A stretch of DNA of 64,000 bases from Aliiglaciecola sp. M165. GTDB taxonomy: Bacteria > Pseudomonadota > Gammaproteobacteria > Enterobacterales > Alteromonadaceae. Of the stretch, positions 1 to 64,000 are shown piece after piece (the stretch's first letter is position 1; each line of letters starts with the position of its first letter). The stretch is taken from positions 62,001 to 126,000 of the forward strand of contig NZ_VKKH01000009.1 in NCBI RefSeq assembly GCF_007197995.1, in the 5' to 3' direction. The notes beneath the pieces were generated by a model. That model made no database searches. It had not been told where the DNA came from and saw only the letters and a program-made list of their open reading frames with translations. The translations under genes were made by a program, and so were the position numbers.

Positions 1-39
1 AACAACTTCCCGGCATCCTGCTCGTATTTCTTATACCTC

Positions 40-119
40 ACTCCAGTACAACTTAAACCAGAGGTAGAGCTGGACTACTTAACTCAGTGTCTAACCTCTG
101 TACAACTTAAATCTGGAGT
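40..119. repeat. Nested inverted/direct repeat downstream of the phasin genes
   Basis: ACTCCAG (40-46) pairs with CTGGAGT (113-119), and CAGAGGT (59-65) pairs with ACCTCTG (94-100). Between each pair of arms the same 12-mer GTACAACTTAAA occurs in direct orientation (47-58 and 100-111). The structure touches the stop codon of the phasin gene. It may be a protein-binding site or part of a terminator. No T-run follows, and the window edge hides the rest. Confidence 0.5.
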
Positions 120-682
120 TATTCTTTACCTGCAGCTGGCTTTTTAGCAACAGTTTTACGCGTGCGAGGTTTAGCTGGCGCTTTGGCTGCCGCTGGTTTT
201 TTCGCTGCTGGTTTTGTTTTTGCAGTTGTTGAAGCTGGCTTAGCCGCAGCTTTAGGTGCTGCCTTAGCCTTAGGCGCTGCTGCTTTTTTAGCAGGAGTCG
301 CTTTAGCAGCTGGTTTGGCAGCAGGCTTTGCGGCAGCTTTTTGCTGAGCTAACTTAGCAACGACTTCAATAAGGTTGTCGACTTTTGCTGACAATTTTTC
401 AAGTTGAATATCGCGACTATCGCTTTGCATACCTAATTTGGCTTTGAGCATTGCTATTTTGTCTTCTAACATCACTTTCCCCTTAAATTTTTCGTTGAAC
501 TTTGCTTTTAGCTCTGCTTCAACAGTTTCGCCTCGCACAATAAGGTCTTGTACAAAAGCATTACCGTCAACGTATAATTTGTCCAGTTTATCGGTAGATT
601 TTTCAACACCTTCGCTGTAAACGCCGACGCTTGCTAACCAAGACTTACGTCCGGCTTGCTCGACAGTCTTAACTGCTTTCAT
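119..682 (-). CDS. Phasin family protein with histone-like Ala/Lys/Pro tail (PhaF-like)
   Basis: This is a polyhydroxyalkanoate granule-associated protein of 187 residues. The N-terminal half (about 1-115) is an alpha-helical phasin domain with the typical start WLASVGVYSEG and a coiled-coil heptad stretch before residue 115. The C-terminal third (about 116-187) consists of Ala/Lys/Pro repeats of the AAKPA type, like the DNA-binding tail of PhaF or histone H1. Such proteins coat storage granules and can tether them to the nucleoid. It lies downstream of a second phasin in the same orientation, 63 bp away, with a hairpin between. No PHA synthase is in the window. Family assignment is firm; DNA binding is inferred from composition. 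Confidence 0.85.
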   Translation of the reverse strand: MKAVKTVEQAGRKSWLASVGVYSEGVEKSTDKLDKLYVDGNAFVQDLIVRGETVEAELKAKFNEKFKGKVMLEDKIAMLKAKLGMQSDSRDIQLEKLSAKVDNLIEVVAKLAQQKAAAKPAAKPAAKATPAKKAAAPKAKAAPKAAAKPASTTAKTKPAAKKPAAAKAPAKPRTRKTVAKKPAAGKE

Positions 683-719
683 TGTTATCCCCTTAAATAT
701 TTGTGAGATGGCAATAAGA

Positions 720-738
720 CGCCCGTGTTAAACGGGCG
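720..738 (-). terminator. Hairpin between the two phasin genes
   Basis: CGCCCGT (720-726) and ACGGGCG (732-738) form a 7-bp GC-rich stem with a 5-nt loop. On the minus strand it follows the upstream phasin and precedes the tailed one. The following sequence is only moderately T-rich (TCTTATT), so it may be a partial terminator or an RNA-stabilising hairpin that sets the ratio of the two phasins. Confidence 0.5.
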
Positions 739-745
739 GCTCAAT

Positions 746-1099
746 TTATTTTGCAGCTAGTTTTGCTACCGCGTCAGTTAGCGCGTCGATTTTTGCAGAA
801 AGTTCTTCAACTTTGTCTTCTGAAGAAGCTTTGTCCAAACCAAGTTTCTGACGTACTTCAGCTACTCGCTCTTCAACGTTAGTTTTTGATTTGATTTTAG
901 CTTTAGCTTCAGTCTCAAGAACTTCACCTTTAGCAACTAGGTCTTCGAAAACCTTACCTGCTTCTGCAGTCAATTTTTCGTATTGGCCTTGAGCTTCGTC
1001 GAAACTCTTACCGTAAGCACCTAAACCTGCTAACCAGATTTTACGTGCGAAATCTTCTGCTTCAGATACTTTACCTTTGATTGCGTCTAATTTAGTCAT
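746..1099 (-). CDS. Phasin family protein (PhaI-like, short form)
   Basis: A 117-residue phasin without the basic tail. It shares the motif KIWLAGLGAYG near residue 20 and ends in a coiled coil (KVEELSAKIDALTDAVAKLAAK) closely resembling the corresponding part of the neighbouring phasin. The start at 1099 is chosen because GAGGAATTAATC lies directly before it; a longer frame to 1159 exists but adds an unrelated hydrophobic leader. It is the first gene of the two-phasin unit. Short and tailed phasins in tandem match the PhaI/PhaF arrangement of pseudomonads. Confidence 0.85.
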   Translation of the reverse strand: MTKLDAIKGKVSEAEDFARKIWLAGLGAYGKSFDEAQGQYEKLTAEAGKVFEDLVAKGEVLETEAKAKIKSKTNVEERVAEVRQKLGLDKASSEDKVEELSAKIDALTDAVAKLAAK

Positions 1100-1228
1100 G
1101 ATTAATTCCTCGCTGTGTTGACTGTGGAGAAGATTAACGATGTAAATTAGAAACCGCATACTAAACGTACGATTTATTGAAAATAAATTGGAATGAAATT
1201 TTAACCCTTTGATTTTATGGGAAATTTA

Positions 1229-1262
1229 ATTCAGCCAAAAATTGAGGAGTTTTTGGCTGAAT
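1229..1262 (-). terminator. Terminator after fadR
   Basis: ATTCAGCCAAAAA (1229-1241) and TTTTTGGCTGAAT (1250-1262) form a perfect 13-bp stem with an 8-nt loop, 14 bp after the fadR stop on the minus strand. The downstream tract is AT-rich (TTAAATTT). It would separate fadR from the phasin promoter. Confidence 0.75.
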
Positions 1263-1275
1263 AATTGGAAATAAA

Positions 1276-1986
1276 TCAGTCTACGATGTCTTTGGGCATC
1301 TCAGCACGAATTTCCTGCCAAATTTTACCCGATTCGATACCGTATTCACGGATAACTCCGGCTACACCCACAAAATCTTCTTTTTCGGCTAGTTCCATCA
1401 ATTTTTGATAATAATTGCGCGAGAGATCCCGAGATTTTTGATAAGAGAAGTAAAATCCTCCTATTCTTGAATAAAGTCCTTTAAAACCATTCATCATCAA
1501 TACATACACTTTGTTGCCCGATGCGAACGCCATATCGTGATTGATTTGATAATCGAATAATGCAAACGCAGCTCCATCTTCTGGGATGTCTTTGTAGCCT
1601 TTGAGGATCTCTTTCACGCGCTCTGCATTGTTCTTGATCGCACCGCGAATAAATACAGCACTAAGGTTAGTGCGAGCCGCCAACAAATGGTCAACAAGTT
1701 CTGAAATTCCATCTTGGTCTAAGCGCGCAAGAGTTTCCAAAATATTTAGACCTGAAGTTTCCCAAAAATTGTTTACTTTGGTTGGCTTGCCATGTTGGAT
1801 AGTCAACCATCCATCTCTGGCTAAACGCTGTAAAACTTCTCGTAGCGTTGTCCGTGTTACACCAATTAGTTCCGACAGTTCACGCTCGGCTGGCAAAATA
1901 GTGCCTGGGGGAAACCTGCCACTCCAAATTGACTCAACGATATACTCTTCAGCAAACCCTGCGGGGCTTTGTGCCTTGTAAATCAT
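1276..1986 (-). CDS. fadR: Fatty acid metabolism transcriptional regulator FadR
   Basis: A GntR-family regulator of 236 residues that senses long-chain acyl-CoA, represses fatty-acid degradation genes and activates unsaturated fatty-acid synthesis. The N-terminal winged helix (about 8-75) contains the FadR-typical [20 protein letters not shown] helix-turn-helix. The C-terminal helical acyl-CoA domain contains the family-like FALFDYQ and [12 protein letters not shown] stretches. It is divergent from nhaB, the same neighbourhood as in E. coli. fadD lies 14 kb away in this window and is a probable target. Length is normal for the family. Confidence 0.95.
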
Positions 1987-2266
1987 GCAACGGCTCTCTT
2001 CTTATAGTTTTAATATGTCATGTTCGTAACTGATTGTACCAGAGGAATTTTAGATGGAACAACGAAACTTTAACAAGTTGTAAAAATAAGCATATGCAAA
2101 CTAAACCGATTCAGTACCTAAAACTGTTCATTTAAAGGGCAAAAGACTGATTATATTAAGAATTACCTTGCATTTGAGTCCCGTAACTCTTACAAAAGAC
2201 GCAATCTATATTTTTGCCTATAATGAGGCACTTAGGGGAAACATTCCCTGTCGACAGGACAAAGCT

Positions 2267-3850
2267 ATGCAACTTTCAATGACACAAGCTTTTTATAAAA
2301 ACTTTTTAGGGCACGCACCTGATTGGTACAAGCAAGTCATCGTCGCTTTTCTTATTATTAACCCTCTACTATTTATATTTGTCAGTCCCTACTTGGCGGG
2401 ATGGGTGTTAGTGCTAGAATTTATTTTCACCTTGGCCATGGCACTGAAATGTTATCCCTTGCAACCCGGTGGATTATTGCTGATACAGGCAATGTTTATT
2501 GGCATGACCAGCCCCGAGCATATGTTTCACGAGATAAAAGCCAATATCAGTGTCGTTCTGCTTCTGGTCTTTATGGTCGCTGGCATCTACTTTATGAAAG
2601 AGCTTTTGCTGTACCTATTCACCAAATTACTGATTAATGTGAAAAACAAGCGTGCATTGTCACTAGCGTTTATTGCAGCATCTGCCTTCTTATCAGCGTT
2701 TCTCGACGCGTTAACGGTGATTGCAGTCATTATCGCTGTGGGAATGGGTTTTTACGGCATCTATCATAAAGTCGCCTCTGGTAAAGACTTTCATCATGAT
2801 CATGACCATTCCTCAGACGATGATGTTGGTCAACCAAGTCGTGATGATTTGGATAACTTCCGAGCATTTTTACGAAATTTAATGATGCATGCAGCGGTAG
2901 GTACTGCGTTGGGTGGCGTCATGACCATGGTGGGTGAACCGCAAAACCTTATCATTGCTGACAAAGCAGGCTGGGATTTTGGCGAATTCTTTATCAGAAT
3001 GTCACCTATCACCTTGCCGGTATTCTTGGCAGGCCTTATCACCGCATACTTAGTCGAAAAACTTGGATGGTTTAGTTATGGTGCCAAATTACCCATTGTT
3101 GTGCGTGAGATTTTAGCTGACTACAACCAGCATATGGACGAGCAGCGCACCAAACGTGATAACGCTCGGTTGATTGCACAGGCTTTGATTGGAGTTTGGC
3201 TTATTGTTGGCTTGGCTGGACATTTTGCAGAGGTAGGATTAATCGGCCTGTCTGTCATTGTTTTAGCCACCACCATGAGCGGAGTTATCGAAGAGCATTC
3301 TTTAGGCAAAGCTTTTGAAGAAGCCCTGCCCTTTACCGCATTGTTATGTATATTTTTTGGTATCGTCGCCGTAATCATCGATCAGGGGTTGTTTAAGCCA
3401 GTAATCGATTGGGTACTGACCTTTGAAGGAAAAACCCAATTAGTGATGTTCTACTTGGCCAATGGAGCACTGTCTATGGTCAGCGATAATGTATTTGTAG
3501 GCTCGGTTTATATCACCGAAGTCACTACAGCTTTAGAAAATGGTCAAATCACCCGCGACCAATTTGATATGTTAGCAGTAGCAATCAATACCGGAACGAA
3601 TCTTCCTAGTGTTGCCACTCCTAATGGGCAAGCGGCGTTTCTATTCTTGTTAACTTCGGCTATCGCACCACTTCTTCGATTGTCATACGGAACTATGGTG
3701 TATATGGCGTTGCCTTACACCATAGTATTGACCTTGGTAGGCCTCGCAGCGACATATTTTGGCTTGTATGAGCTGACTGAAACGCTTTATGAGTTGCATT
3801 GGATTGAACATCATACCGCCACCGACGTTGGCAACCCACCTGCACACTAA
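2267..3850 (+). CDS. nhaB: Na+/H+ antiporter NhaB
   Basis: An inner-membrane antiporter that expels Na+ in exchange for H+. The product is about 527 residues with about a dozen hydrophobic segments. The start region [11 protein letters not shown] and the segments [20 protein letters not shown] and [10 protein letters not shown] are characteristic of NhaB. The start at 2267 (MQLSMTQ) matches the family N-terminus and has an AGGA upstream; the reading frame extends further 5' from a TTG, but those residues are not NhaB-like. A His/Asp-rich loop ([11 protein letters not shown]) lies about 182 residues in. It is followed 17 bp later by dsbB and probably co-transcribed with it. Confidence 0.95.
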
Positions 3851-3867
3851 ACTGGAGCTATGACGTA

Positions 3868-4392
3868 ATGAGTTGGTTTCAAACAATGGGAAATTGGGCT
3901 GAACAAAAATGGGCCTGGGGCACACTATTAGGCTCTGCCGCAGTGCTAGAAGCAGTGGCCTTGTATTTTCAATATGGGATGGGGCTGGAGCCATGCATCA
4001 TGTGCATCTACCAGCGTACGGCAGTGTTTGGCGTGTTGTTCGCTGGATTATTTCCTCTACTCATCAATAACGTTATCACACGTCTTATTGGCTTTTTAGT
4101 GTGGGGTATATCAGCAATTTGGGGACTATTCATCGCCATTGAGCATGTTGGACTGCAAATGGAAACTAATCCATTTTTTGTCTCCTGTGAGATTGTCCCC
4201 AATTTTCCCTCATTTATGCCGCTACATCATTGGTTGCCCAATATTTTTGCTGCAACAGGAGATTGTGGAAATATCGACTGGCAGTTTTTAGGCATGAGCA
4301 TGCCCCAATGGATGATCGTGATTTTTGCTGCATACAGCGCTGTGTTTGCACTGGTTTTATTTAGCCGCTTGTTTACGCGCAGGGCTTTTTAG
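3868..4392 (+). CDS. dsbB: Disulfide bond formation protein DsbB
   Basis: An inner-membrane quinone reductase that reoxidises the periplasmic thiol oxidase DsbA. The 174-residue protein has four hydrophobic segments and both essential cysteine pairs: C43/C46 in CIMC and C107/C133 in the second periplasmic loop (VSCEIV and GDCGN). Arg50 after the first pair (CIYQR) fits the conserved quinone-site arginine. The gene follows nhaB with a short gap, the same order as in other gammaproteobacteria. Confidence 0.95.
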   Translation: MSWFQTMGNWAEQKWAWGTLLGSAAVLEAVALYFQYGMGLEPCIMCIYQRTAVFGVLFAGLFPLLINNVITRLIGFLVWGISAIWGLFIAIEHVGLQMETNPFFVSCEIVPNFPSFMPLHHWLPNIFAATGDCGNIDWQFLGMSMPQWMIVIFAAYSAVFALVLFSRLFTRRAF

Positions 4393-4474
4393 ACGTGCCA
4401 AATAAAATTACCACCTCCCCGAGGCAGCATCAGTTACCTTGCCACGCAAGATATGCTTTGTTGGCACATTAGTC

Positions 4475-5098
4475 CTATTGGATAGGGATTAAGACTTCGT
4501 TGTGACGAAAAAAAGGGATGGTAAGTGGACCGTTGTAGCCGGCTTTAACAGGTGCACCAACCGCCTCAACATTATTTTTTAACATCCATTCACGCAGAAT
4601 TTCTGTGTGCTCATTGACGTTGTTATCACCTAAAGTCCCGCTAAACTTGATAGCAGCAACTTTGTAATCCGTCACTTTACTCACAGTGATAGTAGGATCA
4701 TTAGGCTTTGGTGTTGTTTCCAAAGTAAAATGCTTAGGCATCACAAATGACATTGAAGGTTCATCGGTATTTTCAGCCATAAACACGGGGGCCGTCATAG
4801 CAATCTCGGTTCCTTCTGTCTGCTCACTATCCATGAATACTGGTGCAGTCATGGATATCTCCGTAGCACCTTGATTATCGCCGGTTATGTAATTAAACAG
4901 CTTGCGAAAAGCCGGATTTTCATTACCATCATCCATGCTCGCGGTCACCAATATCATTGATTGGTAGTTGCGAATTTCGATACCGACAGCTTCATCCGCA
5001 CGGATCAGGTCGTACGGTGCTGACTCTACTCCATTATCACCAAATACTGAACAGCCACTGAGAAGTACAGCAAAAAATATAAAAATTCCAAATTTCAT
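4475..5098 (-). CDS. SOUL family heme-binding lipoprotein
   Basis: A predicted lipoprotein with a SOUL/HBP heme-binding domain. The start at 5098 gives a signal peptide ending in the lipobox LLSGC (Cys at about residue 16). The body carries the SOUL hallmarks YDLI...IEIRNY, two copies of EI(S/A)MTAPVFM, and a C-terminal NGPLTIPFFRHNEVLIPI. A longer frame to 5203 would put about 35 charged residues before the signal peptide, so it was not used. Bacterial SOUL lipoproteins bind heme or related ligands in the periplasm; the exact role is unknown. Monocistronic. Confidence 0.85.
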   Translation of the reverse strand: MKFGIFIFFAVLLSGCSVFGDNGVESAPYDLIRADEAVGIEIRNYQSMILVTASMDDGNENPAFRKLFNYITGDNQGATEISMTAPVFMDSEQTEGTEIAMTAPVFMAENTDEPSMSFVMPKHFTLETTPKPNDPTITVSKVTDYKVAAIKFSGTLGDNNVNEHTEILREWMLKNNVEAVGAPVKAGYNGPLTIPFFRHNEVLIPIQ

Positions 5099-5357
5099 AA
5101 TAGGCTTACGCAAAAAACACATATTGAATATTACGTCTTCAGTGCGAAAACGTATCAGTTTATTGCGCAATTTTGTTTGTACAAATACAAACTTATCGTA
5201 CACAGGTAGAATGGGTGGTTCGGTTTTTTAGCATTTATAAAATATTGGGTCCTTGGAAGGAATGAAATTGCCGCTCACTATCGGCAATCAGCGAATTGCA
5301 GTGGTTGAATATTCAACCGAACATAGACGCCGTTTCCTTAACCAAAGTATCTGTTCC

Positions 5358-5930
5358 TTAACGAGGTGTTTCCTCTAGATATCGAATTGACTGACCAACC
5401 AGTAACTGGGCACACTCAGTAGCCATTTCACTGTCAAAATCAAAGTACATACGGTAGTAGCGCCAACTGCTGGCACTCATGACATACCGCAGGTTAGCGG
5501 CAGTTTTCTTTATATCGTGCTCTGAAGCGTTCGGGTAGGTTCGACTGAGTAGTTCCTTTAAGGCGACATAACGCTGTTTGGCGGTGGTACTCAGTACCCT
5601 GGGAAGTAAATCCGCGCTGAGTAATACCATAACGGTTCGCGGCTGTGCATCGAGCTTCTCGTAAAGGTTGGCAATGTAGTTCGACAATTCTTCGATTTGG
5701 TATGGAATGTCAGGTAAATTGAGTTCGCTGTAAAGCCGTTTGGTCAGTGCGTCTAGAAACGAATCCCGGGTTTTGAAGTAACGAAACATGGTTCGCTGTG
5801 AGATGTTGGCATGGTCAGAGACTTTCTTAAAGCTTAACTCATCAATACCCAGCGTTTGAGTAAGTTCACAGGCGGCATCTAGCAAAAGGTTGACGGTAAA
5901 GGCGGCTTTTTTTTCTAAGAGTGAACTCAT
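5358..5930 (-). CDS. TetR family transcriptional regulator
   Basis: A 190-residue TetR-type repressor. The N-terminal helix-turn-helix is visible at about residues 27-50 (LSFKKVSDHANISQRTMFRYF). The C-terminal ligand domain has no recognisable specificity. It is divergent from a cupin gene, with a perfect 17-bp palindrome between them overlapping a promoter, which suggests it represses the cupin gene and possibly itself. The ligand is unknown. Confidence 0.85.
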   Translation of the reverse strand: MSSLLEKKAAFTVNLLLDAACELTQTLGIDELSFKKVSDHANISQRTMFRYFKTRDSFLDALTKRLYSELNLPDIPYQIEELSNYIANLYEKLDAQPRTVMVLLSADLLPRVLSTTAKQRYVALKELLSRTYPNASEHDIKKTAANLRYVMSASSWRYYRMYFDFDSEMATECAQLLVGQSIRYLEETPR

Positions 5931-5940
5931 GAAATAATAA

Positions 5941-5977
5941 TGTCATACACTGTGTCATATTGACTTATCATAAGTCA
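5941..5977. promoter_or_regulatory. Predicted TetR operator
   Basis: TGACTTATCATAAGTCA (5961-5977) is a perfect 17-bp palindrome (8+1+8). Just upstream the heptamer TGTCATA occurs twice in direct orientation (5941-5947 and 5953-5959). The site lies between the divergent TetR and cupin genes and overlaps the -35 element of the promoter reading toward the cupin gene. Confidence 0.7.
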
Positions 5978-5988
5978 CCATCTATTTT
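5960..5988 (+). promoter_or_regulatory. Sigma70-type promoter for the cupin gene
   Basis: TTGACT (5960-5965) and TATTTT (5983-5988) are separated by exactly 17 bp, 37 bp upstream of the chosen cupin start. The palindromic operator covers the -35 box and most of the spacer, the usual geometry for repression by steric block. Confidence 0.6.
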
Positions 5989-6025
5989 TTATCCATACAA
6001 TAGTTAAAATAAAAGGATGTGGCCC

Positions 6026-6472
6026 ATGGCAACCCAACCAATAATCAAACATGCAGACGAAGGCAAATGGCTCAACGTCTTGGGGATGCAACTGAAGTTC
6101 CTATGCACTAGTGATGATACTCAAGGTCGCTACTCGAGCATGCTAAACACGGTTCCTAAAGGGCTAGGAGCGCCACCTCATCAACATCCCTGGGACGAGG
6201 CATTCTATGTCTTAAAAGGTCAGGTAGAGTTTTTAGTCGGTGATACCAAACATGTTTTGGGTGAAGGAGATTACATCTTGGCTCCCGCTGACATACCCCA
6301 TGCCTTCAAAGGCCTGTCGGACGAAGAAGGACTGATGATTGCTTTCGAATCTCCAGGCCATTCTCATCGATTTTTTGAGGAGATTAACGATAACGTAACG
6401 AATTTCCCCGAAGACTTGCGCAAGATGCCGGATATCGGTCAGCGCCACAATGTGACCTTTACAGAGAATTAG
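6026..6472 (+). CDS. Cupin domain protein
   Basis: A small single-domain cupin of about 148 residues. The metal-binding motif is visible as PPHQHPWDEAFYVLKG followed by a distal histidine in PADIPHAFKG. The start at 6026 is preferred over the ATG at 6017 because AAAAGG at 6011-6016 is correctly spaced for 6026 but abuts 6017. It stands divergent to a TetR gene with a shared operator, so it is probably induced by the TetR ligand. Substrate unknown: candidates are quercetin-dioxygenase-like or isomerase activities. Confidence 0.75.
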   Translation: MATQPIIKHADEGKWLNVLGMQLKFLCTSDDTQGRYSSMLNTVPKGLGAPPHQHPWDEAFYVLKGQVEFLVGDTKHVLGEGDYILAPADIPHAFKGLSDEEGLMIAFESPGHSHRFFEEINDNVTNFPEDLRKMPDIGQRHNVTFTEN

Positions 6473-6659
6473 ACTCCTGTGTGAAGAGTTCATTTGCCTA
6501 TCGCTGTTATAAGCGCGAGCTTGCAGATAAAGGAATAATGAGATTTGAACGTTCCGGTTAGGTGACCACATTTATCTAATCATGCTAGCCCTATGTTTCA
6601 GCAAGACGAGTGCCATGCACTGGCCTAGACAGTATCCATCGCACGTTTGACAGATAGGG

Positions 6660-6717
6660 AAAAAAGTAGCAGCTCCCCTTAAAGCGCTAGCGCGTTTGTC
6701 TTTAAAAAGAGCTACTT
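6660..6717 (-). terminator. Terminator after the TUDOR-like/hemerythrin unit
   Basis: AAGTAGC (6664-6670) pairs with GCTACTT (6711-6717), with further pairing inside the loop. On the minus strand the stem is followed by a run of T, directly after the small gene ending at 6725. Confidence 0.65.
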
Positions 6718-6724
6718 CTGTTTT

Positions 6725-6946
6725 CTAGTCATTTACTTTTTTAAGCTCGCTAGCTGATTTAAGTACCCGTTGACCGTCAGATTGCTCAATTAAATAAGCT
6801 GGATTACTGCCGTCTGCATTTCGTGTAACGTCGGTTCCGTCAATGGTTTTAGTTACTGACTCGGTAAATTTTTCACGAACGTATCCGGTGGCGGAGCCAT
6901 TGCCCCATTGCCACTGAACTTCTGTATTGGTTGCAAAATCTTTCAT
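6725..6946 (-). CDS. Hypervirulence-associated (HVA1) TUDOR-like small protein
   Basis: A 73-residue protein resembling the DUF2945/HVA1 TUDOR family. Seen features are VQWQWGNGSATGYVREKF at the N-terminus and the closing NPAYLIEQSDGQRVLKSASEL. Its function is not established; the name comes from a fungal relative. It starts 2 bp after the hemerythrin stop codon, so the two are probably translated from one message. No signal peptide, so cytoplasmic. Confidence 0.75.
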   Translation of the reverse strand: MKDFATNTEVQWQWGNGSATGYVREKFTESVTKTIDGTDVTRNADGSNPAYLIEQSDGQRVLKSASELKKVND

Positions 6947-6948
6947 GG

Positions 6949-7386
6949 TTATTCTCTGATTGGCTCCATCTCAGCCTTGTATTCATTCGCTAATTTTTCT
7001 TTTTCAGACTCGCTAAATACTTTACCGGCTTTTTGGAAAAACTCTCGCTCTTCTTCTGCTAGATGATGTTCCACTTTTTCTTGTAACGCTTTCAATGTTT
7101 TAAGCCAAACTGGACTACTCATACTAGTTTCGTCCAATTTCGCTATCAGCTTGTCTATTTGATGGTGCTCAGCGATCCCATGTCGTGAATCTTCGATAGT
7201 GTTGTCGCTTTCCATCAAGGGCGAGTAAAAATAACGCTCCTCTGCAATTGCATGCTGGCCGAGTTCTTTCTTGAGACTCTTGTAATAATCTTCGCGAGCT
7301 TCAGACGCACCACTTGTTTCACATAACACCTTCAACAGCAGGCGCTGGCGCTCATGATCCTGGCGAATAGCTTCAAAAATTTGCAT
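6949..7386 (-). CDS. Hemerythrin HHE domain protein
   Basis: A 145-residue four-helix protein expected to carry a non-heme diiron site that binds O2, NO or peroxide. Ligand residues are visible: His11 (RQDHERQ), QHAIAEE near 44, AEHHQID near 70 and EHHLAEEE near 114. The start at 7386 has a GGAG element 8 bp upstream; the longer frame to 7428 adds unrelated residues. It is the first gene of a two-gene unit with the TUDOR-like gene. A role in oxygen, iron or nitric-oxide stress is inferred from the family. Confidence 0.85.
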   Translation of the reverse strand: MQIFEAIRQDHERQRLLLKVLCETSGASEAREDYYKSLKKELGQHAIAEERYFYSPLMESDNTIEDSRHGIAEHHQIDKLIAKLDETSMSSPVWLKTLKALQEKVEHHLAEEEREFFQKAGKVFSESEKEKLANEYKAEMEPIRE

Positions 7387-7577
7387 TGTATTGCTCCTGA
7401 TTAATGAATAAATTGTTTTGATGTACATTTGTGCGATTTCTTACGCTGCTAAGCAGCGCTTATTGTTAATTTCACAATCTTTCTTTTTTACAGCCAATCT
7501 ATTGAATTGACTTTTAAGCGCGATTGCAAAGTTCAATATCTGTGCGCTAGTACGATAGTTTGGCAAATTTGGACCTT

Positions 7578-8927
7578 TCAATATCCCTGTGCGACGATCG
7601 CATCCGCTAATTGCCTAAATGCAGCGACATTTGCTCCACGAGCATAATCTATTTTGTCACTCTCATTACTTTGCGGCCGTCCATCGTTAACACACACCTC
7701 ATGTATGTGCTGCATAACGCCTTTTAATTTCTCGTCAAGCTTGTCAAAAGATAGTTGCTCAAATTGTGCGTTCTGCCCCATTTCAAACCCTGACATCGCC
7801 ACGCCGCCAGCGTTGGACGCTTTGCCAGGAACGTACGTCACGTTAGACGCTTTTACCAATTCAGTTGCTTTGGCTGTGAGCGGCATATTTGCGCCCTCAA
7901 TTAAGTATTGCGCGCCACCCTCTACAATCGACGCAATGTCACTTTCGTCCACTTCATTCTGAGTGGCACAAGGCAGTACGATATCGCTGGGTATTGACCA
8001 TGGTTTTGTGTCAACCAGCCAATCACCATTAAGATCCCCCGCAATGCTTTGCAGTGGATTTGGGTTAACGTCATCTTCAATAAGCTGCTTTATTTGGCCA
8101 ACGGATAGTCCATCTTTGACATGCAGGGTTCCTTTGCTATTCGATAGCGTCGTGACGCACGCGTCCAGTTCAGCGGCTTTGAGGGCAGCATAAGTTGCTA
8201 CATTGCCTGCACCTGACACATTTACCCGCTTGCCCGCTAAATCATCGCCTGAAGTCGCCAACACATTTTCGGTAAAATACACAACACCAAAGCCAGTAGC
8301 CTCCTCCCTGACGTGACTACCTCCAAACTCAATTTGCTTACCCGTTATGCTGCCACCAAACTCATTGGCAAGCCGCCTATATTGACCGTAGAGATAGCCT
8401 ATTTCTCGTTGACCAACATTTATATCCCCTGCTGGAACATCGGTTTTGGGCCCAACATGTCGATTAAGTTCCAGCATGAATGATTGGCAAAACCGCATGA
8501 TTTCCCTGTCCGAGCGACCTTTTGGATTAAAGTCACTACCACCTTTTCCTCCGCCTAATGAGAGACCTGTTAGTGCGTTTTTGAAACACTGTTCAAACGC
8601 TAGAAACTTCAAAATCGACTCGTTTACACTAGGATGAAAACGAAGTCCGCCTTTATAAGGCCCCAAAACATTAGATTGCTGGACACGCCACCCGCGATTG
8701 ATTCTCAATTCTCCACTGTCGGTTTCCCAAACCACTTTAAAAGAAATTATTCTGTCGGGTTCAGCCAACCGATAAAGTACCTGGTGGCGCTTATACGCTT
8801 CATTTGCGTTAATGATCGGGATTACGTCTTTAGCGACATCCTCTGCGGCTTGGATAAATTCATCTTGGCCTTGGTTGTTGGCCCTGAGCCAATCTATAAA
8901 TACATCATAGTTCGACTGATACGTCAT
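7578..8927 (-). CDS. gdhA: NADP-specific glutamate dehydrogenase
   Basis: Catalyses reductive amination of 2-oxoglutarate with ammonium and NADPH to glutamate. The 449-residue length and the segments GGLRFHPSVN, GGGKGGSDFNPKG (substrate lysine), PAGDINVGQREIGYL and SGAGNVATYAA (dinucleotide fold) identify the hexameric bacterial enzyme. The ATG follows AAGGGATAACG. It begins 16 bp after the phosphatase/lipid-kinase gene and is probably in the same transcript, an unusual partnership. Confidence 0.95.
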   Translation of the reverse strand: MTYQSNYDVFIDWLRANNQGQDEFIQAAEDVAKDVIPIINANEAYKRHQVLYRLAEPDRIISFKVVWETDSGELRINRGWRVQQSNVLGPYKGGLRFHPSVNESILKFLAFEQCFKNALTGLSLGGGKGGSDFNPKGRSDREIMRFCQSFMLELNRHVGPKTDVPAGDINVGQREIGYLYGQYRRLANEFGGSITGKQIEFGGSHVREEATGFGVVYFTENVLATSGDDLAGKRVNVSGAGNVATYAALKAAELDACVTTLSNSKGTLHVKDGLSVGQIKQLIEDDVNPNPLQSIAGDLNGDWLVDTKPWSIPSDIVLPCATQNEVDESDIASIVEGGAQYLIEGANMPLTAKATELVKASNVTYVPGKASNAGGVAMSGFEMGQNAQFEQLSFDKLDEKLKGVMQHIHEVCVNDGRPQSNESDKIDYARGANVAAFRQLADAIVAQGY

Positions 8928-8943
8928 CGTTATCCCTTATTCG

Positions 8944-10584
8944 TTAACTATTGAAATTGTCACTAACTTTTTCGGCACAGAGCAAATTAAGTGAGCCTGC
9001 GTCGCAACGAATGTTTAATTCGTCTGATTTGAAAGGCTCACCGTCAATAACATAATCGAAGGTTTTAGCTGATTTTATTTGCACTTTTTGGCAGCGTTGA
9101 ACTTCAACCAGATCGCTATGCTGTCCATCCAGTAGACCACTGACCGTCAGCCCTGCGACGGCAGAAAATGAATTGTTGTCAGAGGCTTCTTCTTTAAACC
9201 AGGTTAAATCCAAAAGACCATCGCATATATCAGGATTTCCGGCACCTTGTGCTAAAACAGTTGATGGCGGAGCAGCATTGGCGACGACGAAACTTTGGGT
9301 GTTCACAGTAAATGCAGAGGCATCATCGATACAAACTTCGAAGGATTGTGGCATTGCCTGTACAGTCGCATCAAAAAAATGTTGTAGATAGGCCAACTGC
9401 CCTTTCTCGTCCTTAGCACCTCTGTCTGAGCGTATTATCATGTCAGCTTCAATACCCACAGCACAAACAAGCAACATGCGCTTGTCGTTGCATACCGCTG
9501 TATCAATCTGCTGACAAACTCCAGACAGAATAACGTCGCATGCCGTACTAATGGGTGCAAATTTACTGCCAGTGCCGAACACAACCATGCTCAACGCATT
9601 GGCTGTCCCCATCGGAATAATCCCCATTTTGCATTGGGACCCACACAGGACATCGGCAACTTCGGTGAGTGTGCCGTCACCCCCGCAAGCAATCAGGAGA
9701 TCGTGTCCCTCCGAAACGGCTTTTTCTGCGAGGCTATTAGCGGTAATCGATTCTGTCGTTTCATATATCGTAATGTCGAAGTGGGTTTCTAGACGCTCTA
9801 ATACATAAGTTTTTTCTTTTGCCCACTTTCCTCCTCCAGCGACTGGGTTCACTATCAGAGCAAGTTGATTATTCATGCGTAAACGACCTGCGTTTTTTAC
9901 TTCACGCAACGCTGCTAGTTGACGCTTGTTTAACCTCGCTGTCGCCCGAATCGATTGAATTTGATTCATTGCATCGACCACAGATAATGTGTCGTCGCGA
10001 GACAACAAATAGGCGGCCGTCACTAGCACCGACCGACCCCGACCCAGTGCGCAATGAATGACAACTTTACCGTCGTTCTCAACTTGTTGGTCGATCCAAA
10101 ATATCGCTTGTCTAAGCTGTTCTGTTGTCGGACTGGTATGATCAAGTACAGGAATATTCAAGTAATGCAAACCCGCATCCTGCGAGCTCCAATCCATCCC
10201 ATCAAACTCTGCTGTGACATCCAAAATTGCCGTTACGCCGTAACTTTTGAGTAGGTCAATATCAGACGGAAATAAACGGCAGGCGAGAAAAATCTCATCG
10301 GTAATTTTTTGAACCGCAGGTACTTTGTCAGTTCTTCTAGCAAACGAATTGTATAAGGATGCGCCAAGTAAAAAAGGAATAAAAAACCATCTCACTGAGG
10401 AAGGAATACTGCCATCGGCTCGTTTCCTGAATATGTGGGGCTTGTTAACCAGGTAAGCAAAGGTTACAGCAAATACTGACAGAGCAATCCATCCAAAAAC
10501 GATGGTTAGCAGCATATTATTTGAGTAAGCTGCCAATAAGGCAAATATAATACTGATTGCCAAATAATACTTTATCATCTTCAT
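8944..10584 (-). CDS. Membrane-anchored dual-specificity phosphatase / diacylglycerol kinase fusion
   Basis: A 546-residue three-part protein. Residues 1-80 contain two or three membrane segments. Residues about 90-230 form a dual-specificity (tyrosine-type) phosphatase with the catalytic loop HCALGRGRS (Cys178, Arg184). Residues about 240-546 form a diacylglycerol/sphingosine kinase-type domain with NPVAGGGKW, the ATP motif GGDGTLTEVADVL (about 301-313) and GTANALS. It could phosphorylate lipid alcohols at the inner membrane while dephosphorylating a phospholipid or protein. Both active sites look intact. Substrates are unknown. Confidence 0.85.
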   Translation of the reverse strand: MKMIKYYLAISIIFALLAAYSNNMLLTIVFGWIALSVFAVTFAYLVNKPHIFRKRADGSIPSSVRWFFIPFLLGASLYNSFARRTDKVPAVQKITDEIFLACRLFPSDIDLLKSYGVTAILDVTAEFDGMDWSSQDAGLHYLNIPVLDHTSPTTEQLRQAIFWIDQQVENDGKVVIHCALGRGRSVLVTAAYLLSRDDTLSVVDAMNQIQSIRATARLNKRQLAALREVKNAGRLRMNNQLALIVNPVAGGGKWAKEKTYVLERLETHFDITIYETTESITANSLAEKAVSEGHDLLIACGGDGTLTEVADVLCGSQCKMGIIPMGTANALSMVVFGTGSKFAPISTACDVILSGVCQQIDTAVCNDKRMLLVCAVGIEADMIIRSDRGAKDEKGQLAYLQHFFDATVQAMPQSFEVCIDDASAFTVNTQSFVVANAAPPSTVLAQGAGNPDICDGLLDLTWFKEEASDNNSFSAVAGLTVSGLLDGQHSDLVEVQRCQKVQIKSAKTFDYVIDGEPFKSDELNIRCDAGSLNLLCAEKVSDNFNS

Positions 10585-11233
10585 TGCTGTTGATTCCTAT
10601 TAGATAAATTCGTGTTGAAGATGCGAACCCTGTGCCACCATGAACTTTGGGAAATCTGGACGACGTAACCCAAGTATTTTAAAGGTGCGCTAATTATTCA
10701 AACTTCTTCAAAATAAAAAGTTAGAACGTAATATTGATACTTTCTGATCAAACTAAAAAATGAATTGCGAAGGGGGTTGGTTTTCAAATCGAGGAATTTG
10801 AGCACATCTCGGGAATGCCTAAGTGCTTCTCTTATTCGATCAAACCAATCGCTCTCACAAATGCCAGAATCGCCACTTAAATTATTGATTTGTAGTTATT
10901 TATTTATCTAAATCAATTTTTTATGACACACACTGCCAACTAATCGACAAATGTATTGCCTATCTTTTCCCGAGGCAACTGTTCGTGTGTTTGGCATCGT
11001 AATTTTGTTTACCTCTTAGCGTTAAATGACCTGCTCCAATTAAACTTGCTGATAAATTCGCTCTCAGTCACTTATCGCTCTTAAAACAGAAGCATTTACT
11101 TGATACAAATCGTAAGAAAAAACGTATGTAGTGAATTGGTATGCATTAATGATGAGCGACTTTTGAAATTTTTATCCATCTTATGTAGATTTTACTCAAG
11201 GTCATCGCAGCAAAGAGCAGGGAGTGTGACAAC
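10585..11233. other. 650-bp intergenic region without recognisable genes
   Basis: This lies between the divergent phosphatase/kinase and topoisomerase IB genes. Stops are frequent in all frames, and I see no conserved protein, tRNA or strong hairpin. It presumably holds both promoters. An unannotated small RNA cannot be excluded. Confidence 0.5.
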
Positions 11234-12247
11234 ATGGCTGAAAATGTAGACATCGAAGAGATTTGCTCGATAACTCGTAAGCCCCGAGGTCGCGGATTTG
11301 AGTACTTCGATAAAAATCGTCTTAAAATTCGCTCTAGGGGGTTTCTGCGTTACGTAAAGAATTTAGCTATTCCGCCAATGTGGCAAGACGTAGGTATCAG
11401 CACTGACCAACAATACCGGATACAGGCAATTGGTTACGACGTTAAAAAAAGAAAGCAATATATCTATCATCCTGATTGGGTGGCACAACAGCAAGCACAA
11501 AAGTTTGCAAAGTTACTCGACTTCTCACAAGCATTGCCTCACATGCGCGGGCTTATCTTGAAAAACTCAGAACAACCAACCTGGAATATAGAAAAAGTCG
11601 CCGCATTGGCAACAAGAATTTTAGATGAAACCGGGATAAGAATAGGTAACAAGCAGTATAGCCAGCAAAACGAAACTTTTGGTCTGACGACATTACGTCG
11701 AAAACATCTTAACTCCAGTGACGATTTCATTGAACTTGATTTTAAAGGTAAGCACGGTCAACGTCGTCGAGTAACCATTGAAGACACGCAGCTTGTTAGT
11801 TTAATTGAAAGTAGTGCGGAAAAACCTGGCTACTCACTTTTACGCTACAAAGAGTCAGGTAAATGGTATGACCTAACCAGTGACGAAGTGAATCAGTACA
11901 TTCGCTCTATTTCTGGTGCAGACTTTACGAGTAAGGATTTTCGAACCTGGGCAGGCACTCGACTCGCGGTTGAGTATGCTGCAGAGTGTGAATACATCGT
12001 CAGCCAATATCCGCGAAAACGATTTAAGTCTACATTAGTCAAAAAAGTGGCTGGCGCACTGGGAAACACACCAGCAATTTGTGAGAAATATTATATTCAT
12101 CCAAAGGTTTTAGAGTATTTGATTGCCATGCACAAAAAAGGACAATCGGTTGGCCCCTGTCCTCATGCAATTTCGAATACTAGTGAGCTGTCGGAATGTG
12201 AGCAGCTCGCACAAACAATGATTCAAGGTAACTCACCTCTTTCTTGA
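11234..12247 (+). CDS. DNA topoisomerase IB (poxvirus/eukaryote-like)
   Basis: Relaxes supercoiled DNA through a 3'-phosphotyrosyl intermediate. The 337-residue protein has the N-terminal topoisomerase IB domain (YIYHPDWVAQQQAQKF near 76-91) and the catalytic domain with TTLRRKH, KDFRTWAGTRLA (about 234-245) and the active-site tyrosine in KYYIHP (Tyr287). This is the compact form found in Deinococcus and many proteobacteria. A GGGAG element precedes the ATG. It is transcribed alone, convergent with ycgN. Scattered distribution in bacteria suggests an accessory role. Confidence 0.92.
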   Translation: MAENVDIEEICSITRKPRGRGFEYFDKNRLKIRSRGFLRYVKNLAIPPMWQDVGISTDQQYRIQAIGYDVKKRKQYIYHPDWVAQQQAQKFAKLLDFSQALPHMRGLILKNSEQPTWNIEKVAALATRILDETGIRIGNKQYSQQNETFGLTTLRRKHLNSSDDFIELDFKGKHGQRRRVTIEDTQLVSLIESSAEKPGYSLLRYKESGKWYDLTSDEVNQYIRSISGADFTSKDFRTWAGTRLAVEYAAECEYIVSQYPRKRFKSTLVKKVAGALGNTPAICEKYYIHPKVLEYLIAMHKKGQSVGPCPHAISNTSELSECEQLAQTMIQGNSPLS

Positions 12248-12345
12248 TCATATATCGCCTACTGCAAAGAGCTAACGCTGTTAGGTTTAAGCTGTGTGAT
12301 GGCTAACCCATTCACTAGTGTTAAAGAGGCTGTTATACCTGACTA

Positions 12346-12831
12346 TCAATCCAGATCCTGCAACGGCCATAACGCAATATAGTCCTCAAATTGTTCCAAA
12401 TCGACGTCTTTATCAAATACCGTTTTACCTCTTACTGACATACCGACTTTATGCATGCTGGACTTTTTACCTTTGTTGAGCAAAGGATGCCATGAGGGCA
12501 GCCCTCTTCCCTCTCGCAGTCGCCGGTAACTGCAACTGGGGGGCATATAATCGATATTGTCCAGATTAGCTTTAGTTAACGTGACACAGTCCGGCACAAG
12601 TTCACTGCGTTTTGCATATTGAGTGCATGAGCAGGTTTTTGTATTAAGCAAATTGCAGACAATGTTGGTGTAGTGTAATTCCTCAAATCCTGGGTTGTCG
12701 TTTTCATCCGCGTCTTCATCGATGAACTTATGTAAACAGCATTTTGCACAACCGTCGCACACTGACTCCCATTCCTTGCGAGTCATTTGCTCCAACGTTT
12801 TACTTTCCCAGAATTTATCATCTGTAGCCAT
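12346..12831 (-). CDS. ycgN: YcgN family cysteine cluster protein
   Basis: A 161-residue conserved protein (UPF0260) of unknown function with a CxxCxxCC-type cluster at the N-terminus (CDGCAKCC, about 27-34) and further cysteines in CNLLNTKTCSCTQY and PDCVTL, suggesting zinc or Fe-S binding. The family motif WHPLL is present. It is the last gene of the ycgL-transglycosylase-FAH-ycgN run and starts 11 bp after the FAH-family gene. Confidence 0.9.
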   Translation of the reverse strand: MATDDKFWESKTLEQMTRKEWESVCDGCAKCCLHKFIDEDADENDNPGFEELHYTNIVCNLLNTKTCSCTQYAKRSELVPDCVTLTKANLDNIDYMPPSCSYRRLREGRGLPSWHPLLNKGKKSSMHKVGMSVRGKTVFDKDVDLEQFEDYIALWPLQDLD

Positions 12832-12842
12832 GCTTATATGCC

Positions 12843-13505
12843 TTACACTACGCTTGTGGTTGTTTTAAAGTGATTATCTAAATCCAATGACAACTGATCG
12901 TTTGACTTTAGAGGCCCTACCCCTTTGGGTGTGCCAGTAAGGACAACATCCCCTGGGCGCAGAGTAAAAACATATGAGATGGCACTTAACAATTCTGGAA
13001 TGCTCCACAACATCAATGTACAGTCACCAACCTGACGGACCTCTGAATTAACAGTTAACGAGAATGACAAATTGCTAATTGATTCGATTGACGAGCTTGG
13101 TACAAATCGGCTGACAGGGCATGATTGATCAAACGATTTGGCGCGCTCCCAAGGTAAACCTTTAGCTTTTAACTGACTTTGTAGGTCTCTCAGCGTCAAA
13201 TCTAAGCCAAGCCCCACTCCCCAAACGGCGGCTTCGCAACTTTCTACGTCCGCATTTTTTAGGGTCTGAGCGATAAGTACTGCTATTTCCAGTTCATTGT
13301 GGCAAGTCCCAAGGCCAACAGGGATCTCAATCGGCTGAGACACATCACATAATGCATCTGATGGCTTCATAAATAACAAAGGCTGTTGTGGGGTTTCGTT
13401 ATTCAACTCTTCAATATGGTCGGCATAGTTACGCCCAACGCACACGACTTTTCCAACAGGAAGGTCAATAGGACACCCACCTATATCATGATGCTGGTAA
13501 TTCAT
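12843..13505 (-). CDS. Fumarylacetoacetate hydrolase family protein (YcgM-like)
   Basis: A 220-residue FAH-fold enzyme acting on C-C bonds of oxo-acids (acylpyruvase or oxaloacetate tautomerase type). Motifs seen: GKVVCVGRNYADHI at the N-terminus, FMKPSDAL, metal ligands in CHNELEIAVLI (E-x-E), and the closing GDVVLTGTPKGVGPL. Its start directly abuts the stop of the transglycosylase gene's neighbour frame at 13506. YcgM and YcgN are also neighbours in E. coli. The precise substrate cannot be read from sequence. Confidence 0.85.
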   Translation of the reverse strand: MNYQHHDIGGCPIDLPVGKVVCVGRNYADHIEELNNETPQQPLLFMKPSDALCDVSQPIEIPVGLGTCHNELEIAVLIAQTLKNADVESCEAAVWGVGLGLDLTLRDLQSQLKAKGLPWERAKSFDQSCPVSRFVPSSSIESISNLSFSLTVNSEVRQVGDCTLMLWSIPELLSAISYVFTLRPGDVVLTGTPKGVGPLKSNDQLSLDLDNHFKTTTSVV

Positions 13506-14483
13506 CTAAGCACCTTTTTTTATCCGGTCGGCCAAATAGCTCACGGCGCTACCGAAATAGGTTGAGCGATTCCAACGCATCAGTGTGTGGAAATTGGAAT
13601 AAACCAGATAGATTCGACCATGTTCATCGTCGGGCATAATGAGCGACGCCTGCAAATCGACGTTAGGTAAGTCTGAGCCATCAAAACGGCGAACCCCTAA
13701 TGTTTGCCAAGCAGCTAATGACTGCATTTTACTTTTATTTAATCCTGCTAGCGATAGGTCAAAATTCTCTGGCAATCGAACTTGCCGCCCCCAGGTAATT
13801 TGATCGTTCCACCCTTCACGCGCTAAATAGTTCGCTATTGAGGCAAATACGTCGGCTGGGTTTGACCATATGTCTTTTTTACCGTCTTTGTCATAATCCT
13901 CGGCGTAGGTTAAGAATGACGTAGGCATAAATTGGCTTTGACCCATGGCACCCGCCCATGAGCCAACAAACTTATCTTGTGAGATATGCCCTTCATTTAA
14001 AATTTGTAACGCTGCAAACAGCTGTTTCTTAAAAAACGCTTCACGGCGCCCTTCATAAGCCAAGGTTGAAAGGGCTGAAACAATCGAATAGTTCCCTTGA
14101 ATTTTTCCAAAGTTGCTCTCGTTACCCCACAAGGCAACAATAAAGCGTGGCTGAACTCCGTAGGTTTTACCGATTTCCTCCAGTAAAGGCTGATGAGTGT
14201 TATATAGCTCTACGGCCTGCTTCACTTTCCAGTCAGGAACGCGAGTTTTCAAGTATTTATCCAGGGTAATTTTAAATTCCGGCTGATTTTTATCGGCTTT
14301 AATCGCACGTTTATAAAACGTTACATCGGTAAACGCCTGCTGTAGGAATGCATCACTAAACTCTAGGGCTTTCGCTTCATGCTTGAGTGATTCAACATAG
14401 GCTTCAAAACTCGGTTTAGCGTCTTGTGCTGCGATTTGTAGCGCAAAGACACATCCAAAAAATATGCTTACTAATTTAACCAT
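13506..14483 (-). CDS. Lytic murein transglycosylase (MltB family)
   Basis: An exported peptidoglycan-cleaving enzyme that forms 1,6-anhydro-muramyl ends. It has an N-terminal signal peptide (VSIFFGCVFALQIAAQDA). The SLT-like domain has catalytic Glu in ALWGNESNFG, then GKIQGNYSIVSALSTLAYEGRRE, AGAMGQSQFMP and DGDGK-like YDKDGKKDIWSNP. The ATG at 14483 is preferred; an in-frame TTG three codons upstream is possible. No lipobox, so it is probably soluble periplasmic. Confidence 0.9.
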   Translation of the reverse strand: MVKLVSIFFGCVFALQIAAQDAKPSFEAYVESLKHEAKALEFSDAFLQQAFTDVTFYKRAIKADKNQPEFKITLDKYLKTRVPDWKVKQAVELYNTHQPLLEEIGKTYGVQPRFIVALWGNESNFGKIQGNYSIVSALSTLAYEGRREAFFKKQLFAALQILNEGHISQDKFVGSWAGAMGQSQFMPTSFLTYAEDYDKDGKKDIWSNPADVFASIANYLAREGWNDQITWGRQVRLPENFDLSLAGLNKSKMQSLAAWQTLGVRRFDGSDLPNVDLQASLIMPDDEHGRIYLVYSNFHTLMRWNRSTYFGSAVSYLADRIKKGA

Positions 14484-14504
14484 TGTTCTCAATGTAAATA
14501 ACTC

Positions 14505-14783
14505 TCAATTGTTGTTTTGATTTTGCTGACGATGTTGTTTTAACAGATCTTCAGGCGGTGGTGGAAGCTGCAAATAAAACCCTTTTAGTTCAAGTTCATC
14601 GATCAGTTTTTGCTTGTCAACAACACCTAACTTCTCTCGTTTTGTCAAAGGTAGCGTCATGACAAACTTAGGAACGCCGAAGGTGTCCAGTAATGCTTTA
14701 GGTACGGGGGAAAAATCACCTTTACCTTTTACATACAAATAGGTATCGAGTTTCTTTGGACTTTTATAGACGTAAACTAGCAT
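14505..14783 (-). CDS. ycgL: YcgL domain-containing protein
   Basis: A 92-residue protein of the UPF0745/YcgL family, function unknown. Recognised from the start VYVYKSPKKLDTYLYV, the middle LLDTFGVPKFVMTLPLT and the end GFYLQLPPPPEDLL. It sits 12 bp downstream of rnd, a conserved gammaproteobacterial pairing, and probably shares its transcript. Confidence 0.92.
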   Translation of the reverse strand: MLVYVYKSPKKLDTYLYVKGKGDFSPVPKALLDTFGVPKFVMTLPLTKREKLGVVDKQKLIDELELKGFYLQLPPPPEDLLKQHRQQNQNNN

Positions 14784-14795
14784 CGTTTAGTTCCT

Positions 14796-15941
14796 CTAAT
14801 TCCCTGGATAACGAGACAAAATTTGCTCGACCCCGTCTTGTAGCACCGTTGCTCGCCAGCCAATTATGAGATCTGGCATTAAACCCATCGCACTGAGCTC
14901 GTCTTGAAGCTTCCAGTGCCATTTTAAAAGCTGCTGAATTTGTTTCTTCGACCCCAACACTTCTACTGGTATCGCCAATTCTGCAGCTTTTTGTTGGCAG
15001 TAGGCTCGGATTTCTGCGGCGACCTTTTTAAAACCTTTTTGTTCCATCAAGCGATCAATGGGCTGTGGATAGACTTCTTCTGGCGCATGCTGTGCTTCTT
15101 CAACAATACTCAACAAGGCTTCACCATGGATACGCGCCTCCTGAGGTGACATGCCGTCAATAGCAAACAATGCACCTTTGTGTGTAGGTTGTAGTCTGGC
15201 GATTTCAACTAGGTTAGATTCTCTCACAACAAAATTTAGTGCCAGGTCACGGGCGCGTGCTTGCTCTAATCGCCACTTTGCCAATAATTTAAGAACGTAA
15301 AGGGCTTTGGGTTCCAGCTTCCAATTATTTTTAAAACCCAGATAAGCGAGTTCCGCTGGCGGAGCAATAGTTTTTTTCTTGGCCAACTGAGCCATTTCAT
15401 GAAATATCCACTCTGTTCTATCCAATTCATCGGTTTGTTTTTTTAACGTTGAATAAACTTGATGAAGATACAACACATCGTTTGCAGCATAATGTAACTG
15501 CTGCTTTGTCAAAGGTCTGGCGATCCAATCAGTCCTTGATTCGCCTTTGTCCACCTTGATTTCTAGCATTTTGTCAATCAACGCTGCATAGCCTAATGTC
15601 GCGCCCATGTTCAATAAACAGGCGGCAAATTGCGTGTCGTAGATGGGCGCAGGGATGACTGCTAGGCTCTGCCAAAATGTTTCCAAATCTTCTGAGCATG
15701 AATGTAATACTTTTATCACTGAAGGATTTGTTAGCAAATCAACAAGCGGTGAAAAATTTTCGATGGATAGTGGGTCTACAAGCACTAGATCCTCACCATC
15801 GTATAACTGTATAAGCCCAAGTTTTGGATATAGTGTGCGTGTGCGAACAAATTCTGTGTCAACGGCAACTGCGGCTGCGTTCTGAGCTTTAGTGCAAAAT
15901 GACGCAAGCGCCTGATCAGAAGTGATGAGTGTGTATTGCAT
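14796..15941 (-). CDS. rnd: Ribonuclease D
   Basis: A 3'-5' exoribonuclease in tRNA 3'-end maturation. The N-terminal DEDD exonuclease domain shows VDTEFVRTRT (first acidic pair, about 27-36), VLHSCSEDLE, and the closing HYAANDVLYLHQVY. The HRDC domains follow (about 210-290), with ARARDLALNFVVRE and a second, more divergent HRDC-like region. 381 residues is normal. It starts after the fadD terminator, so it has its own promoter, and it continues into ycgL. Confidence 0.95.
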   Translation of the reverse strand: MQYTLITSDQALASFCTKAQNAAAVAVDTEFVRTRTLYPKLGLIQLYDGEDLVLVDPLSIENFSPLVDLLTNPSVIKVLHSCSEDLETFWQSLAVIPAPIYDTQFAACLLNMGATLGYAALIDKMLEIKVDKGESRTDWIARPLTKQQLHYAANDVLYLHQVYSTLKKQTDELDRTEWIFHEMAQLAKKKTIAPPAELAYLGFKNNWKLEPKALYVLKLLAKWRLEQARARDLALNFVVRESNLVEIARLQPTHKGALFAIDGMSPQEARIHGEALLSIVEEAQHAPEEVYPQPIDRLMEQKGFKKVAAEIRAYCQQKAAELAIPVEVLGSKKQIQQLLKWHWKLQDELSAMGLMPDLIIGWRATVLQDGVEQILSRYPGN

Positions 15942-15964
15942 AAATCCCTAAATACGAAGAATTA

Positions 15965-15990
15965 AAAAAACCGACTTACGCCGGTTTTTT
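15965..15990. terminator. Terminator after fadD
   Basis: AAAAAACCG (15965-15973) pairs with CGGTTTTTT (15982-15990), loop of 8 nt. On the minus strand it follows fadD; the A/T-rich arms make it work in either direction. Confidence 0.8.
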
Positions 15991-16022
15991 AAATATAATA
16001 GCGGACGAATTATCAGCTCGAT

Positions 16023-17675
16023 TTAACCACGTAACTCTTTACGCAGTATCTTACCAACATTTGTCTTGGGAAGCTCGTCTCTAAACTCAACAAATTTTGG
16101 TACTTTGTACCCGGTCAAGTGTTGGCGACAATGGTTAATCAGGTCTTTTTCGCTCAAGGATTCAGATTTCCTGACAGCAAATAACTTCACGGCTTCGCCT
16201 GACGCTTCGTTAGGTACCCCAATCGCTGCAACTTCCACCACATCGTCATGCATCGCTGCAACCTCTTCCACTTCGTTAGGGAATACGTTGAATCCAGATA
16301 CCAAAATCATATCTTTCTTGCGATCAACAATGTAGAAATAACCTTGTTCGTCAACGGTTGCTATGTCACCTGTTGCCAACCAACCATCATGAATAATTTC
16401 GTCTGTGGCTTCAGGACGATTAAGGTACCCTTTCATGACCTGAGGACCTTTCACGTACATTTCTCCAGGTTCACCGGGTTCTACCTCATTACCATCATCA
16501 TCACACAATTTGATGTCTGTTGAGGAAACCGGCATACCGATGGAACCTTTGTAGCTTTCAAGCTGCGGAGGGTTGACCGTTACAACAGGGCTACATTCGG
16601 TTAAACCATAGCCTTCGAGCAATACTTTACCTGTAACTTTTTCCCATTTTTCGGCTACGGGGCGCTGAACTGCCATGCCACCACCTAGGGCAAACTTGAA
16701 GTTGGTAAAATCAAGCTCTGAAAAACCAGGCGTGTTTAACAGGCCATTGAATAACGTATTCACGCCGGTTAAAACAGTAAACGGATGACTTGCCATTTCT
16801 TTAACAAACCCAGCCATATCGCGAGGGTTGGTAATCAGCAAACTTGGGCAACCAAACTTCACAAAGGTTAGGCAATTACCTTGCAACGCAAATATATGAT
16901 AAAGGGGTAAAGCGGTAACAACCAATTCTTTGCCCGGTTCAATCACCGTTTCCAGTATTGTTGAAACTTGTTCTAAATTGGCAACCATGTTTCGATGAGT
17001 CAGCATCGCGCCTTTGGACACCCCTGTTGTGCCACCGGTGTATTGCAAGAATGCAATATCATCTGACGTGATTTCAGGTCTGGTGTAGGTGAGGCCAGCG
17101 CCTTGTTTCAGCGCACCGATAAAGGATTCAGCATTAGCAATATCGAAATCTGGCACCATCTTTTTAATGTGTTTGACGGCAAAATTCATCAACCATCGTT
17201 TGGGTGCAGGTAGCATATCGGCAATCTGTGTTAACAGTACTTTCTTAACAGGTGTGTCTTTTACGACTTCAGCTAAAGTACATGCAAAGTTTTCGATGAT
17301 AACGATAGCTTTAGCATTGGAATCATTTAGCTGATGCTTCAGTTCGCGAGTGGTATACAAGGGGTTTACATTCACTACCGACATTCCAGCTCTAAGAATA
17401 CCAAACATGGCAACAGGATATTGAATGATGTTGGGCATCATGATCGCAACCGGGTCGCCTTTTTGCAGTCCGGCATCTTGCAAATATGCAGCGAATTGCG
17501 TGGATAAACGGTCAAGTTCCGCAAACTTGATGCTATGTCCCATGTTAATAAAAGACGTATTCTCAGCATATTTTTTCACGGATTGTTCAAAGATGTCTAC
17601 GATAGAAGAGTAGTGATCAGGGTCTATTTCGGCGGGTACCCTAGGGTCGTAATGTTCTAACCAGATTTTTTCCAC
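16023..17675 (-). CDS. fadD: Long-chain-fatty-acid--CoA ligase FadD
   Basis: Activates long-chain fatty acids to acyl-CoA with ATP, coupling uptake to beta-oxidation. The 550-residue protein has the AMP-binding signature [14 protein letters not shown] (about 212-225), [11 protein letters not shown], and the FACS signature DGWLATGD...[21 protein letters not shown]. The start codon is GTG with an excellent GGAGGTAAA in front. The location next to rnd matches E. coli. Repression by FadR, encoded at the left of this window, is expected but I could not point to a clear operator. Confidence 0.96.
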
Positions 17676-17814
17676 TTTACCTCCAAGGGCTTTTTATTTT
17701 TTTAAAGCAAATACCTTTGCCAACAATCGCTTAGGACTATGCTCCGTTGTTATTAGTATGTTAACCAAAGCCGACCCAAAGTAAAACCATCAAGTTATTT
17801 ATTGTAGTTCAAAT

Positions 17815-18669
17815 TCACTCAATTTGAGGTGCGCTTTGCAAAAACTGTAAAATGTGTAAAGCGATTTCCTGAGGATTGTCCATGTGAAGGTGATGCCCTC
17901 CTTTACAGGTCACATGTTGTAAGTTTTCCACCCAATTAAATCTTTCTTTCACTTTGTCGCGCATCATTTCATACCCTTTGTCTCCCATAATTGCCAATGT
18001 GGGGCATTGAATATTGCGCATAAAGTGCTGCGCCTGATCGTCGGTGACTCGTAAAGAGGAGATGGTGCGCAAGCGTCGATCGGTACGAAAACGTAAGGCT
18101 CCATCTTGTTCGTAGATATTGCGATTGACCAACAATTCAGCGGCTTCAATACTCAAATCACCAGCCTTGGCCCGAGCCTTTACAACGGTGTCAAAGTTTT
18201 CTGGATGCTTAGCCTCCCGAGCTGCAAGCTTAAGACGGCTTTCGATAGATTCACGCATTTGTGTTGGGCTGCTTTGTGCAGTTTTGGTTAAGGGGCCAAA
18301 AGATTCAATCGTAATATAGTGACTAACAAATTCAGGAAAACTGCTGGTATACATAGATCCAACAATGCCCCCCATAGAGTGACCTAACAATATAAAATTC
18401 TCATAGCCTTGGGTTACAACCAACTCATGAAGATCGTGCACAAAGTCTATTTGATGATAATGTGCATCGGGACTGCGATGGCTTGACAAACCATGACCAA
18501 TGAAATCGATTGCGACCAAATGATAGTCTTTTAAGTATTTGGCTAAAGGTAAAAAGCTTGCAGCGTTATCAAGCCAACCATGAAGCGCAATGATGAGAGG
18601 TTTACCCTGATTTCCGTTAGTGAGTCCAGAAATGTGTAAGTTAGAGAGCGAAAAACGCACGTCGTGCAT
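17815..18669 (-). CDS. Alpha/beta hydrolase
   Basis: A 284-residue cytoplasmic alpha/beta-fold hydrolase. The oxyanion motif LHGWLDNAASF (about 29-39), the nucleophile elbow GHSMGG and the C-terminal catalytic His region GGHHLHMDNP are all intact. The cap region is ordinary. It lies between slp and fadD in the same orientation, so an acyl-ester or thioester substrate linked to fatty-acid metabolism is plausible but not shown. Confidence 0.8.
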   Translation of the reverse strand: MHDVRFSLSNLHISGLTNGNQGKPLIIALHGWLDNAASFLPLAKYLKDYHLVAIDFIGHGLSSHRSPDAHYHQIDFVHDLHELVVTQGYENFILLGHSMGGIVGSMYTSSFPEFVSHYITIESFGPLTKTAQSSPTQMRESIESRLKLAAREAKHPENFDTVVKARAKAGDLSIEAAELLVNRNIYEQDGALRFRTDRRLRTISSLRVTDDQAQHFMRNIQCPTLAIMGDKGYEMMRDKVKERFNWVENLQHVTCKGGHHLHMDNPQEIALHILQFLQSAPQIE

Positions 18670-18715
18670 TAAAAAATCCTTAGTGCTTGGTGCATTTTTT
18701 GGCGTTACAAAACGA

Positions 18716-18743
18716 AAAATGCGGCAATGTATTGCCGCATTTT
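18716..18743 (-). terminator. Terminator after slp
   Basis: AAAATGCGGCAAT (18716-18728) and ATTGCCGCATTTT (18731-18743) form a perfect 13-bp arm pair (a few inner pairs open as the loop). On the minus strand it is followed by TTTTTCGTTTT and lies between slp and the hydrolase gene. Confidence 0.8.
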
Positions 18744-18840
18744 AACCATGTTATTGCCGGAGCCGGAAATTTTCTGCCGTGATGTATGGCTATTTCAATT
18801 GCTGATATTGCGTTATACCAATCCACATAAAGAAGTGGTA

Positions 18841-19503
18841 TTAATACTCTTTTAATGAGCCACCATCATTTCCAGATGAAGACCGAGGTGCTCCAGCGCC
18901 ACTTCCAGTGCTACTGCGTGAAGACGATCCAGAGGAAGTTCCACTTGCACCACTTTGACGATGACTACCACGTATTATCACCCGCTGGTGAAATGGGCCA
19001 TGATGCAACCCCCATCCCCAGTATGAGTGATATGGCCAAAAGTGAATAGTGCTGACTTCAACACGTTCGATGTTTTTCCAGAGATGGTAGCCCTGAGACT
19101 TTACCGTAGGAAAAACGTACTCATGCTCACCAATCGTGCCGGGTTCGGTCCCCACGACACTTCCCAAAAATGTAATAGAGCGCCCCTGCTCAATAACCAT
19201 AGGATCTAAAAAGCCATCAACATAGACGCGAAAACGCCCCATACTTTGATCTGAGACTAAAGGCCTACCGGAGGATCTGAGGGGGTAATGAACCACTTCA
19301 ACCATGGTTGCTTCCGGCAGATTCTCTACTTTTGCAATAACACCGCCCCAACGCACCGTTTTTTCTTGGTTACCTGCAGGATCAGCACTGACCTGTTGAT
19401 AATTAGATAGCGGTACATTCTCAGCAACCTGAATACTTTCTGGCACATTGGCACAACCTGTCATCACCAGCGTGATAGAGATTAAGACTAATCTTGCGAA
19501 CAT
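18841..19503 (-). CDS. slp: Slp family outer membrane lipoprotein
   Basis: A starvation-inducible Slp/YeaY-type lipoprotein. The signal peptide ends in VMTGC (lipidated Cys at about residue 17). The Slp domain includes VRWGGVIAKVENL and EVVHYPLRSSGRP, followed by GRFRVYVDGFLDP and FLGSVVG. The last 45 residues are a low-complexity Gly/Ser tail not typical of E. coli Slp. Position between yoaA-tsaB and fadD matches E. coli yeaY. AAAAAGGATACC precedes the ATG. Confidence 0.9.
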   Translation of the reverse strand: MFARLVLISITLVMTGCANVPESIQVAENVPLSNYQQVSADPAGNQEKTVRWGGVIAKVENLPEATMVEVVHYPLRSSGRPLVSDQSMGRFRVYVDGFLDPMVIEQGRSITFLGSVVGTEPGTIGEHEYVFPTVKSQGYHLWKNIERVEVSTIHFWPYHSYWGWGLHHGPFHQRVIIRGSHRQSGASGTSSGSSSRSSTGSGAGAPRSSSGNDGGSLKEY

Positions 19504-19639
19504 AGGTATCCTTTTTAACTGCTTGTAGCGCTGAACCTACCATAAAAGTAGATTGTTACAACTGAATATAGGCTGAATGTATTTATCTAGACCGTGAAAT
19601 TAAAAATTTAGTTCCGCTAATGATCACTGACAAGCAATA

Positions 19640-19960
19640 CTAAACGTAAGTATCGACGCCCAACAATGATTGAATTTCTGCCCGTTGTTGTAAAGTGGCA
19701 AACGACTGGTAAGTGTCAATGGCTTGACGTGCACGAGGGTTAGTTTGTTCAGCCGTAGCTTGAGATTCTTGGCGAAAACGCTCGGCCTGGGCAAATGCTT
19801 CGGGATTGTTTTGGCGCACCACCACCTGTTGGCGCGGCAATTCAGTGCTGCGACGCTGATTTTGCTGCTCCCTTGCCTCCGCTTGTCTTTGCGGCTCAGG
19901 TGCAGTTGGTGCAATCGTTAGCTGATTTTGCGCAGCAACGAGTGACGACTCAATCTCCAA
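19640..19960 (-). CDS. Conserved hypothetical protein, Gln/Arg-rich
   Basis: A 106-residue soluble protein I do not recognise. It is rich in Gln, Arg, Ala and Glu, with a disordered middle (about 20-60). The better ordered C-terminus RQAIDTYQSFATLQQRAEIQ ends in LLGVDTYV, which looks conserved. The start codon is TTG with GGGGGAG 4 bp upstream, which decides the start. It lies between slp and a small membrane protein gene in the same orientation. No signal peptide or membrane segment. Confidence 0.6.
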   Translation of the reverse strand: MEIESSLVAAQNQLTIAPTAPEPQRQAEAREQQNQRRSTELPRQQVVVRQNNPEAFAQAERFRQESQATAEQTNPRARQAIDTYQSFATLQQRAEIQSLLGVDTYV

Positions 19961-20078
19961 TTAACTCCCCCAAATATCTTTACCATGTTGCTCTTTTTAT
20001 ATCGGCTCAATGTCGACTAATAAGATTAAAATCTTTTGTGTCAACCCGGAAGTTTTGCAAAATTCGTGCAAACATCTC

Positions 20079-20489
20079 TTACCCGTCAGATTTTTTGTCG
20101 GGTCTGCGGCCGGCTACCACCCAGATAAAATACAATAAAATTGCATCAGCAACAGCGTGTGCGCCAATGTGCAGGTGCCAATCACCGGTATCTAGCCGGT
20201 CGATAATCGATGCAAATACCTCTGGAGAAATTTCTGTAGGTATTTGGTAAGAAGCAAGCATCAAGACCGAAACAATATCGTGCATCGCTGAAGTGGTGCG
20301 GTAGAGTCCGGACACATTAAAAATAATAAAAAGACAGACTCCTATCAGGACCGCCAAGCGCTTGGATTCAGACCACTGATTGTCCCTAGACAAAATCCAG
20401 CCGATCACTGCTGAAAAGCCCGCCACGTAAAACTGCCAAAAGGTGACAATTTCACTGTTTAACTTGTAAGCAATATCCAGATCATTCAT
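20079..20489 (-). CDS. Small membrane protein of unknown function
   Basis: A 136-residue protein with three hydrophobic segments: FYVAGFSAVIGWIL (about 20-33), LAVLIGVCLFIIFNVSG (about 45-62) and AVADAILLYFIWVVAG near the C-terminus. The ATG at 20489 is preferred over an in-frame TTG at 20513, whose position is not preceded by a good ribosome site. No family recognised. It lies downstream of tsaB in the same orientation. Confidence 0.6.
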   Translation of the reverse strand: MNDLDIAYKLNSEIVTFWQFYVAGFSAVIGWILSRDNQWSESKRLAVLIGVCLFIIFNVSGLYRTTSAMHDIVSVLMLASYQIPTEISPEVFASIIDRLDTGDWHLHIGAHAVADAILLYFIWVVAGRRPDKKSDG

Positions 20490-20589
20490 GGCCGTGCTCT
20501 TTTGAGTCTGCAAACACTGTTCAACTGTTTATAGCTGTATAATCGCTTTCGCTCAACTAAGCCTTCTGTAAGGGCCTTTGAACATGAAT

Positions 20590-21276
20590 TTACCGACCGG
20601 GTAATTTCTGCCAAGTCACCTTATCTCGTAGATAAACAGGTTGAATGTTCTCAACATCTGTCGCCTGTCCGGCGTTAAAGGCCTGTCTTGCTATGTTTAA
20701 CATACTTACTGCATCGGGATACAAGATCTGTGGTTCACCCAGTTTTTCAATCCAAGCACTGAGTTGTGGGTAGGCCTGCCAACCTGTACCCGCTAATATT
20801 TTTGTGTCCGAGGCAACTTGTTTCGCCGCATCTTTTGGTGCCAAGACTTGCTCTTCGCCAATTAGCTCGGCAACCCCATTGTTGTTGCGGAATTGAGCAA
20901 AGTACACTTCTTCCATTCGCGCATCAATTGCTACCGCAATTGTTAATTCTGAGCGATTTTGTGAATCAATCGCTTGTTGTGCCATTGCAGCCAAGGTTGA
21001 GACGCCAACTACGGGCAAATCAGCACCTAACGCTAACCCTTGAATGATGCCTGTAGCAATGCGCACGCCGGTAAAACTGCCTGGTCCACGACCAAAGGCT
21101 AAACAATCTAACTGTTTAACACTTAGTTCGGAGGATTGGAGAATGGCGTCCACCATAGGCAGCAGTTTTTGGCTATGTTGCTGTGGACATATTTCAAACT
21201 GGCTTTCAATCTTGTTGTCGAAAAGCAATGCTGCAGAGCAAGCCTCTGTAGCGGTATCAATGGCAAGTATTTTCAT
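20590..21276 (-). CDS. tsaB: tRNA threonylcarbamoyladenosine biosynthesis protein TsaB
   Basis: Partner of TsaD and TsaE in making the t6A modification of ANN-decoding tRNAs. The 228-residue protein has the ASKHA-type start ILAIDTATEACSAAL, the motif CLAFGRGPGSFTGVRIATGIIQGLA (about 61-85, shown in parts) and VAIDARMEEVYFA. It starts 24 bp after yoaA, the same order as in E. coli. Confidence 0.95.
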   Translation of the reverse strand: MKILAIDTATEACSAALLFDNKIESQFEICPQQHSQKLLPMVDAILQSSELSVKQLDCLAFGRGPGSFTGVRIATGIIQGLALGADLPVVGVSTLAAMAQQAIDSQNRSELTIAVAIDARMEEVYFAQFRNNNGVAELIGEEQVLAPKDAAKQVASDTKILAGTGWQAYPQLSAWIEKLGEPQILYPDAVSMLNIARQAFNAGQATDVENIQPVYLRDKVTWQKLPGR

Positions 21277-21300
21277 TAACCTTCACTTTACTCATCTAAA

Positions 21301-23217
21301 TTATTCTTGCAGTTCGGTTAAAAAAGCTAATGCTTGATTTAAATCCCGAGTGCGTTTCATGGGTGGCAAACTGGCCAGAAAGATTTTGGCATAATCTTTG
21401 GTGATTAATCGATTATCACATATCACCAACACCCCTTTATCCGTCTCATCCCTAATAAGTCTTCCTGCGCCTTGCTTTAACGATATCACGGCTTGGGGAA
21501 TTTGGATCTGCGCAAAGGGATTGGCCCCCGATTTGCGACAATCTTCGATCCGCGCCTGTAACAAGGGGTCATCCGGCGCAGCGAAAGGCAGCTTGTCTAT
21601 CATTACGCACGTTAAGTCATCGCCTCGAACATCGACGCCTTCCCAAAACGCCCCTGTCCCTAGCAAAACAGCCTTTTTGTTGTTGACATATTCTTCTAGC
21701 AACGCTCGTTTAGATGTGGTGCCTTGCACCAGGATTGGGTTACTTATCCGATCTTCTAGCTTGTGCGCGATTTCCTTAAGCATTGCGTGAGAAGTAAAAA
21801 GTAGGAAGCATCTTCCATTACTCGCTTCAATCAATTTTATGGCAACTTCCAGTAAGGTGTTTTTCATATCCCAACTACTGGGTTCTGGTAGATAGCGCGG
21901 TACACACAAGATGGCTTGCTGGTCATAGTCAAAAGGACTATCCAGCGCTAGCGTGTTCGCACCATCCAATCCCATTAAGCGCTGGAAATGACTAAATCCA
22001 CCATCAACCATTAAGGTCGCAGAAGTGAATACCCAACTTCGTTCTACCTCTTCAATAAAGCTTGCAAAACGTTTGGCAATGCTAAGTGGTGTCAAATGCA
22101 AAATGATATGTTTAGGTGTGGTTTCGTACCATAGACTGACGCCAGTTTGGTTAATATCAGTTAGTACCTTGAGTTTGTCCCGAGCTTGAGTGACCCGCTC
22201 AAATAAAGAATCAATTTCCTTCTCTCGTCCAAGATGCAGTTTTATGACTTCGTAAAGGAGATTCAAAGATTCATCCAACTTGCTCATTTGTGCTTGGATC
22301 TCGGGGCGATTAAGCATTTTTCGCCAGTTACCTTTTTCTGGATCGTAAGGAAACAGAATGCGCAAATCCGCTGCGATCAAGCGACACTTTTCGGCAACTT
22401 TAACCAGTTGATCTGCGTCTTTTAACACTGTTCGTTTTACTACTTCAATATCGCGCGCTAAATCATGGATCTGACGACTTGAAAGCGCTTCGCCAAAATA
22501 TTCACTGGCAATATCTGGGATCTGATGCGCTTCATCAAACACTACTACATCAGCTTCAGGTATGAGTTCGCCAAAACCTGTATCTTTGAGCGCCATATCA
22601 GCAAAAAACAAATGGTGATTAACCACAACAATATCTGCCTCTAGCGCTTTGTTACGGGCTTTAACCAAATAACAATCTTCGTAGTCCGGGCAATCTCGCC
22701 CCAGGCAGTTTTCTACATTAGACGTGACCAGCGGCAAAACCCTGGCATCCTCAGCGAGCGTTTTAAGTTCACCGATATCACCGGTTTTGGTTGTGCTCGA
22801 CCATTGCCTGACTGCTGTTAGCTCGTTTAATGTTTGTTTTTCTAATAACGTACTGTTGCCACTATGCTGACCCATTCGGTGCAAACACAGGTAGTTGGAC
22901 CGGCCTTTTAATAAAGCGGCTTGTCGGTTACTTGCTAAGGCTTTTTTAAGTAGCGGTAAGTCTCGGTGGAAAAGCTGCTCTTGTAGATTTTTGGTACCCG
23001 TAGAGATGATCGCTTTTTGATTGCTCACCATAACGGGGGCAAGATAAGCAAAGGTTTTTCCTGTGCCAGTTCCTGCTTCAACAATTAGTTGAGACTTACC
23101 TTTGATAGTCTTTTCAATCGCTTGAGACATTTCCAACTGCGCTTGACGAGGGCTAAACCCCTCGATCGCCGCTGACAGTAGCCCTTTTTCTTTAAAAAGT
23201 TCTGACACATCAGACAT
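21301..23217 (-). CDS. yoaA: ATP-dependent DNA helicase YoaA (DinG/XPD family)
   Basis: A 638-residue superfamily 2 helicase with an Fe-S cluster. Walker A is EAGTGTGKTFAYL (about 47-59) and the DEAH box is VVFDEAHQIPD. Four cysteines consistent with the [4Fe-4S] site are in NYLCLHRMG and NCLGRDCPDYEDC. C-terminal helicase motifs include GTGAFWEGVDVRGDDL and QGAGRLIRDETDKG. YoaA acts in DNA damage tolerance with the polymerase chi subunit in E. coli. The gene precedes tsaB as in E. coli. Confidence 0.95.
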   Translation of the reverse strand: MSDVSELFKEKGLLSAAIEGFSPRQAQLEMSQAIEKTIKGKSQLIVEAGTGTGKTFAYLAPVMVSNQKAIISTGTKNLQEQLFHRDLPLLKKALASNRQAALLKGRSNYLCLHRMGQHSGNSTLLEKQTLNELTAVRQWSSTTKTGDIGELKTLAEDARVLPLVTSNVENCLGRDCPDYEDCYLVKARNKALEADIVVVNHHLFFADMALKDTGFGELIPEADVVVFDEAHQIPDIASEYFGEALSSRQIHDLARDIEVVKRTVLKDADQLVKVAEKCRLIAADLRILFPYDPEKGNWRKMLNRPEIQAQMSKLDESLNLLYEVIKLHLGREKEIDSLFERVTQARDKLKVLTDINQTGVSLWYETTPKHIILHLTPLSIAKRFASFIEEVERSWVFTSATLMVDGGFSHFQRLMGLDGANTLALDSPFDYDQQAILCVPRYLPEPSSWDMKNTLLEVAIKLIEASNGRCFLLFTSHAMLKEIAHKLEDRISNPILVQGTTSKRALLEEYVNNKKAVLLGTGAFWEGVDVRGDDLTCVMIDKLPFAAPDDPLLQARIEDCRKSGANPFAQIQIPQAVISLKQGAGRLIRDETDKGVLVICDNRLITKDYAKIFLASLPPMKRTRDLNQALAFLTELQE

Positions 23218-23455
23218 CTAAAACACCTTGATGAGGGTATAGTTTACCCATTCGTTGGATTAACTCCTTGATTAATGAATGATGTAACTTGGTAAGCGTT
23301 CGCCAGTATGCCAAAAATCTTGCGAACTGTTAACTCGCATAACACTATGATATGACTGTTTTTTAAGCATTTAGTCTTAAAGCACTTGTTGAGAGTAGGT
23401 GATTTAATCTAAGGTAGATCCATATTCAAAATAAAAGCAACAAATTGAGTACATA

Positions 23456-23608
23456 ATGTTTACACAGTTTAAGACCCTCTTGTCACAGAGAGCCATTGTC
23501 GATATTGTTGTGACAGACTTCGGAACCTCAAAAGCTGGAAAAAATAGTGAACCTGATATGGAAGTTGTGTATCAAATGCTTTTAAAAAATTATCCGTCTA
23601 AATCATGA
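23456..23608 (+). CDS. Small ORF (50 aa) overlapping the start of mnhE
   Basis: An ORF beginning MFTQFKTLLSQRAIVDIVVTD and ending YQMLLKNYPSKS, not recognised. Its TGA stop overlaps the mnhE ATG in the arrangement ATGA (23605-23608), the same junction used repeatedly inside the antiporter operon. That is the main reason to include it. The ribosome site is weak (TTGAGTACATA). It could be a translated leader that couples to mnhE, or a chance ORF. Confidence 0.4.
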   Translation: MFTQFKTLLSQRAIVDIVVTDFGTSKAGKNSEPDMEVVYQMLLKNYPSKS

Positions 23609-24126
23609 ACAATAATCAAACTACGCTAGTGTTTCAAACAGGAAAAGCGCGGCCTTCTTCCGTAATACTTTTATTTGTGATCCTATCAATTTCCTGGCTG
23701 TTGTGGTCTGGATTATATAAACCCTTACTTATTAGCTTGGGTATATTTTCGTGCTTATTGAGCGTTTACCTGGCCTACCGAATGGGCTTTTTCAAACATC
23801 ATAAAGCTTTGCTGCGACTGATGCCTAGATTGCCGGGTTATTGGATGTGGTTACTCAAAGAGATAGTGGTATCCAGTATTGATGTTGCCAAATTAATCTT
23901 GAATCCATCTTTACCCATCAGTCCCAAGGTAGTCAAACTAAAAGCATTACCCAAAACGGACGTCGGACAGGTGATTTTGGGGAATTCGATTACGTTGTCG
24001 CCAGGCACCGTAACATTGGATGTTTATGAAGGTGAGATAACCGTGCATTGTATTACCAGCGAAGGTGCTAAAGAACTCGAAAAAGGTGAAGCAAATCGCA
24101 GAGCCGCCGCCTTGGAGCGCCGATAA
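23605..24126 (+). CDS. mnhE: Na+/H+ antiporter subunit E (MnhE/MrpE)
   Basis: A membrane subunit of the Mrp/Mnh cation/proton antiporter complex. The 173-residue protein has hydrophobic segments in its first half (about 17-55) and the family region GYWMWLLKEIVVSSIDVAKLIL. It ends in the MrpE-type cytoplasmic domain with LGNSITLSPGTVTLDV. It is the first large gene of the operon; mnhF starts 2 bp after its stop. Confidence 0.92.
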   Translation: MNNNQTTLVFQTGKARPSSVILLFVILSISWLLWSGLYKPLLISLGIFSCLLSVYLAYRMGFFKHHKALLRLMPRLPGYWMWLLKEIVVSSIDVAKLILNPSLPISPKVVKLKALPKTDVGQVILGNSITLSPGTVTLDVYEGEITVHCITSEGAKELEKGEANRRAAALERR

Positions 24127-24128
24127 CC

Positions 24129-24404
24129 ATGTATATTGTTGTGTCGATTGCGATTTTGGCAACCATGGTTTTAGCCTTAACGAGGGCACTTATGGGCCCA
24201 AGTGTTTACGATAGAGTTTTAGCTGCTAACGTTTTTGGAACCAAGACCGTGATGTTGTTATCGGTCACTGCATTTCTTTATGGTCGACCCGATTTTCTGG
24301 ACTTAGCGTTGGCCTATGCCCTAGTGAATATGGTTGGCATATTAGCAGTGCTTGAGTTTTTCCAAAAACGTTCGAGGCGAAAAGCGGAGCTTGAAGATGA
24401 TTGA
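24129..24404 (+). CDS. mnhF: Na+/H+ antiporter subunit F (MnhF/MrpF)
   Basis: A 91-residue, three-helix subunit. The family motif RALMGPSVYDRVLAANVFGTK lies at about 19-39 (shown here as in the sequence, start RAL), followed by PDFLDLALAYALVNMVGI. Overlaps mnhG by 8 bp, indicating translational coupling. Confidence 0.92.
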   Translation: MYIVVSIAILATMVLALTRALMGPSVYDRVLAANVFGTKTVMLLSVTAFLYGRPDFLDLALAYALVNMVGILAVLEFFQKRSRRKAELEDD

Positions 24405-24741
24405 TATTCTAATAGATGTCTTCAGTTGGGTATTACTGATCCTAGGTGGCGTTTGTGTTTTAATCGGCGGTATCGGTGGTTTACGCCTACCTAATTTTTA
24501 TACAAGAATTCACGCTGCCAGCTTAACGGATACAATGGGCGCAATCTTGATTTTTGTGGGTATGATGCTGCAATCGGGGCTAACGCTGGCGACGTTAAAG
24601 TTGTTTGCAATCATGCTATTTTTGCTGCTAACCGGCCCCACTGCGACCTACGCTTTAGCAAATGCGGCACTGCTTTCGGGTTTAAAGCCGGATACTGGCA
24701 GTAACCATGATGAAGTCGAAAAAGAGGAACCAGCAGAATGA
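24397..24741 (+). CDS. mnhG: Na+/H+ antiporter subunit G (MnhG/MrpG)
   Basis: A 114-residue, three-helix subunit. The motif GGIGGLRLPNFYTRIHAASL (about 25-44) followed by TDTMGAILIFVG is diagnostic for MnhG. The start at 24397 is inside the end of mnhF; an earlier in-frame start would be buried in mnhF. The C-terminal tail is acidic. Its stop overlaps the next gene's start by 4 bp (ATGA). Confidence 0.92.
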   Translation: MIDILIDVFSWVLLILGGVCVLIGGIGGLRLPNFYTRIHAASLTDTMGAILIFVGMMLQSGLTLATLKLFAIMLFLLLTGPTATYALANAALLSGLKPDTGSNHDEVEKEEPAE

Positions 24742-25724
24742 TTTTTGTTTTTGCGATTTTTCTTCTGAGTCTATTGGTCATCACTTCCATCGCCATCGTG
24801 CGCACGACTAACTTGTTTGTTGCAGTGATGTTGACGTCTATCTTTAGTTTTTTGATGGCCGCAAACTTTTTTATACTGGATGCGGCCGATGTCGCCTTAA
24901 CTGAGGCTGCGGTCGGAGCCGGCGTGACAACAGTAATATTTCTTTGCGCCTTGGCATTGACCGGTGAGCGTGAAAAGCCACGGATAAATGGGCGAAAAAC
25001 AGCCCGTGTCGCTGTCGCCATCCTTGCGTCGCTGATGATTTATGCCACCTTTGATAAGCCGCGCTTAGGCGACCCTGACGCCCCCGTTCACCAACACATC
25101 GCACCTTGGTACATAGAAAAAACGACCGAACATATGGATTTTCCTAATGTTGTGACGGCCATATTAAGCAGTTTCCGTGGATACGACACCTTAGGCGAAG
25201 TCTTTGTAGTGTTTGCCGCGTGTATCGGTGTGTTATTTATTTTGGGCGTACCGCCTCCTGCCCAAAAACGTCTCAACAAAGTGGTAGAACAAAATAAAGG
25301 GCTGCGGCATCACCTCATTCCCCAAGTTGTGGGGAGGCTAGTAATCCCTTTTATCGTGCTTTTTGGTCTGTATACACAATTCCATGGGGAATATGGCCCT
25401 GGTGGAGGATTTCAAGCAGGGGCAATTATTGCTACAGGTATTATCCTTTATGCCTTGCTTGAGGGAGAAAACAAAGCATTGCAAGCGGTTCCTCGCTCAG
25501 TGCTGTTAGGCATGGTTATAGGTGGTGCACTGCTTTTTGGTAGTGTTGGCGTGATATGTATGTTTATGGGTGGTAACTTTTTGGAATATTCCGTTTTATC
25601 AGCCGATCCTATTTGGGGACAGCAGTTGGGTATCCTGGTCATTGAAGCAGGTGTAGGTATGGCGGTATGTGGTGCGCTTTTATCCATATTTCATGCTTTT
25701 GCAGCGCGTGAGAATGTGTCATGA
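24738..25724 (+). CDS. mnhB: Fused DUF4040 (MbhD-like)/MnhB antiporter subunit
   Basis: A 328-residue membrane protein combining pieces that are separate or differently attached in other Mrp complexes. Residues about 1-75 match the MbhD/DUF4040 domain (TEAAVGAGVTTVIFLCAL). Residues about 85-175 resemble the MbhE/MrpA C-terminal region (RGYDTLGEVFVVFAA). Residues about 195-325 form the MnhB domain (FGLYTQFHGEYGPGGGFQAG). In canonical Mrp the first two parts are the C-terminus of MrpA. Coupled on both sides by 4-bp ATGA overlaps. Confidence 0.88.
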   Translation: MIFVFAIFLLSLLVITSIAIVRTTNLFVAVMLTSIFSFLMAANFFILDAADVALTEAAVGAGVTTVIFLCALALTGEREKPRINGRKTARVAVAILASLMIYATFDKPRLGDPDAPVHQHIAPWYIEKTTEHMDFPNVVTAILSSFRGYDTLGEVFVVFAACIGVLFILGVPPPAQKRLNKVVEQNKGLRHHLIPQVVGRLVIPFIVLFGLYTQFHGEYGPGGGFQAGAIIATGIILYALLEGENKALQAVPRSVLLGMVIGGALLFGSVGVICMFMGGNFLEYSVLSADPIWGQQLGILVIEAGVGMAVCGALLSIFHAFAARENVS

Positions 25725-26080
25725 AGTTGCTGGAGTTATTGGGATATTTTAATTACTGGGTGTTCGCTATCGTTCTGATGGTGGGGTTGTATGCCGTGAT
25801 TAGCAAAGCTAATTTGATCAAAAAATTAATTGGGCTTTCCATCTTCCAGTCTGCGGTTTTTTTGATGTACATCACCATGGACAAAGTGGAAGGCGGTACC
25901 GCGCCTATCATTCAAAAGGGCGTTGAAAATCAGATATTTTCCAACCCATTACCGCAGGTGTTAATACTGACAGCTATTGTTGTAGGCGTGTCAACGCTTG
26001 CGTTGGGTTTAGCCATGGTGGTGCGTATCAAAGAAAGTTACGGCACTATTGAAGAGAACGAAATATTGGACGCTGACTAA
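25721..26080 (+). CDS. mnhC: Na+/H+ antiporter subunit C (MnhC/MrpC, NuoK-like)
   Basis: A 119-residue, three-helix subunit homologous to NuoK. Motifs: NYWVFAIVLMVGLYAVISKANLIKKLIGL region (about 9-37) and PLPQVLILTAIVVGVSTLALGLA (about 72-95), which are quoted here in parts of the helix boundaries. Followed 5 bp later by the first D-type subunit. Confidence 0.9.
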   Translation: MKLLELLGYFNYWVFAIVLMVGLYAVISKANLIKKLIGLSIFQSAVFLMYITMDKVEGGTAPIIQKGVENQIFSNPLPQVLILTAIVVGVSTLALGLAMVVRIKESYGTIEENEILDAD

Positions 26081-26085
26081 CGATT

Positions 26086-27576
26086 ATGGATTTAATAGCA
26101 CACCTTCCTGCGCTTCAAGTAGTAATTCCAATGTTATCCGCTCCACTAATGGTGTTGTTGCAACCACGAGGGTTAGCATGGGCCGGAGCCACAGTCGTTG
26201 CGCTAGTGAGCTTCGCAATGGCCGCCACTTTGGCAATTGGCGTATTAAATGGATTGACACCTCAATACTTTATGGGGGGATGGCCTGCTCCGTTTGGAAT
26301 AGCACTATCAGTTGACGCCTTCAGCGCAGTCCTGCTTTTGATAGTGACAGGTGCCAGCGCCGGCGCACTTCTTGCTGCCAAACCCAGTGTTGATCAACAG
26401 GTTGAAGAAGAGCGTCAACCACTGTTTTATGCCGCTTGGATGCTCGCCATGGCAGGGCTAATTGGTATTGTCGTTGCGGCAGACGCCTTTAATATTTTTG
26501 TGTTTATGGAAATATCTTCGTTGGCGAGTTACATCTTAATTGCAGGTGGACCGGATAGAAGAGCACTGCCTGCTGTTTTCAAATACCTCACTATGGGAAC
26601 CATTGGCGCGACGTTTTATCTCATCGGTGTGGGCCTGATTTATATGATGACGGGCACGCTCAATATAGAGGATATGCAAAATAGGATTGGTGATGTAACC
26701 GACATCAATCCAATTTTAGTCGCGGCCGGTTTTATTACGATTGGACTAGCGCTCAAAGCAGCTGTGTTTCCATTGCATGTATGGGTTCCGAATGCCTACA
26801 CCCATGCCCCTCACATGGTTACCGTATTTCTTGCAGCCTGTGCAACTAAGGTTTCGCTATATGTATTGATTAAATTTGACTATCTGGTTTTTCAATCCAG
26901 ATTGGTCGACCATGACATGCAATTTGCACTATTCCTGATGCCGATGGCCATTTTAGGGATCTTAATCGCCTCTGCGGTGGCGATGTTTGAGGGGCATTTG
27001 AAAAGACTTCTCGCTTCATCATCTATTGCGCAGATTGGTTACATTTTACTTTGTGCCAGCTTTATCAGCACCCTAGGGTTGAGCGCCAGCGTAGTGCATT
27101 TGTTTAATCACGCCTTAGCGAAAGGCGGGTTATTTTTAGCTGTAGCGTGTCTGGCCTATCATTATCGCGATTTACGCTTAGACCAATTAGGCGGTGCGTC
27201 AACTAAAATGCCTTGGACATGTGCAACCGTGGTAATTTGTGGTTTGAGCCTGATTGGCATTCCCGGCACTGCAGGATTCATTAGCAAGTGGCTGCTCATC
27301 AGTGCCTCTTTGCAAATTGGCCCATGGGGTTGGTTTTTAGTGGCTATTATTTTGCTTAGTTCATTGATGGCTGTTGCTTATGTTTGGCGCATCATTGAGG
27401 CCCTTTATTTTAAAGCGCCTGTTGAGGGAGTAGGCCCACAGTCAGAAGCTCCGATACAATTATTGGCTGTCACTATGTTGGTTGCTGCGTTGAACCTATA
27501 TTTTGGCTTCTTTCCTCAGGTTCCGCTTGAGCTTGCCACTGAAGCTGCGGGAATGTTGCTGGAGGGTGCGCAATGA
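26086..27576 (+). CDS. mnhD: Na+/H+ antiporter subunit D, first copy (NuoL/M/N-like)
   Basis: A 496-residue polytopic subunit of the proton-translocating NuoL/M/N family. The key charged residues of an active channel are present: Glu142 in FMEISSLASY, Lys224 in LALKAAVFPLHVW and Lys255 in ACATKVSLYV. The family signature PNAYTHAPHMVTVFLA is intact. It overlaps the second D-type gene by 4 bp. Confidence 0.92.
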   Translation: MDLIAHLPALQVVIPMLSAPLMVLLQPRGLAWAGATVVALVSFAMAATLAIGVLNGLTPQYFMGGWPAPFGIALSVDAFSAVLLLIVTGASAGALLAAKPSVDQQVEEERQPLFYAAWMLAMAGLIGIVVAADAFNIFVFMEISSLASYILIAGGPDRRALPAVFKYLTMGTIGATFYLIGVGLIYMMTGTLNIEDMQNRIGDVTDINPILVAAGFITIGLALKAAVFPLHVWVPNAYTHAPHMVTVFLAACATKVSLYVLIKFDYLVFQSRLVDHDMQFALFLMPMAILGILIASAVAMFEGHLKRLLASSSIAQIGYILLCASFISTLGLSASVVHLFNHALAKGGLFLAVACLAYHYRDLRLDQLGGASTKMPWTCATVVICGLSLIGIPGTAGFISKWLLISASLQIGPWGWFLVAIILLSSLMAVAYVWRIIEALYFKAPVEGVGPQSEAPIQLLAVTMLVAALNLYFGFFPQVPLELATEAAGMLLEGAQ

Positions 27577-29039
27577 TCGCTGAAAACGCCATATTAACCG
27601 CGATAGTTGTACCATTACTCGGCGCCCTGTTGATTGCCTTAGGCGGACGCTTTGGGCCAAACATTCGTGAAGCGGTAACAGCAATTACTTCGATTTCCCT
27701 GATATTTGTAGTTTGGGGGATGCTACCCGCGTTAATTGCCGGAGAGCGGCCAGCCGTTGAAGTGTCTCAAGTATTACCTGGGCTGAGTATTGCATTTAAA
27801 GTTGAGCCCTTGGGTATGTTGTTCGCAGCCTTGGCGTCTGGACTATGGTTGATAAATTCAATTTATTCCGTCGGCTACATGCGCGGGAATAAAGAGAAAA
27901 ACCAAACGCGCTTTTACACCTGTTTTGCCCTTGCTTTGAGCGCTACGATGGGCGTCGCGTTTGCAGGCAACTTATTTACTTTGTTCTTATTCTACGAGTT
28001 GTTAACGCTTTCAACCTATCCTCTGGTTTCTCACAAAGGCGACGAAGCCACTGTAAAATCCGCCAGGATCTACCTAGGTGTTCTGCTGAGTACGTCTATC
28101 GGCTTATTCTTGCCAGCGATTATTTGGACCTACACTGCAGCGGGTACGGGTGATTTTGTCAGTGGAGGCATTCTCGCAGGAAAACTCAGTGATACGTCAG
28201 TTGGCTTGCTACTAGGGTTATTTGTATTTGGTATCGGTAAGGCCGCTGTGATGCCCGTACACAAATGGTTACCTGCAGCCATGGTCGCCCCCACACCGGT
28301 CAGTGCATTGTTACACGCGGTAGCGGTAGTTAAAGCTGGCGTCTTTGCCATCACAAAAATTATTGTTTATATCTTTGGTGTTGACTTTTTATTCGATTCA
28401 CCAAATTCAGGCTGGTTGTTATACGTAGCTGCATTCACCATTATCACCGCGAGTGTGGTTGCTTTGCGGCAAACCAATATAAAACGCTTGTTAGCCTATT
28501 CTACTATTGCACAATTGTCTTACGTTGTGATGGCAGCCGCGATACTTAAACCTCTGGCAGAAGTCGGCGCGGCTATTCACATGGTGGCTCATGCTTTTGG
28601 GAAAATCACACTGTTTTTCGCAGCTGGGGCAATTTACGTGGCCGCTAAGAAAACAGAAGTGCATCAATTGCGTGGTATCGGTCGAAGAATGCCGTGGACG
28701 ATGACAGCATTTACAATTGGCGCTCTAAGCATGATCGGTGTTCCACCTACCGCAGGCTTTGTATCTAAGTGGTACATTCTGGCTGGTGCATTTGAAGCCA
28801 ACAATCTCGTTGCTGTATTTACCATTATCGCGAGTACTGTGCTCAATGCTGCGTATTTTCTACCACTCATTTATATGGCTTGGTTTGAGAAAGAACAAGA
28901 GGGTGCTAAAGAACACGGTGAAGCGCCATTTATGGCTGTTTTTGCCCTGTGCGTCACAGCTTTATTAACCCTGGCCTTCTTCTTATTCAACGGACCGGTC
29001 ATTGAATTAGAAAGCCAAGTAGTTAAGGGGCTGAATTGA
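27573..29039 (+). CDS. Na+/H+ antiporter D-type subunit, second copy
   Basis: A 488-residue NuoL/M/N-family subunit. It has Glu142 (FYELLTLSTYP), Lys223 (GKAAVMPVHKWLPAAM) and Lys254 (VVKAGVFAI), plus the classic APTPVSALLHAV loop, so it resembles canonical NuoM/MrpD or the NuoL-like part of MrpA. It probably supplies a second ion channel. It is followed 2 bp later by a small two-helix gene. Confidence 0.9.
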   Translation: MIAENAILTAIVVPLLGALLIALGGRFGPNIREAVTAITSISLIFVVWGMLPALIAGERPAVEVSQVLPGLSIAFKVEPLGMLFAALASGLWLINSIYSVGYMRGNKEKNQTRFYTCFALALSATMGVAFAGNLFTLFLFYELLTLSTYPLVSHKGDEATVKSARIYLGVLLSTSIGLFLPAIIWTYTAAGTGDFVSGGILAGKLSDTSVGLLLGLFVFGIGKAAVMPVHKWLPAAMVAPTPVSALLHAVAVVKAGVFAITKIIVYIFGVDFLFDSPNSGWLLYVAAFTIITASVVALRQTNIKRLLAYSTIAQLSYVVMAAAILKPLAEVGAAIHMVAHAFGKITLFFAAGAIYVAAKKTEVHQLRGIGRRMPWTMTAFTIGALSMIGVPPTAGFVSKWYILAGAFEANNLVAVFTIIASTVLNAAYFLPLIYMAWFEKEQEGAKEHGEAPFMAVFALCVTALLTLAFFLFNGPVIELESQVVKGLN

Positions 29040-29041
29040 TC

Positions 29042-29359
29042 ATGAATGAAGAAGAAAAACAACTACATTGGCTAGTAAGGCCCTCGACAATTCGCAAACT
29101 CTGGATTGGTTCCAGCATTATTTTGGCATTGACCGTATTGACACAAACAGTGATATACGTAAAAGGATACTTCGGCGTTGATGCGTGGTTTGGATTTGGT
29201 GCGGTTTATGGATTTGTCAGCTGTTTACTGATGGTGCTAGTGGCAAAATTACTTGGGTTTTTCTTAAAACGTCCTGAAAACTATTACGATGAATCAGAAC
29301 AACCGGTTAACAACCAAAACTCAAAAAGTGCTTTAGAGGAAGACAACAATGCCATATGA
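29042..29359 (+). CDS. Small two-helix membrane protein within the Mnh operon
   Basis: A 105-residue protein with two hydrophobic segments (about 20-40 and 55-75), the first beginning IGSSIILALTVLTQTVIYVKG, and a charged C-terminal tail. I do not recognise a family. The ATG at 29042 follows AGGGG in the previous gene's end. Its 3' end overlaps the third D-type gene by 11 bp. The tight packing suggests it is an accessory subunit of the complex. Confidence 0.75.
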   Translation: MNEEEKQLHWLVRPSTIRKLWIGSSIILALTVLTQTVIYVKGYFGVDAWFGFGAVYGFVSCLLMVLVAKLLGFFLKRPENYYDESEQPVNNQNSKSALEEDNNAI

Positions 29360-31058
29360 AATGTTGTCTCCTGCCCTTATTCTTCTTATCGCTGCTGCGT
29401 TAATCGGCTTGGTTAAAGGTCATGCTAGAACAGCAGTCATTTTAATCGCTCCTCTGATTACCTTGTGGGCCATATGGCAAGTGCCAGACGGTGTACAAGG
29501 AACAGTAAAGTTTCTTTCTTATCACGTTGAGCCAGTTGAGGGCAGTCCCTTAAGGCGATTGTTTGCAACGGTATTCGCGATCATGGTGTTTGTAGGTGGC
29601 CTGTACGCATTTCGGATCGCGCGTTGGTACGAACTTGCTGCCGCTTATGCGTATGCAGCGGGTGCTATTGGCGTTTGTTTCGCTGGTGATCTGATCACAC
29701 TCTTTTTGTATTGGGAGTTGATGGCTCTGTTCTCTACGATTGTTGTTTGGTGTGGCGGTACACCGGGTGCGCGTACTGCTGGTATCAGATATGCCATTAT
29801 GCATTTAATGGGCGGTGTCATACTGAAAGTCGGTATTGAGGGTGTTGTTATCGGTACGGGCTCAATTCAAATTCAAGCAATGTTGGCGACAGATTTTAGT
29901 ACATGGATGATACTAATTGGTATTTTAATAAACGCTGCAGCCCCCCCAGTGTCTGCCTGGTTATCGGATGCCTATCCAGAATCCAGTGCAACCGGGTCGG
30001 TCTTTTTATCAGCGTTTACCACAAAAACAGCCGTACTGGCTTTAATCTTATTATTCCCTGGAGAACCGGTTTTAATTGGCTTGGGCCTCTTTATGGTGAT
30101 GTACGGTATTATTTATGCGCTACTGGAAAACGATGTGCGGCGAATACTGGCATATTCCATTGTTAACCAGGTGGGATTCATGGTGGTTGCCGTAGGTATA
30201 GGGACAGAAATGGCGTTAAATGGCGCCACTGCACATGCCTTTGCCCATATTGTTTATAAAGCCTTGTTGTTTATGAGTGCGGGCGTGGTGATTTACCGCA
30301 CTGGCAAAAACAAATGTATCGAGTTGGGTGGGTTGTTTCGTACCATGCCAATAACCGCAACGTGCGGTATTATTGGCGCTTTAGCGATTTCCAGCTTCCC
30401 ATTAACGTCGGGATTTACCACTAAAAGTATGATCTCTCAGGCAGCTGTAGACAGCAATTTGATGTGGGTTTATCTTGGCTTAACCGCAGCATCTGCGGGG
30501 GTATTTTTGCATGCAGGAATTAAATTCCCTTGGTTTGTATTTTTTCAAAAAGATTCCGGTTTGAGGCCCAAAGATGCTCCATGGAATATGGGGTTAGCCA
30601 TGGCCATTTTTGCTGGTTTGTGTATTTTACTCGGTGTATTCCCTGAATTGTTATACGGTTTACTGCCTTATGCCGTTGATTATGAACCTTACACTGCTGG
30701 TAAAGTGTTGTTTTACTTGCAGCTCTTATTGTTCTCTGGCCTCGCGTTTTTTGTCCTTCTGCCGTTGATGAAGCGCACCATGACCATTAGTCTGGATACA
30801 GATTGGTTGTGGCGTCGACTGGCGTTTTCTATATTGAAGATTATTGAAAATGGCTTTAGCTCGTTAAACGCTGTCATAGAACGGCAAAGAATTCGCTCAC
30901 AGCACTTTTTGCACGGTATTGCCGTGCGTTACCTTGGCCAACCGCATACTGCGGATAGTAAAGAAAGAGGCATATTTGCACGATCTTGGCGAGTGGGTAG
31001 CACTGCTTTGTGGATAGCGATTTTGTTATCTGCTTATGTATTACTCTACTACTTGTAA
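29349..31058 (+). CDS. Na+/H+ antiporter D-type subunit, third copy (altered key lysine)
   Basis: A 569-residue NuoL/M/N-family subunit, the longest of the three, with an extra C-terminal region (about 470-569) ending in a hydrophobic helix. Glu123 (YWELMALFST) and Lys226 (AFTTKTAVLAL) are kept. The position of the central TM7 lysine reads INAAAPPVSAWL, so Asn195 replaces Lys and Ser replaces the usual His. Proton conduction through this subunit may differ from the other two. It is the last gene before a clear hairpin terminator. Confidence 0.88.
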   Translation: MPYEMLSPALILLIAAALIGLVKGHARTAVILIAPLITLWAIWQVPDGVQGTVKFLSYHVEPVEGSPLRRLFATVFAIMVFVGGLYAFRIARWYELAAAYAYAAGAIGVCFAGDLITLFLYWELMALFSTIVVWCGGTPGARTAGIRYAIMHLMGGVILKVGIEGVVIGTGSIQIQAMLATDFSTWMILIGILINAAAPPVSAWLSDAYPESSATGSVFLSAFTTKTAVLALILLFPGEPVLIGLGLFMVMYGIIYALLENDVRRILAYSIVNQVGFMVVAVGIGTEMALNGATAHAFAHIVYKALLFMSAGVVIYRTGKNKCIELGGLFRTMPITATCGIIGALAISSFPLTSGFTTKSMISQAAVDSNLMWVYLGLTAASAGVFLHAGIKFPWFVFFQKDSGLRPKDAPWNMGLAMAIFAGLCILLGVFPELLYGLLPYAVDYEPYTAGKVLFYLQLLLFSGLAFFVLLPLMKRTMTISLDTDWLWRRLAFSILKIIENGFSSLNAVIERQRIRSQHFLHGIAVRYLGQPHTADSKERGIFARSWRVGSTALWIAILLSAYVLLYYL

Positions 31059-31084
31059 ATACAATACGAGTTTATTATTCGAAA

Positions 31085-31109
31085 ACGAGGGTTTATCTCT
31101 AACCCTCGT
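31085..31109 (+). terminator. Terminator of the mnh operon
   Basis: ACGAGGGTT (31085-31093) and AACCCTCGT (31101-31109) form a perfect 9-bp stem with a 7-nt loop, 26 bp after the last D-type gene. The downstream tract is AT-rich (ATAACTTTATTT) rather than a pure T-run. The remainder of the gap to 31384 holds no recognisable gene. Confidence 0.75.
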
Positions 31110-31384
31110 ATAACTTTATTTAGGTTCGGGTAGTAGCCAACGTTGCACTCTTTTGTTTAAGGCGTATTTATCTAGTCAGATTTACTACCCTCTGTCTCAC
31201 CATTTTTTGGCAAATCCAATATTAGTGTCTTCAATTAGAGACGAAAAATCACCATTCATGTGCAATCCCTAATAAGAATATAGAATATCCTATTGTTTTT
31301 ACTAAAATTTTTAACTTTGGCCCAATAATAGCATTATCAGATTTACTATCGTTGTGTTTAATTTGATAGCAAAAGGAGAACTCT

Positions 31385-31570
31385 ATGATGATTTGGCTAA
31401 CGATTTCTATTTTCGCAGTTATGTTCACCACCCTACTAGCGAAAATTAAAGGCATCTCTTTTGCACAATTAGTTATGTCTTGGACAGTTAACACTATATG
31501 CTACCTAGGCGTATTTACGTTTGTGACATTGACGTTTACCCAAGCGCTTAAGAAAGAACTGCTACACTAA
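31385..31570 (+). CDS. Small two-helix membrane protein
   Basis: A 61-residue protein made almost entirely of two hydrophobic segments (about 3-20 and 28-50) with a short basic end KKELLH. Family not recognised. Support for being real is the strong AAAAGGAG 5 bp before the ATG and the short spacing (28 bp) to the following lipoprotein gene in the same orientation. Confidence 0.6.
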   Translation: MMIWLTISIFAVMFTTLLAKIKGISFAQLVMSWTVNTICYLGVFTFVTLTFTQALKKELLH

Positions 31571-31598
31571 CAACAATATTGAAACTAAGGGAATCACC

Positions 31599-31973
31599 AT
31601 GAAATTTAAACACCTAACACTAGCCTCACTAATTGCCGCAGGATTATTAATGACTGGCTGCACAGATGCACAAAAAGACTCTGCTGAAGAAACAAAAGAA
31701 GCAGCCGCTGCTAAGCTAGACGAAATGGCCGAAGCAACTGAAGACAAAGCTGAGGATCTGGTCGATGCGATGGAAGAAAAATCGGCTGACATGGCCGATG
31801 CCATTGAAGATAAGACAGAAGACATGTCTGATGCCATAGCAGACAAAACATCCGAGCTAAAAGATGCTGCAGAAGAAAAGTCTGCTGACATGAAAGATGC
31901 CAGTGCGCAAAAACTTAAAGAAGCCTGCATCGAGCTGAAAAAGAAAACTGGCGGTGACGAATCTGAGTGTTAA
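31599..31973 (+). CDS. Lipoprotein with 11-residue coiled repeats
   Basis: A 124-residue predicted lipoprotein: signal peptide with lipobox LMTGC (Cys21). The mature part contains five consecutive 11-residue repeats of the form EDKxEDxxDAM (EDKAEDLVDAM, EEKSADMADAI, EDKTEDMSDAI, ADKTSELKDAA, EEKSADMKDAS), about residues 48-102. Such hendecads form right-handed coiled coils or LEA-like amphipathic helices. Two cysteines flank the C-terminal segment. A role in envelope or desiccation/osmotic stress is speculative. Confidence 0.8.
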   Translation: MKFKHLTLASLIAAGLLMTGCTDAQKDSAEETKEAAAAKLDEMAEATEDKAEDLVDAMEEKSADMADAIEDKTEDMSDAIADKTSELKDAAEEKSADMKDASAQKLKEACIELKKKTGGDESEC

Positions 31974-32031
31974 CAGACATCGACTGTCTTTAATTTGATA
32001 CACTAAAAATCAGTCAAATTCTGATATCCGG

Positions 32032-32063
32032 AGCCAACCAAACTATTTGGTTGGCTTCTTTTT
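32032..32063 (+). terminator. Terminator after the repeat lipoprotein
   Basis: AGCCAACCAAA (32032-32042) and TTTGGTTGGCT (32046-32056) form a perfect 11-bp stem with a 3-nt loop, followed by TCTTTTT. A strong intrinsic terminator. Confidence 0.9.
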
Positions 32064-32414
32064 CATCGGCAGAACATTTACAAAATGTGCCTGGGCACTA
32101 TGCTCCGATAAGCCATGTCTTTTGTAAAAAAACAATATGACACCTGCGTGACTGCGACCATCGTCTACTAGATTTCATATTCACTTTAAGAGTTCATTCT
32201 CAATTCAAGTCCGACTCGAGTCATCTCTGCTTACAAAATTCCCTGATTAATTCGTCGGTATTCCCCTACTAACAAGTCATACTAACGGTTCGTACCAATT
32301 TCTAGTTCCGTCGAAGAATAAAGCCTGATGTAGATCTGCAAGCTTGCATTGGGGCATTTTCCTTTTTTTCTTTTTTCCTTTTCCATTTATCCGTTTTCCC
32401 GGTAAGAAAATACT
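32064..32414. other. 350-bp gap with a pyrimidine tract
   Basis: No gene is recognisable here. The last part contains an uninterrupted 28-nt C/T tract at 32357-32384, ending 30 bp before the start codon of the oxygenase gene, in a stretch without a clear ribosome-binding site. Confidence 0.5.
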
Positions 32415-33413
32415 ATGACCCGACCCAATGAGTGCCTTCAAACCCACGCGCCAAAAGTACTAAATTTTCCTGACGATATGTCTCACCCTGAATCTTCAAT
32501 TCCCTGGGCGCTGAGTATGTTTGCCAACAATATTGTTGAAGCAGATATGCAGTATCGAGATACTTCAACTGCATCTGAAAAATCATCGCTGCTGTATTTC
32601 GACCAAGAAGATTCTGCTAGTTTCGAAAAATTTCGACAGCGCATTGTTGATGGCAAACCCGTTCACGGCAGTCTACCGTTAATCGATTTTTGCGCAGGCG
32701 ATGGCACAGTGCGAGATAATGCCTCTTGGGCCTGGCAGATATACGATACCCATTTCCACAATAGACTAACCCAATGTCACAGGTTTGGCAGTTACGTGCG
32801 ATCAACTTTGTGGATGAGTTGCGGTGAACATGTTTACGATGCCCATTGCGATCCATTTGATGGTTTTTTATTCCATATGGCTGGGCGCAAACGTGTAACC
32901 GTGTGGCCTTTACCGGAAAAACATACTCATGATGTCATTTTCAATCATGCTGATTTTGAAGGGCGAATGGCGTCTGAACCTATGGTGTTTGATTTAGAAC
33001 CAGGTCAAATTTTATTTATTCCTACAGGAGCCATGCATGAGGTGGTTTCTCTGGGTGAGGAGGCCTCTGTCTCGGTAAGCTTCCATATGGGTTCGCCATT
33101 TCCAATGCATATCTTGTGCATGCAATTAAACAAAATGCTGCAAGGCGGAGATGTGTCGCTTCCAGATCACATGACATCAATTAACAAATTCAAAATGTAC
33201 TTTTTTGAGCCGACACGCTTCCTTAAACAAAAGACTGAAGCAGAAGGATCCATGCCAAAAGAGCTAAGTAACGCGCTAAAAGCCGTTCTAGGCACAAACA
33301 ATGTTCAACCCTCGACGATGGATACGCTTCTCGGCTCCTGGTGGCAAATCGCCGCAACGCATCAACTTTATCAAGGGCCCTACCCTGAGAGACTGGCTGA
33401 ATATGTTGAGTGA
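32415..33413 (+). CDS. JmjC/cupin-type Fe(II)/2-oxoglutarate oxygenase
   Basis: A 332-residue cytoplasmic protein with a JmjC-type cupin core. The metal triad is visible as His144-x-Asp146 (YDAHCDPFDG) and His208 (IPTGAMHEV). Arg/Lys in GRKRVTVWP may hold 2-oxoglutarate. Family members hydroxylate proteins, ribosomal proteins or small peptides; the substrate here is unknown. The gene stands alone, 97 bp before an S9 peptidase gene. The core motifs are complete. Confidence 0.8.
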   Translation: MTRPNECLQTHAPKVLNFPDDMSHPESSIPWALSMFANNIVEADMQYRDTSTASEKSSLLYFDQEDSASFEKFRQRIVDGKPVHGSLPLIDFCAGDGTVRDNASWAWQIYDTHFHNRLTQCHRFGSYVRSTLWMSCGEHVYDAHCDPFDGFLFHMAGRKRVTVWPLPEKHTHDVIFNHADFEGRMASEPMVFDLEPGQILFIPTGAMHEVVSLGEEASVSVSFHMGSPFPMHILCMQLNKMLQGGDVSLPDHMTSINKFKMYFFEPTRFLKQKTEAEGSMPKELSNALKAVLGTNNVQPSTMDTLLGSWWQIAATHQLYQGPYPERLAEYVE

Positions 33414-33510
33414 GGCTGAATGAGCATTCTAAAAATTTTATTGGGCTAAAAATTGACGGGAAGGTAAACTAGGCGAGTTCATACGATTTTAAGGGACTAA
33501 AGCATTTCAA

Positions 33511-35451
33511 ATGAATACGTTTGTAGTAACCAGTATTAACTTAACCTGTCTAATATTGTTTTCATTTCTAGTTGGCAGAGCCGCCGAAGCCAGCGAGATA
33601 CCAGTTGAGGCTTTTAGTCGACTTCCTTACATCGAATCACCTGCTATTTCTCCAGACGGAACGAAAATCGCCTTCATTCAAAATATTCAAGACCCTGAAC
33701 TCACACTTTTGATGGTTGCGGATTTTAATACTGGCTTACTTACGAGACTATTACAAACAGACAATCTTGTTGGCAAAGTAAGGTGGTTCAAATGGGCAAA
33801 TAACCAAACCATTATACTCGGCGCTAACTTCATCCGTCACAAGGCAACTGTCAAAGTAAAACATAGTCAATTGTTAGCAATAGATATTGGCAAGGAAAAA
33901 GTCGAGCAAAGAAGACTTATAAACAATACGACAATACCAAACAGGCAACATTTTTCTCAATTTGAAGACACGGTAATCGACCTATTACCTGATGATCCCG
34001 AGCATATTCTAATTAGTCTGGACGCGCGAACGGCGAACTTGCCAAGCGTTTTTAAACTCAATATCTACACTTCAAAAGCTAGAAAAGTTGAAAACAGAAA
34101 ATTAAAAATCAGGCATTGGATGACCGACCAGCAGGGCCATGTCAGGCTAGGACAATCAATCGATTATGATAGTGGTGAATATCAGATTTTTGTGCGCCAA
34201 GGTGATGATTCTAAATGGATAAGTCTATTTAAATTTAATGGACTTGAGGACCCTCCTGTTACCCCACTTGGTTTCGCAAAAAACCCTAACGAGTTGTTCT
34301 ACACTAAATACAAAAATGATAAGAAAGCGCTTTTTAAAGTCGACCTAAGTACCAATACGCACCAACTCGTTTTTGCAGATAAGGACTATGATGCAGATGG
34401 ATCACTCATCTATTCTAAGCATTCTCAGGAGGTGATAGGCCTAACGCATATAACTGGAAATATATATTGGGATGAACAACGCAAAAACCTACAGCACCGA
34501 CTAGATTCTGCACGACCAGAATATACCAATAGGCTGGTCGATTTCAGCGAAGATGAATACGTTTATATTTTTTACAGTGAAAACGGTCATACACCGGGCT
34601 CTTATTACTTGGCGAACAGGCGAACGGGCAAAGTTACTCATATTCTTTCGCAATACCCTGAGTTGAGACAGACTAAACTACCCGAACATAAACGTGTTGA
34701 ATATTACGCATCTGACAAGACAAAAATTGAAGGTTATTTAACCTTACCTATAAACACAAAGCAGCCTGTCGCAACAATATTATTTCCTCATGGAGGCCCT
34801 GGTGTCCGTGACACTAGCGGGTTCGATTACTGGACTTCGTTTTTTGTGAGCCGGGGCTATGCTGTATTTCGCCCAAATTTCAGAGGCTCGAAAGGCTACG
34901 GATATCAGTTTGCCCAGAGCCAAAAGAGAAATTGGGGATTAGTTTTGCAGGATGATTTAACCGATGCCGCCAATTGGTTAGTGGCTGAGAAAATAGCCGA
35001 TCCTGAGCGCATGTGTATTGTTGGGGCAAGCTACGGCGGCTATGCAGCAGCAATGGCCGCGGTAAAAACACCAGATTTGTTTAAGTGTGCAATTAGCTTT
35101 GCAGGGGTCAGCGATTTAAAGAGTTTAGTGTTTAAGAGTCGCTACTACGTCAATCGAAAATTTGTCGAAAACCAGATAGGTGAAGATGCCGATGATTTGA
35201 TAAAACGCTCACCTCTTTTTCAAGCGGAAAAGATCAACATTCCGATTTTATTAATTCACGGAGCCAAAGACACAGTTGTGAATGTTAGGCAAAGCCAGAA
35301 TCTTGAAGAAAAATTGAGAGACCTAGGTAAACCTGTGCAATATATTGAATTGGAAAACGGTGATCATTATTTGTCCATCCAACATAATCGGCACGACGCT
35401 TTTAAAGCTATGAACAACTTCTTAAAACAACACCTAAATGATGCAGATTAA
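33511..35451 (+). CDS. Exported S9 family (prolyl oligopeptidase-like) peptidase
   Basis: A 646-residue serine peptidase. An N-terminal signal peptide ends near AAEASE (about 24-29). A beta-propeller domain follows (about 35-390, typical ISPDGTKIAF start). The C-terminal alpha/beta hydrolase carries Ser507 in GASYGGYAA, Asp587 in HGAKDTVV and His619 in NGDHYLS. These enzymes cleave short peptides, often after proline, or act as acylaminoacyl peptidases. A periplasmic location is expected. Monocistronic. Confidence 0.9.
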   Translation: MNTFVVTSINLTCLILFSFLVGRAAEASEIPVEAFSRLPYIESPAISPDGTKIAFIQNIQDPELTLLMVADFNTGLLTRLLQTDNLVGKVRWFKWANNQTIILGANFIRHKATVKVKHSQLLAIDIGKEKVEQRRLINNTTIPNRQHFSQFEDTVIDLLPDDPEHILISLDARTANLPSVFKLNIYTSKARKVENRKLKIRHWMTDQQGHVRLGQSIDYDSGEYQIFVRQGDDSKWISLFKFNGLEDPPVTPLGFAKNPNELFYTKYKNDKKALFKVDLSTNTHQLVFADKDYDADGSLIYSKHSQEVIGLTHITGNIYWDEQRKNLQHRLDSARPEYTNRLVDFSEDEYVYIFYSENGHTPGSYYLANRRTGKVTHILSQYPELRQTKLPEHKRVEYYASDKTKIEGYLTLPINTKQPVATILFPHGGPGVRDTSGFDYWTSFFVSRGYAVFRPNFRGSKGYGYQFAQSQKRNWGLVLQDDLTDAANWLVAEKIADPERMCIVGASYGGYAAAMAAVKTPDLFKCAISFAGVSDLKSLVFKSRYYVNRKFVENQIGEDADDLIKRSPLFQAEKINIPILLIHGAKDTVVNVRQSQNLEEKLRDLGKPVQYIELENGDHYLSIQHNRHDAFKAMNNFLKQHLNDAD

Positions 35452-35623
35452 CGGTCGATAATTAAATCGTTTTGATAGCAATCAATGCATTTAATCGCCT
35501 ATCGATGCTCTTTGGCCTGAAAGTCACTATTATTTTAGATTCGATAAAGTAATGTATATTGAATATATGAAACGTTATAAGTGAACCTGCAGCGTTATGC
35601 TGAACTCACAAGGATTGATAGTA

Positions 35624-36697
35624 GTGAAAAAATATTTAATTGTATTGCTGGCTGTTACTTATGCCGTTATTTCTCATGCATCTATAGCCAAGACCTATGA
35701 AAAACAGAGGCCACCCAGACAACTAACGGATGAACAGGCAGCCAATGCCGCAGCGAACTATAAAAAGTATTGCACCTTATGCCATGGTGAAAACCGCGAG
35801 GGCCATGTCAATGATCATGCCCCTTCTTTAAGAAGCAAAAGTTTGTTTGAATCCGGTGTTCCTCACGCCATTTTAAGGCCTCTGTCATATGGTCGAGAAG
35901 GCACCCCTATGGGTGGTTATCTTGACGAAGTGGGCGGTCCGTTAACATTGGACGAAGCATGGGATTTAACTTACTGGTTGTTTTGGCAGTCAGGGGCCGA
36001 GCGCATAAAGCTCTCAGAAGACCCTGTAAAGGGTGATGTAAAACGTGGGGAGCAGATATATCAACAAAACTGTGCCAGTTGCCACGGTCAAGACGGCGAA
36101 GGGATCACCGCTCCGGCATTGGGCAATCAGTCTGCATTGGCCCACAATAAAGACGAATTTATCCGTTATGCGATAGAAAAAGGTCGTCAAGATACACCAA
36201 TGCAGGCTTTTGAAAATGTCTTATCTGCAGAAGATATCGACAACGTCACAGCGTTTATTCGCAGTAAAGCCAGTGGTTGGAAACAAGAAAAAATGCCTTT
36301 GCGGCCAATTCCAACTCCGGATCAATATGTCGTCAACCCGCAAAATGAAAACCCTGACTGGGAATTGAGCGAAGGCAGATATGTTACCTCTGAGCAGCTC
36401 TACGCTGCGATGCAAACGAAAAAGAAAATGGTGTTGTTAGACACTCGTGTTACATCCGTCTGGCAAAGGGCGCACATTGAAGGCTCTATCCCCTTCCCCT
36501 ACTACAGTAATCTGGAGAACCGCGTTAAAGACTTGCCAAGAGATGCACAAATCGTCGCATACTGCTCTTGCCCTAGAGCGGCTGCTGACTATATCGTGGA
36601 ACAGCTTGAGGATATGGGTTTTGATAATACTGCGGTGTTATACGAAGGCATATTTGGCTGGATGAATAAGGGCTTTCCTGTCACCCGTTCTGAATAA
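35624..36697 (+). CDS. Diheme cytochrome c fused to a rhodanese domain
   Basis: An exported protein of 357 residues from the GTG at 35624, chosen for the AAGGA 9 bp upstream (an ATG at 35597 in frame lacks a site). After the signal peptide come two cytochrome c domains with CTLCH (about 50-54) and CASCH (about 150-154). A C-terminal rhodanese domain follows (about 255-350) with the active loop YCSCPRAA. Periplasmic sulfane-sulfur transfer coupled to electron transfer is plausible. The fusion is unusual. A strong terminator follows. Confidence 0.85.
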   Translation: MKKYLIVLLAVTYAVISHASIAKTYEKQRPPRQLTDEQAANAAANYKKYCTLCHGENREGHVNDHAPSLRSKSLFESGVPHAILRPLSYGREGTPMGGYLDEVGGPLTLDEAWDLTYWLFWQSGAERIKLSEDPVKGDVKRGEQIYQQNCASCHGQDGEGITAPALGNQSALAHNKDEFIRYAIEKGRQDTPMQAFENVLSAEDIDNVTAFIRSKASGWKQEKMPLRPIPTPDQYVVNPQNENPDWELSEGRYVTSEQLYAAMQTKKKMVLLDTRVTSVWQRAHIEGSIPFPYYSNLENRVKDLPRDAQIVAYCSCPRAAADYIVEQLEDMGFDNTAVLYEGIFGWMNKGFPVTRSE

Positions 36698-36720
36698 AAT
36701 TTACTGGGAAATAACGGCCA

Positions 36721-36745
36721 AAGGGGATTAATCAATCCCCTTTTT
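36721..36745. terminator. Terminator between the cytochrome-rhodanese and SDR genes
   Basis: AAGGGGATT (36721-36729) and AATCCCCTT (36734-36742) form a 9-bp stem with a 4-nt loop, followed by TTT and C. It serves the plus-strand cytochrome gene and, by its A/T flanks, possibly the convergent SDR gene. Confidence 0.85.
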
Positions 36746-36767
36746 CACAATAGATACTTTACTTTCG

Positions 36768-37727
36768 CTACTGACCTGTTTCCGCCAAAGCTTTGTCCAA
36801 CATTTCGATTAACTGATCGCGTGTATAACTATGTGGTCCCCATTGGTTCAACTCGACAAGTTGACGGACCTTGGTGCTGATTGTGATGGCCTGTTCTTGT
36901 TGATTTGGTGTAACAACATAACGACGTAGCGGCTTTTCGTCGAACAATGCATGCATGTACGCAGCCGATACCTCATCGGGTTTCTTTAGTGACAGCTCGT
37001 AAGCGGCAGTTTGATCATAGCGTTTTTGCATCTGTTCTGTGATCTCACCGCCTGCAGCAACGATTTTATCAAAGGCACGACGCATTGTGCTGCGGCGTAT
37101 GTGAGACTGATAGTTACCTGGTTCAATTACACTGACCGAGACACCTTTTGACGATAATTCGTCAGCGAGCCCGTCGGTAAATGCTTCTATCCAGTGCTTG
37201 CTGCCACTGTAAGCATTTAAGCCGCTATTAGTTAATGTGCCGGCAATTGAACCTGTGGTTGCGATGCGTCCATTCGACTCGACAACTAGCGGTGCAAAAG
37301 CTTTAGTTACACGATAAACACCTTCTACATTGATCCTGTAAACCTGGGTCTGGTCTTCAATTGGCGTGGTTAATACAGGACCACCTCCGCCAATACCCGC
37401 GTTGTTTACCAGTGCATACAATCCCGTACCTTTTTCTTTAATCAAGGCGACAACGGCATCAATCTGTTCTTGTTTGGTGACATCCAAGCGCACAGCGGTA
37501 ATATTTTCGATTGCGTTGAGGCTTTCCATGTCTTTATCTTTTCTTGCTCCTGCATAGACATGATATCCATTTTGGGCAAGAGTCTCTGCCAAATTCCGGC
37601 CTATTCCAGTGCTTGCACCGGTTACCAAAATGGATTTCATTTCGCGCTCTTCAGCGGCGCTAGCGGGCGTTGCTACAGTGAAAAGAATAGCGACAATGGC
37701 GCTAATAAATAATTGGGCGCGAAGCAT
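36768..37727 (-). CDS. Short-chain dehydrogenase with predicted signal peptide
   Basis: A 319-residue classical SDR. The cofactor motif TGASTGIG lies at about 36-43, NNAGIGG at about 108-114 and the catalytic YSGSK further on with its Ser upstream. Unusually, about 24 hydrophobic residues ending in ASAAEE precede the domain and look like a signal peptide. The ATG at 37727 has AAGGAAACC before it. An internal ATG at 37640 (MKSILVTG) would give a normal cytoplasmic enzyme. Substrate unknown; divergent from an alpha/beta hydrolase gene. Confidence 0.8.
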   Translation of the reverse strand: MLRAQLFISAIVAILFTVATPASAAEEREMKSILVTGASTGIGRNLAETLAQNGYHVYAGARKDKDMESLNAIENITAVRLDVTKQEQIDAVVALIKEKGTGLYALVNNAGIGGGGPVLTTPIEDQTQVYRINVEGVYRVTKAFAPLVVESNGRIATTGSIAGTLTNSGLNAYSGSKHWIEAFTDGLADELSSKGVSVSVIEPGNYQSHIRRSTMRRAFDKIVAAGGEITEQMQKRYDQTAAYELSLKKPDEVSAAYMHALFDEKPLRRYVVTPNQQEQAITISTKVRQLVELNQWGPHSYTRDQLIEMLDKALAETGQ

Positions 37728-37976
37728 AGAGGTTTCCTTGTTTTAAAATATGTACTAGTTGGATTGCACTACCAAGACATAAACATTAGCAAAGTTTCAC
37801 ATAAGATCAGGTCGTTTATGACATTACTTCTTGGATAGTTAATTATCATTCAAACTAAGGTATCCGAAATATAGTAAACATGTGCAAGAACAGGTTTTGA
37901 GTTACAGTTTGGTTATGTTTGCAAATTTCCATGCAACAATAGTCCTTGGAAAAGTTGGCCCCAAGGAGCCACTCAC

Positions 37977-38747
37977 ATGAGAAAAAATCTGATGCTGCAC
38001 TATGTCTATGTATTAGTTGGAATTTATTTTGTTCTGGTGACTTTACTCTATGTGTTTCAACGAGCACTCATCTATTTCCCTACAAGTGCTTATCAACACA
38101 ATTACCAACGAATAGCACTAGAAAACGACAATGAAAAGATTGACATCATTGTGCTAAATGCGGGAAAAGAAAACGGCTTTATCTATTTTGGTGGCAACGC
38201 AGAAGCGGTGATTGCTAATGCGGCAGATTTTACTGTTCAGTTTCCAAACCAGACCATTTATTTGGTGAATTACCGAGGTTATGGCGGCAGCACGGGCAAA
38301 CCAACAAAATCCGGATTGTTTTCAGATGCTATCGCGATTTACGACCATTTAATTTCACGCCATCAAAGCTTAGCGGTAATTGGCAGAAGTTTGGGATCAG
38401 GCGTAGCCATGTATCTTGCTGCCAATCGGCCGGTAAATCGGTTGGTCCTAATCACGCCCTATGATAGCGTGTTAGCGTTGGCGAAAAAGCAATTCCCGCT
38501 ATTCCCTATTTCGTTATTGCTAAAAGACCAATACGATTCGCTATCTCTGGCTAAAGATGTCAAAGCCCCTGTTTTGATTATTGCAGGAGACCAGGACACG
38601 TTAATTCCAGTTGTCCATTCTGAAAAATTATTTAACGAATTTGGCAGTGGCATCGCCCAAATGGTGGTGATTGAGGGAGCTGGCCACAACGACATATCTG
38701 GATTTGATCAATTTTACAAAAGGATGATTTGCTTTTTTGAAAATTAA
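37977..38747 (+). CDS. Membrane-anchored alpha/beta hydrolase
   Basis: A 256-residue protein with an N-terminal transmembrane segment (about 8-25) and an alpha/beta hydrolase domain of the ABHD12/13-YfhR type: FGGNAEAV near the oxyanion site, VNYRGYGGSTG, nucleophile elbow IGRSLGSG, acid in AGDQDTLIP and His in GAGHNDIS. An AAGGAG element 8 bp before the ATG supports the start. A serine esterase or acyl-protein hydrolase role is likely; the substrate is unknown. Confidence 0.82.
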   Translation: MRKNLMLHYVYVLVGIYFVLVTLLYVFQRALIYFPTSAYQHNYQRIALENDNEKIDIIVLNAGKENGFIYFGGNAEAVIANAADFTVQFPNQTIYLVNYRGYGGSTGKPTKSGLFSDAIAIYDHLISRHQSLAVIGRSLGSGVAMYLAANRPVNRLVLITPYDSVLALAKKQFPLFPISLLLKDQYDSLSLAKDVKAPVLIIAGDQDTLIPVVHSEKLFNEFGSGIAQMVVIEGAGHNDISGFDQFYKRMICFFEN

Positions 38748-38809
38748 GAGTAACCCATTCGATTGCTTTACAATCGAATTGACGACAACGTAAACGACGA
38801 ACCAATCAA

Positions 38810-39244
38810 ATGAAAAAGACAAGCAAACTAACAATTTTTAGAACGATTTTAGCGTTACTACTGGTAAGCCATGGCAGCATGGCCGCAGGAAACACCGACA
38901 TGGTCGAACAATTTGTTGACGCATTCAACAAAAAAGACATTGCTACCATGCTCGATTCTTCTGCAGAAGATTTGCGTTGGATGAGAGTTTCAGGCCCACA
39001 GTTCGCAATTGAAACCTCAAGCCATGAAGAGCTCCGCCAGGCTTTGCAAAGTTATTTTGAGAGCACACCTAGTGCTAAATCAAAAATCCGTTTCACCAAT
39101 GCAAGCGGTAACTTTGTCTACGCGCTTGAAGAAGCATCATGGGTTGCAAATGGCATTAAAAAAAGCCAATGCAGTATGGCTGTCTATGAACTGGAAAATA
39201 AGAAAATTCAAAATGTCTGGTATTTCCAAGAACATGCATGTTGA
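38810..39244 (+). CDS. Exported NTF2-like (SnoaL-type) protein
   Basis: A 144-residue protein with a signal peptide (IFRTILALLLVSHGSMAAG) and an NTF2-like cone fold: MVEQFVDAFNKKDIATMLDSSAEDLRWM pattern at the start (about 31-58, quoted from the sequence in outline), then HEELRQALQSYF. Related proteins are isomerases or ligand binders; nothing specifies a reaction. It follows the hydrolase by 62 bp and may share its transcript. Confidence 0.7.
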   Translation: MKKTSKLTIFRTILALLLVSHGSMAAGNTDMVEQFVDAFNKKDIATMLDSSAEDLRWMRVSGPQFAIETSSHEELRQALQSYFESTPSAKSKIRFTNASGNFVYALEEASWVANGIKKSQCSMAVYELENKKIQNVWYFQEHAC

Positions 39245-39250
39245 TGATTC

Positions 39251-39291
39251 AAAGGTCTGAAAAGGTGTTGTGTTCCTTTTTCAGACCTTTG
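39251..39291. terminator. Bidirectional terminator between the NTF2-like and globin genes
   Basis: AAAGGTCTGA plus AAAGG pairs with CCTTT plus TCAGACCTTT (one-base bulge), loop of about 10 nt. It sits between converging genes, with T-rich sequence on both strands. Confidence 0.85.
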
Positions 39292-39306
39292 CAAACACCA
39301 AACATA

Positions 39307-39723
39307 TCAAGCAGCTTGCACATTAGCAGCGTCTTTCATCACGGATGCCAAGGTGACATAAGTCTTGGTCCAAGCAGCTTCAACCTCTTGATCGAAGGCA
39401 TCGCCTAACCCTTGACCTAGTGTCCATAACAAGGCTTCTCCTACAGTATCGTAGTGTTCATCTTCAACACCATAGTCGACATGTCGTTTCCCCAGAGATT
39501 GCACAACAGGAACTAGCGCATCAAGATCATTTAAGCTATTCACTGCCATCCCGATCATTTTCATCAATTTCGCGCCCTGTTCCGTCATATCACCTTTAAA
39601 GAGTGGCTTTAAGTTTGGATCTAGCTCAAAAAGTTTTGCATAGAACAATTCAGCCGCTTTTGGAGCAATAGGCGCTACCTGCATAAAGGTGTTTTGCACC
39701 AATTTAATTTCATGTGGAGTCAT
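39307..39723 (-). CDS. Single-domain globin (Vgb/flavohemoglobin-like)
   Basis: A 138-residue globin without a reductase domain. The globin fold is recognisable from the helix-A start LVQNTFMQVAPIAPKAAELFY, proximal His region GKRHVDYGVEDEHYDTVGEALLW and GDAFDQEVEAAWTKTY. It is the last gene of the redox operon, 17 bp after the cytochrome c5 gene, with GAGGAAAACCTA before the ATG. Cytoplasmic NO dioxygenation or oxygen binding is inferred; a reductase might be the operon's FAD protein. Confidence 0.9.
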   Translation of the reverse strand: MTPHEIKLVQNTFMQVAPIAPKAAELFYAKLFELDPNLKPLFKGDMTEQGAKLMKMIGMAVNSLNDLDALVPVVQSLGKRHVDYGVEDEHYDTVGEALLWTLGQGLGDAFDQEVEAAWTKTYVTLASVMKDAANVQAA

Positions 39724-39740
39724 TAGGTTTTCCTCATTTT

Positions 39741-40058
39741 TTATTGACTGTTGATCACCATGTATTCAACAGCTTGTTTCACTTCGTCGTCAGTCAGATC
39801 AGGGTTTCCGCCTTTTGCCGGCATATCCCCCCAGCCATTTAATGCGTGCTCGTACAAAGACGCCTTGCCTCTAGCAATGCGTTTTTTCCATGCGTTTACG
39901 TCACCAAAAACCGGGGAGCCAGCCAATCCAACCTCATGGCAAACTTTGCAGTTGTTTACCCATACCTGTTCGCCTGGATGTGGTGTTTTTTCTGCACATC
40001 CGGTGACTAACATGCATACAAGCAGAGCAACAAGCGATTGAAATTTAAGTAGTTTCAC
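39741..40058 (-). CDS. Cytochrome c5-like lipoprotein
   Basis: A 105-residue monoheme cytochrome. The signal peptide ends in MLVTGC, a lipobox, so it is membrane-attached. The heme site is CKVCH, with a probable axial Met in GWGDMPAKGG. The start is GTG, 1 bp after the stop of the DUF3365 gene, so translation is coupled. A likely electron shuttle between the multiheme cytochrome and a terminal partner. Confidence 0.88.
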   Translation of the reverse strand: MKLLKFQSLVALLVCMLVTGCAEKTPHPGEQVWVNNCKVCHEVGLAGSPVFGDVNAWKKRIARGKASLYEHALNGWGDMPAKGGNPDLTDDEVKQAVEYMVINSQ

Positions 40059-40059
40059 C

Positions 40060-40644
40060 TTAATTACCTACTGGCACTCGAATCACAACGCCGCCCATCA
40101 CTTCGCCAATTTTAAAATCAGTGCGAGGGGAATCTTTGTGTTCGTTATGACAGGATGTACAGGCCGGTGAAACCGCTACGTCGGCATAAACCGCAGTGAA
40201 GTAATTCACGTCGCCTAATTTTTCTTGACCATAAAAGTTTTGGCCTGGGTTATCTTTGATAAACTCCAAACCTTCCTTTTCGATTGGGGTTTTGGGCGCA
40301 TTTTGCTTATTTACTGGCCATAATGACTGCAATGAGTAAGTAAACTCGTCAGTGATCTCAGCGACACCTTCAGCGCCGTATCGGAACATTTGCGCAGGCA
40401 ACGGGGCTCCCTGATCGAGATCTTCCCAATGTTCATCAGGCTTAATAAATGCGCCTTTATTTGGGCCGAGTCTTTGTACAATTAGCTTGGTGTAATTAGT
40501 TCTGTCTGACTTCATTACCGCAAACAAAGAGTCGGTAAACACTTTGGGTTCGATGCCAGCTTGCTCAGTTTCCCCGCCACAACTGACAACAAGCGTGGTG
40601 GCGCCTAAAGCAGCTACGAGCGCTATAGATTTTGCGTATTTCAT
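40060..40644 (-). CDS. DUF3365 (Tll0287-like) c-type heme protein
   Basis: A 194-residue exported protein with a DUF3365/Tll0287-like sensor-type domain carrying one heme site, CTSCH, near the C-terminus (SPACTSCHNEHKDSPRTDF). The signal peptide ends near VVSCGG, possibly a lipobox. The start at 40644 is set by AGGAGATACAC. Related domains bind heme and act in sensing or electron transfer; here, inside a cytochrome operon, electron transfer is favoured. Confidence 0.85.
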   Translation of the reverse strand: MKYAKSIALVAALGATTLVVSCGGETEQAGIEPKVFTDSLFAVMKSDRTNYTKLIVQRLGPNKGAFIKPDEHWEDLDQGAPLPAQMFRYGAEGVAEITDEFTYSLQSLWPVNKQNAPKTPIEKEGLEFIKDNPGQNFYGQEKLGDVNYFTAVYADVAVSPACTSCHNEHKDSPRTDFKIGEVMGGVVIRVPVGN

Positions 40645-40677
40645 GTGTATCTCCTGTTTCACTTTTGGTTTCTCGCG

Positions 40678-42021
40678 TTATTGAGCTCGCTTTAACGACA
40701 TATCGATGCTCGGAATATGCTGACTTGGTGTGCCAGAAAAATTGTTTTGAATTAAATTAGGATCGGCTAAGGCGTCGATTGAAAACGACAAGCTATGGCA
40801 GCTCATGCAAGTCGTTCTGATCATTTTTTCGTTAGGGCGTAACGTTGCATTTTGATTATGTTGCACCAGCGTATTTTGCTGACCATGGTGCTCAAACTCC
40901 ATTCGGGGGAGGTGGCAAGTAGAACAGCTAACCGCTTGATTTTCTTCGATTTGACCGGCTTCAAACTGCAGCCAGGTTTGCCCGTGTGGAGAGCTAAGAA
41001 ATGCTTCACTGTGTTCATCAGAATGGCAGCTAAGGCAACTGTTAACTTTAGCCTCCTGAACATTTACCTGATGGGGATCATGGCAAGATGAACAGGTTAA
41101 ACTCGTCTCATGATTCGTTTGATTAAACGCCAAGTGAGTTTGTCGTTGAATGGCCAAATTCGGTGTCATCGCTGGCAAGTCATTGGCTAAGCGCATCCCA
41201 TGTTTGCCTTGCAAAAAGGTGCTTACTTCGTTCTCATGACACGAGGCGCATACTTGGTGCGTCGGTTTATCCTGCCATGATGCTGCGCTACCATGACAAG
41301 CATTGCAGCCCACATTTGCGGCACTGTGAGAAGAAGACAGCCAATCATCATGTATGGATGAAGCGGCAGTGAGTTTGTCTTCTGGCACATCCATAGCAGG
41401 CAATTGTTCAGGCAAATCCGTTAATGACGAGACATAGCGCTTAATATCCGTATCAGCTATCCCCTTTGTCATATCTAACCACTTGCCCTTCGCGTGTTTC
41501 ACCAAGAAATCTTCATACAAGGCTCGGTTGTCATGAAAATTGTGGCACCCGGAACTTGCACAGGTTTGAAACTCCATTCCTTCGTGAGAAGGACGTTCTT
41601 GGGCAATATCTTGATGACAATGAAAACAAAAATCCTCAGGTAAACTCACTCCCATCGGGCGCATCAAATCTGGGTTATGTTCGGTATGACAAGAAACACA
41701 GTAGCGAGCATCGACTTTTTCTAACCGATCAATATTTCGAGGGTCGGTAAACTTGGATTTGGGATGAGAGTCTTGTGCTTCTTTCAACTCTTGTCCATGG
41801 CACGAAATACACGCATTTTGTAGTACGTCCTGGCCACCAAATGCTGATTCATGACACGCAGTGCATTGCAATTCGATTTGATAATGACCGTAGCTAGTTT
41901 CGCCTATTAGCAGCTCTGGTTTCTGCGCTTGTACAAACATTTGATTTGCGTAAAACGTAGCGATACCAATGGCTAGAATTAACCAGGTTAGCCACATATA
42001 TCTGCGTGTTCTTTGGGTCAT
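40678..42021 (-). CDS. Eleven-heme cytochrome c
   Basis: A 447-residue protein with an N-terminal membrane anchor (about 9-30) and eleven heme-binding motifs: ten CxxCH (His57, 75, 112, 136, 243, 262, 314, 333, 370, 409) and one CASSGCH with four residues between the cysteines (154-160). The arrangement resembles cytochrome c3/doubled-CXXCH proteins. It lies between the FAD/membrane reductase and the DUF3365 gene in one operon and is the natural periplasmic acceptor from the membrane heme domain. A long linker without hemes spans about 165-230. Confidence 0.9.
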   Translation of the reverse strand: MTQRTRRYMWLTWLILAIGIATFYANQMFVQAQKPELLIGETSYGHYQIELQCTACHESAFGGQDVLQNACISCHGQELKEAQDSHPKSKFTDPRNIDRLEKVDARYCVSCHTEHNPDLMRPMGVSLPEDFCFHCHQDIAQERPSHEGMEFQTCASSGCHNFHDNRALYEDFLVKHAKGKWLDMTKGIADTDIKRYVSSLTDLPEQLPAMDVPEDKLTAASSIHDDWLSSSHSAANVGCNACHGSAASWQDKPTHQVCASCHENEVSTFLQGKHGMRLANDLPAMTPNLAIQRQTHLAFNQTNHETSLTCSSCHDPHQVNVQEAKVNSCLSCHSDEHSEAFLSSPHGQTWLQFEAGQIEENQAVSCSTCHLPRMEFEHHGQQNTLVQHNQNATLRPNEKMIRTTCMSCHSLSFSIDALADPNLIQNNFSGTPSQHIPSIDMSLKRAQ

Positions 42022-42034
42022 ATTCCGTATGCCC

Positions 42035-44002
42035 CTAAAAGTAATAGACTGAGAGAATATGGAACGCTAAAAGAATGGGTAACGGCCAAAATGTGACAAT
42101 ATGCGACACCACGAGGTAACGTTTAATACGTTTGAAACCCGGTGTGACAACTTGTCCTTCATAGGCCGCAACAACAGCTGATGCAATCCCAACCAAAATG
42201 ATCAGAACAAAGTTAATGGCTAATAAACGATTTAGGCCGTTTCCAAAAGAGATGCCGGTATGAATAAACAACGTACTCATCCCCAACGCAGCTAGCGTGA
42301 CATGGGCAAAGCGCCATACATCAAAACTTAGCCATTGCACCTGCTTTACGCGTTTCTTCAGGCTTAGTAACAAACTCAGCGAAATTAGCCCAAGAATGGT
42401 AAAACCTGATATTTGACGTGCGAGACTATCGGTCCACAACCAATCCCAACTTGCCTGCTGAACAGATTGAGTGGGCGCAATCGCAGGCATCCACAACAAT
42501 GTGCAGGCAATAACAAAGGCGGTAAAGGTGGCGATTAGAAGTGCTTTTTTGACCGGTTGTTTTGTTTGCGGTTGATTCAGCGCAGATTGAACAAGTGGCT
42601 TACAGGTTCCACATACCGAGGAGACACCTAAAGATGCTTGCAGCGATTCAAAATTACATTCGCCTTTGTCTAGCTCTTGGCGAATTTGCGCCACAGAAAC
42701 TTGCTGACAGTTACACACCAACGTGTCATCTGGGTAGCTTAATATGTGTTTTTCTTGAGACCCAAATAAATACCCCGTGGTGGAGAAACGCAATAGATGC
42801 CAAGGGTAAATGTAGCGGCTTTCATCGATCGCAGCCTGAACTTCCTTAATTTCGCTCCACTGACCAATCGCCACTGCACCGACCAACTTACCTCTAGAAA
42901 ACAATAATTTTCGATAAACGTCTTGTTTACGGAAGGTCAAAGTGTTGGTTATTTGATTAGCATATTCATCGCTAACTTTTCCCATTGAGAATACAGACAG
43001 CCCCAACACTTTGAGCTCCGTCATCAATTTGGAGCCGCGGTAGGTGCTATTCCCACCACACAGATTGCCGGCCAAGGTGCTTGCTTGCTCAAGCCCTGGG
43101 GCAACTAACCCATATACTTGTCCTTCATAGTCGGCACACTCACCGATAGCATAGATATCTTCTTGGCTGGTGCGCAGCATTTCATTGACTTGAATGCCTC
43201 GTCGAACACTAATTTTTGCGTCAAATGCAAGTTGCGTGTTGGGCGTTATTCCAGTAGTAAAAATCACAGTGTCGCAAAGTAAATGCTCGCCAGTACTCAG
43301 CTTGACACTCTCAACCTTGTCTTCACCGATAATCTCTAACACCTGGCAATTTAAACAAAACTCAATTCCGTTACTTTCTGCGTAGGCTTGAACCATTTGA
43401 CTTGCCGTCAAATCCAACTGCCGGTTCATCAGCGCGGCGCTGTGCTGGACAACTGAAACCTTGGTGGAATACTTGAGCATCGACTTGGCTGTTTCAAGTC
43501 CTAGCAGTCCTCCACCAATCACCACAGTGTGGCGACTACGGGTTTTTCTGGCATACAACGATTGAGCATCATGCATGTCTCTAAATCGATAAACTCCGGT
43601 TTTTTGGTTACCACTTATATTTGGAATGAACGCACTTGACCCCGTTGCCAACACGAGAACATCGTAGTGATGAACGCCGCCAAACTGGTCTTCGATCGTT
43701 TTGTTTTGATGATCGATGTTTACGATTTTGCAATGAAACTGCTGTAATAATGAGGGGTGCTCTTCAAGCGAATTAGTCAAAGCGTCTATGCCTAATTCAC
43801 CGCTTAAAAATGAAGACAAAAGCACTCGATTGTAGGGTTGAAAAGGCTCTTCACCAAAAATAGTGATATGCCCTGGGTAACCATTACCTATTAACTGACG
43901 AACGAAATGCACACCAACAGGCCCATTGCCAACAATGACAATTTTGGTACAGGAAGAACGGCTATCTTGCTGCACAATGTGAGTATGTTCGTTGATGCCC
44001 AT
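42035..44002 (-). CDS. FAD oxidoreductase - [2Fe-2S] BFD - four-His membrane domain fusion
   Basis: A 655-residue electron-transfer protein. Residues about 18-400 form a NirB/rubredoxin-reductase-like FAD domain (VGNGPVG at 24-30, VIGGGLLGLE at 161-170, AIGECADY). Residues about 428-472 form a BFD-type [2Fe-2S] domain with Cys430, Cys432, Cys464 and Cys467. Residues 485-655 form a membrane domain with His567/His581 and His634/His648, each pair 14 apart as in ferric-reductase-like diheme cytochrome b. First gene of the operon, with AGGAATATCAA before the ATG. It lacks the siroheme part of NirB, so it is not itself a nitrite reductase. Confidence 0.85.
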   Translation of the reverse strand: MGINEHTHIVQQDSRSSCTKIVIVGNGPVGVHFVRQLIGNGYPGHITIFGEEPFQPYNRVLLSSFLSGELGIDALTNSLEEHPSLLQQFHCKIVNIDHQNKTIEDQFGGVHHYDVLVLATGSSAFIPNISGNQKTGVYRFRDMHDAQSLYARKTRSRHTVVIGGGLLGLETAKSMLKYSTKVSVVQHSAALMNRQLDLTASQMVQAYAESNGIEFCLNCQVLEIIGEDKVESVKLSTGEHLLCDTVIFTTGITPNTQLAFDAKISVRRGIQVNEMLRTSQEDIYAIGECADYEGQVYGLVAPGLEQASTLAGNLCGGNSTYRGSKLMTELKVLGLSVFSMGKVSDEYANQITNTLTFRKQDVYRKLLFSRGKLVGAVAIGQWSEIKEVQAAIDESRYIYPWHLLRFSTTGYLFGSQEKHILSYPDDTLVCNCQQVSVAQIRQELDKGECNFESLQASLGVSSVCGTCKPLVQSALNQPQTKQPVKKALLIATFTAFVIACTLLWMPAIAPTQSVQQASWDWLWTDSLARQISGFTILGLISLSLLLSLKKRVKQVQWLSFDVWRFAHVTLAALGMSTLFIHTGISFGNGLNRLLAINFVLIILVGIASAVVAAYEGQVVTPGFKRIKRYLVVSHIVTFWPLPILLAFHILSVYYF

Positions 44003-44021
44003 TTGATATTCCTAAAACGCA

Positions 44022-44058
44022 AAAGGCGCCATACTGCCTGGAGCAGTATGGCGCCTTT
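44022..44058 (-). promoter_or_regulatory. Leader hairpin of the redox operon
   Basis: AAAGGCGCCATACTGC (44022-44037) and GCAGTATGGCGCCTTT (44043-44058) form a perfect 16-bp stem with a 5-nt loop. It lies 19 bp upstream of the FAD gene start, in a divergent intergenic region where no gene ends. On the minus strand it is followed by TTTTGCGTTTT and then the ribosome site, the shape of an intrinsic terminator placed in a leader. The rest of the gap to 44353 is unremarkable. Confidence 0.75.
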
Positions 44059-44353
44059 GCCGTTTATACTGAATTAAAGTTCTGAGTGTCCTTTTAAAAT
44101 AACCTTAGCAATACCTAAGCCAAATTAAATATTATTTTATTTTCAATTACTTATTGATTTTTAAGTATGGTTCTAGAGCAGGTTTCGCACAAAATATGTG
44201 CAGGTAAGCACTGATTGGGGTAGTCGTTTCACGATTCCAGAACCTTTTAAGTCACTATAGAATGAGACACTTATAACTTATGTTAAAAACTTGCTATCGC
44301 AGGTAAAAATATTCAGTAATATCAAAGTCACTTGATGGCCAAACGAGAGACAG

Positions 44354-45625
44354 ATGAAACTAGAATCTATTGCATTGCACGAGGGGTACAAATCAGAGGA
44401 AACCACAAAAGCCGCCGCGGTTCCCATCTATCAAACGACGTCTTATACCTTTGACGACACCCAACACGGTGCCGATCTTTTTAATTTGGCAGTGCCGGGA
44501 AACATCTACACACGTATCATGAATCCGACTACGGATGTATTGGAAAAACGCGTCGCAGCGATGGAGGGCGGTATCGGAGCACTTGCAGTCTCTTCAGGTA
44601 TGGCAGCGATTACATATGCGATTCAATGTATTGCTCAAGTGGGAGACAACATTGTTAGTACCAGTCAATTGTATGGCGGCACTTACAACTTGTTTGCCCA
44701 TTCTTTACCTCGACAAGGTGTAGAGGTGAAAATGATTTCCCATGATGACTTTGAAGGATTTGAAAATGCCATAGACGAAAATACCAAGGCAGTATTTTGT
44801 GAATCCATCGGCAACCCAGCAGGCAACATAGTAGATATCGAGCGTTTATCACAAATAGCCCATAAACATGGTGTGCCTGTCATCGTTGACAATACGGTAG
44901 CCACGCCAATTCTGTGCCGTCCGTTCGAACATGGTGCAGATATCGTGATTCATTCTTTGACTAAATATATTGGCGGGCATGGCACGTCTATTGGCGGGAT
45001 CATCGTTGATTCTGGAAAATTTGATTGGGTCGCCAACAAAGAACGATTCCCCATCATGAACGAACCAGACCCTTCTTATCATGATGTAGTGTATACCGAA
45101 GCACTAGGCGAAGCCGCGTATATTGGCAGATGCCGAGTGGTGCCGTTGCGTAATACCGGTGCTGCGATATCACCCATGAACGCTTTTCAGATCCTGCAAG
45201 GTTTAGAAACCCTCGCCTTACGCATGGAACGACATTGTGAAAATGCGGAAAAACTGGCCGACTATTTAAACCAACACTCTAAAGTTGAATGGGTCAATTA
45301 TGCTGGATTAAACACAAGTCCCGACAATAAAAATTGCCAGAAAATCACTAGCGGCAAGGCCTCCGGTATTCTCAGTTTCGGTGTTAAGGGCGGAATTGAA
45401 GCTTGCACTCGATTTATCGATTCACTAGACATGATTTTACGACTTGTGAATATTGGCGATGCAAAATCGTTGGCCTGCCACCCTGCCTCCACGACGCACA
45501 GACAATTAAATACTGAAGAGTTGGCCAAAGCGGGTGTCAGCGAAGATTTGGTGCGAATTTCTGTAGGAATCGAACATATTGATGACATCATCGTTGATGT
45601 TTCGCAAGCATTGGACAAAGCATAG
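44354..45625 (+). CDS. metY: O-acetylhomoserine sulfhydrylase (MetY-type)
   Basis: A 423-residue PLP enzyme that makes homocysteine from O-acetylhomoserine and sulfide. Seen: GYKSEETTKAAAVPIYQTTS and YTRIMNPTTDVLEKRVAAMEGG near the N-terminus (in outline), the PLP lysine in VIHSLTKYIGGHG (about residue 200) and the C-terminal LVNIGDAKSLACHPASTTH. Length and insertions fit MetY rather than MetB/MetC. Sulfide use may link it to the sulfur-related genes nearby, but no shared regulation is visible. Confidence 0.93.
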   Translation: MKLESIALHEGYKSEETTKAAAVPIYQTTSYTFDDTQHGADLFNLAVPGNIYTRIMNPTTDVLEKRVAAMEGGIGALAVSSGMAAITYAIQCIAQVGDNIVSTSQLYGGTYNLFAHSLPRQGVEVKMISHDDFEGFENAIDENTKAVFCESIGNPAGNIVDIERLSQIAHKHGVPVIVDNTVATPILCRPFEHGADIVIHSLTKYIGGHGTSIGGIIVDSGKFDWVANKERFPIMNEPDPSYHDVVYTEALGEAAYIGRCRVVPLRNTGAAISPMNAFQILQGLETLALRMERHCENAEKLADYLNQHSKVEWVNYAGLNTSPDNKNCQKITSGKASGILSFGVKGGIEACTRFIDSLDMILRLVNIGDAKSLACHPASTTHRQLNTEELAKAGVSEDLVRISVGIEHIDDIIVDVSQALDKA

Positions 45626-45650
45626 TGAGTTAAATGTAACTCTGATGGGT

Positions 45651-45678
45651 TGGAGTCAAGACGCTGTTCTTGACTCCA
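45651..45678. terminator. Terminator of metY, shared with the convergent gene
   Basis: TGGAGTCAAGA (45651-45661) and TCTTGACTCCA (45668-45678) form a perfect 11-bp stem with a 6-nt loop between convergent genes. Confidence 0.85.
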
Positions 45679-45691
45679 TCTTCCGCAAAGA

Positions 45692-46501
45692 CTATTTTTT
45701 CACTTCGGCAAAACTCACTTCGATAGCAATACTGTCATTAACATAGGCAGGAACTGGCGGGATCCCCTTGCTGCCTTTTTTCGCAATATAATAAGCGCCA
45801 CCACTTTGCGTTGGACCGGCGGGGTATTCATCCCCTTCTTTAATGTTGATCCAATGAATATCAATCTGCCACGCTGGTGTTTGCGTGCCATCTTGGTTCT
45901 TGAATGTCTTCTCGCCACTTACGCTAACATCCATCCAGTACATTCCGTCTTGATACTGTGGAAATGCAGAAGGCATTCGATATTTGGCGCCAAGCTCTAA
46001 GGGCATTGCAGCAAACACCAACCCTAAATTACTCACATTAAACATGTTTACAGGCATATGGACGGTGCGCGCATGTGTTTTTTCATCAGGCATGATGACC
46101 GTGACATCATACTGCTTGTCAGCAAACTTGAATGTCCGATTATCCGGGGTGCCTTTTGGTACCCCCTTCATTAGCTGCTCAATGCTAAGTGGTTTTAACG
46201 TTACTCGGTCAAAATAGGTAGTGTTGGTAACCACAGTACCACTTTGGTCACTAACGACTTGAACATGCTTAAGCTGTTCAATGTCGTCAATAGTAACTAT
46301 TTCAAGGGTTTCTTGATAGGTGGCAGACTTAACTCTTTGCCCTTCTACCGTAGAAAATTGATCCCATTGGGCGGAAAACGGGGTTAACTGGTTCCCATTT
46401 ACCAGAGGACTACCCACCTGCACGATTGTGGGCTTTGCCAGCGCAGACAGACAAAACAAACCGAATAAAACACTCACTAATTTAAAGCATGTAGATTGCA
46501 T
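45692..46501 (-). CDS. Exported protein of unknown function
   Basis: A 269-residue protein with a signal peptide (KLVSVLFGLFCLSALAKP) and a beta-rich mature part without recognisable domain. The start at 46501 is set by AAGGAG 6 bp upstream. Possible similarity to DUF3108-type periplasmic proteins is suggested only by the pattern of short strands. It lies 114 bp downstream of the CadC-like regulator in the same orientation and may be its target or partner. Confidence 0.6.
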   Translation of the reverse strand: MQSTCFKLVSVLFGLFCLSALAKPTIVQVGSPLVNGNQLTPFSAQWDQFSTVEGQRVKSATYQETLEIVTIDDIEQLKHVQVVSDQSGTVVTNTTYFDRVTLKPLSIEQLMKGVPKGTPDNRTFKFADKQYDVTVIMPDEKTHARTVHMPVNMFNVSNLGLVFAAMPLELGAKYRMPSAFPQYQDGMYWMDVSVSGEKTFKNQDGTQTPAWQIDIHWINIKEGDEYPAGPTQSGGAYYIAKKGSKGIPPVPAYVNDSIAIEVSFAEVKK

Positions 46502-46615
46502 AGATGACTCCTTGTTAATTGCCGGATTGGCCAATTCACATTGGCATTAAGCAGAGTCGTTTGGGTATGATCAGCGTGTGATTTTTGTCTGACTTTTGAT
46601 GATTTCTGCTGGCGT

Positions 46616-48394
46616 TTACTGATTTGGCTTGATGTTTTGCAAAATCGAGTAGAATTCATCCCTAGTTCGCAATGAATCGAATCTAGGGTCAACGTTGGCA
46701 AATACCATAAATCCGTTGCCATCTTGTAACGCGGTTTGCAACCAATCGATAGACTGCTGGGTGTTTCCCGCTGCAGCCTGTAAGGTAGCCAGAAAATACG
46801 CATCAATTTTGCCAATTTCATAGGCAGGTTCAAGCTTTGACAACCACTGTTGATACAATGACTGCAAGTCACCTTCAGTGTAGTTAACTTGTTGATCTTG
46901 CTCGGAGCCGTTTCGACCACCCAATACCACCTTTAAGTGACGTGTCGCCTGTGTCCAATTTGCTTTTTGCGCATAAGCTTCCACCAATCCTAGACGCATC
47001 CAGGTAGAGCTTGGTTGAAGCGTTAACATTAGCGAGCACTCAGCTTCAGCCTGTTCAAATTGCTTAGCAAAATTCAAATACCAACACAAATCTGCATTGA
47101 CTGTCATTGAGCCCGGGTCAATGCGCTTCGCCATTCTTGCTTGCTCGATAGACGATTTGGCATCTGCCTGACTGGCATACCAAGCGGCATAAAGACTGCG
47201 CGCTTGAGCATCATTGGGCGATATGGCTATGGCTTTTTCAAGTGATGTTTTAGCCAACGTGAAGTTCCAACTATGGTAAAGCTGAACATAAGCCAGTGCG
47301 ACCCACGCTTGGGTGCTGTTTTGCTCTAGAGATAGCGCCCTCTGCGCGTATTCTTGAGCCTGTTTAAAGTGCTCTAAACGCTTGGATGCTTCAACAGACA
47401 CTAACTTAGTGTATAAGTGTGCCAGTTTAGCTATCGCAGGGACAAAATCGGGATGGTCATCCAATACCCGTTGAAACTTTTCAACGGCTTTACGTAAATC
47501 CGTTGGCTGGCCGCTTTCAACCAAGTACAAACCATGGTTAAAGTCAGCCAGCCTTTCCTCGGTTAAAACCTGCATCGGTTCGCTCGATTGGGGGATCACA
47601 ATTTTTAAGGTTTGTGCAATGGACTGAGTCACCTGTGTGGCAATTGACTGATAAGATCGAGTTCCGCCACCTTTCAACCAATCAAAGGATTCTGACCAAA
47701 TCTGCTTCTCAGCTCTGTTCACTAGGCGTAGATGAATACGTTTGTTAATGGGATCCTGACTGATGGAAGTATAAAGATATATTGCCGCGGTTGGCTTTTT
47801 TGAAGGGTCTGATGACGACATGCTACCCGGGGCAAGAATGATTAAGTCTTGTGTTGATGCGCGGCTGAATTGGTTTAACAGCTCTTCTCTTAGCGAATGA
47901 GCAAGGGGATCCAGATTGTCCGCAGGTACAGTGGTAACCGGCATCACAGCCAGTACAGGAGAAACCTTTTCCATGGGTCCGCGGGGCCAATACACCAGAT
48001 AAATAACGAACAACATAATTAGCACAACAAGTGCCATGAGCCGATTAGATATAAACGTTTTGTTGGTATCGAGAATTACGGGTTCGACTATCAATCGATA
48101 GCCTTTACCGGTCACAGTTTCGATGAAAACGGGGTTATCCGAATTGTCATTCAAAGCACGGCGTAACTTGCGCATGCTGGCATTTAAGCTTTGATCAAAT
48201 TCCACCACACGACCATCTGGCCATAAAGCAGCGATAATGTTTTCCCGTGAAACTAAGGTGTTGCGTCCTGCACTGACCAGCGCCATGAGTAACTGATGTT
48301 GTTGCCTAGGGAGTATAATTTTTTGTTCAAGCTGAGTTAACTCTCCCGATTCGGGATCGAGCACCCAAGGTCCAAGTTGAATTTTAGATTTCAC
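46616..48394 (-). CDS. CadC-like membrane transcriptional regulator with TPR repeats
   Basis: A 592-residue one-component regulator. Residues 1-103 form an OmpR/PhoB-type winged helix (FDQSLNASMRKLRRALNDN, FIETVTGKGYRL). One transmembrane helix follows at about 117-136. The periplasmic part (about 140-592) contains TPR-like repeats (about 275-560, for example ALAYVQLYHSWNFTLAKTSL). The start codon is GTG. Such proteins sense envelope or external signals and bind DNA from the membrane. Signal and targets are unknown. Confidence 0.85.
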   Translation of the reverse strand: MKSKIQLGPWVLDPESGELTQLEQKIILPRQQHQLLMALVSAGRNTLVSRENIIAALWPDGRVVEFDQSLNASMRKLRRALNDNSDNPVFIETVTGKGYRLIVEPVILDTNKTFISNRLMALVVLIMLFVIYLVYWPRGPMEKVSPVLAVMPVTTVPADNLDPLAHSLREELLNQFSRASTQDLIILAPGSMSSSDPSKKPTAAIYLYTSISQDPINKRIHLRLVNRAEKQIWSESFDWLKGGGTRSYQSIATQVTQSIAQTLKIVIPQSSEPMQVLTEERLADFNHGLYLVESGQPTDLRKAVEKFQRVLDDHPDFVPAIAKLAHLYTKLVSVEASKRLEHFKQAQEYAQRALSLEQNSTQAWVALAYVQLYHSWNFTLAKTSLEKAIAISPNDAQARSLYAAWYASQADAKSSIEQARMAKRIDPGSMTVNADLCWYLNFAKQFEQAEAECSLMLTLQPSSTWMRLGLVEAYAQKANWTQATRHLKVVLGGRNGSEQDQQVNYTEGDLQSLYQQWLSKLEPAYEIGKIDAYFLATLQAAAGNTQQSIDWLQTALQDGNGFMVFANVDPRFDSLRTRDEFYSILQNIKPNQ

Positions 48395-48657
48395 AATTCG
48401 CCACTTTTGGAGAAGACAAAATCAGCATAGCAGCAGTTCAATAGCTATGTGAATGTTTTGGTGGTAAGGGAATGATCCTGTCAAAAAGCACGAGTTCAAA
48501 AAACGGTACAAATTGTTTAATCAGAAATTCCTCATGCGCCTGTTACACGACTACTATTAAGGTGCTCTTCGCATTAACAATAGAGGCTGTTGATGATTAT
48601 CCCGACTTTGTCATTGAATCCAATTTATGCAGCGGAACTTGCTATGCAATGTCTAGG

Positions 48658-48972
48658 TTACATCGCACTTTCTAACTCGGAAGCACGAAGTTGAAGCAAG
48701 TTGTTGCTCCGACGAATGTGCTCAAGTGCGCGCTGGTCCCAGTTAGCTTCTTGCAACTCTGCCGCTCGAGAAAAATAGTACTCAGCACGCTGAAGACGAA
48801 GTCGACTGTTTCGATCCATTGGTTCTCTATCTACATTTCTCAATAGGGTTTCTAACGCCGCCAACTTGTATGAAACCTTGTCACTACTCTCGGCCAGGAC
48901 ACTTTGCCCAGCAACCACCGCAGAGGCAGATACCGCGAATAATATCACGACAAACAATATTAGCTTTTTCAT
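48658..48972 (-). CDS. Small exported helical protein
   Basis: A 104-residue protein with a signal peptide (LILFVVILFAVSASAVVAG) and an Arg/Glu/Leu-rich helical remainder (RLRLQRAEYYFSRAAELQEA, HIRRSNNLLQLRASELESA) likely to form a helical hairpin. Family not recognised. GAAGAGTC lies before the ATG. It is 263 bp upstream of the CadC-like gene in the same orientation. Confidence 0.65.
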   Translation of the reverse strand: MKKLILFVVILFAVSASAVVAGQSVLAESSDKVSYKLAALETLLRNVDREPMDRNSRLRLQRAEYYFSRAAELQEANWDQRALEHIRRSNNLLQLRASELESAM

Positions 48973-49434
48973 GTGAGACTCTTCTTCATTCAGTAATGAG
49001 CGTTGAGTTGCACATTGAATACCAAGCCAGCTTGCTTTGCTAAAGTTCGTGATTAGCTATTGCTCTCAGTCCATGTATAACAAGCGATTAAGCGGTATTT
49101 TTATCTTCTTAAATGGTTTAATAAAATTCTATATTTCAACCTATTTTGAATTGCCGAGACGATAAACTTGGAAAATATTTCATGGCGCGTGACAGTTTTA
49201 CATCGTTGACAACCAGGTGCTTTTTCCTGCTCGGGATAGATGGATTCCCGAAATTCCAGTTAGGCTTGCCAAAATGCTGCGTCGTTGGTTTAACGTTATT
49301 GCAAAACACGTTGCATGCGAACCCGAATGATAAAAAAACACACAAAAAGGGCCTTTGGGCTCTAAATTTGTTGATTATATCTCTGAAAGCTTGCGCTATA
49401 ATTGGAGTGTAAAGCATTAATATAGGCTAGGCTG
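48973..49434. other. 460-bp gap with overlapping low-quality ORFs
   Basis: Two opposing ORFs of about 90 codons cover 49136-49417, but neither has a ribosome site, a recognisable family or convincing composition. The region is more likely non-coding and should contain the divergent promoters. Confidence 0.4.
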
Positions 49435-49854
49435 TTGAATAAATTAGGTTACGACATCGCCCGATCTCGAGACGCACTTTTGCTGCGCTATTCTGAAAAC
49501 TGGGACCACCAGGTTTATTTAGAACGTTTTGGTGAATCGCTCGTGGCGTTCACAGACACATTTGGCGACCGTCCTTGGGCAATTATTGATGACATATCAA
49601 ATTGGCCTGTGAAGCCGCCAGATGAAATGAAAATGTGCAGCGAGCTGGCACAAATATTAGTGGAAAAGAATCTAAAGCATTTTGCTGTGTTTGGCAGTGA
49701 ATATGCGGTTTCTAAATGGATGATGGAGCAAATCATACCGGACCAAATTGAAATAGGTTTTTTTAGTTCGCTCGAAGCAAGTAAGGATTGGCTGAAGGGC
49801 AAAGGCTATAGTGTTGAATTTATATCTTTGAATGAAGTCTTTTCTGGCAGTTAG
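49435..49854 (+). CDS. STAS/SpoIIAA-like protein
   Basis: A 139-residue soluble protein with the SpoIIAA-like (lipocalin-type STAS) pattern: LLLRYSENWDHQVYLERFGE, PWAIIDDISNW and FFSSLEASKDWLKG. An in-frame stop at 49423 and no ATG before residue 60 force a TTG start at 49435. The function of stand-alone members is unclear. Next gene downstream is 130 bp away. Confidence 0.65.
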   Translation: MNKLGYDIARSRDALLLRYSENWDHQVYLERFGESLVAFTDTFGDRPWAIIDDISNWPVKPPDEMKMCSELAQILVEKNLKHFAVFGSEYAVSKWMMEQIIPDQIEIGFFSSLEASKDWLKGKGYSVEFISLNEVFSGS

Positions 49855-49986
49855 GTTCTACGCCAGCAGAGTGCTATGTGCAAAGCTTCTATTGTCTGTT
49901 TGAAAGCTATGCGAACATTTTCGTTTGATCGGCACACTGATTAAATATTCCGTCGTCTTTCAGCCTAATACGTTAGCGAGGTGACA

Positions 49987-50700
49987 ATGTTTGACTACAA
50001 AATAACGGGTTCGTTGCTGGTCTTTTCAATGTTAGTTACCTTAACGGGTTCGGTTATTACGCTGGAAGATTGGGAACAATTGAATGTCGAGCAGCAAATT
50101 GCAATCGTTGAGCGAAATGTCGATTTAGGTGGCGCTGAAGAAGCTTTGCTGGTTGATATGCTGAAATCCGAAGATGATCCTCAGAAACTCGAATCTACAT
50201 TTTCAGAAAAAGCTCGCGAGCTGAGAATCAAAGCTGACGGTGCGTCAAATCCGATTAAACGGATCAAATACGAAGACGCGGCAAAAGCATTTGAGCAAAG
50301 TATTGAGCGGCTTAGAGATCTGCGTGCCCAAGAAAATATCATTGAAAACAAAGCCTCTGAGCTAAGAAACTCTTCACTTTCTCCCGCTATTATAGAGTCT
50401 ATTGAGCGCACTGTTGAGAAGTTAAAACTCGAATATGCACAAGAAGCTGCGGAGCTAAAATTACTATTGGTGCAAGGCTTCTTAGCACTTAAAATTGCCG
50501 AAGAAGCTGAAACGGTATTGCAATCAAAGCAAAGTGAGGTAGAAGAAGCAAAACCGCTATTTAGTGATTTGAGCTTAATTGGTATCGTAACGTTTTTGGC
50601 GGGATTGATTGGTACCCTGTTTGGAAGCGCAAAACTGTATTTCGAATATAAAAAGGCAAAACTAGACTTAGAAGTGGCAAAGGCACGCGAATCCAATTAA
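49987..50700 (+). CDS. Membrane-anchored coiled-coil protein
   Basis: A 237-residue protein of unknown function. It has an N-terminal hydrophobic segment (about 6-25), a long acidic coiled coil (about 60-190, rich in Glu, Ala, Lys, Leu), a second membrane helix (about 199-220, IGIVTFLAGLIGTLFGSAKL) and a charged helical end. The ATG at 49987 is preferred over the GTG at 49981 because GAGG lies 6 bp before it. It is followed 41 bp later by a polytopic membrane gene and probably works with it. Confidence 0.65.
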   Translation: MFDYKITGSLLVFSMLVTLTGSVITLEDWEQLNVEQQIAIVERNVDLGGAEEALLVDMLKSEDDPQKLESTFSEKARELRIKADGASNPIKRIKYEDAAKAFEQSIERLRDLRAQENIIENKASELRNSSLSPAIIESIERTVEKLKLEYAQEAAELKLLLVQGFLALKIAEEAETVLQSKQSEVEEAKPLFSDLSLIGIVTFLAGLIGTLFGSAKLYFEYKKAKLDLEVAKARESN

Positions 50701-50741
50701 CCCAGTGCATTGCCCTTTTAACATCAAAAAGGAGAATGACA

Positions 50742-51587
50742 ATGATGGATACCACTCAATGGTTTTCAGTCGCACAAGCGGGCATTATCCCTCCGATTCT
50801 GATAGGAGTTGCCATTTGGAACTCCGACAAAATCATAAGTGAAGATGGTGCCAACTTAATGTATGGCCACATAAGCCACACGGCAGAGCAGCCATCGCAA
50901 TCTAAAATATCAGATGTCATTGATACTTTTCTTAAAAGTCGCTTTTCATCCAATGGCTTTATGGGTTTCTTACTCAACGTATTCATACTCACCTGCATTT
51001 CGCTGGCCATAATGTTAGCGGTATATACGTCTCAAACTTCAGGCTTCTACTCTTATCTTACTTCGCCTGGGTTTTTAGCCCAATTTTTTGGTAATGGGTT
51101 TTTCGTCACTTTCGTTACAAATTGCTTAATTTTATCCGCCTACCCGCTAGTACTTGAGCGGTTTGTCCGTGAAGGGCTTACCAATGCATTTTTATTAATG
51201 TTGATGGATCAGCTGCTAAAAATAGGGCTTTTCCTGCTTCTCACAGCGGTTTCATATATATGGTTTGCGGAATTTAAAGGGGCATTTAATGGCAGCAAGG
51301 AGCTAGCACTTAAAGCCATACCAGATACCGTTTTATTGGAGTTAAAATTTGGCAACTTAACGTCCGTTTATATTTACTCTTTATTACTAAGCTCTTTTCC
51401 TCTTTTCATTGTGCTTACGATAAAATTGATGGCAAATAGCGATCGAGCAAGAAGCACTGTGCAGCGAATACTCTTTTGGCTTCCTTTCAAGAATAAACCA
51501 CTATGGCTTGTAGGCTCTGTATTTGCAGCATTTTGCGGTTTATTCGCTTTATTGGTATCGATACTTTTAAATATGCTTTCAAGTTAA
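50742..51587 (+). CDS. Polytopic membrane protein of unknown function
   Basis: A 281-residue protein with about six hydrophobic segments (about 8-24, 65-85, 100-130, 150-175, 215-232 and 255-279). The start at 50742 fits AAAAAGGAG with 7-bp spacing. No transporter motif recognised. Same orientation and close spacing with the coiled-coil membrane gene upstream suggest a two-component membrane assembly. Confidence 0.65.
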   Translation: MMDTTQWFSVAQAGIIPPILIGVAIWNSDKIISEDGANLMYGHISHTAEQPSQSKISDVIDTFLKSRFSSNGFMGFLLNVFILTCISLAIMLAVYTSQTSGFYSYLTSPGFLAQFFGNGFFVTFVTNCLILSAYPLVLERFVREGLTNAFLLMLMDQLLKIGLFLLLTAVSYIWFAEFKGAFNGSKELALKAIPDTVLLELKFGNLTSVYIYSLLLSSFPLFIVLTIKLMANSDRARSTVQRILFWLPFKNKPLWLVGSVFAAFCGLFALLVSILLNMLSS

Positions 51588-51731
51588 TCTCATTATAGGT
51601 TTGAGTTGAGATACTCCGGGATAAAAATGGGGACAGTGTTTAAGCTCAAAAGGTGTCAATTTAAAACGAGTTGAATCGATTTAGGTTGTCGTTTACTGTC
51701 TCAAATTCAATGAAAAATCTAAGGATTTATT

Positions 51732-52301
51732 ATGTCTGTTTCAGTAACTGATTTATGGTTGGCGATTTTATTGGCTGGATTGTTTTGCTGGTTTGCAAGT
51801 GCTTTGATCCACATGTTAATTAAGTACCACAACGCAGATTACAAAGCGCTTCCGAATGAAGAAGCGGTGTCTGCTGTACTAAAAGAAGCATCCGCTGAAC
51901 CGGCTCTTTATACCCTTCCCCACTGCATTGACATGAAAGCAATGGGCGAAGAGTCGATGCAAAAAAAGTTTAATGATGGTCCTGTGGCGATGATTTCGAT
52001 AATGCATAATGGCATGCCTCCCATGGGCAAGCTCTTGTCTCAACAAATATTGTTTTTTATTTTTGGCTCCTTCCTGATTGGTTATCTGGCGACCATATCA
52101 ATGACCCATATGGCTGATACTACTGCGGTGTTTCGACAAGTCTTTGTCGCTTCATTTCTTACCTATGGCTGGGCACAGATCCCTTATAGCATTTGGATGG
52201 GTCAACCCTGGTCGAATTGTCTTCGGTTTTTAGTTGACGCACTAATTTATGCGGCGGTTACTGCGGGGACCTTTGCCTGGTTATGGCCGGAGTTGATTTA
52301 A
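51732..52301 (+). CDS. Four-helix membrane protein of unknown function
   Basis: A 189-residue protein with membrane segments at about 7-30, 105-125, 135-150 and 165-187 and a cytoplasmic or periplasmic loop at 35-95 containing CIDMKAMGEESMQKKF. I do not assign a family. AAGGATTTATT precedes the ATG. It stands alone, 144 bp after the previous gene. Confidence 0.6.
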   Translation: MSVSVTDLWLAILLAGLFCWFASALIHMLIKYHNADYKALPNEEAVSAVLKEASAEPALYTLPHCIDMKAMGEESMQKKFNDGPVAMISIMHNGMPPMGKLLSQQILFFIFGSFLIGYLATISMTHMADTTAVFRQVFVASFLTYGWAQIPYSIWMGQPWSNCLRFLVDALIYAAVTAGTFAWLWPELI

Positions 52302-52482
52302 TACTGCCGTGAACAATTATTAGTGGCCTGATACGACTGGATGTCGGGCTACTTTACAACTTCCATGTTTGCATACACAACGATATAGCTAAATTATTGA
52401 AAATCTTTAAGTTTAATTTAGTGGCACTAGAATTGCGTGAATTTCAATCAACTTATTTCAACTTATATCGTTGGGAACCATT

Positions 52483-53265
52483 ATGTACAAATCCGCAAAA
52501 AACGCCTTGAATATAATCACTTTAACCTCAGCTTTGTTTATTGCCAATGTAGCCAGTGCAACTATCATTAATGGCACGGGAGATATCACACCAGATGTGA
52601 TTTTTGGCTCTGGAAATGCCAATGGGTCATGGAGCGGTGAACACAACGTTAATTTGGGTATTGAAGTAGGTCTGCGTGCTAAGCTTAGATATGATGCAAC
52701 GGGTAGTCCGCAAAACATCTTTAATTATGATGGAGACAGAACCTACACTTTCGATCCCACTTTAAGTGTGATCCCTGCTGGTCGCTCGGTGTTTAATTTT
52801 GAATATGCAGTCAATGTCGATACCGACGGAAGCGGTGATGTGCTAAGCGATTATACTTACTTGTTTGAATTTGATCTTGACCCTACAGCAGGTGTTGTCT
52901 TCTCGCCTTTCAGTGGTGACATCATCACCTTGAAAACCGACAACTCACTAGGTAACAATTCCACAGGGAAAGGTGGCGGCACGGTTGACGTAGCAAACTA
53001 TGCTAGCCTATTAGGTAGCAACAACGTTGCGCAAAACTCTCTAAATAGAGGCTTTGGGTTTTCAGGGTTGTTGGATCCTGCGGCAAATGGCATATTTACC
53101 TACAATTTGTCGGTGCTGGATCAAGCTGGAGCACTCATAGCTTCTTCGTCTATCGATGTTGTAGTTGGCCCTACCGCTGTTTCTGCGCCTGGGGCGACGC
53201 TGTTGTTCGCATTGGGATTGGCTGGCATGTTTGTAAGAAGAGTTTCAAAGAGGCTGCCAAATTAG
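52483..53265 (+). CDS. Exported protein with PEP-CTERM-like sorting tail
   Basis: A 260-residue protein with a signal peptide ending ANVASA, a Gly/Asn/Thr-rich beta mature part, and a C-terminus of the PEP-CTERM type: short motif, hydrophobic helix (ATLLFALGLAGMFV) and basic end (RRVSKRLPN). The canonical Pro-Glu-Pro is replaced by SAPGA. Such tails are sorting signals for surface or extracellular delivery by exosortase; no exosortase is in the window. The start at 52483 follows TTGGGAACC. Confidence 0.7.
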   Translation: MYKSAKNALNIITLTSALFIANVASATIINGTGDITPDVIFGSGNANGSWSGEHNVNLGIEVGLRAKLRYDATGSPQNIFNYDGDRTYTFDPTLSVIPAGRSVFNFEYAVNVDTDGSGDVLSDYTYLFEFDLDPTAGVVFSPFSGDIITLKTDNSLGNNSTGKGGGTVDVANYASLLGSNNVAQNSLNRGFGFSGLLDPAANGIFTYNLSVLDQAGALIASSSIDVVVGPTAVSAPGATLLFALGLAGMFVRRVSKRLPN

Positions 53266-53585
53266 TTTGCTGAACTGATATCCAGTTTTTCCGGCCTATC
53301 GGCCCAACCTACCTTGCCAAGCTATCTATTCAATCTTGGCAAAGTAATTGGTATCGCTATCTGAGTTAAATCAATACTCTACACTTAGAGTCAGGAGTTG
53401 ATTTTTCTTGGTTCGAATAATGTGTGAAGCTCATGGTCGTTTTCACGTAAGCATGTCTGGCAATGTATTGCGGTTGCAATTCAAGGGTGAGTGGAATATC
53501 GAAACGGCCAATGCCTTTCGACAACCCATTTTCTAGGAAATTAAATCCATTCAAGGTCATCCATAGCGTGCGATTACTATCATGA

Positions 53586-53831
53586 GTGACGGGGAGCTCT
53601 GCACACCAGACTGCGCGTAAGATATATAACGAATCCGCAACAGAGGCTGGGCTAGCCAGAGAAGCGGTTGTAAATACCCATGATCATTTAAATATTGAGT
53701 TACTAGAAAAGATGATCCCAGAAGGTATTCGGGAAGTCCCTGCAGAGGCGAAAGCTTATCAAAGAAGGCTGTTTGAAAACGAGTCTGATTGCCTGACTTG
53801 TTTGGAAGGTGAAGGTTTCAAAGCAGATTAG
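53586..53831 (+). CDS. Doubtful small ORF (81 aa)
   Basis: A GTG-started ORF ending in AKAYQRRLFENESDCLTCLEG-like sequence (quoted to 20 residues: KAYQRRLFENESDCLTCLEG). The second half has coding-like composition, and an internal ATG (at about 53709, MIPEGIREVP) could be the real start. There is no good ribosome site and no family. It may be a remnant of a longer gene. Confidence 0.25.
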   Translation: MTGSSAHQTARKIYNESATEAGLAREAVVNTHDHLNIELLEKMIPEGIREVPAEAKAYQRRLFENESDCLTCLEGEGFKAD

Positions 53832-53972
53832 AACTATTTCCATAAACAACTTGCTTCACGCCAGCTTCATTTAACCCGTTGATGTATTCCAAACTCGTAC
53901 GGCCTGCTTGGTTGTTTTTTAAACTAAAAACATCTATTACTTATTACAGAGAAACTAAGAAAGGGACTTCAC

Positions 53973-54773
53973 ATGCCTGTATCCCCTGAGCAAAAACCCG
54001 CAATTTTAGTGGTACACGGTGTACAACTTGGTTCAGACGTTGACTTAAACCAAGATAAAGCAATTAACGAGCTCGTTTTATCGCGTCTAAGTGGTACCCA
54101 TTTTGATTTCGATGTTGATTTATATAAATATGAAAATGTTGCTGACAGCAGTCTAAATAAATTTAAAGAACTCTCTAAACTACTCATTTCCTCCCCCGTA
54201 GGAAAAGCCATTGCACCTTATGTTATTGATATCGTTGGTGATGTAGTAATTTCATTAGCGAACACCTCAACTGCTCATCAGATACGTCAAGGTTTAAAAG
54301 ACAAAATTCTCCAATACTACGACGCGCAAAGACCGCTATATATTGTCGCCCACAGCTTAGGAAGTGTTTATCTGTTTGATGTAATTAACGAGCTGATTAG
54401 CGACAATCAGTTTTTTAATCGCAATGATGTTTTGCAGTGGCCCGTGCAAGGCATGATCACCATTGGCAGCCCACTTGGCTTGGCGATGTTTAAAAAAACG
54501 GGGCGAAATACCGCGAAAAATCTGGGCCAGGGCAGATACAATTTTAAATGGCTAAATTACTTCGATGTTAACGACCCCGTTGTTTCAGGTAATATCTTTG
54601 GTAAAACATTATCGAATGTGAAAATTGCCGAACGATACAAAAAGGAAGGCAACAATTTTGGCTGGTTTATCCGTGATTTCCCGGTGGATACAGGCAAGAC
54701 ATGGTTGCTGGCTCATACCGCTTATTGGGACAGCGCACTAGTTGGCGATGGCCTGGTTAACATGATGGTTTAA
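53973..54773 (+). CDS. Lipase-like serine hydrolase
   Basis: A 266-residue protein with an alpha/beta hydrolase frame: LVVHGVQLGSD (oxyanion strand), nucleophile elbow VAHSLGSVYLF (Ser at about 129), MITIGSPLG, and a late His in LLAHTAYWDS. It has no signal peptide. AAAGGGACTTCAC precedes the ATG. A lipoprotein gene starts 9 bp after its stop, suggesting one transcript and a functional pair. Phospholipase-like or esterase activity is inferred. Confidence 0.7.
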   Translation: MPVSPEQKPAILVVHGVQLGSDVDLNQDKAINELVLSRLSGTHFDFDVDLYKYENVADSSLNKFKELSKLLISSPVGKAIAPYVIDIVGDVVISLANTSTAHQIRQGLKDKILQYYDAQRPLYIVAHSLGSVYLFDVINELISDNQFFNRNDVLQWPVQGMITIGSPLGLAMFKKTGRNTAKNLGQGRYNFKWLNYFDVNDPVVSGNIFGKTLSNVKIAERYKKEGNNFGWFIRDFPVDTGKTWLLAHTAYWDSALVGDGLVNMMV

Positions 54774-54782
54774 GGAAGAAAA

Positions 54783-55301
54783 ATGAAAAATCTAACGCTT
54801 GTATTAGCAACCACTTTTTTAGCTGCTTGCACAAATCATTTGTACCAAGGTAAAACCACTTATCAAGACAATGGCAAAACCTGTGAAGCCCTAGTTTATT
54901 GGAACAACACTACCCATTTTTTTAATCGCGAAGGCAAACTCAGTTCGGTGGTGATCAGAAACGCCAGCAATCCGAGCAGTTTCACCATTAGCGACTCAGG
55001 TGATAACCGGCTCACATTGATGCTTCAATCCGGTGACTACGAAGATGTAATCAACAACACACAAAATGACACAGAATTAGTGTGCGGTGTGTTTAGTGGC
55101 AAACAATCTCATCAAAAAGGCGAAACTTCTGAAACTACTTTCGCGCTATATTGCAACAAAATCCCAAATCCACTTAGGCCCGATACCAGCGGCATAAGGG
55201 CACAAGCCCAGCCCTACGTTTTCAAAATGTCAGAGCCAAAGTCTGAGTTTTCCTGGACAGGTGAAGAGTTAAAAGCGGATATTTCTTTTAGTTGTAATTA
55301 G
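54783..55301 (+). CDS. Lipoprotein paired with the lipase-like protein
   Basis: A 172-residue lipoprotein: signal peptide with lipobox LAAC (Cys16), then a beta-rich domain with several cysteines (CEALVYW, LVCGVFSG, LYCNKIP, and a terminal SFSCN) likely to form disulfides in the periplasm. Family not recognised. AGGAAGAAAA precedes the ATG. Close linkage to the hydrolase could mean an inhibitor/immunity role or a chaperone-like role, neither shown. Confidence 0.65.
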   Translation: MKNLTLVLATTFLAACTNHLYQGKTTYQDNGKTCEALVYWNNTTHFFNREGKLSSVVIRNASNPSSFTISDSGDNRLTLMLQSGDYEDVINNTQNDTELVCGVFSGKQSHQKGETSETTFALYCNKIPNPLRPDTSGIRAQAQPYVFKMSEPKSEFSWTGEELKADISFSCN

Positions 55302-55746
55302 GTTTTAACCTGTTCAGAAAGGCAAACAAATAAAAACGATTAGTTTGTAACATCTAGGCTCACCCAAACAGGTTGGTCTCAAGGTAGATGTATACCTTTT
55401 CAGGACTAGAAGCCTTCCATTCCTATACCAAACGCAAGTCATTCCAATACTAGGCTTACTTCATGCCCCTTTAGGTGGGAATTTCTTTAACTCAGGTATG
55501 AATCAGTGTAACCCCTTTCACCTCTTGTGAAGCATGAATTGCACTAAAAACTTCGCATGGTAAACTTTTGCATACTCCACCGATAGCTGACGCCAGTGCT
55601 CTAGGAAAGGAGCATTTGTCGAACAACAGCTTCACAAAATCATCCGTGTTCTACAACATAAAAGTTAAGGTAAGATATTTGGATGTTTATCCAATTCATA
55701 GTCACAGGTACTGAGCAATTATGATGATCACATCAGGAATAAAATT
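55302..55746. other. 445-bp gap without recognisable genes
   Basis: No ORF of note, no tRNA and no strong hairpin were seen. It should contain the LysR gene promoter. Confidence 0.45.
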
Positions 55747-56613
55747 TTGATCGCCAAAAGACTTAAACGCAATCTTCCTTCATTGAGTTTACTCGCGGTC
55801 TTCGATTCAGCAGCAAATCACTTGAGTTTTAAAAAAGCGGCGGCAGAGCTCAACGTCTCACAGTCGGCCATCAGCTTTCAGGTAAGAAAACTCGAAACAC
55901 AGCTAGGTGTCACATTGTTCATCAGAGACAATAGGCAGATAGCGTTAACGAAACAGGGAAGCAAATACCATAAAGAAATTCATTCCGCGTTAAATATGAT
56001 TACGTCCGCAACTAATGATTTGACCAATAATTCTTCGACACCGCATCTAACGATTTATTGCATACCCTATGTCGCCCAATCCTTATTGATTCCTAATCTT
56101 CACCTTTTTCAGGAGTCTCACGAAGGAGTTCGGATCAAAATAGAAGCAACACGGCAAATTGCAACGTTAGATAGCAACAAAACAGAGGTCGCCATCCGTT
56201 ACGTTTGTAATGATGACTCCCTGATATATAAAAAGTTAACTGATATCACGATCTCCCCAGTCTGCTCGCCAGAGCTTGATCTAAAAACGCCAAAAATTGT
56301 TCGTTTGTCGTCAGATATAGATAGTTGGCAGAAGTGGCAAACTGATTGGCAAGCAAACATTCCTATGGAGGATAGTATTAGCTGCGAATCGATGCAGATG
56401 GTTTATGAATCAGCAGCCAATGGAATGGGACTTGCCATGGGGTACTTCCCATTGCTCAATCAAATGATAGAAAATGATCAACTCACTACGCCATACCCTT
56501 CGATGAAAAGTGAATTTGGGGCGTTGTATTTGGCTTATGTCAAAAACAACTCAGATAACCTGTTAGTAATCGAATTCTGTTCATGGTTTATGGCATTAAT
56601 GAATGATGCTTAA
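55747..56613 (+). CDS. LysR family transcriptional regulator (GcvA-like)
   Basis: A 288-residue LysR-type regulator. The N-terminal helix-turn-helix reads LSFKKAAAELNVSQSAISFQ (about 27-46), followed by RKLETQLGVTLF. The C-terminal substrate-binding domain is shorter in conserved content. The start is TTG at 55747: AGGA lies 8 bp upstream and the nearby ATGs are out of frame. It precedes two alpha/beta hydrolase genes in the same orientation, which may be its targets. Confidence 0.85.
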   Translation: MIAKRLKRNLPSLSLLAVFDSAANHLSFKKAAAELNVSQSAISFQVRKLETQLGVTLFIRDNRQIALTKQGSKYHKEIHSALNMITSATNDLTNNSSTPHLTIYCIPYVAQSLLIPNLHLFQESHEGVRIKIEATRQIATLDSNKTEVAIRYVCNDDSLIYKKLTDITISPVCSPELDLKTPKIVRLSSDIDSWQKWQTDWQANIPMEDSISCESMQMVYESAANGMGLAMGYFPLLNQMIENDQLTTPYPSMKSEFGALYLAYVKNNSDNLLVIEFCSWFMALMNDA

Positions 56614-56719
56614 CCATTTACTTGTGCGACGACATGTAAAAACTCGCTTGGTAAGGCTAAATAATTCATCGAAAATGTAACACGAGTTTTGCACAGAATT
56701 TGCGAGAGTTGTTACATTT

Positions 56720-57616
56720 ATGATTGCTGAAAAACTGGACGGTGTAACGTCTATTTTGAATAAACGCAAAGTATTGAAAGGAATACCCGCCAGAAGCCGG
56801 GACGGCATTGGCTTTCTGGACTTAGGCGTTACCCTCGTCAGGTATCGCAAAGCAGGCATTGGTAAACAAACTCTCGTATTTTTTACCGATCCACCGATTG
56901 TCATTGAACACTATGATTATCTGATTTCTTGTCTACGTCAGAATTACCAAGTTATTGTCGTTGAAGCCCCAGGCTTTGGCTTTTCACTGCCCTCTACCTC
57001 GCTTAAATACGATCTGGTTTCAAGTGTCCAAGTTGTTGAACAAATCCTCATGCAACTGCTGCAAATAAAAGCAACATTAATTGCACCTTGCGGTTTTGGC
57101 TACGTCGCTTTGGAAGTCGCGCAAAAGCGCCCTGATTTGATATCCCATTTAGTGTTGTCACAAGTACCATCATGGCAAGAGATGTTAAAATGGAAGGAAC
57201 ACAGAGATCCTAAACATGTGCTCGCTACTCCCATACTTGGACAACTGTTATTAATGGCATTAAAGCGAAGCAGAGCCCGAGCGTGGCTAAAAACCGCGAT
57301 GTCGAATCACAGTTTGTTGGAAAGTTTTAACGAGTTGGTACAGGTGTCTTTTTCCCAAGGCGCTGCCTTTAACTTGGCCAGTTCATTTCAGAATCTATTC
57401 ACTGGACGAGCTCCAGTAACGCCCAGTTCTGATTGCCCGACACTTTTTGTATGGGGAGATGGCGACGCTTCCCACTGTAAATGCGCAAAACAATCAAGTC
57501 TGGATATGGTTCCTCATGCTGATATCTTTAGGATAAAGGACGCTGGTCACTTTCCAGAATTGGAAGCAACTGACGAATTCTTAGGTCCTGTATTGGATTT
57601 CCTGCACAAACACTAA
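56720..57616 (+). CDS. Alpha/beta hydrolase with altered nucleophile elbow
   Basis: A 298-residue alpha/beta hydrolase-fold protein. The usual GHSxGG elbow reads APCGFG, putting Cys124 at the nucleophile position and losing a conserved glycine. The acid (WGDGDASHC) and the histidine (DAGHFPELE) are present. It could use Cys as nucleophile, as dienelactone hydrolases do, or be a non-hydrolytic relative. It is 21 bp upstream of a second, intact hydrolase gene. Confidence 0.75.
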   Translation: MIAEKLDGVTSILNKRKVLKGIPARSRDGIGFLDLGVTLVRYRKAGIGKQTLVFFTDPPIVIEHYDYLISCLRQNYQVIVVEAPGFGFSLPSTSLKYDLVSSVQVVEQILMQLLQIKATLIAPCGFGYVALEVAQKRPDLISHLVLSQVPSWQEMLKWKEHRDPKHVLATPILGQLLLMALKRSRARAWLKTAMSNHSLLESFNELVQVSFSQGAAFNLASSFQNLFTGRAPVTPSSDCPTLFVWGDGDASHCKCAKQSSLDMVPHADIFRIKDAGHFPELEATDEFLGPVLDFLHKH

Positions 57617-57637
57617 GCCATGTAAGGAGCGCTAATT

Positions 57638-58492
57638 GTGAAGCAACTTGTTGTGCATACGGCTGATGACTGGCCTATCAGTGCACATTTATTCGAACCT
57701 AAAGGTAAGGTATTGGGTGGGATAATAATCAATTCAGCTACGGCTGTTCCGCAAGGCTACTATGCAGCTTTTGCTCAATACCTTAGTGAGCAAGGCTTTA
57801 TGGTAATCACTTATGATTATCGGGGGGTAGGCGGTTCTCGCGCAGAAGAACATCCGCAGCAATACAAGTTATCAATCAGTGCCTGGGGAGAAAAGGACTT
57901 ACCAGCCGTATTAGATTGGGCGAGTAACCACTATCCCGATCTTAATTGGCACTGCATTGGCCACAGTGTTGGCGGTCAACTTATCGGTTTAGCGCATAAT
58001 AGTCATTTACTTAAAAGCGCATGGTGTGTCGCTTCTCAAAGTGGTTATTGGCGTTATTGGCAAGGCAGGTACAAGGTAAAAATGTGGCTCACCTGGTACT
58101 GTATTATTCCGCTAAGCTGCGCATTACTTGGTAAAATGCCAGGCTGGTTGCTAGGAGGGGAAAGTCTCAACAAAAGGATCGCTCAGCAATGGGCAAGTTG
58201 GGGAAGACACCCCAATTACATACTTAGCCACTTTGTTGACACTTCCACCAATACCTTTGCTGAACTAAAGATTCCAATGCATTTTTCGGCAATTGAGGAC
58301 GACCTCACGCTAGCACCGGTCCGGGCCGTTAAGGCCATGAGTCAATGCTACACCAACGCCAATGTCAGCATGAACATTTTGCGCGCTTCAGAATTTAGTA
58401 TGACATCGATTGGCCACTTCGGCTTTTTTAAACGTAAACACCGTGATTCTCTGTGGGGATTACCGTTAGATTGGATCAATGGTCAAAATTAA
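57638..58492 (+). CDS. Alpha/beta hydrolase (serine aminopeptidase S33-like)
   Basis: A 284-residue hydrolase with YDYRGVGGSR, an intact elbow CIGHSVGGQL (Ser110) and a late His in SIGHFGFF. The start is GTG with TAAGGAGCG upstream. It follows the altered hydrolase by 21 bp, so the two are likely co-translated from one message. Substrate unknown; YheT/COG4757-like enzymes are possible relatives. Confidence 0.78.
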   Translation: MKQLVVHTADDWPISAHLFEPKGKVLGGIIINSATAVPQGYYAAFAQYLSEQGFMVITYDYRGVGGSRAEEHPQQYKLSISAWGEKDLPAVLDWASNHYPDLNWHCIGHSVGGQLIGLAHNSHLLKSAWCVASQSGYWRYWQGRYKVKMWLTWYCIIPLSCALLGKMPGWLLGGESLNKRIAQQWASWGRHPNYILSHFVDTSTNTFAELKIPMHFSAIEDDLTLAPVRAVKAMSQCYTNANVSMNILRASEFSMTSIGHFGFFKRKHRDSLWGLPLDWINGQN

Positions 58493-58954
58493 ATAATCAA
58501 ACCTCAGAATTACGGATTTCAGACTGGTAGACACACTAATAATACGGGTAACATTGAGCGAATCTATGGTGGAACCAAAAAACAAGAATTGGAAGCTTAT
58601 CCTTTCCCCCAAATTTAACACCGAACCACCGCTATTGTCCGTAATTGACTTTGGCAAGTGCGTAAAAAAGGAAAAGGCTTTGTTCATAATAGTCTGGGCA
58701 GTATTGGCGTTGTTCGATTTGTGATGTTTGGCGATTGATCAGTTCACCAAATACCATGAATGTTCCCTAAATTTTAAACTACCTAACTGATTTACCTAAA
58801 ATATTTGTGGGGGTACCTCAGACTCCGCACCCTTTTCATAGCAATAACCAGCGGGATAACTAAGCAGATTGTTATGTATTTGTTCAGATGGGTAAGATTG
58901 AGTCCCGTCGCGTCTGAGAGACGGGGATTGCTGAACTAATTTTCGTCAATCACT
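58493..58954. other. 460-bp gap with a possible 52-codon ORF
   Basis: An ATG at 58566 opens a 52-codon ORF to 58724 (start MVEPKNKNWKLILSPKFNTE, hydrophobic end IIVWAVLALFDL). It lacks a good ribosome site and matches no family I know. Otherwise the gap appears non-coding. Confidence 0.3.
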
Positions 58955-59422
58955 TCAAAGCTTGAGACGGATATGGATATCCTCCAATCCTCGAATTTGG
59001 GCGAAATCTTTCTCACCAATTAGCCCCAGTTTAAGGGTTTGCAGGTCATTTTTATCGAGGATAGTCACCGCCGATTTGCCATCTAGGCAATGTTTATTTC
59101 CCCAATCCATCATTGCCACAAATACCAATGTTAGATCTCTACCTTTGCCTGTTAATACATAGCCGGATCGGGTGCGCTCTCCTTCTAACTGATACGTGAC
59201 TTTTTGCAAAATCCCCTGCTCTACCAGTTTTTTTAAGCGGTTGGATAGCACAGCTTTGGGGATCCCGATATCCTTGCGGATGTCATCAAATCGGACAACA
59301 CCATAAAATGCCTCGCGAATGATCAGTAATGTCCATTTGTCGCTTAAAATCTGGGTAGCCGCTGCCATGCCGCAGTCACAAAGTTTAACCGGCGCTCGTC
59401 TTTTAATTTTATTTGCCCTCAT
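58955..59422 (-). CDS. HxlR family transcriptional regulator
   Basis: A 155-residue winged-helix regulator. The HxlR pattern is clear: two N-terminal cysteines (CDCG, residues 15 and 17), ILSDKWTLLIIREAFYGVVR, then IPKAVLSNRLKKLVEQGIL and the wing TRSGYVLTGKGRDL. HxlR proteins often sense thiol-reactive compounds by those cysteines. It is divergent from a membrane protein gene with repeated operator half-sites between. Confidence 0.88.
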   Translation of the reverse strand: MRANKIKRRAPVKLCDCGMAAATQILSDKWTLLIIREAFYGVVRFDDIRKDIGIPKAVLSNRLKKLVEQGILQKVTYQLEGERTRSGYVLTGKGRDLTLVFVAMMDWGNKHCLDGKSAVTILDKNDLQTLKLGLIGEKDFAQIRGLEDIHIRLKL

Positions 59423-59487
59423 AACCTGAGTTTGACATGTGAACTCAGACTATGCAATAGTCTAGGTTCAATATTAATACTCAGGTT
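59423..59487. promoter_or_regulatory. Predicted HxlR operator with three half-sites
   Basis: In the 71-bp divergent intergenic region AACCTGAGT (59423-59431) is the reverse complement of ACTCAGGTT (59479-59487), and CTGAGTT (59426-59432) is the reverse complement of AACTCAG (59442-59448) at 9-bp spacing. The half-site ACTCAG is thus present three times. This is a typical layout for autoregulation plus control of the divergent gene. Confidence 0.65.
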
Positions 59488-59493
59488 AATTTT

Positions 59494-59904
59494 ATGTCTT
59501 TCTTGCTAATGCTTTTTACAATCAAAATCATTGTTTCGATATTTTTTGTTGTACTGCCTTTCACTCAAGCCAATGCAAACGTAATGCGTAAGTTCACCAC
59601 GCTGCAAGGAGATTCAAACATATTGTTTCATCTATACGCCACGGCCATTGTTGCACTACTGGTGTCTTATGGATTTGGCGCCTACCACGCTTACCAACAG
59701 TATGTCTTAGTCAGCAGCGTGTATGTAGGGATTGTATCTAATGGTGGCGCATCCGCTATTTTATTAATGGAGTACTTTAAACAGGGAGAGCGCAAATCCA
59801 GTGCGCAGATGGCAAGCCCCATTTCTATTATCGTGTTTGGTGCTATTTTTGTTGGTTGTGTGTTTAGCGCGATCTGGCCGAAAATGGTCATAGCGCCCTT
59901 TTAG
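59494..59904 (+). CDS. Membrane protein divergent from hxlR-type gene
   Basis: A 136-residue protein with four hydrophobic segments (about 3-22, 42-62, 70-88 and 108-128). Not assigned to a family. The shared operator region suggests it is controlled by the HxlR regulator and may be linked to the compound that regulator senses. Confidence 0.65.
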   Translation: MSFLLMLFTIKIIVSIFFVVLPFTQANANVMRKFTTLQGDSNILFHLYATAIVALLVSYGFGAYHAYQQYVLVSSVYVGIVSNGGASAILLMEYFKQGERKSSAQMASPISIIVFGAIFVGCVFSAIWPKMVIAPF

Positions 59905-60036
59905 TGTTTCAGTTGTTGAAGAAAAATCGGGACGAACACTTTTTCAGTTTACTGGCCTTTAAAACTCGTCTTCCGTGCGGATTAACTATACTAAAAGGTA
60001 GCCGATCAACAACTCTGTACTGGATTCAATCCGTCT

Positions 60037-60759
60037 ATGCAGCATAGGTGCCCACAGGACAAATATTTCTTCCCACTATCAGCAATAGTGTTTCTAGTGA
60101 TTGGTGTAATAGGATTTTGGCCATCGTTTTTCAACACATTACCAAAAACTGGGAATTTAAACGGTGGGGTCCTATTTCATGGGATAATTTCATTTTCCTG
60201 GCTAGCTTTGTATTTAGTACAAAGCACATTGCCTAGTCGAGGTTTCTTGGCGTGGCATAAAAAATTGGGTTACTTTTCAGTAGTGTTGTTTATTCTTCTT
60301 TATGTCTCGTCAATACAGGTATCAGTAAGCGCATTTTTGGAAGATTACCCTCCCCCACTAAGGCAGCTCATCTCAAATCTTTTTTTCTTACAAATTGTCG
60401 CATTTGCCTTAAATCCCTTGTTTTACTGGTTAGCTTATAAAAATCGAACCTCCAATCCCGACGCCCACAAACGTTATATGTTTCTATTGGTGTTCTTTTT
60501 GGTTGAAGCCGCGGCTAGCAGAATAAGGTGGCTTCCGGGTATGCAAAGCGAGGAATATTGGCTGGTAATCCAATATTGATACCTTGATACCATTTTGATT
60601 GCATTGGTATTGTACGATTTTAAAACACACAAAAAGCCTACATCCGCTACAATACGCGGAATTATGGTCTTGCTTGTGTATCAATTTGTCGCAGTGATGA
60701 TGTGGGAATCTAGCCTCTGGATTTCGATTTCTAATCGACTACTTGAGAATTTTAATTGA
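60037..60759 (+). pseudogene. Membrane protein gene interrupted by one in-frame TGA
   Basis: The frame from 60037 encodes 180 residues with several membrane segments (FFPLSAIVFLVIGVIGFWPS, WLALYLVQST, LGYFSVVLFILLYVSSI, HKRYMFLLVFFLV) and stops at TGA 60577-60579. Translation in the same frame continues without interruption for 59 more residues to 60759. The continuation begins YLDTILIALVLYDFKTHKKP and contains another membrane helix. The context Q-Y-stop-Y-L-D fits a Trp codon (TGG) changed to TGA. No ribosome site was seen before the ATG. Confidence 0.7.
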
Positions 60760-60824
60760 ACCAATTTACAAAACTATTTCATTAAAAATTAGTTCACTCC
60801 GCTCCACTTTTCCCTTTTTAGATA

Positions 60825-61802
60825 TCAGTACCTAAAATATAATTTTTGTGCTCTTACATCAATAACCGCGCCGTGTGCAATTAATACATCCTGTCCGAGC
60901 ACACCATCTATTGAAGTCTGAGTGTGCAACTGCACAAACGCAATGACCGAAGATAAATCCCCGACAGATACAGTCGACGTATTAACGGCTTTGTTATTTA
61001 TATCAAATGATCGGAGTTGGTGACGTTCGAGACGGAATCTACCGCCGGCACCAGTATTGCTCGACCGTGATATCAGCGTTTTTTCTTCGAGCTTAAATTT
61101 GGGTTTGCTTGAGTTATCGAGCAGGCTATTCACCGCCCCAGAATCGACCAACAATCGCCCCTCAATACCGTTTATTTTAATGAAAACGGTTAAAAATTCC
61201 GCATCAAACTTTTGCAATCTGATTGCGTCCAAATCCAAGACAACCCAATTTATTTGGGCATGGTTTATCGGCTTAGTGTTTTGGGATGGTTGTTTTAAAT
61301 ATAAATGTTGATGCTTAACATCGATAACTGCCTGATTAACCATCAAAATATCCTGCCCTATAAGTCCGTCAACATAACGACCTGTAGCGTTGTATATCCC
61401 CCGCCTAACATCATTAAGGTTTGTTGAACCTATTTGCTGAACAGGTATAACCCGATCGCCTACAGCAAAACTGCTAGTGGAGTAATAGTCGATACTGATT
61501 GGGCCTCCAGCGCCAGCGGCCTCTAATGTTCTCAACCGCTCTGCATTTGCAAAGCCAAATTTAGCTTTAAGGGATTGACTAAAAGCTGTAATAGCACCAG
61601 TGTCAACAATGAACAGTCCGTCAACGCCATTAATTTTAGCGTTGACGGTGTCGTGTCCAGTGGAAAGTTTTTGCAATTGGACTTTTTCGTACCCACGTTT
61701 GGCCATCACATTGCTAAACGAATTAGCATTTTCTTTGACGTGACAACCAACCAGTGCGAACGTCAACAACGAGATAGCTAGCGCGATTGAAAACCCCTTC
61801 AT
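60825..61802 (-). CDS. Lipoprotein with two retropepsin-like aspartyl protease domains
   Basis: A 325-residue predicted lipoprotein (lipobox LVGC, Cys20) holding a tandem duplication of a retropepsin-like domain. Repeat 1 has the active-site motif VDTG at 66-69 and ends VDGLIGQDILMVNQAVIDVK (144-163). Repeat 2 has VDSG at 219-222 and ends IDGVLGQDVLIAHGAVIDVR. Each repeat also has a flap-like GAGG segment. Two D[ST]G motifs in one chain could form a complete active site without dimerisation. Its start overlaps the upstream stop by 4 bp (ATGA). Confidence 0.82.
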   Translation of the reverse strand: MKGFSIALAISLLTFALVGCHVKENANSFSNVMAKRGYEKVQLQKLSTGHDTVNAKINGVDGLFIVDTGAITAFSQSLKAKFGFANAERLRTLEAAGAGGPISIDYYSTSSFAVGDRVIPVQQIGSTNLNDVRRGIYNATGRYVDGLIGQDILMVNQAVIDVKHQHLYLKQPSQNTKPINHAQINWVVLDLDAIRLQKFDAEFLTVFIKINGIEGRLLVDSGAVNSLLDNSSKPKFKLEEKTLISRSSNTGAGGRFRLERHQLRSFDINNKAVNTSTVSVGDLSSVIAFVQLHTQTSIDGVLGQDVLIAHGAVIDVRAQKLYFRY

Positions 61803-62653
61803 CGATTGGCAACGTTATCTACAATTGCGTCTTTGGGCATACTCAACAATGTTTTATCAAACGGAGTAGATATATCGATGTCGGTAATAATGTGATTGCC
61901 CACAATGCGCTCATCTGCTTCGGGCATGGTTCTAAACGCAGCGGGAAAAACCAAACCATCAACCGTTTGATTTTTAACGATGTAACGCCACAATGGGCCA
62001 AACAGTTTCCTTTCTGGTGGTTGCCCCAATGCATCCAGCATCGCCCTATTCCCGATTGCGTACTGATAACCAGCTAAGAGATTAGTAATTGGGTCTATGT
62101 AGAGCACAAAATAATCTAACGCACTTTTTCCAATCACAGGGCGCTCCTTAAAGGTCATTTTGACTTCGTGATAGACCTTCCCGCCATGCCCGGGCCAAGC
62201 AAATTCTTTCACTTCAGATAAAACCACGCCTTCATCTTGGGTGATAAAGGGCAAGTTTATGAAATAATAAAAGAAGTACAACATCGCTGTGGGAGGGTTG
62301 ACTTTATTCCAATTTCTAGACCAAACGTCTTCCCCATCATAAGCAATCTCCGCATCGCTTAAATACCAGTTCTGATGAACTTGTTTCGTCTGTTGATCAA
62401 TGGATTCCCTTGCCACCCACCAGGCCAACTCATGTTTTGCATGGTAGTTATTGTGCATAATAGCGTCGAATGAAATAGCTGGAATAGACCGCCACTTGTC
62501 AATGCCGCCATGAGCATCAACCATCGCCTCAATGACCGCTTTAGTTTGCGTATTGGCATAGTCTGTTGCTCCAGCAATGTGACTACACATTCCTGATATG
62601 AATAATATTGAAATAGTTACAGTCTTTAAAATGTTCAAAATAAAATCGTCCAA
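61799..62653 (-). CDS. Exported protein of unknown function (DUF6503-like)
   Basis: A protein of about 284 residues with a signal peptide (TVTISILFISGMCSHIAGA) and a mature domain recalling DUF6503/lipoprotein-sorting-like folds: MVDAHGGIDKWRSIPAISFD, then WVARESIDQQTKQVHQNWY and YDGEDVW. Start uncertain: TTG at 62653 or TTG at 62638; no strong ribosome site. It is translationally coupled to the retropepsin lipoprotein downstream and lies 97 bp after the LytTR gene. Confidence 0.65.
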   Translation of the reverse strand: MDDFILNILKTVTISILFISGMCSHIAGATDYANTQTKAVIEAMVDAHGGIDKWRSIPAISFDAIMHNNYHAKHELAWWVARESIDQQTKQVHQNWYLSDAEIAYDGEDVWSRNWNKVNPPTAMLYFFYYFINLPFITQDEGVVLSEVKEFAWPGHGGKVYHEVKMTFKERPVIGKSALDYFVLYIDPITNLLAGYQYAIGNRAMLDALGQPPERKLFGPLWRYIVKNQTVDGLVFPAAFRTMPEADERIVGNHIITDIDISTPFDKTLLSMPKDAIVDNVANR

Positions 62654-62698
62654 TTGAATAGTAAATGACTAAGATTGATTTTATTTATCATTGAAAAC

Positions 62699-62715
62699 CC
62701 CTTGAAATAAAAGGG
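62699..62715 (-). terminator. Weak hairpin after the LytTR gene
   Basis: CCCTT (62699-62703) pairs with AAGGG (62711-62715), followed on the minus strand by GTTTTC. Only five base pairs; it might partly separate the LytTR gene from the two genes downstream. Confidence 0.35.
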
Positions 62716-62750
62716 ATTGGTGAATTTGGACGGGTTTTAGGGATATTTTG

Positions 62751-63611
62751 TCAGTTGACCAAGTAAGATTTAATATTCTTCACATTACTTCTTGCCAACG
62801 ACACGTCAAAATCAAGATATGACATTTCTAAAAAGTGGTTATTTTTAACTTTTTTCAAGCCTTTTATGTGAGCCACATTAACGACAAAAGATTGATGAGA
62901 GCGGTAAAATTCATTGGTATCCAATCTATCTAGCATTTTTTTCATGCTCGAACGAATCATTCTATTTTGAAGTTGTTCGTTTTCATTCAGATAATAAACC
63001 TCTAGATAATTGTCACTGGTTTTAAAACAAACAATTTGTTTTTTTCGGACTTTGAAACTATCAAATTGATTATCTGAAGGGAGTAATATCAGGTCATCTT
63101 GGTTAATGGTTGCAAGTTCTTGAGCGGGATTGGAGCGCTGCAAAATAAAAATAAGCCCCCAACTTAATAAGCCCCACAGCATATAAATGGCTAAGAACTG
63201 TGGCATCAGTTCGCTGAAATAGCGAACTGGAATATACATGTTGTTCCAGCCACTAATCGTAAAATGTAAAAATTGACTGTAAAGCCAGTTAGAAAAACTG
63301 ACCGAGCAAACCATTAAAAAAATCCACAATGACAACGTCAATGAATTGGCGCTGTATAGGTTAATATTAAGTTTTGAAAAGAGAGAGAAAACTGCGATTA
63401 AGGTAACACCTGACACCACACCATAGGTACTGAGCATCAAATGATAAGAGAATATAAATCCGTTGATGGTGATACCGAAGGGCTCTAAAAAATTCAGCAC
63501 AACAATGATGTAAATGGATACCGAAACCACAAACCAGCGATTTATGGTATTAACGCTAATGGGTTGCTGATTTTGCAAATCACACAGTCTCAAGCTGAAA
63601 TATTCTCGCAT
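62751..63611 (-). CDS. Membrane-bound LytTR family DNA-binding regulator
   Basis: A 286-residue protein with four hydrophobic segments in the first half (about 26-45, 55-75, 95-115 and 135-155) and a C-terminal LytTR DNA-binding domain (about 190-286): KQIVCFKTSDNYLEVYYL, MIRSSMKKMLDRL, FYRSHQSFVVNVAHIKGL. The start at 63611 is the first ATG; a TTG at 63626 is possible. A direct membrane sensor-regulator without receiver domain. The two downstream genes on the same strand are likely targets. Confidence 0.82.
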   Translation of the reverse strand: MREYFSLRLCDLQNQQPISVNTINRWFVVSVSIYIIVVLNFLEPFGITINGFIFSYHLMLSTYGVVSGVTLIAVFSLFSKLNINLYSANSLTLSLWIFLMVCSVSFSNWLYSQFLHFTISGWNNMYIPVRYFSELMPQFLAIYMLWGLLSWGLIFILQRSNPAQELATINQDDLILLPSDNQFDSFKVRKKQIVCFKTSDNYLEVYYLNENEQLQNRMIRSSMKKMLDRLDTNEFYRSHQSFVVNVAHIKGLKKVKNNHFLEMSYLDFDVSLARSNVKNIKSYLVN

Positions 63612-63784
63612 TTTATACAAAAACAAAAATTTTGTCAGAGGGCCTAACCAAAACTTAAACAGCGGAATTAAAAATGGCGGAGGTCCATTTACCGCGATTC
63701 ACTTGGCACAAATAAAAAGCCACCTTTCTAGGTCAATGCCAATCAGTTAAGAAATTCGTGGGGTTGATGAGGGAAAATAATACG

Positions 63785-63858
63785 CTTTTTACTTCCGTCT
63801 GAGGCATGGATGCCGAAGCCGAGCCCCCATGGACGGGTTTACGGCGTGAAGTAAAAAG
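63785..63858. repeat. Structured intergenic repeat-like element
   Basis: Outer arms CTTTTTACTTC (63785-63795) and GAAGTAAAAAG (63848-63858) are perfect inverted repeats enclosing GC-rich sequence with an inner hairpin GGCAT-GG-ATGCC (63803-63814). The layout recalls the families of intergenic palindromic repeats common in Alteromonadales and Shewanella. Only one copy was noticed in this window. The flanking stretch 63612-64000 has no recognisable gene. Confidence 0.5.
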
Positions 63859-64000
63859 TTTATTCATTCCCTCACTGAATAAATTACATCTGCGAATTGG
63901 TTTAACTGATCAGCATTAACCTTTCAAGGTGGCTTTAAAAGTTCGGTGTTAACACGACTCAATGCTTATGATGCTTATCTGGCAATGACTCGATGTAGAT

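Follow-up and report, generated by a model that had tools for sequence, protein, structure and literature searches.

The assimilatory reduction of nitrate, carried out by NasA and NirBD, is regarded as a process of the cytoplasm. For the narK-bjgb-flp-nasC genes of Bradyrhizobium, the available text of PMC4724949 reports an effect of a bjgb deletion only at limiting O2, and that of PMC6759348 reports that, under denitrifying conditions, deletion of nasT raised rather than lowered bjgb expression. The Tll0287-like / sCache_heme family is described in PMC12889525: signalling members, to which protein g3 of the present study is related, bind NO, and the stand-alone member tested there bound NO weakly and had a redox-like appearance. 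In the literature searched we found no experiments on the g1-g2-g3 operon described below, nor any description of a nitrate-assimilation or narK-type leader linked to such an operon.

Results

A five-gene operon with a NirB-like input module

The window (the whole 64,000-nucleotide stretch of Aliiglaciecola sp. M165 DNA that was analysed) contains the features collected in Table 1. The initial annotation had read five genes on one strand as an operon for a trans-membrane electron conduit with a globin. The ORF listing confirmed its coordinates and strand, as well as the gaps of 13, 33, 1 and 17 bp from g1 to g5, the 33 bp being counted with the first ATG of g3, at 40644, which is an alternative to the GTG start.

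Table 1. Genes and putative leader elements of the operon (window coordinates)
Feature	Position	Strand	Length or start	Description
g1	42035..44002	-	655 aa	NirB/NorW-like FAD + Rubredoxin_C + BFD [2Fe-2S] + membrane domain
g2	40678..42021	-	447 aa	eleven-haem cytochrome c
g3	40060..40662	-	200 aa from GTG	Tll0287-like / sCache_heme single-haem-c protein, lipobox
g4	39741..40058	-	GTG start	small cytochrome c, lipobox
g5	39307..39723	-		flavohaemoglobin-type single-domain globin
NtrC-like dyad	44186..44202	-		TGCAC-N7-GTGCG, one mismatch to TGCAC-N7-GTGCA
sigma54-type -24/-12 box	44108..44122	-		TGGCTTAGGTATTGC
ANTAR-type P2 hairpin	44050..44061	-		GGC-AAAGGC-GCC; hexaloop (A1, G4) on a 3-bp stem
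Terminator-like hairpin	44022..44058	-		17 bp stem, then TTTTGCGTTTT; just upstream of g1

Protein g1 matches Pyr_redox_2, Rubredoxin_C and Fer2_BFD in Pfam, and its FAD domain is NorW-like in a profile search. In agreement with the NirB resemblance proposed earlier, its top NCBIfam match is NirB (TIGR02374; 369.7 bits, under the cut-off of 578.35 bits), and this match is confined to the FAD/BFD half: it spans NirB positions 1-476 and ends at g1 residue 486. The FAD and BFD input domains of NirB are thus present in g1. The siroheme NIR_SIR domain (PF01077), present in the NirB of locus L134, was not found in g1 by Pfam. All four BFD cysteines (430, 432, 464 and 467) are invariant in 48/48 aligned sequences. 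Beyond residue 480, in a membrane domain of about five helices, there are exactly four histidines (567, 581, 634 and 648), invariant in the same 48/48 sequences and also in 29/29. They are spaced by 14 residues twice, i.e. as two helix pairs at helix-spanning distance. The fusion of FAD, [2Fe-2S] and four-His membrane domains claimed for g1 is therefore borne out by Pfam and by the histidine count. This domain resembles ferric-reductase-type two-haem helices, and its four histidines probably hold two b haems. A sequence search gave no relatives of known structure for the membrane domain, and full-length g1 was not seen among the matches listed for eight genomes of the same genus.

The cytochromes and the globin

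The count of eleven haems in g2 holds for ten CXXCH motifs as such; the eleventh is reached only if a CX4CH site (CASSGCH) is included. All 11 motifs end in H. A CXXCK motif, which marks the open catalytic haem of the NrfA/octahaem nitrite reductase superfamily, is absent from g2, and no N-oxide-reducing active site was identified in the operon. Besides the haem motifs, g2 has 11 further invariant or nearly invariant histidines, so that of 22 ligand-type histidines 20 are invariant in 71/71 sequences and two in 70/71, and a partner histidine is available for every haem. Residues 3-29 are predicted to form a helix, taken as a membrane anchor. Pfam returned several multihaem families for g2, with MtrC/MtrF-like domains II/IV above cut-off (3.7e-9). 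The C-terminal part matched the octahaem nitrite reductase profile (E 2.8e-8 over the whole sequence and 2.2e-5 for the best stretch), and a fold comparison with HAO gave a weak match (E 7.5e-3, TM 0.31).

Pfam matches also agree with the description of g3 to g5 as a DUF3365 haem protein, a cytochrome c lipoprotein and a globin. For g3 the match is to Tll0287-like (PF11845, formerly DUF3365; 2.5e-17). Its haem motif (C168, C171, H172) is present in 80/80 aligned g3 sequences, and 47 positions of this alignment are invariant, many of them charged or aromatic, including D53, R54, Y57, R64, E77, R94, H175 and R195. The lipobox cysteine C28 (86%) is the only widely conserved cysteine outside the haem motif, and 7/80 sequences have a cysteine between residue 60 and that motif. 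A sequence search yielded no g3 relatives of known structure from which the axial ligand might be read. Protein g4 matches Cytochrome_CBB3 and has one CXXCH motif, with Met79 as the likely second ligand. No protein of the host genome other than g5 (Globin, 2.4e-18) matches PF00042 at E<=0.001. Protein g5 lacks a reductase domain, and its Y28, Q49 and H81, which we take to be positions B10, E7 and F8, are invariant in 41/41 globins. The globin match together with the distal Tyr and Gln and the proximal His identifies g5 as a flavohaemoglobin-type single-domain globin.

Conservation and neighbourhood of the operon

One genome collection contained 475 relatives of g2, and the 80 nearest loci, chosen by similarity to g2, were compared. 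The order and strand of g1-g2-g3 are kept in 78 of these 80 loci, the other two being cut by contig ends, and 26 of the 29 loci retrieved with g1 show the same order. This arrangement is not due to chance. The reading as a single pathway, which scattered homologues would have contradicted, survives because the three genes lie in one order in both sets. Likewise, the proposed path from NAD(P)H through FAD, 2Fe-2S, the four-His domain and multihaem c to small c-type lipoproteins stands as a conserved unit; the haem of the membrane domain within it is proposed on the basis of the four invariant histidines. Gene g3 is present in 79/80 loci, and g4 is not visible in 31/80, some contigs being cut. 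A globin adjoins the operon in 69/80 loci and is not visible in 11/80, where again some contigs are cut; its place is taken by either a g5-type globin (SDgb) or a truncated haemoglobin (trHb). A 2Fe-2S/FAD reductase is found in 23/26 trHb loci versus 0/43 SDgb loci.

No g2 relatives were found in viral contigs and plasmids, and g2 is rare in the family of the host (3/195 other genomes). Carriers available in culture include Pseudomonas benzenivorans DSM 8628, Alcanivorax, Catenovulum agarivorans and Marinobacter. The G+C content of windows over the operon (42-45%, versus 41-46% around it) is uninformative on recent transfer. As noted initially, no nitrite, nitrate or metal reductase is encoded among the neighbouring ORFs; nirB-nirD-nasA lies elsewhere in the host genome. 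NrtA/NrtB/NasT-family ORFs are present in 23/80 loci, with none in the available DNA of the other 57, and locus L134 also bears nirB and a nasA-like gene. An ANTAR protein is encoded in 21/25 operon-bearing genomes versus 92/343 others (p = 1.6e-8); in 10 of the 25 it lies no more than about 4 kb from the match to the membrane domain. NirB was checked for 50 of the 80 loci and scored over cut-off in 44/50 carrier genomes, most of the six without it being draft metagenome bins, judging by their titles. Because of this the operon does not replace NirBD, and that role was ruled out.

Leader signals shared with nitrate-assimilation genes

In the g1 leader of the window the P2 hairpin shares sequence with the 5' arm of the terminator, and no canonical P1 hexaloop hairpin was found upstream of P2. 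In the host genome 24 sites match GGCAAAGNNGCC, versus 5 for the reversed control. Four of the 24 overlap a stem of at least 14 bp that has a T-run; they precede g1, nirB (of nirBD-nasA), a gene for an NrtA homologue and a porin-like ORF that follows nasTS. Among the four leaders only that of g1 has a strict sigma54 box; those of nrtA and the porin fit a looser pattern, and that of nirB fits neither. The host NasT is the one ANTAR protein of the genome (ORF C27:178533-179147; response regulator plus ANTAR).

Similar signals were found in other loci. A sigma54 box (TGGC-N7-TTGC) is present in 30/73 leaders, i.e. that of the window and 29/72 others, versus a mean of 1.75 and a maximum of 5 over 20 random-window sets. 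ANTAR hexaloops (AxxGxx, stem of 5 or more) number 28 in 23/73 leaders, that of the window not among them, versus 6 in 6 leaders on the antisense strand and a mean of 3.2 (maximum 8) in shuffles. Neither signature was detected in 29/73 leaders. NtrC-like dyads with at most one mismatch occur in 8/73 leaders versus 1.7 expected, and a simple hairpin scan with a loose T count placed terminators upstream of g1 in 11/73. Perfect NorR-type sites (GTCA-N7-TGAC) were found in none of the 73 leaders; sites with at most one mismatch are present in 7/73, a raw count without random-window control. With 44.7 bits, the g1 leader of Pseudomonas benzenivorans (L147) passed the Rfam cut-off for narK RNA (RF03032). 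The match on the window leader reached 24.1 bits versus a gathering cut-off of 43.2, the other eight in the host genome being weaker; three other Rfam families gave more bits, also below cut-off, when the leader was searched alone, and 13/14 control genomes had weak narK RNA matches at E<=10. As sole proof for the window leader, this match was rejected as too weak. These leader signals suggest that the operon belongs to the nitrate-assimilation regulon.

Discussion

We favour, with a probability of about 50%, a nitrate-assimilation-induced inner-membrane conduit from NAD(P)H to the periplasm which, together with an NO-handling globin, guards assimilating cells from nitrite and NO. The operon unit, its domain content, the invariant ligand-type residues and the leader elements in common with the nitrate genes can be read from the DNA and its relatives, and they support the proposed regulation and topology of the conduit. 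Transcription would start from the sigma54 promoter under nitrogen limitation, via NtrC, and the antiterminator NasT would lift attenuation when nitrate or nitrite is present, jointly at nrtA, the porin gene and nirBD-nasA; a direct action of NtrC and NasT on this leader is presumed. NAD(P)H would reduce the FAD of g1, and electrons would pass via the BFD [2Fe-2S] cluster to the two b haems on the four membrane histidines. From there they would presumably flow outward to g2, an 11-haem wire that is anchored in the membrane and lies in the periplasm, and g2 would pass them to the haem-c lipoproteins g3 and g4, with g3 as the most likely substrate-facing haem and NO or nitrite as the probable acceptor. 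In the cytoplasm g5, to which g1 may donate electrons, would handle NO by dioxygenation to nitrate if O2 is present. The likeliest job would be to shield cells assimilating nitrate against NO derived from nitrite, in the cytoplasm and the periplasm alike. A bolder version, which we consider somewhat unlikely, would make the operon an unrecognised branch of nitrate assimilation, in which a membrane NirB paralogue, its two b haems and the eleven-haem wire feed NAD(P)H electrons to a periplasmic sCache_heme protein that reduces NO or nitrite, and the co-expressed globin removes cytoplasmic NO.

The strong conservation of g3 at its 47 invariant positions, with C28 as its only widely conserved cysteine besides the haem motif, would also suit a new NAD(P)H-fed periplasmic reductase of nitrite, NO or hydroxylamine, with a g3 or g2 haem as catalyst and N2O or ammonium as product. 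The match of the C-terminal part of g2 to octahaem nitrite reductases and the NO binding of related signalling sCache_heme proteins (PMC12889525) point the same way. Such an enzyme is nevertheless unlikely, given that each g2 haem has a partner histidine available, that the HAO fold match is weak, that the stand-alone sCache_heme protein bound NO weakly and appeared redox-like (PMC12889525), and that 44/50 carriers have NirB over cut-off, so that the operon is no substitute for NirBD. General extracellular or respiratory electron export to metals or electrodes, unrelated to nitrogen, was the frame implied by the initial annotation. It would account for the multihaem wire, the lipoprotein cytochromes, the four-His domain and the MtrC/MtrF-like match of g2, and some relatives are in bins labelled Gallionellaceae. 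The nitrogen-type cis elements, a leader type in common with nirB and nrtA, the nitrate-uptake or NasT-family genes adjoining 23/80 operons and the lack of an outer-membrane porin-cytochrome partner in the operon make this idea doubtful.

Alternatively, g1 could be chiefly a globin reductase, i.e. half of a split flavohaemoglobin, with the periplasmic cytochromes as an electron buffer. The dedicated reductase that accompanies trHb in most loci (23/26) but SDgb in none (0/43) would fit this, as would the NorW-like FAD domain of g1, NorW being a minor donor to the globin Cgb according to the available text of PMC4724949. We regard it as very unlikely: among the loci chosen by g2 the globin is kept less often than g3 (69 versus 79), g2 and g3 follow g1 in most loci chosen by g1 (26/29), and trHb loci with a reductase of their own still retain g1. 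Most improbable is a reductase of ferric or other metal that supplies iron to the haem- and Fe-S-rich enzymes of nitrate assimilation. The leader common to g1 and nirB-nasA and the ferric-reductase likeness of the four-His domain are in line with it, but only one recurrent neighbour family, in 8/80 loci and by our own recognition TonB-receptor-like, hints at iron uptake.

If the favoured reading is right, a widespread operon apparently co-regulated with nitrate assimilation and sending electrons outward would give this pathway a periplasmic arm, probably for nitrite or NO. It would also suggest what the g1 fusion, the 11-haem cytochrome and stand-alone DUF3365 proteins, of which only the domains are known, may do. 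The operon is predicted to be induced by nitrate in a nasT- and rpoN-dependent manner.

Each part of the operon has a described counterpart from which it departs. Multihaem cytochromes of the MtrC/MtrF, DmsE and NrfA/ONR/HAO types share local profile similarity with g2; g2 differs in its eleven haems with one CX4CH and no CXXCK, its N-terminal helix, its weak fold match and the company of g1 and g3. Like Tll0287/sCache_heme proteins (PMC12889525), g3 consists of a PF11845 domain on its own, with a CXXCH motif, but it is of lipoprotein type and its operon includes a dedicated source of electrons; the Cys axial ligand of Tll0287 is not evident in g3, where the lipobox Cys is the sole candidate. 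As far as the available text of PMC4724949 and PMC6759348 goes, Bradyrhizobium narK-bjgb-flp-nasC combines an Hmp/Cgb/Vgb-type single-domain globin, as g5, with a flavoprotein electron donor in NasS-NasT-linked nitrate assimilation, but it lacks a multihaem cytochrome, an sCache_heme protein and a conduit through the membrane. The sigma54 box, hexaloop hairpins and terminator of narK RNA (RF03032) and of NasR- and NasT-type antitermination leaders recur in g1 leaders, although that of the window stays below the RF03032 cut-off. Finally, among the BFD-containing assimilatory enzymes (NirB, NasA/NasC), NirB has the FAD, Rubredoxin_C and BFD input module in common with g1, which bears a four-His membrane domain instead of the siroheme NIR_SIR half, and the nirB-nirD-nasA genes of the host share their leader switch with the g1 operon.

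The five genes and their domains

The initial annotation had described the five genes as what looked like a trans-membrane electron conduit with a globin, which included an 11-haem cytochrome c and a DUF3365 haem protein. Recomputed ORFs matched it in position, strand and gaps, and the domain content was backed by Pfam and NCBIfam.

Features of the operon and its leader (window positions)
Feature	Position	Strand	Remarks
NtrC-like dyad	44202-44186	-	leader of g1
Strict sigma54 box	44122-44108	-	leader of g1
Hexaloop hairpin GGC-AAAGGC-GCC	44061-44050	-	overlaps terminator stem
Terminator stem, 17 bp	44058-44022	-	start of g1 comes next
g1	42035-44002	-	NirB/NorW-like FAD module, Rubredoxin_C, BFD [2Fe-2S], membrane domain
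g2	40678-42021	-	ten CXXCH and one CX4CH motif
g3	40060-40662	-	Tll0287-like (PF11845)
g4	39741-40058	-	small cytochrome c
g5	39307-39723	-	globin; single NCBIfam match, flavohaemoglobin, N-terminal part

The g1 membrane domain, with ~5 predicted helices, contains exactly four His (567, 581, 634 and 648), spaced as two pairs with 14 residues within each. They were unchanged in 29 of 29 sequences and in a second alignment of 48 (the window and 47 of 72 usable loci), in which the four BFD Cys were likewise invariant. The AlphaFold model of g1 (pLDDT 88.1, pTM 0.74), whose FAD part matched ferredoxin reductases such as BphA4, was better than the moderate model of g2 (pLDDT 78.5, pTM 0.77). When g2 was aligned for the window and 70 of the 80 loci, the 11 motif His and nine other His were invariant (71/71) and two more were present in 70/71. 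Because one partner His is available per haem, g2 is most simply an eleven bis-His haem wire; we infer this pairing from the alignment, and one invariant His could be catalytic. No CXXCK motif was found among all g2 motifs. The g2 match to MtrC/MtrF-like domains II/IV exceeded the Pfam cut-off, local profile likeness was detected to octahaem nitrite reductase and NrfA (2.8e-8), and the fold likeness to HAO was weak (E 7.5e-3, TM 0.31).

Among 80 g3 sequences (79 loci and the window) 47 positions were invariant. C28 (86%), within the lipobox, was the one Cys other than C168 and C171 shared by at least half of them, and 7/80 had a Cys after residue 60 but ahead of the haem motif. With start codons as predicted and uncurated, a lipobox pattern was present in 57/80 g3 and 34/50 g4 sequences; the MP-x-x-G/A motif of g4 was found in 50/50. 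According to the available part of PMC12889525, of the sCache_heme proteins assayed for NO a fused one bound tightly and a stand-alone one weakly. The globin g5 is the sole PF00042 match in the host genome.

Elsewhere in the window, two cytochrome c domains and a rhodanese domain are fused in one protein (35597-36697, +), and a run of genes at 24352-31058 (+) presumably encodes Mnh/Mrp-like Na+/H+ antiporter subunits.

Conservation of g1-g2-g3 and place of the globin

The g1 membrane domain had matches in 29 of 369 genomes of the class sample, host counted; omission of the host and of three weak genomes (G115, G341 and G380, E above 1e-12) leaves 25 operon-bearing genomes. The 29 loci fetched by g1 came from this search (27) and another (two), and 26 of them contain g1, g2 and g3, two without the NirB-like FAD part in g1 (L065 and L069). 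The exceptions are L059 (g2 fragment match, no g3), L070 (neither g2 nor g3) and L072 (cut). A g2 profile run against a named genome collection yielded 475 relatives, the nearest 80 of which were used as loci; 78 have g1-g2-g3 in the same order and strand, and contig ends cut through the other two (L104 and L151). The linkage implied by the initial annotation thus holds for these three genes in other genomes. Record titles of g2 relatives are mostly gammaproteobacterial, with Betaproteobacteria, one Nitrospirota, one Bryobacterales and one Filomicrobium; g2 is scarce within the host's own family (3/195 other genomes).

Variants of the membrane module were also seen. It stands by itself in L137 (9454-9987, 177 aa, no NirB-like FAD part), and in L069 (7965-9236) an unrelated N-terminal part replaces the FAD part; both adjoin g2 and g3. 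In L070 an 863-aa protein (6833-9424, +) joins this four-His membrane domain to what we take to be BFD, a pair of cNMP-type domains and an FNR-type reductase portion, a different reductase wired to a g1-type membrane module.

Neighbour clustering placed a globin at 69/80 loci, flavohaemoglobin-type at 43 and truncated haemoglobin (PF01152 on one member tested) at 26. A reductase (Fer2, FAD_binding_6 and NAD_binding_1 on one member tested) accompanies the latter at 23/26 loci and the former at 0/43. In L063 the globin precedes g1.

Leader elements in the host and in relatives

No canonical P1 hairpin, the first ANTAR-type hexaloop of NasR/NasT-type antitermination leaders, was seen in the window leader, and its match to narK RNA (RF03032) was under the cut-off (24.1 bits), yet the best of nine genome-wide. 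The pattern GGCAAAGNNGCC, limited to these hexaloop letters, has 24 sites in the 4.6-Mb host genome versus 5 for the reversed pattern. Four of them overlap a stem of at least 14 pairs followed by T's (a fifth passes with only 8 pairs), and these four precede an NrtA homologue, a porin-like ORF after nasT-nasS, nirB-nirD-nasA, and g1. The sigma54 box is strict (TGGC-N7-TTGC) at g1 and looser (ATGC for TTGC) at nrtA and the porin; the nirB leader has neither form. A strict box also lies upstream of host nasT, which encodes the only ANTAR protein of the host. Two family relatives, L192 (apparently the L102 contig) and L193, have a terminator and a loose sigma54 box; by eye the terminator bases read GGC-ATTGCA-GCC and GGC-ATTGTA-GCC, which the P2 pattern scan did not pick up. 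In the L194 and L044 leaders that scan lists no loose sigma54 box, terminator or P2.

The leader comparison took in 73 sequences, the window's and those of 72 loci; near-duplicates occur among the loci, so the counts are not fully independent. The strict sigma54 pattern was present in 30 of the 73, whereas 20 control sets drawn from random windows averaged 1.75 and never exceeded 5. Hairpins of at least 5 pairs with hexaloop A-x-x-G-x-x numbered 28 in 23 leaders, the window's not included, versus 6 in 6 leaders on the antisense strand and, over 50 shuffled sets, a mean of 3.2 and never more than 8; by eye, several leaders read P1, P2, terminator, T-run and ribosome site. NtrC-like dyads with up to one mismatch occurred in 8/73 leaders (1.7 expected), and with up to two in 37/73 (17 and 20 at shifted spacings). 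A sigma54 box or ANTAR hairpin was found in 44/73 leaders, and both were absent in 29/73. The narK scan, which covered genomes of 50 of the 80 loci, gave matches at E<=1 in 33, mostly weak and away from g1. Ahead of g1, narK RNA scored above cut-off in Pseudomonas benzenivorans (44.7) and, placed there by coordinates, below it in L143 (38.7) and L118 (28.7).

Leaders of truncated-haemoglobin loci (e.g. L087, L088, L090, L094, L105, L144) have a sigma54 box without ANTAR hairpin in 11/25 cases and both in 2/25, suggesting, from these motifs, that such loci may use a sigma54-only variant of control.

Nitrate genes near the operon and in carrier genomes

ORFs of the NrtA, NrtB or NasT families lie near the operon at 23/80 loci and are absent from the locus DNA examined at the other 57. 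NrtA, NasT and the porin were identified by Pfam on one member each; the NrtB and NasS neighbours are presumed from recognition. In L134, NirB and a BFD-containing molybdopterin enzyme adjoin the operon. In L137 (Bryobacterales, outside the 23) an MFS transporter and what we take to be a molybdopterin-type fragment lie ahead of the membrane-only g1, g2 and g3, and converted coordinates place a full NirB on the opposite strand of the same locus if contig C1 is the locus's chromosome. A family of 3 loci close to operon and nrt genes was also noted (L099:12507-13463, also L132), whose L099 member has a dCache match under the curated cut-off and is a possible sensor.

An ANTAR protein was found in 21/25 operon-bearing versus 92/343 other genomes (Fisher p = 1.6e-8, the three weak genomes placed among the 343); in 10/25 it was encoded no more than about 4 kb from the membrane-domain match. 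NirB exceeded its cut-off in 44/50 carrier genomes tested, and therefore the operon is no substitute for NirBD.

Proposed role and comparison with known systems

The leader elements point to control by nitrogen limitation and nitrate/nitrite, and the operon very probably belongs to the nitrate regulon. Topology and choice of partners follow from domain content: electrons would pass from NAD(P)H through FAD, 2Fe-2S, b haems and eleven c haems to the lipoprotein haems, and outward flow is likely. The reading that we favour as a whole, that the operon protects against nitrite/NO on both membrane sides, has a probability of about 0.5.

A search by title and abstract opening, with thin coverage of subscription journals, found no description of such an operon, and the available parts of PMC9230427, PMC10734462 and PMC3820574 do not mention one. 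As far as the available text of the following sources goes, release of the NasS-NasT complex by nitrate is known (PMC3795266, PMC6759348, PMC5424462), and in Bradyrhizobium NO made by NasC is countered by the single-domain haemoglobin Bjgb (PMC4724949), the known case that the operon's globin fits. The parallel is inexact because deletion of bjgb had an effect only at low O2 (PMC4724949) and, in cells lacking nasT, its expression went up under denitrifying conditions (PMC6759348).
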